Assembly: GCA_028284545.1 (NCBI GenBank)
Contig: JANQRN010000225.1
Span: 1 to 33,961, forward strand
Length of the DNA stretch: 33,961 nt
Origin: Rhodothermales bacterium
GTDB taxonomy: Bacteria > Bacteroidota > Rhodothermia > Rhodothermales > JABDKH01
Reading direction: 5' to 3'
The translations under genes and the position numbers were made by a program. The notes under the pieces were generated by a model. The model was not told the DNA's origin. It saw only the letters and a list, made by a program, of their open reading frames with translations, and ran no database searches. Shown in pieces: positions 1-33,961 of the stretch (positions are counted from its first letter, which is position 1; every line of letters starts with the position of its first letter).

Positions 1-86
1 CCTCGCGGCTGCCTGCGGGCGTCTACGCCGTGAGAGCCTCGGCGGTCGCGGCAACTGTCACGCAAATGTTTACTGTGATGCGTTAG
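1..86 (+). CDS. C-terminal end of a T9SS-sorted secreted protein (partial, starts before window)
   Basis: Reading from base 3, the frame gives SRLPAGVYAVRASAVAATV and ends ...MFTVMR before TAG at 84-86. The LPAGVYxVR stretch followed by about 15 residues and a final basic residue is the last beta-strand pair of a type A T9SS C-terminal sorting domain. The same pattern ends two large proteins later in this window (LPTGVYLVR...VALVR and ASGVYYVVV...LVRLR). The protein is therefore probably exported across the outer membrane and released or anchored at the surface. Nothing can be said about its catalytic or binding domains because they lie outside the window. It is too short for the ORF track. 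A rho-independent terminator follows 33 bases after the stop. Confidence 0.75.
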   Translation, partial: SRLPAGVYAVRASAVAATVTQMFTVMR

Positions 87-118
87 GCGGTATACGCGAT
101 GACGCGGGGGAGTGACAG

Positions 119-144
119 TGCCACGCAGAAATGTGGCATTTTTT
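119..144 (+). terminator. Rho-independent terminator after the partial T9SS gene
   Basis: TGCCAC (119-124) pairs with GTGGCA (133-138) around an 8-base loop and is followed at once by six Ts (139-144). It sits 33 bases after the TAG of the upstream gene. The ATG at 131 that opens the longest SIS ORF lies inside this hairpin loop, which argues strongly against that ATG being a real start. Confidence 0.7.
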
Positions 145-259
145 CTTCGGCAACGCCGTCGGCAGGGACACCGCCCCCGATCGCGCCGAAGAAAAGCAGC
201 CACACGAAGTAGCCACCCAGCTCTTTTGGTTACTTTTCTTTTCTAAAAAGAAAAGTAAC
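141..259. repeat. Composite inverted-repeat element between the terminator and the SIS gene
   Basis: Two perfect inverted repeats stand in tandem. TTTTCTTCGGC (141-151) pairs with GCCGAAGAAAA (185-195) around a 33-base interior. GTTACTTTTCTTTT (229-242) pairs with AAAAGAAAAGTAAC (246-259) around a 3-base loop. The second ends 6 bases before the likely ATG of the SIS gene. The GTTACTTTTCTTTT...AAAAGAAAAGTAAC form resembles intergenic hairpins I recall as recurrent in Bacteroidota genomes, but I cannot search for copies here. It could act as a bidirectional terminator, as a 5' UTR hairpin controlling the SIS-ROK pair, or as a dispersed repeat. Confidence 0.65.
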
Positions 260-265
260 ACCCCC

Positions 266-880
266 ATGCTAGGAGCAGACCTCGGCTTCATAGACTACCG
301 CACCCGCCTCCACGGCGAGCTCGACAAAATTGACCCCCGCCACATGCAGGCATGGTCAGACCTTGTGTACGACGCCTGGCTGACCGGCAGGTACGTATAC
401 ATCATCGGGAACGGCGGATCTGGAACATCCGCCAGCCACATGGCCGAAGACCTCGGCAAGAGCACGCTGCACCCCGATGATCTGCGTGACGAATCCAAAC
501 GGCGACTGAAGGTCCTCAGCTTGACTGACAACGCGGGCTGGCTGATGGCCGTAGCTAACGATGTCGACTACGACCAGATCTTCGTCCAGCAACTTATGAA
601 CTACGGCCAGGCGGGCGACCTGTTGATCGCGATCAGCGGATCCGGTAACAGCCCCAACGTGCTCAACGCTGTGGACTGGGCCAATCGCCACGGACTTACA
701 ACGTTCGGCCTGACCGGCTACGACGGCGGCAAGCTGCGCCACACCGCGCAAGCCGGTGTGCACGTAGACCTACCGGACATGGGGATGGTGGAGAGTATTC
801 ACCTCACTCTTTTCCACTGGATGCTCAACGACGTGTACGCACGCATAAACGAAGTCGGGCGGTATGTACCTCGGGATTGA
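266..880 (+). CDS. SIS-domain phosphosugar isomerase-like protein (GmhA-like)
   Basis: This 204-residue protein has the single SIS fold of the sedoheptulose-7-phosphate isomerase/DiaA group, a cytosolic enzyme or binder of phosphorylated sugars. The phosphate-binding loop GNGGSGTSASHMAEDL begins near residue 48 and the second serine-rich loop SGSGNSPN near residue 124. The MVESIHLTLFHWM helix matches the C-terminal helix of GmhA proteins. The ORF track starts at 131, but that ATG lies in a terminator loop and its first 45 codons run through inverted repeats. ATG 266 gives the usual family length. The stop overlaps the start of the ROK kinase by 17 bases, so the two are translationally coupled and probably act on the same sugar. 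Whether it is a true heptose isomerase is uncertain; no other heptose genes are visible. Confidence 0.85.
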   Translation: MLGADLGFIDYRTRLHGELDKIDPRHMQAWSDLVYDAWLTGRYVYIIGNGGSGTSASHMAEDLGKSTLHPDDLRDESKRRLKVLSLTDNAGWLMAVANDVDYDQIFVQQLMNYGQAGDLLIAISGSGNSPNVLNAVDWANRHGLTTFGLTGYDGGKLRHTAQAGVHVDLPDMGMVESIHLTLFHWMLNDVYARINEVGRYVPRD

Positions 881-1802
881 AATCGGTGGGACGAAGCTTC
901 AACTCGGCGTTGGCACTGGGGCAACCGCAGACCTCGTTGACTTCGTACGGATGGACGTGGACCGCGCGGCCGGCGCCGCCGGCGTGCTCGATCAGATCGC
1001 TGAGGCCGGATCGCGGCTCGTCGCGTCACACGACATTCGAAAGATCGGCGTAGGCTTCGGCGGACCGGTCGATATGACCAGCGGCACCGTCATCAAGAGT
1101 CACCACGTGACCGGTTGGGACAACTTTGCCATCTGCGAGTGGTGCGCGCGAACGCTCGGCGTCCCAGCGGTAGTCGGGAACGACTGCGACGTTGCGGCAC
1201 TCGCCGAAGCGAAGTTCGGCGCAGGGCGGGACGCTCGCGTCGTCCTCTACGTTACTGTCGGCACGGGGATAGGCGGTGGCCTTGTGATCGACAACCAGCT
1301 CTACGCGGAACATCTTCCTGCGCGCACCGAGTTGGGCCACCTGCGGCCCGGGTTGCAGTGCGTTGGCACCGACGACATCGTCGAGGCACAGGCATCCGGC
1401 CTGGGAATCGCGGCCACGTTTGGGCGATTGGTGGACACAAGCGATGACGCCAGTGTCGCTGCGAACCTTCTTGAACGAACCGGTCTCACGTCGCCGACCG
1501 AGTTCACGACCAAAGAAATCGCAGCCCTCGCTGAAGCCGGCGAAACCCATGCGGTAGCGGCATTCGGTCAGGCGACGAAGGCCCTCGGATGGGCGATCGC
1601 CCAAACGGTAACGCTTACTGCGACCGAGGTAGTCGTTGTGGGTGGCGGCGTGTCGCTAGCCGGAGAAGAACTCTTCTTCGAGCCCATTCGACGCCACGCT
1701 GCGACCTTCGGTTACCCACCCCTTGCAGATAAGTATCGGATCGTCCCCGCCGCCCTCGGTGAAGACGTAGTCGTGCACGGCGGACTCGTCCTGGCGGCCT
1801 AG
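864..1802 (+). CDS. ROK-family sugar kinase
   Basis: The 312-residue protein opens with the ATP phosphate-binding motif IEIGGTK (residues 5-11). GVGFGGPVD follows, and GNDCD carries the likely catalytic Asp (about D107). A glycine-rich VTVGTGIGGG adenosine motif comes next. These are the landmarks of ROK glucokinase/N-acetylmannosamine kinases, which phosphorylate hexoses with ATP in the cytosol. Usually a CxCGxxGCxE zinc site follows the ELGH histidine. Here the stretch after ELGH (H159) has only one cysteine (C166), so the structural zinc site looks lost. The start lies within the 3' end of the SIS gene, giving a kinase plus phosphosugar-isomerase pair. The substrate cannot be named from sequence; a mannose, glucosamine or heptose derivative is possible. 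Confidence 0.88.
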   Translation: MYLGIEIGGTKLQLGVGTGATADLVDFVRMDVDRAAGAAGVLDQIAEAGSRLVASHDIRKIGVGFGGPVDMTSGTVIKSHHVTGWDNFAICEWCARTLGVPAVVGNDCDVAALAEAKFGAGRDARVVLYVTVGTGIGGGLVIDNQLYAEHLPARTELGHLRPGLQCVGTDDIVEAQASGLGIAATFGRLVDTSDDASVAANLLERTGLTSPTEFTTKEIAALAEAGETHAVAAFGQATKALGWAIAQTVTLTATEVVVVGGGVSLAGEELFFEPIRRHAATFGYPPLADKYRIVPAALGEDVVVHGGLVLAA

Positions 1803-2025
1803 TCGATTCCGCGACGACCTTCGGCAACGGTCGTTCCAAATAGTGATCGGAAGACCGAAGGCGTTCGCCACCATGTTGTTTGAGCGACGTACTTGCACAA
1901 GGCCGAGAGGAATAGTCGCGCGGAGCGAACATGTTGCTCACGTACAGGTTTGATAACTTTTATTTGTCCTCGGTGCGCCGATAATCGGGGCGGGCATCCC
2001 ATGCAATTAGCTAGACACATCTCCT
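1803..2025. other. Intergenic region between ROK kinase and ppk2
   Basis: No credible ORF is seen in these 223 bases. ACGACC (1814-1819) can pair with GGTCGT (1829-1834) around a 9-base loop just after the ROK stop, without a T-tract. An AT-rich patch holds TTTATTTG (1959-1966), one base away from the Bacteroidota -7 consensus TAnnTTTG. A TTG lies 22 bases upstream, which is slightly too far for the usual -33 spacing. It is a weak promoter candidate for ppk2. Confidence 0.3.
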
Positions 2026-3192
2026 TTGGGCAACGGCACTAAAAAGAAAAAGAAGAAGGCCAACGGAAAAGCTGGAAGCAACGGCAAGGCCGCAGGAAAG
2101 GGAAAGGCGGAAAAGACCCGTCGCGCAAAGGATGGTGATCGTTCCGATGTGCTGAATCCCGAAGGCGTCGAGAACTTCGAAATCGACGGCAACATTACGG
2201 CGCGTCAGCTGGCGAAGATCAGCGCGGTCCGCGACATCATTGGGCGCGAGCCTCCCTACGACGTCGACACACTGGCGCGGGTGCTCCAGACGATTGTGGG
2301 CGGGACGTCTCTGGACGACGCCGAGATGCTGCGACTGGCGCTGCTGAATGGTGTAAACGGTTCCGAGCAGCTGGCTGAAGAAGAAGACGGCGCCCTCGCC
2401 GACCACTGGCGCAACGGGGTCTACCCGTACGAGAACCTGATGTCGCGGAAGACCTACGAGAAGCGAAAGTTCAGGCTTCAGGTTGAGCTGCTGAAACTTC
2501 AGGCGTGGGTCAGAAAATCGGGTGCAAAAGTTGTTGTCCTGTTTGAAGGTCGCGACGCGGCTGGAAAGGGAGGCACAATCAAGCGCTTCATGGAGCATCT
2601 GAATCCGCGCGGCGCGCGGGTCGTCGCACTCGAAAAACCGACCGAGACAGAGCGCGGCCAGTGGTACTTCCAGCGGTACATCGAGCATCTGCCTACCGCA
2701 GGCGAGATCGTTCTCTTTGACCGCTCGTGGTACAACCGTGCGGGCGTAGAACGCGTCATGGGCTTCTGCACCGATGAGGAGTACAACGAATTCCTCTATC
2801 AGGCACCCGAGTTTGAGCGAAGCCTCATTCGCAGCGACACGTACCTGATCAAGTTCTGGTTCTCGGTAAGTCGCGAAGAACAGCAGCGCCGCTTCGAAGA
2901 ACGGAAAGTGCACCCGTTGAAACAGTGGAAGCTCTCGCCCGTGGACATGGCTTCTCTCGACAAATGGGACGACTACACGAAGGCAAAGGAAGCGATGTTC
3001 TACTACACCGACTTCCCCGAGTCACCGTGGATCATCGTCAAATCAGATTGCAAAAAGCGCGCGAGATTGAACGCCATGCGCCATGTCTTGCATCATATCC
3101 CGTACAAGGGGAAAGACGAGTCTGAGATCGGCGAGGTTGACCCGCTCCTCGTCGGCCGTGCCAGCGCAATCTTTGACGGAGACGCCGGATAG
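2026..3192 (+). CDS. ppk2: PPK2-family polyphosphate kinase (class I type)
   Basis: PPK2 enzymes use inorganic polyphosphate to phosphorylate nucleoside mono- or diphosphates in the cytosol. The Walker A loop GRDAAGKGG lies near residues 175-183. The Walker B/lid region FDRSWYNRAGVERVMGF has its aspartate near residue 232. The following WFSVSREEQQRRFEER and KWDDYTKAKEAMF blocks are also typical. A single kinase domain argues for class I, or a one-domain class II/III enzyme; class cannot be settled by eye. The first ~35 residues are almost all K, G, N and A (KKKKKK then KAGSNGKAAGKGKAEK). The frame opens with TTG at 2026 behind an in-frame TAG and has no nearby ATG or convincing ribosome site, so the exact start is uncertain. 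A downstream GTG (about residue 41) would remove the tail. Confidence 0.93.
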   Translation: MGNGTKKKKKKANGKAGSNGKAAGKGKAEKTRRAKDGDRSDVLNPEGVENFEIDGNITARQLAKISAVRDIIGREPPYDVDTLARVLQTIVGGTSLDDAEMLRLALLNGVNGSEQLAEEEDGALADHWRNGVYPYENLMSRKTYEKRKFRLQVELLKLQAWVRKSGAKVVVLFEGRDAAGKGGTIKRFMEHLNPRGARVVALEKPTETERGQWYFQRYIEHLPTAGEIVLFDRSWYNRAGVERVMGFCTDEEYNEFLYQAPEFERSLIRSDTYLIKFWFSVSREEQQRRFEERKVHPLKQWKLSPVDMASLDKWDDYTKAKEAMFYYTDFPESPWIIVKSDCKKRARLNAMRHVLHHIPYKGKDESEIGEVDPLLVGRASAIFDGDAG

Positions 3193-3267
3193 CGGCAGCG
3201 AACTGCCGGGTGGCAGGCTCAGGGCCGAGATCAGGGTGCCTTTAATTTCTACTTTCGGCGCCCTATT

Positions 3268-3298
3268 GTGGACGGTTGACAATCCACACCGTGTCCAC
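3268..3298. repeat. Inverted repeat upstream of the VOC gene
   Basis: GTGGAC (3268-3273) is matched by GTCCAC (3293-3298), with a 19-base interior that contains another ATCCAC. It ends 16 bases before the chosen ATG of the VOC gene and covers the TTG that the ORF track uses as a start. It could be an operator or a leader hairpin. Six-base arms are near what chance can give. Confidence 0.3.
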
Positions 3299-3314
3299 TT
3301 ACCCCTCTCGAACC

Positions 3315-4109
3315 ATGAACCCGTTCAAGACCCACGGCGCGTTCAGCTGGCCAGAACTAACAACCAGCGATCCCGCAGCAGCCGCAAAGTTCTACTCCGA
3401 CGTTTTTGGCTGGAACACCGAAACAATGCCGATGCCTTCGGGCGAATACACCGTTGCGAAGATCGGCAACGCTGGCCACGCCGGTATCATGGCACCTCCA
3501 CACCCCGAGTCGCCAACCGCCTGGATGTTCTACATCACTGTCGATGATGTAAAAGCCTGCATCGAAAAAGCCGAGTCACTTGGCGCCAAGACCTTCCTTC
3601 CGCCAATGCCCATCCCGACAGTCGGCACACTTGCCGGCTTTCAGGATCCGCAGGGGGCGCACGTCTTGGTCATCCAGTATGAACCCGAAGGAGACGAAGG
3701 TACCGGCGAGATGCCCGACTTCACCCAGGCCGGCAACACGCCTGGCGCGTTCAGCTGGTTTGAGCTACGCACCGGAGACCCCGCGGGTGCGGTGAAGTTC
3801 TACAGCGACCTCTTTGGCTGGAACATCACGACAAGCGACATGGGTGCGGGCCCGTACCACATGGGCGCGCTGGGTGAGATCCAGATGTGCGGTATGACAA
3901 GTCTCCCCGCGCCGGAGGTACCGCCACACTGGAGTGCGTACGTCACCGTTGAAGACCTCGCCGCCGTTTCAGGCAAGATCAGCGACGCGGGAGGCCACGT
4001 GCTCATGGGCCCGATCCAGGCGGATGGCGTAGGTCAGTTCAGCTTCTTCAAGGACCCGCAGGGAGCGCACCTTTGCGCGATCCAGTACGAAGCTGTTGAG
4101 GCGGCGTAA
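3315..4109 (+). CDS. Two-domain VOC-fold (glyoxalase/bleomycin-resistance-like) protein
   Basis: The 264-residue protein is a tandem of two vicinal-oxygen-chelate domains, roughly residues 5-115 and 135-262. Both start with the same pattern, GAFSWPELTTSDPAAAAKFY and GAFSWFELRTGDPAGAVKFY, and run into YSDVFGWN / YSDLFGWN. Both end with QDPQGAHVLVIQYE / KDPQGAHLCAIQYE. This resembles hydroxylase-like VOC proteins of actinobacterial and Bacteroidota genomes. No export signal is present. The substrate is unknown; the fold covers glyoxalases, dioxygenases and drug-binding proteins. I chose ATG 3315 over the tracked TTG 3276 because family homology begins right after it. The stop is one base from the stop of the convergent downstream gene. 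Confidence 0.85.
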   Translation: MNPFKTHGAFSWPELTTSDPAAAAKFYSDVFGWNTETMPMPSGEYTVAKIGNAGHAGIMAPPHPESPTAWMFYITVDDVKACIEKAESLGAKTFLPPMPIPTVGTLAGFQDPQGAHVLVIQYEPEGDEGTGEMPDFTQAGNTPGAFSWFELRTGDPAGAVKFYSDLFGWNITTSDMGAGPYHMGALGEIQMCGMTSLPAPEVPPHWSAYVTVEDLAAVSGKISDAGGHVLMGPIQADGVGQFSFFKDPQGAHLCAIQYEAVEAA

Positions 4110-4110
4110 G

Positions 4111-4587
4111 CTACCTGTTACCGTTGTCCATGTCGGCAGCAATCATCCATTGGCCGTCGTCGCCCTTGCGCAACGCAAGGATGAATTTGCCGGCATCTGG
4201 CTGATCGGGTGACGTCTTGAATCCGCCGATGATGTAGCCGACCGAGTCGGCAACCTCATATGCAAACGCGTGCAGGTGCAGCGGACCACCGGAGCTTCGA
4301 TAAGCTTCGGTGATCTGTTGCCTGCCGCGTACCGGCTGATGGCGCGGGCGCAGAATAAACCCGTCGGTCGTAAACAGGCCCGCCAGGGCCTTCTCGTCGT
4401 TGGCGCGCCAACCCTTCTCGTAGTCGCGTAGAACGCGATCAAGCTCCGGCGGCAAATCGACTACGGCCGGCATGCCCGCGCGGTGCTGGCTCGCCGAATC
4501 CTGTGGCATAAATAGGGCACCTGCCACAATGAGAAATCCAACGAGCGCGACCAGTATCGGTCGCGGGAGGGCGGTTCTGACATTCAT
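4111..4587 (-). CDS. Secreted NTF2-fold (DUF4440/SnoaL-like) protein
   Basis: The 158-residue product starts with a basic stretch and hydrophobic segment (PILVALVGFLIVAGALFM, about residues 10-27), which reads as a signal peptide or N-terminal anchor. The rest matches the NTF2-like/DUF4440 pattern: DYEKGWRANDEKALAGLFT, then FILRPRHQPVRGRQQITEAY, then a C-terminal WMIAADMDNGNR strand. Such proteins form cone-shaped dimers with a hydrophobic pocket, and many have no known activity. It converges on the VOC gene with a single base between the two stops, and is divergent from the beta-lactamase-like gene across about 220 bases. Function unknown. Confidence 0.78.
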   Translation of the reverse strand: MNVRTALPRPILVALVGFLIVAGALFMPQDSASQHRAGMPAVVDLPPELDRVLRDYEKGWRANDEKALAGLFTTDGFILRPRHQPVRGRQQITEAYRSSGGPLHLHAFAYEVADSVGYIIGGFKTSPDQPDAGKFILALRKGDDGQWMIAADMDNGNR

Positions 4588-4662
4588 ATCGCGTGGGGGT
4601 TGGCGAATATTCAGTATACGCGTTCAGCTACACCGGTTGCGATAGTGGCCCGCTTCCGCATT

Positions 4663-4675
4663 CGCCAAATTGGCG
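4663..4675. promoter_or_regulatory. Short palindrome in the divergent NTF2 / beta-lactamase intergenic region
   Basis: CGCCAA-A-TTGGCG is a perfect 13-base palindrome in the 220-base divergent region. It is about 75 bases from one start and 130 from the other. It could be a repressor site, but such a palindrome also arises by chance. Confidence 0.25.
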
Positions 4676-4725
4676 GCTAGCGGCCGGCCTGACTAGATTG
4701 TGTTGGTTCGGGCAGCATTGTGTTT

Positions 4726-4807
4726 ATTCGGACAACACGCCCACGTGCAGGATAATGATTCGGACACCACGCCCCATGTGCAGGATAATGATTCGTACAA
4801 GACTCCT
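4726..4807 (+). repeat. 32-33 base tandem direct repeat directly upstream of the beta-lactamase-like gene
   Basis: Unit 1 (4726-4757) begins ATTCGGACAACACGCCC and unit 2 (4758-4790) ATTCGGACACCACGCCCC. A partial third unit (ATTCGTACAAGACTCCT) runs into ATG 4808. The 18-mer GTGCAGGATAATGATTCG is perfect in two copies, at 4745-4762 and 4778-4795. The repeats lie where the 5' UTR or operator of the gene should be, and the ORF track reads them as coding (VQDND twice). Confidence 0.8.
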
Positions 4808-6802
4808 ATGAAACACTGCCTTGTAGCTCTTTTCCTCGTTGTCAGCTGGCATAGTGCCAACGCTCAGGCGCTGCGTGTTGGCGTGCCGCTCTCGAATTCG
4901 CTTGAGGCCAAGTCAACGCACACCTACACCTTCGAGACCGAAGAAGGGCGTTACGTCTACGGTTACGCGAACCAGATATCCGTTGACGTTGTCGTGACCG
5001 TCAAGGAGCCCGACGGAGACACGGTTGGGGAGTATGACAGTCCGGCACGCGGGCCCGAACCGTTCCAGTTCACCCCGGATGAAACGGGCACCTATACCAT
5101 TGAAGTGGCACCGTACGAAGGCGCCGAGGGAGACTACGAGATTCTGCTCGTGGCGAACGAGCCTCGCGCGAAGCGACCGCGGGCCCTGGTGGATCAGATG
5201 ATGAAACCGTACACCGGGCGCGATCGTCCGGGCGCCGTCGTCTCAATCGTCAAAGACGGCAAGGTGGTTTTGGCCAAGGGGTACGGAATGGCCAACCTGA
5301 CCTACGACGTCCCGATGACGAAAGACACCGGAATGAGCATCGCGTCGGTCTCGAAGCAGTTCACCGGGATGGCGCTTGTCCTGCTTGAACAGGACGGGAA
5401 GTTGTCGCTGGACGACGACGTCAGAAAACATATGCCAGAGCTGAAGGATTTCGGAACGCCCGTCACGATCCGCAACATGCTCAACCACACCAGTGGCTAT
5501 CGCGAGGTACTCAACTTTCTGCCCATGGCGGGTTGGCGAGCCACCGACGCCATGCGCGACGACGAGCCGCTGCGCATAGTGCAGCGCCAGACCAACCTGC
5601 AAAACGAGCCGGGGTCGCGATACAATTACAACAACACGACGTTCATGCTACTCGCGCGGCTAGTCGAACGCGTTAGCGGGCAGGACTGGAAGACCTTCAT
5701 GGAGGAGCGCGTCTTCCGACCGCTCGGCATGAACAACACAACGGTGAAAACGCACCAGGGACAGGTCATCCCGAATAGTTCGCAGGGCTATGAGAACGCA
5801 CCAGAAGGTGGTTTCCGCTACGTGACCGATTTCGCAGCCGCGTACGGTGCGTCGGGCGTCAACTCCACTGCCGCAGACATGGCAAAGTGGATGGCAAACT
5901 ACCATGCGGGGACGGTCGGTGGAGAGGAAGCCATTGACAAGCTTACGACGCGGGGAATACTCGCCAGTGGCGATACTACCGGATACGCCCTCGGACTTGG
6001 CGTCAGCGAGTGGCGCGGACTCTCACTGTACGCCCACTCTGGAGGAGAGACTTCGCACCGTTCCTGGTTCGGATACTTCCCCGAGATCAATAGCGGCATC
6101 TTCATCTCCAGCAACAACCCGGGATTCAGTCGATCGATGTGGTCGGATTTTGCAGAAGCCTACTTCGGCGAACATCTTGAAAGCAACGACGAAGATGAAT
6201 CCCCGGAAGGGACTGACACACCACCCGCGGTGGCTGAAGCAGCCGAAGCTCAGGTGGCTGAACCTTCACCAGAACAACTCGAGGCTATCGCCGGCATGTG
6301 GAACTTCATCGGCGCGCCGTTGACAATCGAGTACACTGTTGAGGAGGGCAACCTCTTTGCGCAAGCGACCAACCAGCCGAGGTTTGCGTTGACGGCGACC
6401 AGTGATTCAACGTTTGAGTTCGTCGGCGTTGCCGCGCGCGTAACGTTTCACTTCGAAGATGATGGGACGGTCACTCGGGCGACACACCATCAGGGGCCTG
6501 ACTCACCGATGGAGAAGATCGTGGCGCCTCCATTGACGGTCGAACAGCTTGCCGAGTTTGCAGGTCGATACTACAACGATGAACTGGAAACCTACTACAC
6601 GATGAAGGTCGTGGACGGGAAGCTGATGGCACATCACCGTTGGTATGAACCCTTTGGCATCACCCACGTGGTTGACGACGAGTTCTCCGGCGGGCAGTGG
6701 TTCTTCGGTGACGTCGCGTTCCACCGCGACCCGACCGGTGCCATTTCGGGGTTCATGGTCGGCAACAGTCGAACGCGGGACGTCTGGTTCGAGAGAAGGT
6801 AA
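4808..6802 (+). CDS. Secreted serine beta-lactamase-like hydrolase with N-terminal PPC-like domain
   Basis: The 664-residue protein has a signal peptide (MKHCLVALFLVVSWHSANA, cut before QALR). A beta-sandwich of about 90 residues resembling a bacterial pre-peptidase C-terminal domain follows (TFETEEGRY...DETGTYTIEVAPYEG). The beta-lactamase/class C PBP fold comes next. It has SVSK with nucleophile Ser near 180 and Lys 183, YNN at 274-276, and HSGG at 410-413. Together these form the SxxK, YxN and HxG active site. The tail (LAEFAGRYYNDELETYY) resembles the DUF3471-type lipocalin-like domain of such proteins. It probably acts in the periplasm or outside the cell as an esterase, peptidase or D-aminopeptidase; resistance to beta-lactams should not be assumed. 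ATG 4808 is preferred over tracked 4700 because it starts a proper signal peptide. Upstream is a tandem repeat. Confidence 0.9.
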   Translation: MKHCLVALFLVVSWHSANAQALRVGVPLSNSLEAKSTHTYTFETEEGRYVYGYANQISVDVVVTVKEPDGDTVGEYDSPARGPEPFQFTPDETGTYTIEVAPYEGAEGDYEILLVANEPRAKRPRALVDQMMKPYTGRDRPGAVVSIVKDGKVVLAKGYGMANLTYDVPMTKDTGMSIASVSKQFTGMALVLLEQDGKLSLDDDVRKHMPELKDFGTPVTIRNMLNHTSGYREVLNFLPMAGWRATDAMRDDEPLRIVQRQTNLQNEPGSRYNYNNTTFMLLARLVERVSGQDWKTFMEERVFRPLGMNNTTVKTHQGQVIPNSSQGYENAPEGGFRYVTDFAAAYGASGVNSTAADMAKWMANYHAGTVGGEEAIDKLTTRGILASGDTTGYALGLGVSEWRGLSLYAHSGGETSHRSWFGYFPEINSGIFISSNNPGFSRSMWSDFAEAYFGEHLESNDEDESPEGTDTPPAVAEAAEAQVAEPSPEQLEAIAGMWNFIGAPLTIEYTVEEGNLFAQATNQPRFALTATSDSTFEFVGVAARVTFHFEDDGTVTRATHHQGPDSPMEKIVAPPLTVEQLAEFAGRYYNDELETYYTMKVVDGKLMAHHRWYEPFGITHVVDDEFSGGQWFFGDVAFHRDPTGAISGFMVGNSRTRDVWFERR

Positions 6803-6825
6803 GGTTCGCTGTTCGCGAGCTCGCG

Positions 6826-7311
6826 TCAGAAAACGCCGTTGCCATTGCGGATTCGTCCGCCAGTCATCAGCGCGTAGAACCGCATAAATCCGTCCAGGGG
6901 CTGAATCGCGTCCCAGTGTTCGACAATGCTGCCGCCTTCGATGCGCCAGGTGTCGATGATATTCAGGCCTTTCCGGTCATTGCCACGATGGCGCGCGTTG
7001 ATAGTGGCATGCGAATGGAATGTGACGAGGTCACCGTCGGCCTGCATGCGTTTGACATCATAGGTGTACTCAGGAAATCGCTTCGCAAAGTCCGCGACGT
7101 AATCGATCAGCGCCATGATCCCGTCCGGGATGTTTCGGTTGTGCTGCACGTAGTTCGCATGACCGAACCGCTCCCGCACGATGTCAAAGTCGTGGTCGTT
7201 CATCAGGTGCTGGATGAAATCCGTCATCAACCGAGCGTTCGTCAGCTCCTGATCGGACCAATGAGGCTGCCTTAGTGATTCGAAGTCTATCGTGAGTACT
7301 CCCATGGCCAT
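6826..7311 (-). CDS. SnoaL-like NTF2-fold protein
   Basis: The 161-residue protein has no signal peptide and matches the predicted SnoaL-like aldol-condensation group: FIQHLMNDHDFDIVRERFG, then YVQHNRNIPDGIMALIDYV, VTFHSHATI, and IIDTWRIEGGSIVEHWDAIQ. The histidines and aspartates in YVQHN and EHWD line the pocket in this family. Its substrate is unknown. It converges on the beta-lactamase-like gene, 23 bases apart. It starts 339 bases from nrdJ on the other strand. ATG 7305 (second Met) is an equally possible start. Confidence 0.85.
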   Translation of the reverse strand: MAMGVLTIDFESLRQPHWSDQELTNARLMTDFIQHLMNDHDFDIVRERFGHANYVQHNRNIPDGIMALIDYVADFAKRFPEYTYDVKRMQADGDLVTFHSHATINARHRGNDRKGLNIIDTWRIEGGSIVEHWDAIQPLDGFMRFYALMTGGRIRNGNGVF

Positions 7312-7650
7312 GCATTATGGATGAGCGGTGGCGGGAATGATACGACCTGTGCTACCCACAATAAATGGCGACAAGGACGATGGACCGGCAACCTGCCCTG
7401 ACTGCCGCGTTGCGACGGGTCGAGGGAAGGAGGCGGCTCGGTCCGACAGAATCTCCCGGCGCCGTGGGCGCCTCCCCCACAGCACAACCGGATTCTGCAG
7501 CACTAGCAAACGCGGGTGCGGGCTGTAGTCCCCGCGCTCTCTGCCGCGTACCCTGAAACCACAAGGCTCACGGGAGTAGCCCGGGAGCTTGCAAACCCGT
7601 AGGTGCGGGACGGCGGCCTTTCGCCCGAGCACAGACCAGGGAGTCGGACA
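7312..7650 (+). other. Structured non-coding region upstream of nrdJ (possible leader RNA or dispersed repeat)
   Basis: This 339-base stretch has no credible gene; tracked ORFs in four frames overlap it and none looks like protein. It holds strong hairpins. CAGAAT (7447-7452) plus CCGG (7456-7459) pair with CCGG (7488-7491) plus ATTCTG (7492-7497), with GGCGCC/GGCGCC or GTGGG/CCCAC stems inside. GTGCGGG (7516-7522) pairs with CCCGCGC (7531-7537). A GCTC-CGGG arm (7566-7574) pairs with CCCG-GAGC (7580-7588). GGCG (7612-7615) pairs with CGCC (7622-7625). GCAAACGCG(--)GGTGCGGG at 7506-7522 recurs as GCAAACCCGTAGGTGCGGG at 7591-7609, about 85 bases later. I see no B12 box (GCCACTG) and no NrdR box, so it is not a recognisable cobalamin riboswitch. 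Confidence 0.55.
7638..7643 (+). promoter_or_regulatory. Shine-Dalgarno site of nrdJ
   Basis: AGGGAG lies 7 bases before ATG 7651. This decides the start against the tracked GTG at 7603, which would place the start codon inside the leader's hairpins. Confidence 0.6.
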
Positions 7651-9564
7651 ATGACGGACAAGCCAAGGAGACCGCGGTCAGAAATCGCCGCGCAGGTCTG
7701 GGAAGCGCGATACAGGCAGCGCGCAACCGGGCGCGCCAACGAGGATCGATCACTGGATGAGACGTGGAACCGTGTGGCGCAGGCGGTCGCTTCCGTCGAG
7801 GTGACGGATCAGGACGCGTGGCAGGCGCGGTTTCGAGACGTAATGCGGCCGCTACGCTTCATCCCGGCCGGAAGGATTCTCGCCGGCGCCGGCGTCGACG
7901 ATAACCGAACACTGTTGAACTGCTTCGTCATGGGGCTTCTTCTGGATGATCCCGGGTGCATTGCAAACGCGCTCCGAGAGAGCGCGGAGACAATGAAGTG
8001 CGGCGGCGGTGTCGGGTACGACTTCTCGACCCTGCGACCACTCGCCGTACCTGAGTCCAGTGTGGGCCTTCCACAGCAACCTACCTCGGCAGCAAAAGGC
8101 CCTCGTGGCCCAGTTGCCTATCTGCACCTCTTTGAGACGATGTGCAACGAGGCGCTTCGCGAGGACGTCAGGGGCGGCGCGATGATGGCGACACTTTGCT
8201 GCGACCATCCGGATATCGAAGCGTTCATGGACGCCAAGGCAGGACCCACGATGCTCCGGCACTTCAACCTTTCAGTATTGGTGTCAGACGCCTTCCTCGA
8301 CGCAGTTGATGCAGACGAAATGTGGCCGCTCGTCTTTCCGACCAACGAGGCAGATCCGGCGGATGAATACCCGCCACCCGTCGGCACCGTCGTGCGGCAG
8401 TGGTCGACGAACCCGCAGCCGCAGTTCTGTCGTGTGTATAGACGCGTACGGGCCCGCGACCTCTGGGATCACCTCCTGCGGGCTGCCTTCGACTGCGGTG
8501 AGCCCGGTGTACTGTTTGTCGATACGATAAACGATTCCAACAACCTCTGGTATCGCGAGCGACTCACCACGACAAATCCGTGTGGTGAGGTACCGCTTCC
8601 GGCCTACGGCGCCTGCAACCTGGGCTCGCTGAACCTGACACAATATGTCACGGCACCCTTCACCGATCGTGCGCACATCGACTACGACTCGATGAAGGCC
8701 GATATCGCGCTCGCGGTCAGAATACTCGACAATGTTATCGATCTGTCAGACTATCCGCTGGAGGCGCAGCGACACGAAGCGCATGGTTCACGCAGAATCG
8801 GCCTGGGCATGACAGGACTGGCAGACGCTCTGGCGATGCTGGCCCAACGGTACGACTCGGGCACCGGGCGGGCAACAGCGGCCACAATCGCACGCACGAT
8901 CTGCCATGAAGCTTATCGCGCGTCAATCGAGCTGGCCAAAGAAAAGGGCGCTTTCCCACATCTCGAAACCGAGCGGTACCTGTCGGGCCACTTCGTCAAA
9001 CAGCTTCCGGATGACATCAGGGACGGCATTCGTAAACACGGGATTAGAAACAGTCATCTTCTTGCCGTTGCCCCGGCAGGCTCTATCAGTCTACTTGCCG
9101 GGAACGTATCCTCGGGTATTGAACCGATGTTCGCGCCTCGCTTCAGGCGGCGAATCGCAATTCCACACGGCCACTATCGGACGTTTGAATTAACGGACTA
9201 CGCCTATCGCGCGTGGAAAGAATCGACGGGCAACGGAACTGAAATACCCGACTCATTCGTCGACGCGTTCCGAATTGCGCCGATGGACCACGTCAAAATG
9301 CAGGCCGCCATCCAGCGATACGTCGACAACTCGATTTCGAAGACGATCAACCTTGCCACCGACGCATCGTTTGACGACTTTGTTGACATATTCCGCAGCG
9401 CGCAGCAGATGGGGCTGAAAGGGTGCACAGTATTTCGGGCTCAGCATGAGACCGGGAGCGTAGTAGTTAATCTGGACACGGAAATATTTGATCGAGATCC
9501 GCGTTCGCAGGCGTGCGGCGGCGTCCACCTACCGCCGCCCGTTGAATTGCCGGTGAGTGGGTAG
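7651..9564 (+). CDS. nrdJ: Adenosylcobalamin-dependent (class II) ribonucleotide reductase
   Basis: This enzyme reduces ribonucleotides to deoxyribonucleotides in the cytosol with a cobalamin-derived radical, so it needs no oxygen and no R2 subunit. The 637-residue product shows NCFVM with C91 and TTNPCGEVPLP with thiyl-radical C311. GACNLGSLN carries C322. The 11-residue spacing of the last two equals that of Thermotoga maritima NrdJ (C322/C333), so C91 and C322 should be the redox pair. SHLLAVAPAGSISLLAGN and DNSISKTINLATDAS complete the barrel signature. There is no N-terminal ATP-cone. The C-terminus (SQACGGVHLPPPVELP) has one cysteine where many NrdJ proteins have a CxxC shuttle. Its stop overlaps the next gene's start by one base. 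Confidence 0.95.
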   Translation: MTDKPRRPRSEIAAQVWEARYRQRATGRANEDRSLDETWNRVAQAVASVEVTDQDAWQARFRDVMRPLRFIPAGRILAGAGVDDNRTLLNCFVMGLLLDDPGCIANALRESAETMKCGGGVGYDFSTLRPLAVPESSVGLPQQPTSAAKGPRGPVAYLHLFETMCNEALREDVRGGAMMATLCCDHPDIEAFMDAKAGPTMLRHFNLSVLVSDAFLDAVDADEMWPLVFPTNEADPADEYPPPVGTVVRQWSTNPQPQFCRVYRRVRARDLWDHLLRAAFDCGEPGVLFVDTINDSNNLWYRERLTTTNPCGEVPLPAYGACNLGSLNLTQYVTAPFTDRAHIDYDSMKADIALAVRILDNVIDLSDYPLEAQRHEAHGSRRIGLGMTGLADALAMLAQRYDSGTGRATAATIARTICHEAYRASIELAKEKGAFPHLETERYLSGHFVKQLPDDIRDGIRKHGIRNSHLLAVAPAGSISLLAGNVSSGIEPMFAPRFRRRIAIPHGHYRTFELTDYAYRAWKESTGNGTEIPDSFVDAFRIAPMDHVKMQAAIQRYVDNSISKTINLATDASFDDFVDIFRSAQQMGLKGCTVFRAQHETGSVVVNLDTEIFDRDPRSQACGGVHLPPPVELPVSG

Positions 9565-10517
9565 TGAGCGGCGTCGCGTTTCTCTCGCATCCGGCCTGCC
9601 TGGAACATGAGATGGGTACCGGGCACCCGGAGCGCCCGGATCGTCTCGAGGCAATACACAACTCCCTGTTGAAGAGTGGGCTTGACGCGGCGCTCCAGTT
9701 CGTCGAACCACCCGAGGCCACGGCTGCGCAGGTAGCCCGCGTCCATGACGCCGGCTACGTCTCGCAGATTCTATCCCTCTCACCTGACGAGGGCCGCTAC
9801 GTACCGCTTGATCCGGATACAACGATGAACTACGCCACCGTGCCGGCCGCTTTGCGAGCCGCTGGTGCTGTCATTCGTGGCGTCGAACTCGTCGTTTCGG
9901 GCCGTGCCGCGAGTGCTTTCTGCGCCGTCAGGCCTCCCGGTCACCATGCCTGCCACAACCGCGCCATGGGGTTCTGCTTCTTCAACAATGTTGCCGTTGG
10001 CGCCGGCTACGCGCTCAGCACACTGGGTGTGAAGCGAATCGCGATACTGGACTTCGACGTTCACCACGGAAACGGTACCGAAGATATCGTCCGTCACCTG
10101 TGGCCAACATCACGGATTGACGGCGTATTGTTCTGCTCTGTCTTCCAGCACCCGTACTACCCGTACGCAGGAGACAACACCGACGCAACCAACGTCATCA
10201 ACGTACCGCTTGCTGGGGGGACGCGAGGAAGTACACTCAGGAAAGAACTGCAGCGTCGTTGGTTTCCGGTCATAGACGCGTTTGACCCCGACCTGATACT
10301 CGTTTCCGCTGGGTTTGATGGACACCGCGATGACGAAATGGGCGGATGGTTGCTCGTAGACGACGACTACGCCTGGATAACACAGAGAATCTGCGAGATA
10401 GCCGCCGCTCACTGCGACGGCCGAATCGTCTCGGTCCTCGAGGGAGGCTACGAACTTGAGTCTCTCGGACGCTGTGTATGCGGTCACATCGCCAAACTCA
10501 TCTCCGCCAGTCAGTAG
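9564..10517 (+). CDS. Histone deacetylase / acetylpolyamine amidohydrolase family protein
   Basis: The 317-residue protein is a zinc-dependent deacetylase of the arginase/HDAC fold. RPPGHHA supplies the His pair (H127, H128). DFDVHHGNGT supplies zinc ligands D165 and H167, and SAGFDGHRDD the third ligand D252. LEGGYELESL carries the catalytic Tyr (Y296). All key residues are present, so it should be active. In bacteria these enzymes deacetylate polyamines or acetyl-lysine (AcuC-like); the substrate cannot be told apart here. It is cytosolic. It starts with GTG, sharing one base with the nrdJ stop (TAGTG), so the two genes are translationally coupled, an unusual pairing. Confidence 0.92.
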   Translation: MSGVAFLSHPACLEHEMGTGHPERPDRLEAIHNSLLKSGLDAALQFVEPPEATAAQVARVHDAGYVSQILSLSPDEGRYVPLDPDTTMNYATVPAALRAAGAVIRGVELVVSGRAASAFCAVRPPGHHACHNRAMGFCFFNNVAVGAGYALSTLGVKRIAILDFDVHHGNGTEDIVRHLWPTSRIDGVLFCSVFQHPYYPYAGDNTDATNVINVPLAGGTRGSTLRKELQRRWFPVIDAFDPDLILVSAGFDGHRDDEMGGWLLVDDDYAWITQRICEIAAAHCDGRIVSVLEGGYELESLGRCVCGHIAKLISASQ

Positions 10518-10609
10518 TCCGAGTGCACCTCGATTGCCGACGCGGTGACGCCGCGGTTCGCGGAGATTCAATACTTTCTGTCCGATTGCGCAACCAGAAA
10601 CCCGTGCCC

Positions 10610-13600
10610 ATGCTCCCCCGACACCTTGCAGCAGTCTTCGTAACGGCTGCGTTCCTGTTCCTCCTACCCGAGGCATCTGCTCAGCAGCCAGAATCCGGCA
10701 TCGCCTCGAGCCTGCAGGCACTCGAATTTCGCTACGTGGGCCCCACGCGGGGCGGCCGCGTCACTGCGGTTGCAGGCACCGTAGCTGAGCCTGGGACTTT
10801 CTACTTCGGTGCCACGGGCGGCGGAGTTTGGAAGACCGAGGACTATGGGTCGACATGGACAAACGTCTCCGACGGTTACTTCGATACACCATCCATAGGC
10901 GCCATCCGGGTTGCGCAAAACGACCCGAATATCGTGTACGTGGGAACGGGATCTGACGGTCTCCGATCCAACGTTATCGCTGGCCGTGGCGTCTACAAGT
11001 CCATCGACGGGGGCGAAACATGGAACCACATCGGTCTGCGCGATACCGGCCAGATTGGCGCGCTCGAGATTGACCCGCGCGACCATAACGTCGTATTCGT
11101 AGCAGCGATCGGATCAGCGTTTGGCGACAACCCGGAGCGGGGGGTCTACCGAACGCGCAACGGAGGCATGAGCTGGGAGAAGGTGCTCTTTCTCTCAGAC
11201 AGTACGGGGTTCTACGATGTCGACTTTATGCCGTCCAATCCGAACATCATCTATGCAACCGCCTGGCGCGCCGAGCGAAAGCCGTGGACGATCATCAGCG
11301 GCGGACCTGAAAATGGCATCTATCGCTCTGTCGATGGTGGCGATAACTGGATGCGCGTTGGCGGAGGACTCCCCTCGCTCATGGGTAAGATCGACCTTGC
11401 AGTCACACCAGCCGACTCACGACTCGTGTACGCCATTGTCGAGGCGCGCGGCGACTCAACTGGCCTCTACAAGTCGGTTGATCACGGCGAGACATTCGTG
11501 CACATTTCTGACGACCGTCGACTTCTCGAGCGTGCTTTCTACTACACCAATCTGTACGCCGACCCAAAAGACCCGCAGGTCGTTCATTCATTAGCGACGC
11601 GTTACGTCAAGTCCGTCGACGGGGGAAAAACGTGGCAGTCGCGATCTGCGCCTCACGGTGACCACCACGATCTGTGGATGAATCCAGACAACCCGGACCT
11701 CTTTATTCAATCAAACGACGGCGGAGCGAACGTAACGTTCAATGGCGGCGAAACCTGGTCATCACAACTCAACCAGCCGACTGCTGAGATCTATCAGGTT
11801 GAAGTCGATGAGCAGTATCCGTACTGGGTGTACGGCGGTCAGCAGGACAACTACACGGCCGTCTCGGTACCTAGCCTTGCGCATTCGCATCAAGCCGGTG
11901 CTCCGGGGCTGATCACCAACGTCGGCGGATGTGAGACCGGGCCTGCCGTGCCGCGACCAGACAATTCAGACATCGTCTATGCGAATTGCAAAGGCAACTT
12001 CACTGTGTACAACAAGCACACGAAACAGGAACAGCGGTATTCGGTGGGCGGCCAGTACATGTACGGCCACAACCCGGCCGACCTGATCCTGCGATTTCAG
12101 CGCGTGTCACCCATACATATTTCGCCGCACGATCCGGACCGCCTGTACCATGCCTCTCAGTATGTACACCTGACCACCGACGGAGGGAAGAACTGGGAGA
12201 CGATCTCACCCGACCTGACGGCTTTCGAGGCAGACAAGCAGGTCATATCGGGAAGTCCGATTACCCGCGACATCACAGGTGAAGAGTTCTATTCGACGAT
12301 CTACTCCATCCGGGAGTCGTCAGTTCAGCCCGGTGTGATCTGGGTTGGCGCGAATGACGGTCCGGTTCACGTTACGCGAGACGGTGGAGAAAACTGGATC
12401 GACGTCACCCCACGCGACCTGCCGCCGGGCGCCCGCATCGACAGCGTGGAGCCATCGCCACACGACTCATCAGTCGCCTACATCGCCGCGCTGCGCTATC
12501 AGCTTGGGGATCCGAGACCCTACATATTCAAGACGTCAGACTTCGGACGTTCGTGGACGCAAATCGTCAATGGCCTTCCCGGTGACGCGCCAACGCGGGT
12601 CGTGCGCGAAGACCCGGATCGAGCCGGACTGCTCTACGCGGGCACGGAGTGGGGGCTGTTCGTTTCGTTTGACGACGGCGCAAACTGGCACTCGTTTCAG
12701 CAGAACCTGCCCGTCACCCCGGTTACCGATATCAAGGTGCATCGGGACGACCTGGTGCTCTCAACGATGGGCCGCGGGTTCTGGATTCTGGATGACCTGA
12801 GCAGCCTTCAACAGGGCGCCGAATCCATTGTGGCACGTGGCGACGAGACCGCAGACACCGGCGCGACGCTCTTTGCACCTCGAAACACCTACCGCTACCG
12901 AATGAGCGGCGCGGGTGTCTACTTCGATTACGTCCTTCCGGCACTCCCCGAAGATGCCGAACAAACCGTAACGCTGAGCATTCTGGACAACGACGATGTT
13001 GCTGTTGTGACGTTGACGAACAAACGGCCGGCGCTGGATAAAGGGGCAGCGCGCGAACGCGACATGGCCACGAATCAGGTTCCCTACTCGGTCTCTCGCG
13101 GACTCACGGCTGACGAGGGTCTTAACCGGTTCGTCTGGAACATGCGCACGACGGGGCCCTGGCATCAACAGGAGGCGCGTCGTTGGGGTGGCGGCCCGAC
13201 CGCGGCGCCCGGCACCTATATCGCCGAGCTCACCGTCGAGTGGGACATCAGCGATGGACGACGCAGCAGCACCGTTCGCCAGCCGTTCAACCTGATCATG
13301 GACCCGCGCGTCGCCAACGCCGGCGTAACAGCACGCGACGTGGACGCCCAGATCGGTCTCGCCCACGAGGTCATCGATCTTCTGTCGCAGGCGCGCAAGC
13401 TTGCTGCCGAAGTCGAGAACAAACTGCAGTCTTCGTCGGAACTGTCGGCTGACGAGCTGGAGTCCTACGAAGTGCTGCGCGACGCACTCATCCGGCCTTC
13501 CGGACGATATACGCAGCCGATGCTGGTCTCGCAGATTGAGTATCTGTACGGCATGTTGGACCGCGCCGACCAACGGCCCGGGCAGGACATGTTTGACCGA

Positions 13601-13681
13601 CTTGAGGTGTTGCGACGCGAGTTCGCATCACTCGTCGAGGCAAACCCGGTAGGGAGCGAGACAGAGCCCAGCCAGGAATGA
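10610..13681 (+). CDS. Large secreted BNR/Asp-box (sortilin/VPS10-like) propeller protein
   Basis: The 1023-residue protein has a signal peptide (HLAAVFVTAAFLFLLPEASA before QQPES). About eleven Asp-box motifs of the S/TxDGGxTW kind follow, for example TEDYGSTW, SIDGGETW, SVDGGKTW, TTDGGKNW, TRDGGENW and SFDDGANW. These form one or two beta-propellers up to about residue 720. GRGFWILDDLSSLQ closes the propeller region as in the glycosyl-hydrolase-annotated proteins of Bacteroidota and Gemmatimonadota. The remaining 300 residues include a beta-sandwich-like domain (FVWNMRTTGPWH...GTYIAELTVEW) and a helical tail rich in QAR/ELE. There is no T9SS sorting domain, so it may stay periplasmic. Despite database names, hydrolase activity is unproven. 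ATG 10610 replaces the tracked 10478. Confidence 0.88.
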   Translation: MLPRHLAAVFVTAAFLFLLPEASAQQPESGIASSLQALEFRYVGPTRGGRVTAVAGTVAEPGTFYFGATGGGVWKTEDYGSTWTNVSDGYFDTPSIGAIRVAQNDPNIVYVGTGSDGLRSNVIAGRGVYKSIDGGETWNHIGLRDTGQIGALEIDPRDHNVVFVAAIGSAFGDNPERGVYRTRNGGMSWEKVLFLSDSTGFYDVDFMPSNPNIIYATAWRAERKPWTIISGGPENGIYRSVDGGDNWMRVGGGLPSLMGKIDLAVTPADSRLVYAIVEARGDSTGLYKSVDHGETFVHISDDRRLLERAFYYTNLYADPKDPQVVHSLATRYVKSVDGGKTWQSRSAPHGDHHDLWMNPDNPDLFIQSNDGGANVTFNGGETWSSQLNQPTAEIYQVEVDEQYPYWVYGGQQDNYTAVSVPSLAHSHQAGAPGLITNVGGCETGPAVPRPDNSDIVYANCKGNFTVYNKHTKQEQRYSVGGQYMYGHNPADLILRFQRVSPIHISPHDPDRLYHASQYVHLTTDGGKNWETISPDLTAFEADKQVISGSPITRDITGEEFYSTIYSIRESSVQPGVIWVGANDGPVHVTRDGGENWIDVTPRDLPPGARIDSVEPSPHDSSVAYIAALRYQLGDPRPYIFKTSDFGRSWTQIVNGLPGDAPTRVVREDPDRAGLLYAGTEWGLFVSFDDGANWHSFQQNLPVTPVTDIKVHRDDLVLSTMGRGFWILDDLSSLQQGAESIVARGDETADTGATLFAPRNTYRYRMSGAGVYFDYVLPALPEDAEQTVTLSILDNDDVAVVTLTNKRPALDKGAARERDMATNQVPYSVSRGLTADEGLNRFVWNMRTTGPWHQQEARRWGGGPTAAPGTYIAELTVEWDISDGRRSSTVRQPFNLIMDPRVANAGVTARDVDAQIGLAHEVIDLLSQARKLAAEVENKLQSSSELSADELESYEVLRDALIRPSGRYTQPMLVSQIEYLYGMLDRADQRPGQDMFDRLEVLRREFASLVEANPVGSETEPSQE

Positions 13682-13697
13682 CCAATTGGCAGCCGTC

Positions 13698-13736
13698 CCT
13701 CTCTGTTTCAAGAGGCGCGGCCTGACCTACGAGGTC
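13698..13736. terminator. Hairpins in the convergent BNR-protein / cruF junction
   Basis: CCTCT (13698-13702) pairs with AGAGG (13711-13715), and GACCT (13724-13728) pairs with AGGTC (13732-13736) across the cruF stop. The two genes converge with 45 bases between stops. Neither hairpin has a T-tract, so a shared terminator is only a possibility. Confidence 0.25.
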
Positions 13737-14662
13737 GTTGCTGGCGCAGAATTCGTCTGCGGCGCGAACGACAGGCTCCCGCTGTACCATAGCAGTAGCA
13801 GCGGGACAACGGTACCGAGGAGCAACGCCGGCCACAAGCCCGCAACGCCGACGAGGCCGACCGGCAGCAGGAGCGTCGCGCAATAGAACACGACCATCCA
13901 CCGCACCACGCCCGTGTCAGGTGACGAGCGGAATGGGCCAAGCCACTCGATCGCCATCATCGCGACGAGGCTAGTGACGAACCAGCCGCCGAGATTGATC
14001 AGCGGCATGCCATAAAAAACTCCCGGCTGCTCCCAAATCCAGTATGACGTCAAGAAACTCATTGCCGGATCAAGCGAGAGGTCCCAGCTTGTCAGCAGCG
14101 CCGCACCGAGTATTAACCGCGACGCGCGGCCGCTTCCATCAAAGCGATGGCGAGCGATAAGGTAGGCGGGCACCGCCATCACGAACCAACTTATCGGAAT
14201 GAGGACGGGAACGTGCTGCAGGATTTTCGGACCCAGCAAACCTGAGTAGGAGTAGGCGCCAAACGGAAGTCCGGTCGACGTGCCCAGGAACTCAGCCAGA
14301 AACGTCACCAGTGCAACACCTACCAACATCGGTAGCCAACTCAGACTGCGGTCGCGAACAAGGACGAGCGACAACAGAACGAACCCGAGACCGATGTGGA
14401 ATTGGGCCAGGATCGCGAACGAAATCGAATAGAAAGACTGGATCCACTCGTAGTTGCTCAGCAGCGCGAGGTTCTGCGGGCGAAGCACAAAGGCGCCGAA
14501 ACCAATCATTGAGACGACGCCGAGTGCGACGTAGGCGACGAGCAGTAGACGGATCGCGCTATTCAGAATCGATTGCTCGCGGTCGACTGCGCGAATGCCC
14601 GAGCGCCGGTCTTCAGCCGAACGGCTGGAATCGATCCCGACAGTCTCCTGAAACATTTCCAT
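13727..14662 (-). CDS. cruF: CruF-type carotenoid 1',2'-hydratase (integral membrane)
   Basis: This 311-residue polytopic protein has about eight hydrophobic segments and the CruF/DUF422 landmarks. These are FLGTSTGLPFGAYSYS followed by GPKILQHVPVLIPISWFVM, and the intramembrane acidic motif SWDLSLDPAMS with GMPLINLGGWF after it. CruF hydrates the terminal psi-end double bond of acyclic or monocyclic carotenoids, a step towards glycosylated or keto carotenoids such as those of Salinibacter and cyanobacteria. No crt genes lie nearby, so the rest of the pathway must be elsewhere. It follows the 1554-residue T9SS gene on the same strand after 183 bases containing a palindrome, so it probably has its own promoter. 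Confidence 0.9.
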   Translation of the reverse strand: MEMFQETVGIDSSRSAEDRRSGIRAVDREQSILNSAIRLLLVAYVALGVVSMIGFGAFVLRPQNLALLSNYEWIQSFYSISFAILAQFHIGLGFVLLSLVLVRDRSLSWLPMLVGVALVTFLAEFLGTSTGLPFGAYSYSGLLGPKILQHVPVLIPISWFVMAVPAYLIARHRFDGSGRASRLILGAALLTSWDLSLDPAMSFLTSYWIWEQPGVFYGMPLINLGGWFVTSLVAMMAIEWLGPFRSSPDTGVVRWMVVFYCATLLLPVGLVGVAGLWPALLLGTVVPLLLLWYSGSLSFAPQTNSAPATTS

Positions 14663-14727
14663 GGCAATCGCTCATTTTGGCAACGCGAACGATCCATAGC
14701 TCCATTCTGTTCCCGGACTTGCACGAA

Positions 14728-14754
14728 AACGATCATTGGTACTAATTGATCGTT
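14728..14754. promoter_or_regulatory. Operator-like palindrome upstream of cruF
   Basis: AACGATCA (14728-14735) and TGATCGTT (14747-14754) are perfect 8-base arms around an 11-base AT-rich centre (TTGGTACTAAT). It lies 65-92 bases before the cruF ATG, a good place for a repressor or activator site. On the - strand it is followed by TTTTC, so a weak terminator for the preceding 1554-residue gene is the alternative. Confidence 0.5.
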
Positions 14755-14766
14755 ATCACGAATTCT

Positions 14767-14801
14767 TGAGGTGCTGTTGCGGCAAGCAGCGTATCACCTC
14801 A
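14767..14801 (-). terminator. Hairpin after the 1554-residue T9SS gene
   Basis: TGAGGTG (14767-14773) pairs with CACCTCA (14795-14801), with an inner GCTG/CAGC stem. It starts 45 bases downstream of the stop of the - strand gene. There is no T-tract, so it may be an RNA-stabilising hairpin rather than a true terminator. Confidence 0.35.
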
Positions 14802-14845
14802 CCGTTCTTCGATTCGAGGCCAACCCTCGAGCTGGCGGAGATCGC

Positions 14846-17800
14846 TTACCGCACCAGGGCGACGCGCCGCGTCTGCCTCTCACCTCCCACCACGAGGCGG
14901 ACGAGGTAGACGCCTGTCGGTAGCAACGTGCCATCCAGCACGGATTCGTGCTTGCCAGCAGTACGAGGCCCGTCCACAAGACGCGCCACCTCGCGTCCAA
15001 GCAAGTCGTACACCCCGACGCGAACGTGGGCGGCGGCAGGAAGCGCATACGGGATGCGTACCGACGCGGGTGCGGGGTTCGGATACGGAGCGCGAAGAAC
15101 TATCCCCGATATGCGTCCATCCTCGGGCCCTTCTTCTACTACAACCGGGTTGACGGAACCGTCGCCTCCAACCCCGAGATCGCCCCATGCGGTCAGCCCG
15201 CCTGCGCACAGGCGCCCGTTGTCCAACTCGGAGTCAAGGGGCCGCCACGGAGACGCCATCGACTCCCGGTGAACAACGAGAAGCTGCTCCGGGACCGGCG
15301 TGCTGGAAAGTCCATCAATGTCGAGGCACGCGCGGTAGGTCATGCCGCGGAGGCTGTCCGTCGCGAGCGTCCAGTAGCGCATGGCGCTAACGGCATCCGG
15401 TGTGACAACTGAGCCGTCCGGTGCCGTCGCCGAGCCCTCGAACATGTTGTTGTCCGGCGCGAACGGATATCGCCAGCCGAAGAGCGTGCCCGTCGTCTGT
15501 GCTGCGCTCTTGGCCGCCGTCTCTCCGTCAACGAGCTCGATTGCGATCTCCATCCCTGGAAGGACTATCACGAGACCCGGCTCCAGAGAAACGGCTTCCT
15601 CGAAGGCGTCCTCTGAAAGGGTCACGCGGCGGCACTCGCTGAACTCGCTCGATCGAAACTCGGCACCCTGAGACCGGCTTTCGACGGCGCGGACTGTGAT
15701 GTATGCACCCGGCGTCGCTTCGAAATTCGTTGTCGTTGTGAGCCCCCAGGTCTCTCCGGGCTCCACAGGCTCAGAGGCAAGCAACGGGATCCTTCCCTCA
15801 CCGAAGCCGGAGGGGTCGCATGTCGCGCTCGCGTACACCAGCATTTGTATCTGCGGATTGCCCTCCGACGTGGTCGTCTCGGGAGCCAGTGCGTAGATCC
15901 GGTCCATCCGCCGGGTGCCATCTTCGAGGTACACTCCCGCGAGAGGCGGCGTCCCCAGAGCCCCGTCCGCTGAGACCGGCCCGCTGAAACCGCCAACGTC
16001 GACTCCGATGCTCTCGTTGTCGAAGATTTTCGCGGCGCCGATAAAGACATCCTCATTCGGTTCAGCCGTGCCAATCCCGTTGCGGCCGTTGGTCTGGATG
16101 CTGGTCAGGGTGGTGCCGCTCAGGTTGATCTCGGGGACGAGGCCCTCGTTGTCCGGCCCGGCATCCCCGAGGCGGAGCCGAGCTCCCGAAACGTAGATAC
16201 CATCGCGGGTGTTCGGGCGAGGGTCGAAGCTGACGTTCCCGCCGGCTTCCACAGGGACGGCTCCGATCAGGTTGCCCGTGGCACGCACCTCGGGGCGCTC
16301 CGCGCCTGTTCCGTATGCCCCGACGCCGTCACCAACGTTTCCAGCGATGACGTTGAAAAGAAGGCTCGTTTCTCGATCGACCACGATGACGCCGCCGCCG
16401 ATCTCGACTGTATTCGCACCGCTAAACCCCCTGCCGTTGGGCATGGCTGTCCCTTCGGCGATGATCCCAATCCGGTTGCCTGCAATCACCGTCGGGGACG
16501 CCGCCGCAACGAGCGTAGGGTTTTCGGGATCAGGCGAAACCAGAACTCCAAAGTCGTCGCTTGCAACGATAACATTCCCGAAGTCATCGGACGCATATAG
16601 GTCTCCGCTTCCTGCTTCGAAGGCACCAATCGCGTTGCCTCCCCGGATGTCCCACACGCCGACCCTATTCGGCCGCTCTCGGGTGCCCGTAACATCCGTA
16701 CCGATAAGGTTAGCGGTCACAACGTTCTGTGATGACTCCAGCAGCACACCGATTCGCTGTCCCGCAATCACATTGCCTCGAGCCACTCCACCGATGAGCG
16801 CTTTCGCATCACCGGCGACGTACACGCCGGCGTCTCCAGGAACCGGTTCGGCCGTCGGCAGCAGGCCTATCACGTTGTTGGAAAGCCCGACAAACGAATC
16901 TTCCGGCTCGATGCCGGGGAAGGTATAGGTCGGAGGGGCTGCCCCCTCGATGCGGACCTGGACCGCGCTCCCAACGATGACGTTGGATGTCGTACCCGTC
17001 CCACCCAATTGGGTACGAATCGGTCCTGGAACAGCGTCCTCGCCCTCACCTCCGGAGACCCACACACCGTAGGCCCCGTTGCCGAGCGATTCTCTTCCGT
17101 CGAGAGTGGGTCCGATGAAATTCGCGTAGATGCCAACCTCTTGGGGGGCGAACGGCAGGTCGGCGGGATTCCCACTCCAATCTAAGCTCAGGAGTGAGAT
17201 CCCCACCCCGCTGTTTCCGGAGATGACGTTCCGCTCTCCAGGCTCTCCCCCAATTCGTGTTGCGGCTGAGGCTCCGTACAAATACACTCCTGCTGCGTTC
17301 GGGACCGCGCGCTGACCAGTCACATCCGTCCCGATCAGGTTGCCGGCGATGCGTGTGAGGCTCGGCAGTGTTTCCGGGTCCTCGACGGAGACGAAGACGC
17401 CGAACAGCAGCCCGGAAATTGCGTTGCCTGGGGCCGAGCCGGGAGTCCCGGCGTCTCCTCCGATGAGTGTTCCCTCGCCACCGAAGACGAGAACGCCAAC
17501 ACCGCTCGGCTCCCCGTTAATAGAGGCGTCACCGTCTCGTGTCAATCCGATGGTGTTCCCCGAGATTCGATTTTCGCGGGCCGCACCAGCAACAACGACG
17601 CCAGCGGGGATCGTGGCGGGGCTTATTTCATCCTCGGTCGTAAAAGACTCAGACGCGATCACGTTGCGGGCAGCCTCCTCGCTGCCCCCAATGGTGTTCT
17701 CAGCGCCGCCCTCGATCCGAACGCCAAACCGCCGGTTCGGGCGCGGCGTAGTCCCGTCTGGCATCACGCCGATGTGGCACGCCTCGACGCGGTTGTTGTC

Positions 17801-19510
17801 GCCCGTGATGCGGATGCCGTTCATCGCAAAGTCCACGATCGCCAGCCCACGCACAGCGCCCCCGTTTCCCTCCAGCACTAGCCCGTCGTCGAGCGAGCCT
17901 CCGCCGTCCAGCACAACTACAGGTGATCCCGCGTACCCCGTCTGCGTTGTTGCGTCGATCATGATCGGACCCGCGAGCGCTGGCAGGAGACTGGCAGGCT
18001 CTATGGTTTGCACGCCGGTCCCGGGGATCTCGAACGCCAGCTCGTGGGCCTCACCCGCCGCGTTCGCCTCCTCAATCGCCGCACGGAGCGTGCATTCGGG
18101 TACCTCCTCGCCTCCTACCGTGACCGTGCTGCCGGTATCGCAGGTGCCATCACCCGGCGTCGCGTCTGCGTCATCGTCGATGGAGTTGACCGCGAACCGG
18201 GGCACCGGATCCGACAGAATAGACACGTACGCCGAACCGTCCCCTCGGTCATCTCCCCATGCACCCATAACAGCCACGCCCATCGAAAGCGACACGTCGT
18301 AGCCGTACCGGTCATCGCTCGCCCCGTCGGACGCCGTGATCTTCTGCAGCTCCGTCCACGTCGACCCGTCGCGGGCGAAGTGGTACGCAGCGCCCGTTTC
18401 ATTCGTCGCGCCGGGTGCGAACGTCGCACCGATGATCGCCTCGCCGTCAGACAGCGCGACCGACGAGCCGAACCGATCGTCCCGTCGGTCGATGAAGTTG
18501 GGCGGACGATCTGACGCGGTGATCTTCTGCTCCTCCCGCCAGGTCGTCCCATCGAAGGCGAAGGCATAGGCTTTCCCTCCCGCGTTTCCGCCGGCGTCCC
18601 CCTCGTCGGCCCCAACGATTGCATGGTCCCCATTGATGGCGACCGAGATTCCGAACTGGTCACCCGGAGTCACATCGCTGCCTGAGAGTCGCGTCCGCTG
18701 GCTCCAGGTTGTACCGTTGAAGACAAACACATACGCAGCGCCTCGGCCGATGAAACCATACGCACCAATTAGCGCGCGGTCGCCCGAAAGGGAGACGTCA
18801 TAACCGAAATAGTCGCCCGGCGACCCACCAGAGGCGGTAAGCTTCTGCTGCTCTGCCCAAGTGGTTCCGTCGAAGGCATAGATGTACGCTGCTCCACGGG
18901 AGTTGCCGAGTCCGCTCGAAGCGCCCACGAGTACGCGATTGCCAGACAGTGAAATCGAGCGACCGAAGCGCTCTCCAACGCTGCCGTCTGAGGGCACAAG
19001 CTTGGCTGCCTGGCTCCAGGCCGTGCCATCGAAGTCAAAGACGTAGGCGGCGTTCCCGCTGCTGCCGCTTCCCGGGTTTCCTGAGGCAACAACGGCGCGG
19101 TTGCCCTCAATCGCAACCGCACTCCCGAAGGCATCGCCCGCCACCCCATCGGACGCCACAAGCTTGGCCTGCTGCACCCACGAGGTGCCGTTGTATGCAA
19201 ACACGTAGGCTGCGCCACGCCGGGAGTCCGCGTTGTAGGCGCCCACGAGCACGCGGTCGGTCGTGGCCGAGACCGCGAAGCCGAATCGGTCGCCCGAGCC
19301 AGCGTCTGCAGCCGTGAGCTTGACTTCCCCTCGGGCCGCCCTCGTGAGTACGGCCTCCAACGCTCTATCTGCCTGAGCGACCTCTCCAAGCCTCCAAAGC
19401 GAAGGGTCTAGCGCTGGCGCCCGGTTCGGCTGCGCGCGTAGAGTTGAGGCACTGACTACCAGAAGCGCCAGCGGGATTAGAGCAAAGCGGGACATCCGAG
19501 ACGGAACCAT
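14846..19510 (-). CDS. T9SS-exported FG-GAP propeller plus beta-helix protein
   Basis: The 1554-residue protein has a signal peptide (FALIPLALLVVSASTLRA). Seven FG-GAP-like repeats of about 52 residues follow (residues ~60-440, e.g. GDRFGFAVS...GAAYVFAYNGTSW), enough to close a seven-bladed propeller. A CSLREA-like motif (CTLRAAIEEANA, near 473) comes next. Then come about 700 residues of parallel beta-helix repeats with recurring NVIAGN/NVISGN and IGTDVTG motifs. A C-terminal T9SS sorting domain of about 80 residues ends it (APYPNPAPASVRIPYALP ... LPTGVYLVRLV). It should be exported to the surface and could bind polysaccharide or other cells; no catalytic residues are apparent. Met6 (19495) is an alternative start. 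Strongly repetitive coding gives long shadow ORFs on the other strand. Confidence 0.9.
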   Translation of the reverse strand: MVPSRMSRFALIPLALLVVSASTLRAQPNRAPALDPSLWRLGEVAQADRALEAVLTRAARGEVKLTAADAGSGDRFGFAVSATTDRVLVGAYNADSRRGAAYVFAYNGTSWVQQAKLVASDGVAGDAFGSAVAIEGNRAVVASGNPGSGSSGNAAYVFDFDGTAWSQAAKLVPSDGSVGERFGRSISLSGNRVLVGASSGLGNSRGAAYIYAFDGTTWAEQQKLTASGGSPGDYFGYDVSLSGDRALIGAYGFIGRGAAYVFVFNGTTWSQRTRLSGSDVTPGDQFGISVAINGDHAIVGADEGDAGGNAGGKAYAFAFDGTTWREEQKITASDRPPNFIDRRDDRFGSSVALSDGEAIIGATFAPGATNETGAAYHFARDGSTWTELQKITASDGASDDRYGYDVSLSMGVAVMGAWGDDRGDGSAYVSILSDPVPRFAVNSIDDDADATPGDGTCDTGSTVTVGGEEVPECTLRAAIEEANAAGEAHELAFEIPGTGVQTIEPASLLPALAGPIMIDATTQTGYAGSPVVVLDGGGSLDDGLVLEGNGGAVRGLAIVDFAMNGIRITGDNNRVEACHIGVMPDGTTPRPNRRFGVRIEGGAENTIGGSEEAARNVIASESFTTEDEISPATIPAGVVVAGAARENRISGNTIGLTRDGDASINGEPSGVGVLVFGGEGTLIGGDAGTPGSAPGNAISGLLFGVFVSVEDPETLPSLTRIAGNLIGTDVTGQRAVPNAAGVYLYGASAATRIGGEPGERNVISGNSGVGISLLSLDWSGNPADLPFAPQEVGIYANFIGPTLDGRESLGNGAYGVWVSGGEGEDAVPGPIRTQLGGTGTTSNVIVGSAVQVRIEGAAPPTYTFPGIEPEDSFVGLSNNVIGLLPTAEPVPGDAGVYVAGDAKALIGGVARGNVIAGQRIGVLLESSQNVVTANLIGTDVTGTRERPNRVGVWDIRGGNAIGAFEAGSGDLYASDDFGNVIVASDDFGVLVSPDPENPTLVAAASPTVIAGNRIGIIAEGTAMPNGRGFSGANTVEIGGGVIVVDRETSLLFNVIAGNVGDGVGAYGTGAERPEVRATGNLIGAVPVEAGGNVSFDPRPNTRDGIYVSGARLRLGDAGPDNEGLVPEINLSGTTLTSIQTNGRNGIGTAEPNEDVFIGAAKIFDNESIGVDVGGFSGPVSADGALGTPPLAGVYLEDGTRRMDRIYALAPETTTSEGNPQIQMLVYASATCDPSGFGEGRIPLLASEPVEPGETWGLTTTTNFEATPGAYITVRAVESRSQGAEFRSSEFSECRRVTLSEDAFEEAVSLEPGLVIVLPGMEIAIELVDGETAAKSAAQTTGTLFGWRYPFAPDNNMFEGSATAPDGSVVTPDAVSAMRYWTLATDSLRGMTYRACLDIDGLSSTPVPEQLLVVHRESMASPWRPLDSELDNGRLCAGGLTAWGDLGVGGDGSVNPVVVEEGPEDGRISGIVLRAPYPNPAPASVRIPYALPAAAHVRVGVYDLLGREVARLVDGPRTAGKHESVLDGTLLPTGVYLVRLVVGGERQTRRVALVR

Positions 19511-19761
19511 CAGGAGAATAGGAGGGCATGAGGTGAACGCGATAATTCATAAACCGAAATAACGCCCGGAACTAGCTCACGCCACCGACGATTCTTGTTG
19601 GACGACTTATCCATCTGCCCGACACGAGCAGCATGGCCAAAAAAACGCAGGTGCCGGTCCGGTAGATTGCCCTAAGACGCTCTCGCCGTCCTCCAAGGAG
19701 GGCGGGCGGGTGACCTGATCGGCGAATCGATCGGGCAGGACCCAAACGGGATTGCGGCGTC
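19511..19761. other. Intergenic region between the FG-GAP lipoprotein and the propeller/beta-helix gene
   Basis: No gene is visible. CGTCCTCC (19687-19694) can pair with GGAGGGCG (19697-19704), a GC-rich stem with an almost absent loop. About 50 bases further along the - strand comes a T7 run (19634-19640). The two are too far apart for a canonical terminator. A promoter for the downstream gene presumably lies in the AT-rich part at 19540-19565, but I cannot define it. Confidence 0.35.
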
Positions 19762-20964
19762 CTAGCGCTTGGAGGCTACTAGTTGCAGGGAGAACTTGCC
19801 GACGCCGTTGTTGATGTAGGCGAAGCCCTCGTCGAGGTTGTCGGGGCCGAAGTCCAGGTCGCCGTCGCCATCCACATCCTGCATTCTGATCCAAGCAAAC
19901 CACGGATCTCGCTCGCCGCCCGGGAAGTCGACATCTTCGAGCGTCCTGTCGACGAACGTGCGACCGCCCTCATTCCGGAGGTACTGTACCGTGCGGCCAA
20001 CGTAGAAGCCGAGTTCTCCGCCGTCATCCCCGTCTCGTGTGCGGTTGATCACGAGGTCCCGGTCACCATCGCCGTCGAGGTCCTCGGCGTCGAAGTCGAG
20101 GACTGCCCCAAACGGACTTAGTGCAGGCAAGAGCGTCTTCTGGCCACTCGAGAAAACCCCTGTTGGGTTGCCCCAGTAGATAGCGGTAGCATCTCCGTCC
20201 CGCTCGTGAGCGCCCGCAAGGAGGTCGACAAATCCGTCCCGATCCACATCGATAAGCTCGGCTGAGAAGACCTTTGCCATGTTGTCGACGAAACGGTCAT
20301 CGACCTTCTCGAAGGCTCCAGTCCCGTCGTTGACGTAGAAGAAGGGATCGAATCCACCAACAAATATGTCGATGTCGCCGTCATTGTCGATGTCGGCTGC
20401 GGCTCCGCCGTGGTGGAAACCAGTTTGCTCGGTCATCTTCTTCCACGAGAACTCAGCTGCGTTTTCCTGAACGATGAGCTTCGGTTGGCCACCGGGGAAC
20501 GGCATCGCGTCGTATCCGTGATCAAAAATGAAGACGTCGTCGAGGCCGTCTCCGTTGAAATCGCTGGTGATCGCTTTGCGCGCGTGGGTCGCCGTCGGCA
20601 TTTGCCCACCGAATTCCAGGGTGGATGACGCAAACTTTCCCGTCCCGTCGTTAATGGCGAGGATGCTGCTCACCTCTTTCTGCGTGAGGTATTCACCGGT
20701 GCCAACAAAGACGTCGGTGTCCCCATCGCCGTCCGCGTCCAGGTAGGCGATCGCGTCGCTCAGGTCACCTGTGCCGCTGGGTCGCGGGAGTGACGAGTAC
20801 GCTATGTGAATGTCCGCCTTCGCATGCGTGTAGGAGCTTCCGGCGTCGGCGTTGGGTGCCGGAGCAATGCGCATCTCGTTGACCGAGGCCGGGTTGTCGC
20901 CACTGCAACCAGCGGCTACCGCGACAATCAGGAGTAGGAGTGGGAGCTTTGACACGACGGTCAC
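19762..20964 (-). CDS. FG-GAP/VCBS-repeat lipoprotein
   Basis: The 400-residue protein begins with a lipoprotein signal, LLLLIVAVAAGC, with the lipidated Cys at residue 20. SGDN follows, somewhat like a Bacteroidota surface-export signal. The body carries six calcium-type loops of the DxDxDGxxD kind: LDADGDGDTD, SDFNGDGLDD, ADIDNDGDID, IDVDRDGFVD, EDLDGDGDRD, QDVDGDGDLD. These are spaced about 50-60 residues apart and form an FG-GAP/VCBS propeller. It probably sits on the outer membrane and binds Ca2+. The start is GTG. It follows the hybrid regulator by 50 bases and may be its cotranscribed target. No enzyme motif is seen; a binding or adhesion role is inference. Confidence 0.88.
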   Translation of the reverse strand: MTVVSKLPLLLLIVAVAAGCSGDNPASVNEMRIAPAPNADAGSSYTHAKADIHIAYSSLPRPSGTGDLSDAIAYLDADGDGDTDVFVGTGEYLTQKEVSSILAINDGTGKFASSTLEFGGQMPTATHARKAITSDFNGDGLDDVFIFDHGYDAMPFPGGQPKLIVQENAAEFSWKKMTEQTGFHHGGAAADIDNDGDIDIFVGGFDPFFYVNDGTGAFEKVDDRFVDNMAKVFSAELIDVDRDGFVDLLAGAHERDGDATAIYWGNPTGVFSSGQKTLLPALSPFGAVLDFDAEDLDGDGDRDLVINRTRDGDDGGELGFYVGRTVQYLRNEGGRTFVDRTLEDVDFPGGERDPWFAWIRMQDVDGDGDLDFGPDNLDEGFAYINNGVGKFSLQLVASKR

Positions 20965-21014
20965 TGAAGTCGGGTGGGTGTAGACTTTCAGTATCGACCG
21001 GTGTCAGAAACGCA

Positions 21015-24000
21015 TTAAGGGTCTGGTGGCCCGTCCAGCATTCCGCGCACGGCGCTTGGGCTGATGCCGAACTCCTTCTTGTAGACGGCGGAGAAGTGCG
21101 ACGGCGAGCGAAAACCAACAAACGACGCGACGTCGGCGACGGTACCCGCGCCCTCCTCGAGAAGGTGCCTGGCCTGAGCGAGTCGAAAGCGTCGCAAGTA
21201 GGCCGCCGGGGAAGTCCCGATTGTGTCGGCCATCCGGCGCTCGAGAGCCCGCCGGCTGGTGCCCATCGATTCAGCGAGGAGCGAGACGCCAAAGAAAGAG
21301 TCGGATATGTGCTGTTGTATCGTTGCGTTAAGCTCAGCGACAAACCCCGCCTCGGCGCCCGGGGCCTCCAGACCCATGTCTGGGAGCAGGATCTTCTGCA
21401 CTGGCTTGCTCAGCCTCGTTCGCGAAGCGACGAGGTTGTTGATGCGCGCTCTCAGGTGCTGCGGACTAAACGGTTTGCTTATGTAGTCGTCAGCCGCACA
21501 CTCGAGTCCGCGTATGACACTTGCCTCATCTGCCCGCGCCGTGAGCAGGATGAACGGAGTGTCAGCGATTCCGTCTTCGGCGCGCAGCGTCTCCAGGACT
21601 TCATATCCGTCCATCCCCGTCATCATCACATCGCAGATGACTATCTCCGGTTGACACTGCCGAATCAAATCGAGCCCATCCGAACCCGACCCGGCCGCGC
21701 GGACGTCGAAGTCGCTCAGCTCTGACGCGATGAACTCGCGGAGCTCGGCATCGTCATCAACTACAACGACGGTTGGTCCCGTCGAGGGGCGCGCCGTACT
21801 CCCTCGTGTTTCCGGCGTTTGCGCGGTCTCGGTTACCGTCAGCGTTCTTTCATGTCTTGACCCGCCCACGCTCGACTGCGTACGTCGCAGCGGTAGCTGG
21901 ATCGAGAAAGAACTGCCAAAGCCCACCTCGCTCTCCAGAATAACGGTGCCGTCCATCATCTGCACGAGCTCCTTCACGATTGCCAGACCGATACCAGTCC
22001 CACCGACTTCCGACCCCGCGCTGATCTGCTCAAATCGCTCGAAGACCCGCTGATGGTTGGGCTGGTCGATGCCGATGCCGGTGTCGCGCACAGTGACCCG
22101 GACATTCTCGTCTCCGGATGTAAGCGTCACCCACACCTTGCCACCCGACTGGGTGAACTTGATCGCGTTCGAGATCAGGTTGTCCACGACAATGGAGACT
22201 TTGTCGGCGTCTGCGACAGTCTTGTAGTCGGAGTCGTCAGATCGAAAGGCGAGCGTAACGTCTGCTCGCTCGGCTGCGGATGCGAAGTACCGAACCCGCG
22301 ACGAGACCACGTCGACCAGATCGCACGCTGCCTCCTGTAGACTTAGCTGACCCGATTCCAGCTTGGAGAGGTCCAGAAGCTGGTTCACGAGGTTCAGAAG
22401 ACGATTCGCGTTCCGAAGCACCCCTTTGTCGCGAACTGCGAGATCGGGGTCCAGATCCTTGCGCTGCAGCCAGGACTCAATTGGCCCGACAATCAGGGTC
22501 AAGGGCGTTCTGAACTCATGGGAGATGTTGGCGAAGAAGCGACTCTTCGCACTATCGAGTTCCGCGAGGCGTCGTGCCTCCTCATCAGCTCGCGACTTCT
22601 CCTTCGCCAGCTGCGCGAGCTGCTGCGTTCGGATGATGCGATTCACGCGGCTTCTATACATCTGGACCGCAACGGCGATTAGCAGCAGCGTTCCCAGGAG
22701 ACGAAACGCGATTGTCTGATAGAAACGCGGCTCGACGAAGACCGCGAGGCTCACACCGTCGTCATTCCAGAGTCCGTCGTTGTTCGAGCCACGTACCTGA
22801 AACGTGTACCTGCCCGGAGGCACGCGCGTGTATCGTGCCGTTCGACCAAGCGGGTCGATCCAGTCGTTGTCGTACCCAAGCAACTTGTAGCGATAGTCGT
22901 TTTCGCTGGGCAGCAGGAAGTTGAGTGCCGAAAACTCGAAGGAGAACGCTCCTGTCGTCACGGGAACGGTCAGGCTAGCCCCGACCGGCACCGAAACGTC
23001 TCCGCTACGCTCAGAAAGCAGTATGCGCGTAACGACAACCGGTGGCACAAATCTGTTGTCCACGATTTCCGACGGCCGGAACCGCGTCAGCCCGTTCATG
23101 CCACCAAAGAACAACTCCCCATCTGAAGTCGCGAATCTCGCGCGCCTGTTGTACTCGGTGTTGCCGGTCCCATCTTCTGCGGAGAAAGTTCGTATCTGAC
23201 CGCCGCGTTGCCCTGCCGGTTGGAATCGTGAAAGCCCATTATTCGTGCCCAACCAAAGTTCACCCTCAGACCCCGGGAGGACACTGTAGACAACTGATCC
23301 GGGCAGACCATCGTCGGTTGCATAGTGCACAAACGTGTTGTCGCCCGTGTCGAATGACGAAAGGCCCGCGCCAGACGCCAACCATGCGATTCCATCGTCT
23401 CCGACGTGAATATCCCAAACCCCTTCACTTTCCAGGCGACTCCCAGCGGTCGACACAAGCGGGTGGGACACGGCGCCTCCGTCGCGCGGGTCGAGTCGGA
23501 CAACCATCGAGTTCGTGCCAAGCAGCATCACGCTATCGGAAACGGCAGCAAACGACTCTACGGTGATGTAGGTGGAGTAGCCGTCGATGGAATCCAACGA
23601 ATACCGCGTCAATTGCTCGGTTGCCGTCGAGTACCTCAGCACTTCGCCACCGAAGCCGGCGGCAATCCAGATGTCGTCCCCGACCATCGCCGTAGCCGCG
23701 TTCGTTCCAAATCGATCCATTGAGGATCTCACAAAGGAGCCGCCCCCGAACGAACACAAGAAGCCATCAGCGACGATCCACATCTTTCCCGATATGCTCT
23801 TGTGCACAGCCGAAATGTTGTCGCCGCACAGGTCCGAATTGCCCGTGCTATAGTTCCGAATCGCACCGTTGGAGGAAACTCGAGACAATCCGCTACCAAA
23901 CGTGCCGACCCAGACAGTTTCTTGGACTTCGTCTACGAAGATTGCCGACACTGATCGACCGGCCAGTGTGTTCGGGCTGTTCGGATTCCGCGTCAGATTT

Positions 24001-25046
24001 CGAAACTGCTTTGCGTTCGGGTCATGCCGGTAGGCACCAGAGTGCGTGCCGACCCAAAGACCACCCGCCGCGTCGACGAACAGCGCCTGCGCGAAGTTGT
24101 CCAGGTACGTGCCGTCGGTATCGGGCACCATTAGGACATCTCTCGAACGCAACGACGCGAGGTCAACCTGAATGAGACCGGCACCGGTGCCGAGCCATGC
24201 AGTCTTGTCCGTCAAGATGACATCGCGGACCCTTTCGTCGGCGACGCCAGGCCCGGCAGGCCGAAGCGATCCACTTTGTCGGACTAGCGGAAAGGCCTGT
24301 GCTCCCCATAACCGACCGTAGTCGTCAACCTCTACGTTGCTCCAGTTTCCTCCCGCGGTCAGCAGGAGCGTCCATTGACTTGTACCTGCGTTCAGATGAT
24401 AGTAGAGCGTGCTGTCGCTCGAGACATCAACGCGCTTGGCAATCATGCCGTCTGCCACTTCAACCACGCCGAGGAAGTACAGTCCGAACTTGTCCTGTAC
24501 GGCGTTACTTCCGCGGTCCACATCGTGTCGCATCACGGAGCCATCCGGCATGACCGAGAAGAGTCCCCCGGTCGTCGCAGCCCAGATTGCACCGCGCTTG
24601 TCCTCATACAGATCCAGGATTGAGAACCGCTGCGAAAGATCTCTTCCGGGATCGAGTTCGATGTGCACGATGGGCCCGAGACCATCGTCCATACGGTCCA
24701 ATCCCGTCGCAGTACCAACCCACAGCCTGCCTGACCGATCTACAAGGAGGCTCTCAATAAGGTTGCTCGACAACGAGGTGGTATCGCCTGCAACGCTTCG
24801 CAGCGTGACGAAGTTGTACCCGTCGAATCGGTTGAGCCCGTCCGGCGTACCCAGCCAGATATACCCGTCGTGGTCCTGAGCGATTGCATACACGGAGTTG
24901 TGCGAGAGGCCGTCCTCGACGCCCACGCGATCAAACCGTTCTGCTTGCGCCCGCCACTTCTCCTGGGAGAGGGCGTCGGGTGCACCGGCGACGATGTGCG
25001 CCAAGGAGATGAGAGTTGCAATCGCAAGCTGGCGGATTCCAGGCAT
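21015..25046 (-). CDS. Hybrid two-component system protein (sensor kinase, receiver and AraC DNA-binding in one chain)
   Basis: The 1343-residue protein has a signal peptide (residues 1-28). About twelve two-component-regulator propeller repeats follow (e.g. DHDGYIWLGTPDGLNRFDG). A Y_Y_Y domain near 705-775 (YRYKLLGYDNDW ... GRYTFQVRGSN) and one membrane helix near 780-800 come next. HisKA has SHEFRTPL with phospho-acceptor H843. The ATPase domain has N-box NLISNAIKF near 957, DTGIGI and GGTGIGLAIVKEL. The receiver has VVDDDAE, phospho-Asp D1139 in CDVMMTGMDG, and the conserved Lys in SKPF. A C-terminal AraC helix-turn-helix pair spans about 1245-1340. All catalytic residues are intact. It senses a periplasmic ligand and regulates transcription, usually of neighbouring outer-membrane uptake genes in Bacteroidota. 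Here the neighbours are surface proteins instead. Confidence 0.96.
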   Translation of the reverse strand: MPGIRQLAIATLISLAHIVAGAPDALSQEKWRAQAERFDRVGVEDGLSHNSVYAIAQDHDGYIWLGTPDGLNRFDGYNFVTLRSVAGDTTSLSSNLIESLLVDRSGRLWVGTATGLDRMDDGLGPIVHIELDPGRDLSQRFSILDLYEDKRGAIWAATTGGLFSVMPDGSVMRHDVDRGSNAVQDKFGLYFLGVVEVADGMIAKRVDVSSDSTLYYHLNAGTSQWTLLLTAGGNWSNVEVDDYGRLWGAQAFPLVRQSGSLRPAGPGVADERVRDVILTDKTAWLGTGAGLIQVDLASLRSRDVLMVPDTDGTYLDNFAQALFVDAAGGLWVGTHSGAYRHDPNAKQFRNLTRNPNSPNTLAGRSVSAIFVDEVQETVWVGTFGSGLSRVSSNGAIRNYSTGNSDLCGDNISAVHKSISGKMWIVADGFLCSFGGGSFVRSSMDRFGTNAATAMVGDDIWIAAGFGGEVLRYSTATEQLTRYSLDSIDGYSTYITVESFAAVSDSVMLLGTNSMVVRLDPRDGGAVSHPLVSTAGSRLESEGVWDIHVGDDGIAWLASGAGLSSFDTGDNTFVHYATDDGLPGSVVYSVLPGSEGELWLGTNNGLSRFQPAGQRGGQIRTFSAEDGTGNTEYNRRARFATSDGELFFGGMNGLTRFRPSEIVDNRFVPPVVVTRILLSERSGDVSVPVGASLTVPVTTGAFSFEFSALNFLLPSENDYRYKLLGYDNDWIDPLGRTARYTRVPPGRYTFQVRGSNNDGLWNDDGVSLAVFVEPRFYQTIAFRLLGTLLLIAVAVQMYRSRVNRIIRTQQLAQLAKEKSRADEEARRLAELDSAKSRFFANISHEFRTPLTLIVGPIESWLQRKDLDPDLAVRDKGVLRNANRLLNLVNQLLDLSKLESGQLSLQEAACDLVDVVSSRVRYFASAAERADVTLAFRSDDSDYKTVADADKVSIVVDNLISNAIKFTQSGGKVWVTLTSGDENVRVTVRDTGIGIDQPNHQRVFERFEQISAGSEVGGTGIGLAIVKELVQMMDGTVILESEVGFGSSFSIQLPLRRTQSSVGGSRHERTLTVTETAQTPETRGSTARPSTGPTVVVVDDDAELREFIASELSDFDVRAAGSGSDGLDLIRQCQPEIVICDVMMTGMDGYEVLETLRAEDGIADTPFILLTARADEASVIRGLECAADDYISKPFSPQHLRARINNLVASRTRLSKPVQKILLPDMGLEAPGAEAGFVAELNATIQQHISDSFFGVSLLAESMGTSRRALERRMADTIGTSPAAYLRRFRLAQARHLLEEGAGTVADVASFVGFRSPSHFSAVYKKEFGISPSAVRGMLDGPPDP

Positions 25047-25080
25047 TGCCGCGCGTCACGCCCTATTGTGGTTACGGTCT

Positions 25081-28000
25081 CTAGCGCAGCCTGACCAGCG
25101 TGACGGTCTCGCGTTGCTTTTCCAGCGCAACGACAACGTAGTAGACTCCACTTGCGACCGCCTCTGGTTTCCAGACGACTTGATGTGGCCCCACCTCCTG
25201 CCTCTCGTCACGCAACACGGCCACACGTCTTCCAAGAACGTCAAAAACCGAGACTGTTGTTCGCCCTGGTTGCCCCAGGACGTAATCCAGCGTGACGACT
25301 TCAGAGAACGGATTGGGATAGGCCGGCGACAGCCGGAAATCCCCTGCCGGCACCTCGTCTACGCCGACAGCGGTCACCTCCACGGTGACAGGTGCAGGTC
25401 GTGTTGATTCTGCATTTCCGACGCTGTCAACGGCCAATGCATAGAAGGAGTAGGTTCCGGTTGTTGGCGTTTCGACCCTGATGCTATCTCCTGCGGAAGT
25501 CCCTGCGAAAAGGAACGGTCCATCGTCGATGGAGACGAAAACGGACGAGTGGCTGATGCCTGAGCCGCTCCCGTCATCTGCCAGCCAACGCACTGTCGCG
25601 GAGTCACCTTCCAATGGCGCGGAGAACGGCAACATGTCTGTCGAAGGCGCATCCAGGTCGAGGGTGTTGATGTGGGTGTTCGTCAGGATCGCGTCGTTTA
25701 GGTCAAAGACGATGCTCGCTCGGTTGCTGAGCGCGTCTCCGGTTGCGAGGCCCTCGCGGGGATGGACCGAGAACGAAACAAAGCCCTCCCCCTCGGGAGG
25801 GTTTACGTTTGGCGGCAGTTCGATGCCGACAACCTCCCACCGCAAATTGGGCCCATCCTGTACGAACGTGAACCCCGGATGACTCGACGGTCCCAACTCG
25901 ACGGTCGACGCGTCGAAGTCAGCGTCCAGCGTATCGTCAATCGTTATCCGATAGGCGGCTGCCCCTGCTGTCGCGAGGTTTTCGAAGTAGATCGTGTAGT
26001 CTATCCGCCCGACCTCCGACAGGTAACCGCGTGACCCACTCCCGGCAGGTCCATGTTTTTCGTTTGGGTCCAGTGAGGTGACGGGTTCCAACTCGCGCCG
26101 CGACGTGAAAACAGCTGAACCTGGGCAAGCCTGCACGGCCGCTTGGCCACCTCTCTTGTTCAGGCGTCGAATGTAGTCGCAAGCATCGGTGAACTTCTTG
26201 TACGGACGCGCAACGACCCTGTCAAAGACAAAAATCCCCAGCTCCCCAATGCACTTGGCTATGTTCGTCGTGAACCGCTTCGCCAAAAACGAACCTACGC
26301 TTGGCGTCATCACAGCCTGAAAACTGGAGTACAGCCTCGACGCGCTGGCCAGTTTTGACGAACGCCGACTCAGACGTGACGCCTCGTAGCGAGCATTCTG
26401 CCAGGCGCGGTCCCAGTCAGCAGAACCGTAGGTATCGTAGTCCATCCGTACCGCGCGGCACCACTGATATAGTTGCGTGCTCTTGAAGTCTACAACCTCT
26501 TGGGTCACCTCGGCGAGTGCTACGCCGGCTACTATTGTGAGTCCCGCCGAAATCGGTTCAAACTGCTGCGCGCTCGATTCATGCTTGCTGCTTGCACTCT
26601 CTATGCGGTCAGCCCAGGCCTCAAGGCCAAACGTGCGGGTTTCCCCGGGCTCCATACTGTTAATCCAGAGCAGCGCAGCCGAATCTGACGGTAGTTCATC
26701 GACGGCAAAGTCTGCGGGCAGCATCACGTTCTCGTTGCCCTCGTCGTCAAACCCGGTGATGATCTTGGAGATGTGCCCTCCTTCGCTGAGCGCCAAGACG
26801 GCAATCATGTCACCTGTTGGGCGCCTGCTCGCGTTCGTGTAGGTGTACGTATACAGCAGCGGCGCCCCCACGCGAATTACATCTCGTCCGGTGAGCGTAA
26901 TAACGATGTTCGGCGCCACGCTGATCGGATCCGCGGTAGAGGACAGCAGGTACATGGCGTTCGAGGCAACGTCGACAATCGTCACACGGTTGTTGTCGGG
27001 ATCTCGCGTCAGGTTGGCGGCCCCTGACACCTGCCTCCACGATTGTCCGCCGTCCTCTGAAGCATAGACTTCCAGGGAGTCTTCGTCGTTGTCGCCGAGG
27101 TGGTCGTTGTCGTACTCGAGTATGAGTTCCGTAAGGTTGTTGCCCTCACCAGTGTTGGTGTACACTCGCCACCAGTTGCGAACGGCTGCACCAAACGTGC
27201 GCGGGGTTTGGTTTCCGTGCGTCTCGACAAAAATGGAATCAAAGTCTGCCACAGAGCCCGTACGCACGCTGCTATCGTAGAAGACAGACCGGTCGTTTGC
27301 CCGAGCCGCTGCGTACATCGTGATTCGAGCGAAATTTTCCAGGTTGGCCGGGGCGCCGCCCAGTCCTCCTTCAGGAATCACAAGGTGCCCATCGGTGATC
27401 CGCGCAAAACCATCAAAATCGATCGCGATCTGCGGCAGAACGTTGGTACCCGTCAACGCTACGTCGGGACCGTCTGTAAGGACAAACGCCGATGTCGCGT
27501 CAACGCCCGAAACGTTCCTCGGCCCCGAGCCCGATAGAACAAGTCGTCTTGGGGAGAACGGGCCGTTGACGATAACGTCGCCAGTGGCGCTGATATCGAG
27601 ACTACCCGTCGTTACCCCATTGCTCCAGAGCGTTCCGCCGACCTCGATGTTCTCGACAGCAAAGTTGCCCTCAGAATCAAAAAGGCTGTCTGCAACCACC
27701 AGCGAACCCTCAACAACTACCGGCGCACCAACCCGCATGGATCCCGAGACGGAGAGATCACCGAAGATGTTGGAGCGCCAGAGTTTGGATCGGTCGAAAA
27801 AGGCGATACTGTCCACTGATACATCGGTGTAATCGATGTAAGTCTCGTTCGTAAGTGTAATCGGATGCCCGTCCATGTCGAGGAAGCCGGGCTGCATGCT
27901 GACGGTCGCCGCGCTAAACGTCAGCGGGCTCTCGGCCGTCACTACCGACGAATCCGCGGCGTTCCATTCTCCGCCAAGCGGCGAACCGCTCTCATGGCGG

Positions 28001-28884
28001 ATGTAATTCTCCAGGCCGATGAACTTCGTCGACCGCGTCTCCCAGAACCCACGATTGTCGACCGTCCCATCCACGAGGATCGTGAACTGAGCAAGTGCAT
28101 TGCGGATCGTACCGTTGTTGATCAACGTGCCGCCATTTTGTATTTCGATTGCATCGATAAAGCTGCCTCCGATGTAGGCCTCCAGTATTCCGTTGTTGGT
28201 GACCACCCCCTCGAACACGATCCCCGAAGGAAGACTATGTCGACCGTCCAGCGTAACCGGACCAACTATGGTCCCGCCGTTCAGATAAGTGGTGGAGTCA
28301 CCGACGATCGTATAGCCGTTCGCGTTTAGTCTCCCACCGCGCAGTCGGAAATCAGCCAGGCCGAAAGTGACATCGCTACCCAGCGAAATCCCGACCTCAG
28401 GATCATCGTTGTGCCACACGCTCTCGAGTAGCGCCCCGCCGACGGTACTTATTGTCTGCGCTATTCCACCCTCCAGTTCAGTAATCGAGGGCCTCCACGT
28501 ACCACGATTGATCAGGTCGCCGACGACCCGTATTGCAAGTCCGCTGGGCGAGTTTGGCTCGACGACGCCAGCGTTGTCGACATCGCCATTGACGAGCAGA
28601 TTCTCCTGGAAGGCACCACCAACGAGGTCGCGAATGCTCCCGGCAGCGGTGATAGTCAAATTTCGGCAGACGTCGTCGCGCGCCACGACGACCGGTCCCT
28701 GAACCGTTACGTCATCGGTCGCTGTCGGAACAGTGCCGCCGATCCACGTAGTTGACTCCCACCAGTCACCGCCTGCGGTTGTCGATGTGATTTGGGCAGA
28801 ACTGGCATTGCAGGCGGCGGTTGCGGCAACTGCGAGGCAGGTCGCGAGGATTCGCGCTGCTACTGATCGAGAGGGCGCTGACAT
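25081..28884 (-). CDS. Large T9SS-exported surface protein with DUF7619 domain
   Basis: The 1267-residue protein (from Met at 28884; the tracked start adds 14 residues) has a signal peptide ending ...CNASSA before QITS. The first ~560 residues are beta-helix-like, with repeated V-x-N-x-G/L strands (GDVDNAGVVEPN, GTVDNRGFWE). A discoidin/BNR-like segment (YASEDGGQSW) and a CARDB-like sandwich follow. Residues ~795-920 are an arginine-rich, probably helical stretch with four cysteines (WC, KC, AC, QAC). SLDPNEKHGP starts a DUF7619 domain, typical of T9SS proteins. A fibronectin/Ig-like domain and a sorting domain (PAYPNPFSEVVTLDYVLG ... ASGVYYVVV) end it. It lies 34 bases before the hybrid regulator gene, so the two are probably cotranscribed. 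Likely an adhesin or stalk protein; ligand unknown. Confidence 0.88.
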   Translation of the reverse strand: MSAPSRSVAARILATCLAVAATAACNASSAQITSTTAGGDWWESTTWIGGTVPTATDDVTVQGPVVVARDDVCRNLTITAAGSIRDLVGGAFQENLLVNGDVDNAGVVEPNSPSGLAIRVVGDLINRGTWRPSITELEGGIAQTISTVGGALLESVWHNDDPEVGISLGSDVTFGLADFRLRGGRLNANGYTIVGDSTTYLNGGTIVGPVTLDGRHSLPSGIVFEGVVTNNGILEAYIGGSFIDAIEIQNGGTLINNGTIRNALAQFTILVDGTVDNRGFWETRSTKFIGLENYIRHESGSPLGGEWNAADSSVVTAESPLTFSAATVSMQPGFLDMDGHPITLTNETYIDYTDVSVDSIAFFDRSKLWRSNIFGDLSVSGSMRVGAPVVVEGSLVVADSLFDSEGNFAVENIEVGGTLWSNGVTTGSLDISATGDVIVNGPFSPRRLVLSGSGPRNVSGVDATSAFVLTDGPDVALTGTNVLPQIAIDFDGFARITDGHLVIPEGGLGGAPANLENFARITMYAAARANDRSVFYDSSVRTGSVADFDSIFVETHGNQTPRTFGAAVRNWWRVYTNTGEGNNLTELILEYDNDHLGDNDEDSLEVYASEDGGQSWRQVSGAANLTRDPDNNRVTIVDVASNAMYLLSSTADPISVAPNIVITLTGRDVIRVGAPLLYTYTYTNASRRPTGDMIAVLALSEGGHISKIITGFDDEGNENVMLPADFAVDELPSDSAALLWINSMEPGETRTFGLEAWADRIESASSKHESSAQQFEPISAGLTIVAGVALAEVTQEVVDFKSTQLYQWCRAVRMDYDTYGSADWDRAWQNARYEASRLSRRSSKLASASRLYSSFQAVMTPSVGSFLAKRFTTNIAKCIGELGIFVFDRVVARPYKKFTDACDYIRRLNKRGGQAAVQACPGSAVFTSRRELEPVTSLDPNEKHGPAGSGSRGYLSEVGRIDYTIYFENLATAGAAAYRITIDDTLDADFDASTVELGPSSHPGFTFVQDGPNLRWEVVGIELPPNVNPPEGEGFVSFSVHPREGLATGDALSNRASIVFDLNDAILTNTHINTLDLDAPSTDMLPFSAPLEGDSATVRWLADDGSGSGISHSSVFVSIDDGPFLFAGTSAGDSIRVETPTTGTYSFYALAVDSVGNAESTRPAPVTVEVTAVGVDEVPAGDFRLSPAYPNPFSEVVTLDYVLGQPGRTTVSVFDVLGRRVAVLRDERQEVGPHQVVWKPEAVASGVYYVVVALEKQRETVTLVRLR

Positions 28885-29005
28885 GGCAAGACCGGTGACA
28901 CGAGAGGTGACATGTGAAACTGCCACCCAAAATGCTCACAGACGCCCATCGCAAATGCGGCATTCACTGCCAAACATGCGTCAGCAACGTCCAAAAGTGC
29001 GCCAG

Positions 29006-31399
29006 CTACTCGTATCTGAGCGCCTTTACAGGATCCGTCAGCGACGCCTTCACTGAGTGGAAGCCGACGGTCAGGACCGTGACCGCCAGCGTGATCAGGC
29101 CGGCAGTGACGAATACGCCAACGCCGACGTCGACACGAAAGGCAAATCGCTCCAGCCATTTCGTCATTGCGAAGTAGGCGATCGGGCTCCCGATCACAAA
29201 CGCTACCAACACCAGTCGGCTGAAGTCGCGTGACAGCAGCAGTACGATGTCACCCAGGCTTGCACCCAGCGTCTTGCGCACGCCAATCTCTTTGCGTCGC
29301 TGCACGACCATGAACGCCGCAAGTCCGAACAAGCCGAGGCAGGCAATCACCAGCGCCAGCACCGTGATCACAGAGAACGCCACGCTGAGTCGCTGCTCAG
29401 CCCGGTGCAGAGAGTTGTATGCGTCGTCCAGGAATACGTACTCGAAGGGATATCCTGGAAGGAAAGTCTGCGCGACTTCCCCAATCTGATCAACGGTCCC
29501 CGACACATCGTCTGAGCTGACCTTCACGAGCACTTTCCGGATCCACCCTGAGTCGATACTCAGCGCCAGCGGATTGATCTCGAGGTGCGACGAGTGGTAC
29601 TGGAAATCCTGAACGACGCCAACGACCTCCTTCGGCTCCGAACCGATGACTATCTGCTTTCCGACCGCGGAATCCCAACCCAGACGCCGTTTGGCCGTCT
29701 CGTTGATGATGACGGCTGCACCCGCATCAGCAGCCCGTTCGGCTTCGAAGTCGCGCCCCTCCACGATCTCAAGGCCGAGCAGGTCGGTATATCCGTAGTT
29801 GATCGCGGTGCGGTAGATAGTCATCTCGTCATCACCCTGGTGACCATCCCAGTCGCTGATCAGCGTAGACGAATCTATGTTTGTCGGAACGTGGCCTGAT
29901 GAGGTCACAGCAACGACGCCCGGTACGCGCGACAGCTCGTCGCGCATCGCGGGCCAACGTTCGCCAAACTCCCACTCGCGGATATTCACCGAGACGATAT
30001 GGTCTCGCGACATCCCCGTGTCGGCTTGCTGAATGTACCCGAGCTGCTTGTTGATTACCACCGTGCCGAAAACAAGCGCGATGCTAACGGCAAATTGCGT
30101 AACGACAAGCGCGTTTCGCAGCCGAGATCGAGAGCCAACCTTCGAGGCTGCGGATTTCAGAACACGCGACGGTGCCATTCGCGAGAGTATTACGGCCGGA
30201 TACAGGCCTGATATCACGCCAACCGCGATCGCAATCAGCGGGACAACCAAAAGGAACGAGGGGTCCAGCAGCATCGAGAGCGGAATTTCCCGCTCGACCA
30301 TCGTTGCAAACCCGGGCAGTAGCAGTTTTACCGCGGCGACCGCTATAGCGGCGGCAAAGAGCGCAAGCAGGACTGATTCGCCCAGAAACTGAAGTAGTAA
30401 CTGATGTCGGTCAGCCCCCGCGGCTTTACGGACCCCAACTTCACGCGCACGAGTGGCCGACCGCGCGGACGCCAGGTTCGTATAGTTGACGCATGCAGTG
30501 AACATGATGATTGTGGCAGCGAGAATCAGTAGCCACACGTACCGCACGTCGCCCCGGCCGGGCGGATCGAAGTTGGCCCGCGAACGCAGGTGCAGGTCAC
30601 CAAGAGGCTGCGGAAAGTATGTGGCAATCGAAGCGCCGGTTTCCTGCACCCAGCTCAGCTCCGATACGTTTCTCGTGACAATTTCCTGCAGGTCGGCCTG
30701 AAACGTTGACAGATCGGTACCCGATCGAAGAACGACGTAGTTGTAGTAGCTGCTATTGCTCCACGAGTCATTCTCTTGCCGATTGGACGTCGATAGCGAG
30801 ACGATGTAGGAAAAGTCGAGATGAGAGTTCGCGGGAGGCTCTACAGCGATACCCGTTATCGTCACCCGGTATTCGTCACGGAAGTGCACAACTGAGAACT
30901 CGCGCCCAACGACATCGCCTGTGCCAAACAGCTTGTCCGCAAACTCCGGTGTAACAACGGCCGAGTTCGGTGACGCCAGCACCGAGGATTCATCGCCGGC
31001 GAGAAGGTCGAAATCGAAGACACGAAAGAACGAGGGCGTTGCGAAGACGCCGTCATCCATGAAGCTCTTGTCATCGGCCCGTATGAGGGCCGGCAGGTTG
31101 CCGACAACGGTCGCCTCTTCAACGTAGGCCAACTCATCGCGCAGCGCGATCTCGAGAGGCCGCGGTGAGACCGCAAACTCGTTGGATCCCAGGAAGAAGT
31201 TGTCCGGCTGGCGCTGGACAATCCTGTACGTACGATCAACCCTCTCGTGGAACTGATCGTAGCTCAGCTCGAAGCGCACAAATAGCGCTATCAGCAACAC
31301 CACTGTTAGCCCGAGTGCTAGCCCGAACACATTGAGTGACGAATGCAGCGTGTGCTTTCTGAAAGCACGGAGTGCTACGAGCAGATAGTTCTTCAGCAT
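29006..31399 (-). CDS. MacB/FtsX-type ABC transporter permease
   Basis: The 797-residue permease has the double-MacB layout common in Bacteroidota. An N-terminal helix (LNVFGLALGLTVVLLIALFV) is followed by a periplasmic core to about residue 280, then three helices with the coupling motif AREVGVRKAAGA. A fourth helix (VVTQFAVSIALVFGTVVI) precedes a second periplasmic core. The C-terminal FtsX unit has RRKEIGVRKTLGAS and the ending SLTDPVKALRYE. Such proteins couple cytosolic ATP hydrolysis to periplasmic work such as export of lipoproteins, peptides or drugs. No ATPase partner is in the window, which is usual for this subfamily. Met at 31399 is preferred to the tracked TTG at 31414. The next gene on the strand begins 121 bases downstream. 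Confidence 0.93.
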   Translation of the reverse strand: MLKNYLLVALRAFRKHTLHSSLNVFGLALGLTVVLLIALFVRFELSYDQFHERVDRTYRIVQRQPDNFFLGSNEFAVSPRPLEIALRDELAYVEEATVVGNLPALIRADDKSFMDDGVFATPSFFRVFDFDLLAGDESSVLASPNSAVVTPEFADKLFGTGDVVGREFSVVHFRDEYRVTITGIAVEPPANSHLDFSYIVSLSTSNRQENDSWSNSSYYNYVVLRSGTDLSTFQADLQEIVTRNVSELSWVQETGASIATYFPQPLGDLHLRSRANFDPPGRGDVRYVWLLILAATIIMFTACVNYTNLASARSATRAREVGVRKAAGADRHQLLLQFLGESVLLALFAAAIAVAAVKLLLPGFATMVEREIPLSMLLDPSFLLVVPLIAIAVGVISGLYPAVILSRMAPSRVLKSAASKVGSRSRLRNALVVTQFAVSIALVFGTVVINKQLGYIQQADTGMSRDHIVSVNIREWEFGERWPAMRDELSRVPGVVAVTSSGHVPTNIDSSTLISDWDGHQGDDEMTIYRTAINYGYTDLLGLEIVEGRDFEAERAADAGAAVIINETAKRRLGWDSAVGKQIVIGSEPKEVVGVVQDFQYHSSHLEINPLALSIDSGWIRKVLVKVSSDDVSGTVDQIGEVAQTFLPGYPFEYVFLDDAYNSLHRAEQRLSVAFSVITVLALVIACLGLFGLAAFMVVQRRKEIGVRKTLGASLGDIVLLLSRDFSRLVLVAFVIGSPIAYFAMTKWLERFAFRVDVGVGVFVTAGLITLAVTVLTVGFHSVKASLTDPVKALRYE

Positions 31400-31620
31400 C
31401 GGTGTCGGGTACAAGTTCAGTTCCCCAGCGATTTACAATCAGCGTGCCAAGGCACACGGACGACGCCGGAAGTCCGCGTGGTGACGCCCGTGGGGAATCC
31501 TGTGACAAATCTGCGCACATTCGACGGCCCGCGTGACCGCCCACAGAACACACGGTGTTCGGAGGCGGACACCCCAGCCTGCCTGAGAATGCAAAATCTT
31601 TAAGTTGAGCGGATACGTCA
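31400..31620. other. Intergenic region between the ABC permease and the 51-codon ORF
   Basis: The region holds the divergent promoters of the permease and of the small ORF, neither of which I can pin down. A strong hairpin lies at 31554-31573: GGTGTTCG pairs with CGGACACC around a GAGG loop. It is 47 bases before the small ORF. The 86-aa tracked ORF across this region overlaps the permease gene antisense and does not look like protein. Confidence 0.35.
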
Positions 31621-31776
31621 ATGAGATTACCATGCCAATACTGTTGGAATGGCGATCACGAAAACTCGAACGCGATCAGTCGCCTGCGATACAATACACG
31701 CTACCTTCCACTGATCATGAAGCGTATCGAGGAGGCCGCGCCGCCGGGTGCGGATGTAACGAGTTGGAGGTATTGA
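31621..31776 (+). CDS. Small hypothetical protein with N-terminal CxxC (51 aa, not in the ORF track)
   Basis: ATG 31621 to TGA 31774-31776 encodes MRLPCQYCWNGDHENSNA... ending ...APPGADVTSWRY. The in-frame TGA at 31606 shows this ATG is the first possible start. The N-terminus has PCQYC with a GDH just after, a possible half zinc-ribbon or metal/redox site. The middle is basic and aromatic (RLRYNTRYLPLIMKRIEE). I do not recognise the family. The composition looks protein-like, but the frame is short and its third-position GC is somewhat below that of its neighbours. It is the only reading I can offer for the 457-base gap between the permease and the DUF2867 gene. Confidence 0.42.
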   Translation: MRLPCQYCWNGDHENSNAISRLRYNTRYLPLIMKRIEEAAPPGADVTSWRY

Positions 31777-31804
31777 GGGGCTGAGGCGCAAGGCCTGAAG
31801 GGAT

Positions 31805-31828
31805 GAGACCTGAGACCTGAGACCTGAG
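31805..31828. repeat. Heptanucleotide tandem repeat (GAGACCT)n
   Basis: Three perfect GAGACCT copies (31805-31825) plus GAG of a fourth lie about 30 bases beyond the 3' end of the DUF2867 gene. Degenerate purine-rich sequence (GAGGGGCTGAGGCG) precedes them. Confidence 0.85.
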
Positions 31829-31835
31829 GCGAACG

Positions 31836-31854
31836 TAGCCCACTGATTGGGCTA
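31836..31854 (-). terminator. Hairpin just after the DUF2867 stop
   Basis: TAGCCC (31836-31841) pairs with GGGCTA (31849-31854) around 7 bases, beginning 2 bases after the - strand stop codon. It lacks a T-tract, so it may end transcription weakly or protect the 3' end. Confidence 0.4.
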
Positions 31855-31856
31855 TG

Positions 31857-32447
31857 CTACCGAGTATACCGGGAGCGCCACGCACGTTCGAATCTGCGGA
31901 AGAGTGACGGGTAGACGATCCACTTTCGAAACGGATCAATCAGCGTCAGATAGATCGGTGTGATGGCTCCAACGGGTTTCGTGTGTATTGCCCACACAAG
32001 TCGGTAGCCGTCGCGGCGTGGCTGAAGGACGTACACGAGTGCTGCATGAACAGTTGCGTTGCGGATCTCGCTCAGCGCTTCGTGTTCGAATACGTAGAGC
32101 ACTGTGAACGGGCCATCCCGTTTTCCAGACTGGACCAAAGACTCCGAACGGTCAGCGTCGGTCAGCCGCTGCGCAACCAGTCCGTCGCCAGACGAGGTCT
32201 CGCGATCCCAGCCGAAGAGCCGGCCAAGAGCTCTGCGTAGCCCAAAGAGTAGCGCGGTTGCGGGTCCTGGTTTCGCGGCGGCGACCATTGCGCGAACGTC
32301 GGCCAGCGTCCTGCCCGTCCCACCACCCGGCAAGTCAACAAACCACACATCGTGCAGCGGAATATCCGCCAGTAGTGTGTGAGACCGAAGATCCAGCGCC
32401 GAGTACTCTGTCTCCTCGAGCGCTCCGTAGGTTGGTTGCGATTTCAT
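31857..32447 (-). CDS. DUF2867 family protein
   Basis: The 196-residue product has the DUF2867 pattern: DYRD/ALDLRSH-type opening, FVDLPGGGTGRTLADVRAM, then FGLRRALGRLFGWD, and FTVLYVFEHEALSEIRNATVHAAL. The conserved C-terminus LTLIDPFRKWIVYPSLFRR is also present. Family function is unknown; members often accompany NAD-dependent epimerase or transport genes. No export signal is present. I chose Met 32447 because the tracked start at 32588 adds 47 residues (MEGEGEVGVERLGFW...) that read through the heptamer-repeat border and match nothing. The gene diverges from the DUF819 gene across a 223-base region and has heptanucleotide repeats on both sides. Confidence 0.8.
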   Translation of the reverse strand: MKSQPTYGALEETEYSALDLRSHTLLADIPLHDVWFVDLPGGGTGRTLADVRAMVAAAKPGPATALLFGLRRALGRLFGWDRETSSGDGLVAQRLTDADRSESLVQSGKRDGPFTVLYVFEHEALSEIRNATVHAALVYVLQPRRDGYRLVWAIHTKPVGAITPIYLTLIDPFRKWIVYPSLFRRFERAWRSRYTR

Positions 32448-32570
32448 TTGCGAGAACGTGTCAAGAGGCGCGCCAGGACAACAACGCAGGGGCGGTTTGA
32501 CGGGTTCAGCGAATATCGCTACTCTGCTCGAACCTCGGTTCACCCAGAACCCCAGCCGCTCAACTCCCAC

Positions 32571-32650
<80 letters not shown>

Positions 32651-32670
32651 CACACCGCCTGCCCGTCCCT

Positions 32671-33843
32671 GTGGCGCAAAGCATCTTCGTAATAGCCGTC
32701 CTAGCGGCGCTGGTCGCCCTTTCTGAGTGGCTGGTCCGCCGAACACCGGCCAAGCATATCGGGTCGGCACTGCTCGTGATTCTGTTGACAGCGGTTGTCG
32801 CAAACCTGGGTGTTATTCCAACCACATCAACAGCCGAGAATCCGGTGGGCGCCTATGAGTTCATCTTTGGTGCCATCGCTCCAATATCCGTGTTCTGGCT
32901 GCTTCTCAACGTGAACCTGCGTGCGGTTCTCAAGGCAGGCCTGCCTATTCTCTCGCTGTTTGCGATCGGCTCGCTGGCGACGGTCGTAGGCGTCTTCGCG
33001 GGAATGTTCGTGGTGAACGGTGCGTCTGCCTTCGGAGAAGACTTCGGCGCACTTGGAGGTATGTTCGCGGGCACCTACACGGGTGGTTCGGTCAACTTTA
33101 ATGCCGTTGCTCTCCACTACGAGGTCATGAGACAGGGAGTCCTCTACGGTGGTGCCGTAGTTGTCGACAACATTGTCACGACGGTCTGGATCGCGATCAC
33201 GTTGGCTGTCCCGCGCATCGTGTCAGGGGTGGCACGTCGGCGACCCGGTATCGCCAGCAAGATCCGCATCGAAGCATCGCTCGGTATTCAGGATGACACG
33301 GAGTCATTGCACCCGCTCGACATCGGTATAACGCTCGCACTTGGCTTTGGCGCGCTCGCACTCTCCAACTGGCTGTCCGAGCGCCTGGCAGATTTTGCGG
33401 TGGTCCCACCGATCTTGATCATAACGACGCTCGCGCTCATCATAGCTCAGCTGCCCGTCGCGTCCCGCATTAAGGGTGCACGTGCGCTTGGCATGTTCGC
33501 GGTCTACCTCTTCCTGGCCGTCATCGGCGCGTACTGCGACCTCGGCGCGCTCGCTGACATCGGGGCACTCGGACTCAACCTACTGTTGTTCGCCAGTGTC
33601 GCCGTGTTCGTTCACGGTGTCCTTACGTACGGCGCCGCCGCCCTCTTTCGTATTGACTCGTCCATCGCATCGGTGGCCTCCCAGGCCAATGTTGGAGGCG
33701 GAACGTCGGCACTGGCGCTCGCGAGGAGCCTTGGACGCGACGACCTCGTCTTGCCGGCGGTGCTTATCGGATCCCTCGGCAACGCGCTTGGTACCTACCT
33801 CGGATTCTGGACGGCTGCGGCACTGCCGGGGCTGCTCGGCTAG
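32671..33843 (+). CDS. DUF819 family integral membrane protein
   Basis: The 390-residue protein has about ten membrane segments (e.g. SIFVIAVLAALVALSEWLV, ALLVILLTAVVANLGVI) and the DUF819 signature. AISVFW-like APISVFWLLLNVNL, then GGMFAGTYTGGSVNFNAVAL, and in the second half ASVASQANVGGGTSALALA with a final GSLGNALGTYLGF. The glycine-rich inverted halves look like a secondary transporter, but no substrate is known. The start is GTG; an in-frame TAA lies at 32644 inside the end of the heptamer tract, so no longer N-terminus is possible. There is no clear Shine-Dalgarno site. The next ORF starts 4 bases after its stop. Confidence 0.9.
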   Translation: MAQSIFVIAVLAALVALSEWLVRRTPAKHIGSALLVILLTAVVANLGVIPTTSTAENPVGAYEFIFGAIAPISVFWLLLNVNLRAVLKAGLPILSLFAIGSLATVVGVFAGMFVVNGASAFGEDFGALGGMFAGTYTGGSVNFNAVALHYEVMRQGVLYGGAVVVDNIVTTVWIAITLAVPRIVSGVARRRPGIASKIRIEASLGIQDDTESLHPLDIGITLALGFGALALSNWLSERLADFAVVPPILIITTLALIIAQLPVASRIKGARALGMFAVYLFLAVIGAYCDLGALADIGALGLNLLLFASVAVFVHGVLTYGAAALFRIDSSIASVASQANVGGGTSALALARSLGRDDLVLPAVLIGSLGNALGTYLGFWTAAALPGLLG

Positions 33844-33847
33844 CAGT

Positions 33848-33961
33848 ATGATGTTTTCGAGACCACAGTCAGCGAAATACACCGCACTCGCGACGGCCGT
33901 ACTCGCAACGTGGGCTCGCGTCGAGCCAGCCGGGCCAACATCAACTGGTCACTCCGGTTGT
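33848..33961 (+). CDS. Start of a possible secreted protein (partial, runs off the window)
   Basis: ATG 33848 (or ATG 33851) opens a frame that stays open to the window edge for 38 codons: MMFSRPQSAKYTALATAV, then LATWARVEPAGPTST. A basic start plus an alanine-rich hydrophobic stretch could be a signal peptide. It begins 4 bases after the DUF819 stop, consistent with an operon. Too little is visible to name it, and a chance frame is possible. Confidence 0.4.
   Translation, partial: MMFSRPQSAKYTALATAVLATWARVEPAGPTSTGHSGC

Follow-up and report, generated by a model that had tools for sequence, protein, structure and literature searches.

Dispersed two-part repeats with a conserved fold in a Rhodothermia lineage, commonly placed with a T-rich hairpin directly behind stop codons

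The bacterial repeats closest to the element analysed here are the REP and BIME sequences of Enterobacteria and Pseudomonas. Like our repeats, these are extragenic, palindromic with compensatory changes and present in several copies per genome; they often lie at most 15 nt behind stop codons and sometimes form inverted pairs, and E. coli REPs at that distance have been reported to stall ribosomes (PMC12306157). The defining features of the REPs associated with RAYT transposases include a fixed GTAG head (PMC2817692). Our repeats differ from REP and BIME sequences in being about 150 bp long and joining two structured parts, where theirs is a unit of 20-40 bp, in having few copies, in coming without a RAYT gene that could be found and in belonging to another phylum. 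MITEs, RU-1/2/3 and ERIC sequences share their size (100-170 bp), intergenic location and scattered distribution, and likewise need no open reading frame of their own, but here neither terminal inverted repeats nor target-site duplications were recognised by eye at the copy ends, and the sequence is far less conserved than the structure. PATEs derived from IS200/IS605 carry a fixed cleavage-site motif by a subterminal hairpin, while in our repeats both motif and spacing vary. Integron attC sites read RYYYAAC ... GTTRRRY, whereas the hairpin ends found here read GTTACTT...AAGTAAC. The repeats form a previously unlabelled family, of about 150 bases per copy, in a little-known bacterial lineage.

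The window, the whole stretch of DNA that was analysed (33,961 nucleotides), is the complete contig C234 of a MAG that is 81% complete (G000). In front of a SIS-domain gene it contains, as the preliminary description stated, two perfect inverted repeats. The first has 11-base arms, TTTTCTTCGGC at 141-151 and GCCGAAGAAAA at 185-195, around an interior of 33 bases, and can be extended imperfectly to 132-151/185-204 (20 nt, 85%). The second, P3, is a perfect 14-base hairpin (GTTACTTTTCTTTT at 229-242, AAAAGAAAAGTAAC at 246-259) with a loop of 3 bases; it stops exactly 6 bases short of the SIS ATG at position 266, also as described. Both rank among the strongest short-range inverted repeats of the 34-kb window and are far beyond chance, with 0 occurrences of the P2-type pattern (the 11-base repeat) in shuffles and an expectation of 0.1 for the P3 arm. 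A 131-nt stretch folds with z = -7.6. The two inverted repeats were confirmed as parts of one element, at approximately 112-260 of the window, laid out as follows.

1-86, plus strand: 3' end of the upstream gene, with stop codon TAG at 84-86 and a tail ending in LPAGVYAVRASAVAATVTQMFTVMR (sequence reading)
112-117, plus strand: left box GTGACA (alignment of 11 copies)
117-144, plus strand: terminator-like hairpin, TGCCAC (119-124)/GTGGCA (133-138), and T run (-11.3 kcal/mol, z -1.9)
132-137, plus strand: 5' arm of the outer stem P1, TGTGGC (compensatory changes across copies)
141-151, plus strand: 5' arm of stem P2, TTTTCTTCGGC (inverted-repeat and covariation analysis)
152-184, plus strand: interior of P2, 33 nt, the family's most variable part
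185-195, plus strand: 3' arm of stem P2, GCCGAAGAAAA (inverted-repeat and covariation analysis)
199-204, plus strand: 3' arm of the outer stem P1, GCCACA (compensatory changes across copies)
205-216, plus strand: 12-nt insertion, in the window copy only
221-228, plus strand: T-rich half repeat CTCTTTTG (consensus CTTTTCTTTGG), echoing the 5' arm of P3
229-259, plus strand: T-rich hairpin P3, 14 bp with a 3-nt loop; in other copies this end adjoins stop codons
266-880, plus strand: SIS-domain gene, its start backed by the congener G001
864-1802, plus strand: ROK-family gene, overlapping the SIS gene (gene call)

The start of the element, previously put at 118 and behind a separate canonical terminator, is corrected to about 112. 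The terminator-like hairpin is part of the element itself, being built from its left box and from the outer stem's 5' arm: GTGGCA at 133-138 doubles as the 5' arm of P1 (132-137/199-204), and the hairpin is not visible in the other aligned copies. Most copies of the genus keep the left box GTGACA, 20-25 nt ahead of the outer stem. In one copy of the congener (on C414, at about 1430-1500 of the locus), tandem GGGACA repeats lead into it, which suggests local slippage at GTGACA/GGGACA.

In a DNA search, window positions 1-265 matched a copy on contig C4 of the same genome at 70% and, partially, a sequence in G001 at 78%. A covariance model of three diverged copies (C234, C4 and G001) was run over 114 genomes of the order, and end-to-end matches were obtained for about eight copies in G000 (on C4, C234, C118, C126, C51, C60 and, twice, C275), three in G001 (C426, C446 and C414) and about 14 in G004, of another genus of the family. 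A second model, of 23 copies, reproduced the copies of these three genomes and found none in three other family members (G002, G003 and G005); weak matches elsewhere in the order (G019, G075 and G076) resemble P3-type hairpins at best. The earlier proposal of a "mobile or dispersed intergenic element" is supported by full-length copies in G000 and two relatives and by an empty SIS site in G001; the copies may have moved by transposition. The genome-wide search for the exact sequences that had been suggested as a check, extended to near-exact hairpins, returned a single copy in G000; taken literally, the exact-sequence test would have spoken wrongly against dispersal, since the exact hairpin occurs only once. 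Counts of exact sequence miss families of this kind, where a hairpin that occurs only once as a sequence belongs to a numerous group when its fold is considered. Divergence from the nearest relative is 20-40% for most copies, so their spread is old or slow.

Scans with the P2 pattern gave no match in IMG/VR; in GTDB the G001 copy was the only element, the remaining hits being, as judged by eye, coding or unrelated repeats. Three Sphingobacterium species among these hits share another repeat (TTCTTCGGCAACGAGTCGAAGCC...), nearly identical between them and containing nested inverted repeats. Rfam has no match in the window at gathering thresholds and none to the copies at E <= 0.5. Full-text papers, in a collection whose coverage stops short of subscription papers and supplements, yielded no relevant paper for the P3 core sequence.

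All copies follow a common plan: an outer stem encloses the paired arms TTyTTyGGC/GCCrAArAA, between which the interior varies, and a T-rich hairpin completes the element. In element sense, the consensus of the left part is GTGACAgca-(~20)-(CC)CGGCATT-rTTTyTTyGGC-(variable)-GCCrAArAAA-yyCAGCCGGG-ag-, followed on the right by CTTTTCTTTGGTTACTTTCTTTkG-CG-CAAAAGAAAGTAAC. Compensatory changes in P1 and P3 are already evident in the three-copy alignment, for instance GTTAC/GTAAC, GCTAC/GTAGC and GATAC/GTATC. Across the 23 copies, 96.7% of the cells pair, and in 24 of the 31 pairs both partners have changed; covariation scores 0.544, compared with 0.171 when shuffled and at most 0.09 when slid. Because this alignment had been fitted to the covariance model, the G004 copies alone were realigned with MAFFT and refolded with RNAalifold, which recovered the three helices with 13 compensatory pairs; identity among them is 69% in paired columns versus 17% in the interior. 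As read from these alignments, the paired shape is kept while the letters change.

The end of the element carrying P3 lies directly behind genes. Read along the neighbouring gene, P3 starts 5 nt after the stop codon on C4, 0 on C118, 6 on C126, 4 and 5 on C275, 1 on C51, 4 on C426 and 2 on C446. Five copies of G004 have P3 at -2 to 8 nt from a stop codon, and the C414 copy of G001 is 3 nt from the 3' end of a tRNA gene. Overall, the end of P3 falls within -2 to 8 nt of a stop codon in 13 of 22 copies (p about 6e-15), and in 8 of 10 within the genus of G000 and G001 (p about 3e-11), against 3.0% for random placement in non-coding DNA; these p values are rough, being based on simple gene calls, a range picked post hoc and copies that are not fully independent. 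Orientation is fixed in the copies next to stop codons or the tRNA gene, with P3 towards the gene. The neighbouring genes are real and unrelated: they encode the F-ATPase epsilon subunit (atpC), HPr kinase (hprK), a GNAT protein, a SpoIIE-type phosphatase, a TIM-barrel isomerase, a met-zincin, a GH43 protein, a DUF5916 protein, an AcrB-type transporter and a beta-barrel protein, while the gene at C426 has no Pfam match.

Two copies on C275, at 7753-7875 (minus strand) and 8816-8932 (plus strand), are inverted and 0.94 kb apart. They sit between convergent SpoIIE-type and GNAT genes, each P3 facing the stop codon of its own gene. A composite transposon between them was considered and set aside, as the open reading frame list of the 0.94 kb contains no clear transposase. 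Small arrays occur in G004, at a locus of C69 (locus positions 1438-1941) and at a second locus (1501-1683), where inverted full copies are accompanied by extra solitary P3-type hairpins; one GH3-type gene apparently ends within such a hairpin.

Comparison with the congener shows that the element is absent at all four G000 loci that can be compared. At C4, C118 and C51 the ends of the DUF5916 gene, atpC and the isomerase gene, respectively, have their match in G001, and the available G001 sequence behind them contains no element; at the C4 locus the gap to the conserved convergent neighbour measures about 40 bp in G001 versus 246 in G000. The same-locus comparison proposed earlier for the SIS gene gave the fourth case: in G001 its orthologue has a different upstream neighbour, and its leader is short and carries GAAGAGAGG ahead of the ATG. 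As these loci are empty in G001, copies come and go among congeners, although loss rather than insertion could explain part of the pattern. Both MAGs are fragmented (81% and 72% complete), and among the compared loci no exact empty/filled pair had both flanks alignable. Such empty and filled sites provide a test set for asking if hairpins right after a stop codon serve as useful 3' modules or are tolerated as junk.

We consider it probable that window positions 112-260 are a REP-like, non-autonomous, structure-selected dispersed repeat of a Rhodothermia lineage, lacking a detectable RAYT. The presence of several copies per genome, the maintained pairing, the presence or absence between congeners and the fixed orientation with P3 behind stop codons support this directly; against it speak the failure to find a mobiliser, the absence of terminal repeats or target duplications recognisable by eye, the divergence of most copies and the window copy itself, which breaks the stop-codon rule. 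Copies would be spread by an enzyme, or by copy-and-conversion, recognising a folded single strand, and would settle or be retained at gene 3' ends. The transcript would then have a hairpin right after the stop codon, which may alter termination, 3'-end stability or ribosome release, as reported for E. coli REPs; an effect on transcripts or translation we infer by this analogy. The window copy would have landed against the SIS start codon and displaced the leader. As to the mobiliser, no transposase was found, and Y1_Tnp (PF01797) is absent from G000-G005, G075 and G329, eight incomplete genomes that include a 93% complete carrier, in a search in which control genomes were positive. RAYT transposases explain most REP-like repeats, and a family without a detectable RAYT asks what else can spread such elements.

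Alternatively, the element may be a structured regulatory or processing RNA module, such as a 3' UTR element or bidirectional terminator, that is not mobile and is kept by function at selected genes; we regard this as unlikely. In element sense, the GC-rich P1/P2 stem is followed by the T-rich run CTTTTCTTTGG and could terminate transcripts from the opposite side, while in gene sense P3 could protect or end the mRNA. The strict position and orientation behind stop codons and the strong covariation would suit such a module, as would the element-sense strand having 15 G.U cells and only 3 A.C mismatches, a hint, from few independent events, of an RNA of that sense. However, G001 lacks the element at the same genes, the few copies sit behind genes that are unrelated, P3 is not followed by a T run in gene sense in the aligned copies, and inverted pairs or arrays are found in G004 and on C275.

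A bolder extension of the preferred reading, as a dispersed REP-like repeat, strikes us as improbable: that this is a structured mobile element of a new class, which is directed to, or selected at, the base right behind stop codons, is moved by an enzyme reading folded DNA or RNA and puts a standard 3' module on unrelated genes, with the T-rich hairpin as the core of a superfamily across Rhodothermota, Bacteroidota, Fusobacteriota and Betaproteobacteria. P3-type hairpins (CTTTCTTTGGTTACTTTCTTTG..CAAAGAAAGTAAC) in Caballeronia, Variovorax, Ilyobacter and other Bacteroidota share the half repeat, the T-rich hairpin, the multiple copies and the intergenic location, but they are not stop-adjacent in the annotated records checked and their P1/P2 part differs; they may be homologous to our P3 or convergent on it. 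The first bases of the Burkholderia sRNA family Bp1_684 (Rfam RF02421) match, below threshold, the 3' arm of the Caballeronia hairpin; P3-like hairpins thus exist beside an annotated RNA family, as Bp1_684 starts inside one, but that family models the sequence after the hairpin and has no match to the Rhodothermia copies. In a phylum-wide scan with a P3 pattern the AT-rich background was too high for a clean count, and some genomes exceeded the control and carry real P3-type hairpins. In one, G329 (another Bacteroidota), about 12 matches were found (e.g. CTTTCTTTTGCCTTGACGCAAAAGAAAG) versus 2 in the control, one of them about 12 nt behind a stop codon.

That the repeats are REPs, BIMEs or PATEs served by a RAYT or IS200/IS605 enzyme, with a Y1 transposase reading the hairpin ends as single strands, is very improbable. 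The two-hairpin anatomy, the gene-end location, loops that vary while stems are conserved and a TAG or GTAG ahead of P3 in several copies are reminiscent of such elements, and the repeats are indeed extragenic, palindromic and multi-copy. On the other hand, GTAG is absent in other copies, TAG lies at varying distances from P3, and TGA or TAA precedes several copies; a constant TAG-to-hairpin spacing as target site was rejected on these grounds. With no Y1 transposase in the eight genomes and no GT(A/G)G head at a fixed place, we did not file the family as RAYT REPs. A translational switch specific to the SIS-ROK pair, a possibility raised earlier, would have the 14-bp A/T hairpin shut the ribosome site and open on a signal; as the element's function this is very unlikely: the position and predicted stability of the hairpin (-12.7 kcal/mol) and the absence here of the Shine-Dalgarno-like stretch of the congener's leader would fit it, but the SIS operon of G001 does without the element and the same hairpin family abuts the stop codons of unrelated genes.

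Among the G000 and G001 copies whose two ends are resolved, the window copy alone follows neither a stop codon nor the end of a tRNA gene; its P3 faces the SIS start, on the side where other copies have the stop. A chimeric assembly is possible in principle at this copy, but the nearest copy has only about 18 nt of P3 sequence in common with it. The P3 hairpin, with its modelled stability, would be expected to reduce SIS translation, and a local effect on start-site access is possible; SIS-ROK expression is probably altered as a by-product of this copy. The SIS frame is open upstream through the whole element to an ATG at 131 (131-880), giving a possible 45-residue extension, MWHFFFGNAVGRDTAPDRAEEKQPHEVATQLFWLLFFSKKKSNTP, and a fusion read-out of element and SIS is conceivable. 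In the gene upstream of the element, the tail looks, by eye, like a type IX secretion sorting tail (Por_Secre_tail), for which another protein of the window has a Pfam match. Very large genes occupy 14846-31414 of the window (minus strand), encoding an FG-GAP repeat protein with a type IX sorting tail, a hybrid two-component sensor with AraC-type output and an FtsX/MacB permease.

Follow-up and report, generated by a model that had tools for sequence, protein, structure and literature searches.

The presence of an HTCS is taken as a marker of a SusC/SusD polysaccharide locus. The window analysed here spans a whole contig of 33,961 bases, from a draft genome (3.85 Mb, 81% complete) of a Rhodothermales bacterium, and encodes a hybrid regulator of this type in the midst of genes for putative surface proteins. 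The question raised by this locus is which genes such a regulator may control, and whether its neighbours are its targets.

Gene content of the locus and the hybrid regulator

The minus strand of the window carries, in series, the genes of a MacB/FtsX permease, a DUF7619 protein with a T9SS tail, the HTCS, an FG-GAP_3 lipoprotein and an FG-GAP_2/CSLREA/T9SS protein (Table 1). The successive spacers, read directly from the sequence, are 121, 34, 50 and 251 bases long, and the two shortest of them (25047-25080 and 20965-21014) flank the HTCS gene. Gene calls and Pfam thus agree with the original prediction, which placed a hybrid regulator 34 bases after a DUF7619/T9SS gene and 50 bases before the gene of an FG-GAP lipoprotein. 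A second T9SS propeller/beta-helix protein, predicted to come next, was found as well, with FG-GAP_2, CSLREA and a T9SS tail, after the 251-bp gap.

Table 1. Features of the HTCS locus, in order along the minus strand
Feature	Position	Strand	Evidence
ADOP/MacB-like FtsX permease	29006..31414	-	Pfam MacB_PCD, FtsX; NCBIfam ADOP
121-bp gap before the DUF7619 gene, may be regulatory	28885..29005	-	
DUF7619 protein, signal peptide, T9SS type A sorting tail, 1267 aa	25081..28884	-	Pfam DUF7619, Por_Secre_tail; TIGR04183 over cut-off
Complete HTCS, 1343 aa	21015..25046	-	Pfam, key residues, solved relatives 4a2l and 3v9f
FG-GAP_3 repeat lipoprotein-like protein	19762..20964	-	Pfam, motif scan, translation
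251-bp gap, may contain a separate promoter or terminator	19511..19761	-	
FG-GAP_2 propeller, CSLREA/beta-helix-like region and T9SS tail, 1554 aa	14846..19510	-	Pfam FG-GAP_2 8e-90; TIGR04183; TIGR04214

The DUF7619 gene is likely to start with the ATG at 28884, in agreement with the coordinates of the original prediction. Its product and the FG-GAP_2/CSLREA protein both exceed the TIGR04183 cut-off for a T9SS type A tail, and SprA, the component of the T9SS machinery that was looked at, is matched in the same genome (SprA_N, 272 bits). The FG-GAP_3 protein has a lipobox-like signal (..VAAGC) and, according to the motif scan, six DxDxDGxxD loops of the calcium type; judging by this loop motif only, it may bind calcium. 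The permease gene, whose product scored 321.6 bits against TIGR03434 (ADOP), under the cut-off of 622, shares the strand of the DUF7619 gene, lies 121 bp ahead of it and might be part of its transcript, although its membership of the unit is uncertain.

The regulator is intact, as had been predicted. Its Reg_prop, Y_Y_Y, HisKA, HATPase_c, Response_reg and HTH_18 domains each exceed the curated Pfam cut-off, and the sensor, HisKA and HATPase, the receiver and a full AraC HTH are thus combined in a single polypeptide. The phospho-acceptors His843 and Asp1139 are conserved, the N and G boxes are present, and a single transmembrane stretch is located near residues 778-796. The sensor has homologs of known structure in the HTCS sensors 4a2l and 3v9f. 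Oligosaccharide binding has been demonstrated for sensors of the same architecture in Bacteroides (PMC3243724), and we infer from the homology that the ligand of the window HTCS may be oligosaccharide-like too.

Several regulatory candidates were rejected. No motif common to the 121-bp and 251-bp gaps exceeded shuffled sequence, no AraC-type direct repeats were above chance, and neither were the scans for sigma-70-like promoters and terminators. The Bacteroidota promoter TANNTTTG had two matches, fewer than expected, both on the plus strand and both within genes. The RNA fold of the 251-bp gap gave a z of -1.1. Single-sequence structure prediction for the FG-GAP lipoprotein was unusable (pLDDT 32).

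HTCS genes and SusC/SusD

Gene calls and Pfam annotated neither SusC nor SusD on the contig, and Pfam revealed no glycoside hydrolase or lyase families, in line with the original claim that Sus and CAZyme genes are lacking around the regulator. The SusC/SusD pair and the CAZymes adjoining the regulator, by which a PUL is recognised, are thus missing from this locus. This setting was presented as exceptional, but it turned out to be the norm. In 13 Rhodothermales genomes, 80 matches to the Y_Y_Y sensor and 40 to SusD (some of the latter being pieces of one gene) were placed by coordinates, and none of the 80 sensor matches had a SusD match within 10 kb. A SusD model built in this analysis recovered SusD close to HTCS in Reichenbachiella and at three loci of Prevotella, and the gene-called regions of this order gave no match. 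HTCS genes in the order are generally uncoupled from SusC/SusD, and since this placement is the rule, the same lack in the window is nothing special.

The genome itself, at 81% completeness, has one SusC over the cut-off and one weak SusD fragment, both on other contigs (C169 and C101, respectively), and the HTCS could be supposed to control mainly such a distant SusC/SusD locus. However, one candidate locus cannot serve the several Y_Y_Y sensors of this genome, and a genome of the same genus (G001) and one of the same family (G005) have sensors and no SusD match. Control of a distant Sus locus is, therefore, very improbable.

Neighbours of HTCS genes in related genomes

The locus was initially regarded as a four-gene unit whose order should recur in relatives. 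This order was found in none of the 99 relatives examined, so the specific operon has to be given up as a conserved unit, although the general pairing of HTCS with surface proteins survives. The closest HTCS relative among the 99 genomes (G009, 38-40% identity) lies on a 4.4-kb contig that is too short to judge the downstream genes, and its upstream gene has no T9SS tail. The FG-GAP lipoprotein has a single ortholog in these relatives (G005, 55%), with no HTCS around it. A Vps10/sortilin-like BNR protein is encoded at 10478-13681 of the window, and its relative (about 30%, locus L061) is located approximately 5 kb from this ortholog. The relatives of the DUF7619 region, present in nine genomes, have no full HTCS neighbour in the stretches examined; in G057 (L070), the DUF7619 gene is preceded at a distance of 1.7 kb by an HTCS-like sensor that lacks the HTH. 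A contig search with the HTCS as query gave no locus recognisable as belonging to this order.

The pairing was assessed with gene calls for the surroundings of 69 Y_Y_Y genes, 22 additional HTCS regions and 40 control regions, the last of which represent part of the genomes only. T9SS tails were scored with a profile built in this analysis, neighbours were defined as lying within two genes, and the window HTCS was excluded from the counts. A T9SS-tail gene was found beside 16 of the 40 other full HTCS versus 56 of 474 control positions, which is about 3.4 times the rate of control genes (p=1.9e-5; this test and those below take the loci to be independent, which is not entirely the case). Y_Y_Y sensors that fell short of a full HTCS score were at baseline (6/49); the difference between them and the full HTCS (p=0.003) did not change on collapsing near-identical orthologs. 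The enrichment is chiefly downstream, where T9SS-tail genes occupy 12 of 72 positions (+1/+2) versus 20 of 634 in the control (p 2e-5), while upstream they number 5/79 (p 0.13).

The first HTCS set had a T9SS-tail neighbour in 11 of 19 cases (p 4e-6) and the second set alone in 5 of 21 (p=0.10). Part of the second set comes from fragmented genomes richer in T9SS genes, and the actual rate may lie closer to its lower value. Over half of the surveyed HTCS have no T9SS neighbour. Most other HTCS with a T9SS partner have it downstream, while the window HTCS has its nearest T9SS neighbour on the upstream side and another one at +2. The same genome contains a second Y_Y_Y/kinase gene (G000:C1, L074), truncated by the end of its contig; 160 bp upstream of it, in the same orientation, lies a gene with a T9SS tail.

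Some of these figures would also fit an orphan HTCS that has been inserted into a variable stretch with many T9SS cargo genes and regulates genes elsewhere. T9SS tails are carried by about 3% of the sampled control genes and number 103 in the genome studied, the four-gene order is not found in the 99 relatives, and the second sample reached only p=0.10. Such an incidental neighbourhood is, however, at odds with the baseline rate of the matched control sensors, with the bias of the enrichment to the downstream side, and with the tight spacing of the window genes on one strand, and we consider it rather unlikely. The pairing of HTCS with T9SS surface proteins beyond chance looks real and is of moderate strength. 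As the HTCS of this order are uncoupled from Sus and tend to lie just upstream of T9SS-exported FG-GAP or LamG-type proteins, the window locus appears to be one instance of this pairing.

The downstream neighbours point to the same kind of partner. Among 71 of them, Pfam counted Por_Secre_tail 11 times, Response_reg six, FG-GAP_3 five, and LamG, FG-GAP and FlgD_ig four times each, whereas in 71 control genes no surface family, Por_Secre_tail included, reached two members. Neither SusD nor glycoside hydrolases were among the 25 families listed for the downstream neighbours, and in upstream neighbours Por_Secre_tail occurred in 5 of 71. FG-GAP_3 proteins adjoin 5 of the 40 other HTCS (L140, L105, L107, L203 and L116, besides the window; in L195 one is at +3) versus about 0.6-0.9 expected from a share of 0.4-0.6% of genes, as converted from per-genome repeat counts to proteins. 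Giant LamG or DUF11 proteins come after other HTCS. In L097 (G011) and L122 (G015), which belong to two families of the order, closely related HTCS are followed by the gene of a stand-alone receiver (about 135 aa) and then by that of a giant protein (more than 2400 aa), which in L122 has LamG repeats.

Two comparisons of surface proteins revealed only repeats and tails in common and no full-length homology, and HTCS with the T9SS-linked label occur in scattered places of the HTCS tree, on which the label changes at least nine times; the pairing has thus been formed or lost repeatedly.

The original prediction went further and suggested a ligand-controlled adhesion or contact system, in which calcium-loaded FG-GAP propellers and beta-helix proteins would attach and the HTCS would act as the switch. 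The calcium-type loops of the FG-GAP_3 protein, the T9SS tails of the surface proteins and the LamG-repeat giants beside other HTCS are consistent with it. On the other side, neither an adhesin domain nor homology to a known adhesin was found, and a PDB sequence search with the three surface proteins returned no matches. In addition, FG-GAP_3 repeat proteins are encoded within about 2 kb of SusD in G006 (2.25 Mb; 2252969 with SusD at 2253485), G011 (2.72 Mb), G015 (1.59 Mb; 1590171 with SusD at 1588720) and G035 (0.68 Mb), which suggests a nutrient-related role of this family in the order and fits nutrient capture equally well. An adhesive function of the window proteins is possible and is not favoured over glycan capture, since FG-GAP_3 genes also stand beside SusD genes; the contact system as a whole appears improbable.

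Proposed function and comparison with known systems

The reading we prefer, at a probability of roughly 0.55, is that the window HTCS is a glycan-type sensor that switches the adjacent genes of T9SS-exported or lipid-anchored surface proteins, as one case of a recurring pairing with varying partners. A glycan-type ligand would bind to the periplasmic double propeller and activate the kinase across the membrane, the phosphoryl group would be passed to Asp1139 of the receiver, and the AraC domain would then bind DNA and activate the nearby genes of the DUF7619 and FG-GAP_3 proteins and, perhaps, of the FG-GAP_2/CSLREA protein. Their products would be exported by the T9SS, SprA being present, or anchored by lipid. 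Cotranscription of the HTCS with its neighbours, local regulation and ligand binding by the outputs at the cell surface would all be expected under this scheme. As for the surface-protein outputs originally claimed, they are the likely local targets because relatives show the HTCS-T9SS/FG-GAP neighbourhood more often than the controls do; the parts of the claim that were not supported are the conservation of the four-gene order and the exceptional character of the Sus-less setting.

More tentatively, and with a probability that we put short of even, the HTCS family might have been redeployed throughout the order from Sus sugar uptake to the switching of individual T9SS surface proteins (FG-GAP, LamG), so that a glycan is sensed and the surface is changed, in an arrangement assembled many times. 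No description of HTCS adjoining genes of T9SS cargo or surface proteins was found in the literature searched. If HTCS of the whole order are paired with T9SS surface proteins, PUL prediction based on HTCS would be misleading there, and the ligands of the paired sensors would offer a testable route to the functions of T9SS cargo of the FG-GAP, DUF7619 and LamG types.

The window HTCS has the same domain order as the HTCS of Bacteroides PULs (4a2l, 3v9f; PMC3243724, PMC11253607), but the latter sit at SusC/SusD or CAZymes and the former does not. The receivers of Bacteroides HTCS carry an S/CHIP motif (PMC11253607), whereas the respective receiver segment of the window HTCS (residues 1161-1164) reads ADTP. 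This motif is missing from most HTCS receivers of the Rhodothermales (one SHIP among 33 with a readable motif), and the contact of the receiver with the DNA domain may thus differ in this order. A two-component pathway tied to the T9SS is also known as PorX/PorY-SigP of Porphyromonas gingivalis, in which kinase, regulator and sigma factor are separate and the secretion machinery is what they control (PMC4800418, PMC8265659); unlike it, the window regulator is a one-protein HTCS located beside cargo genes. Known T9SS type A cargo with FG-GAP, LamG and beta-helix domains has, like the window proteins, a signal peptide and a C-terminal sorting domain, and what distinguishes the window is the adjacent HTCS.
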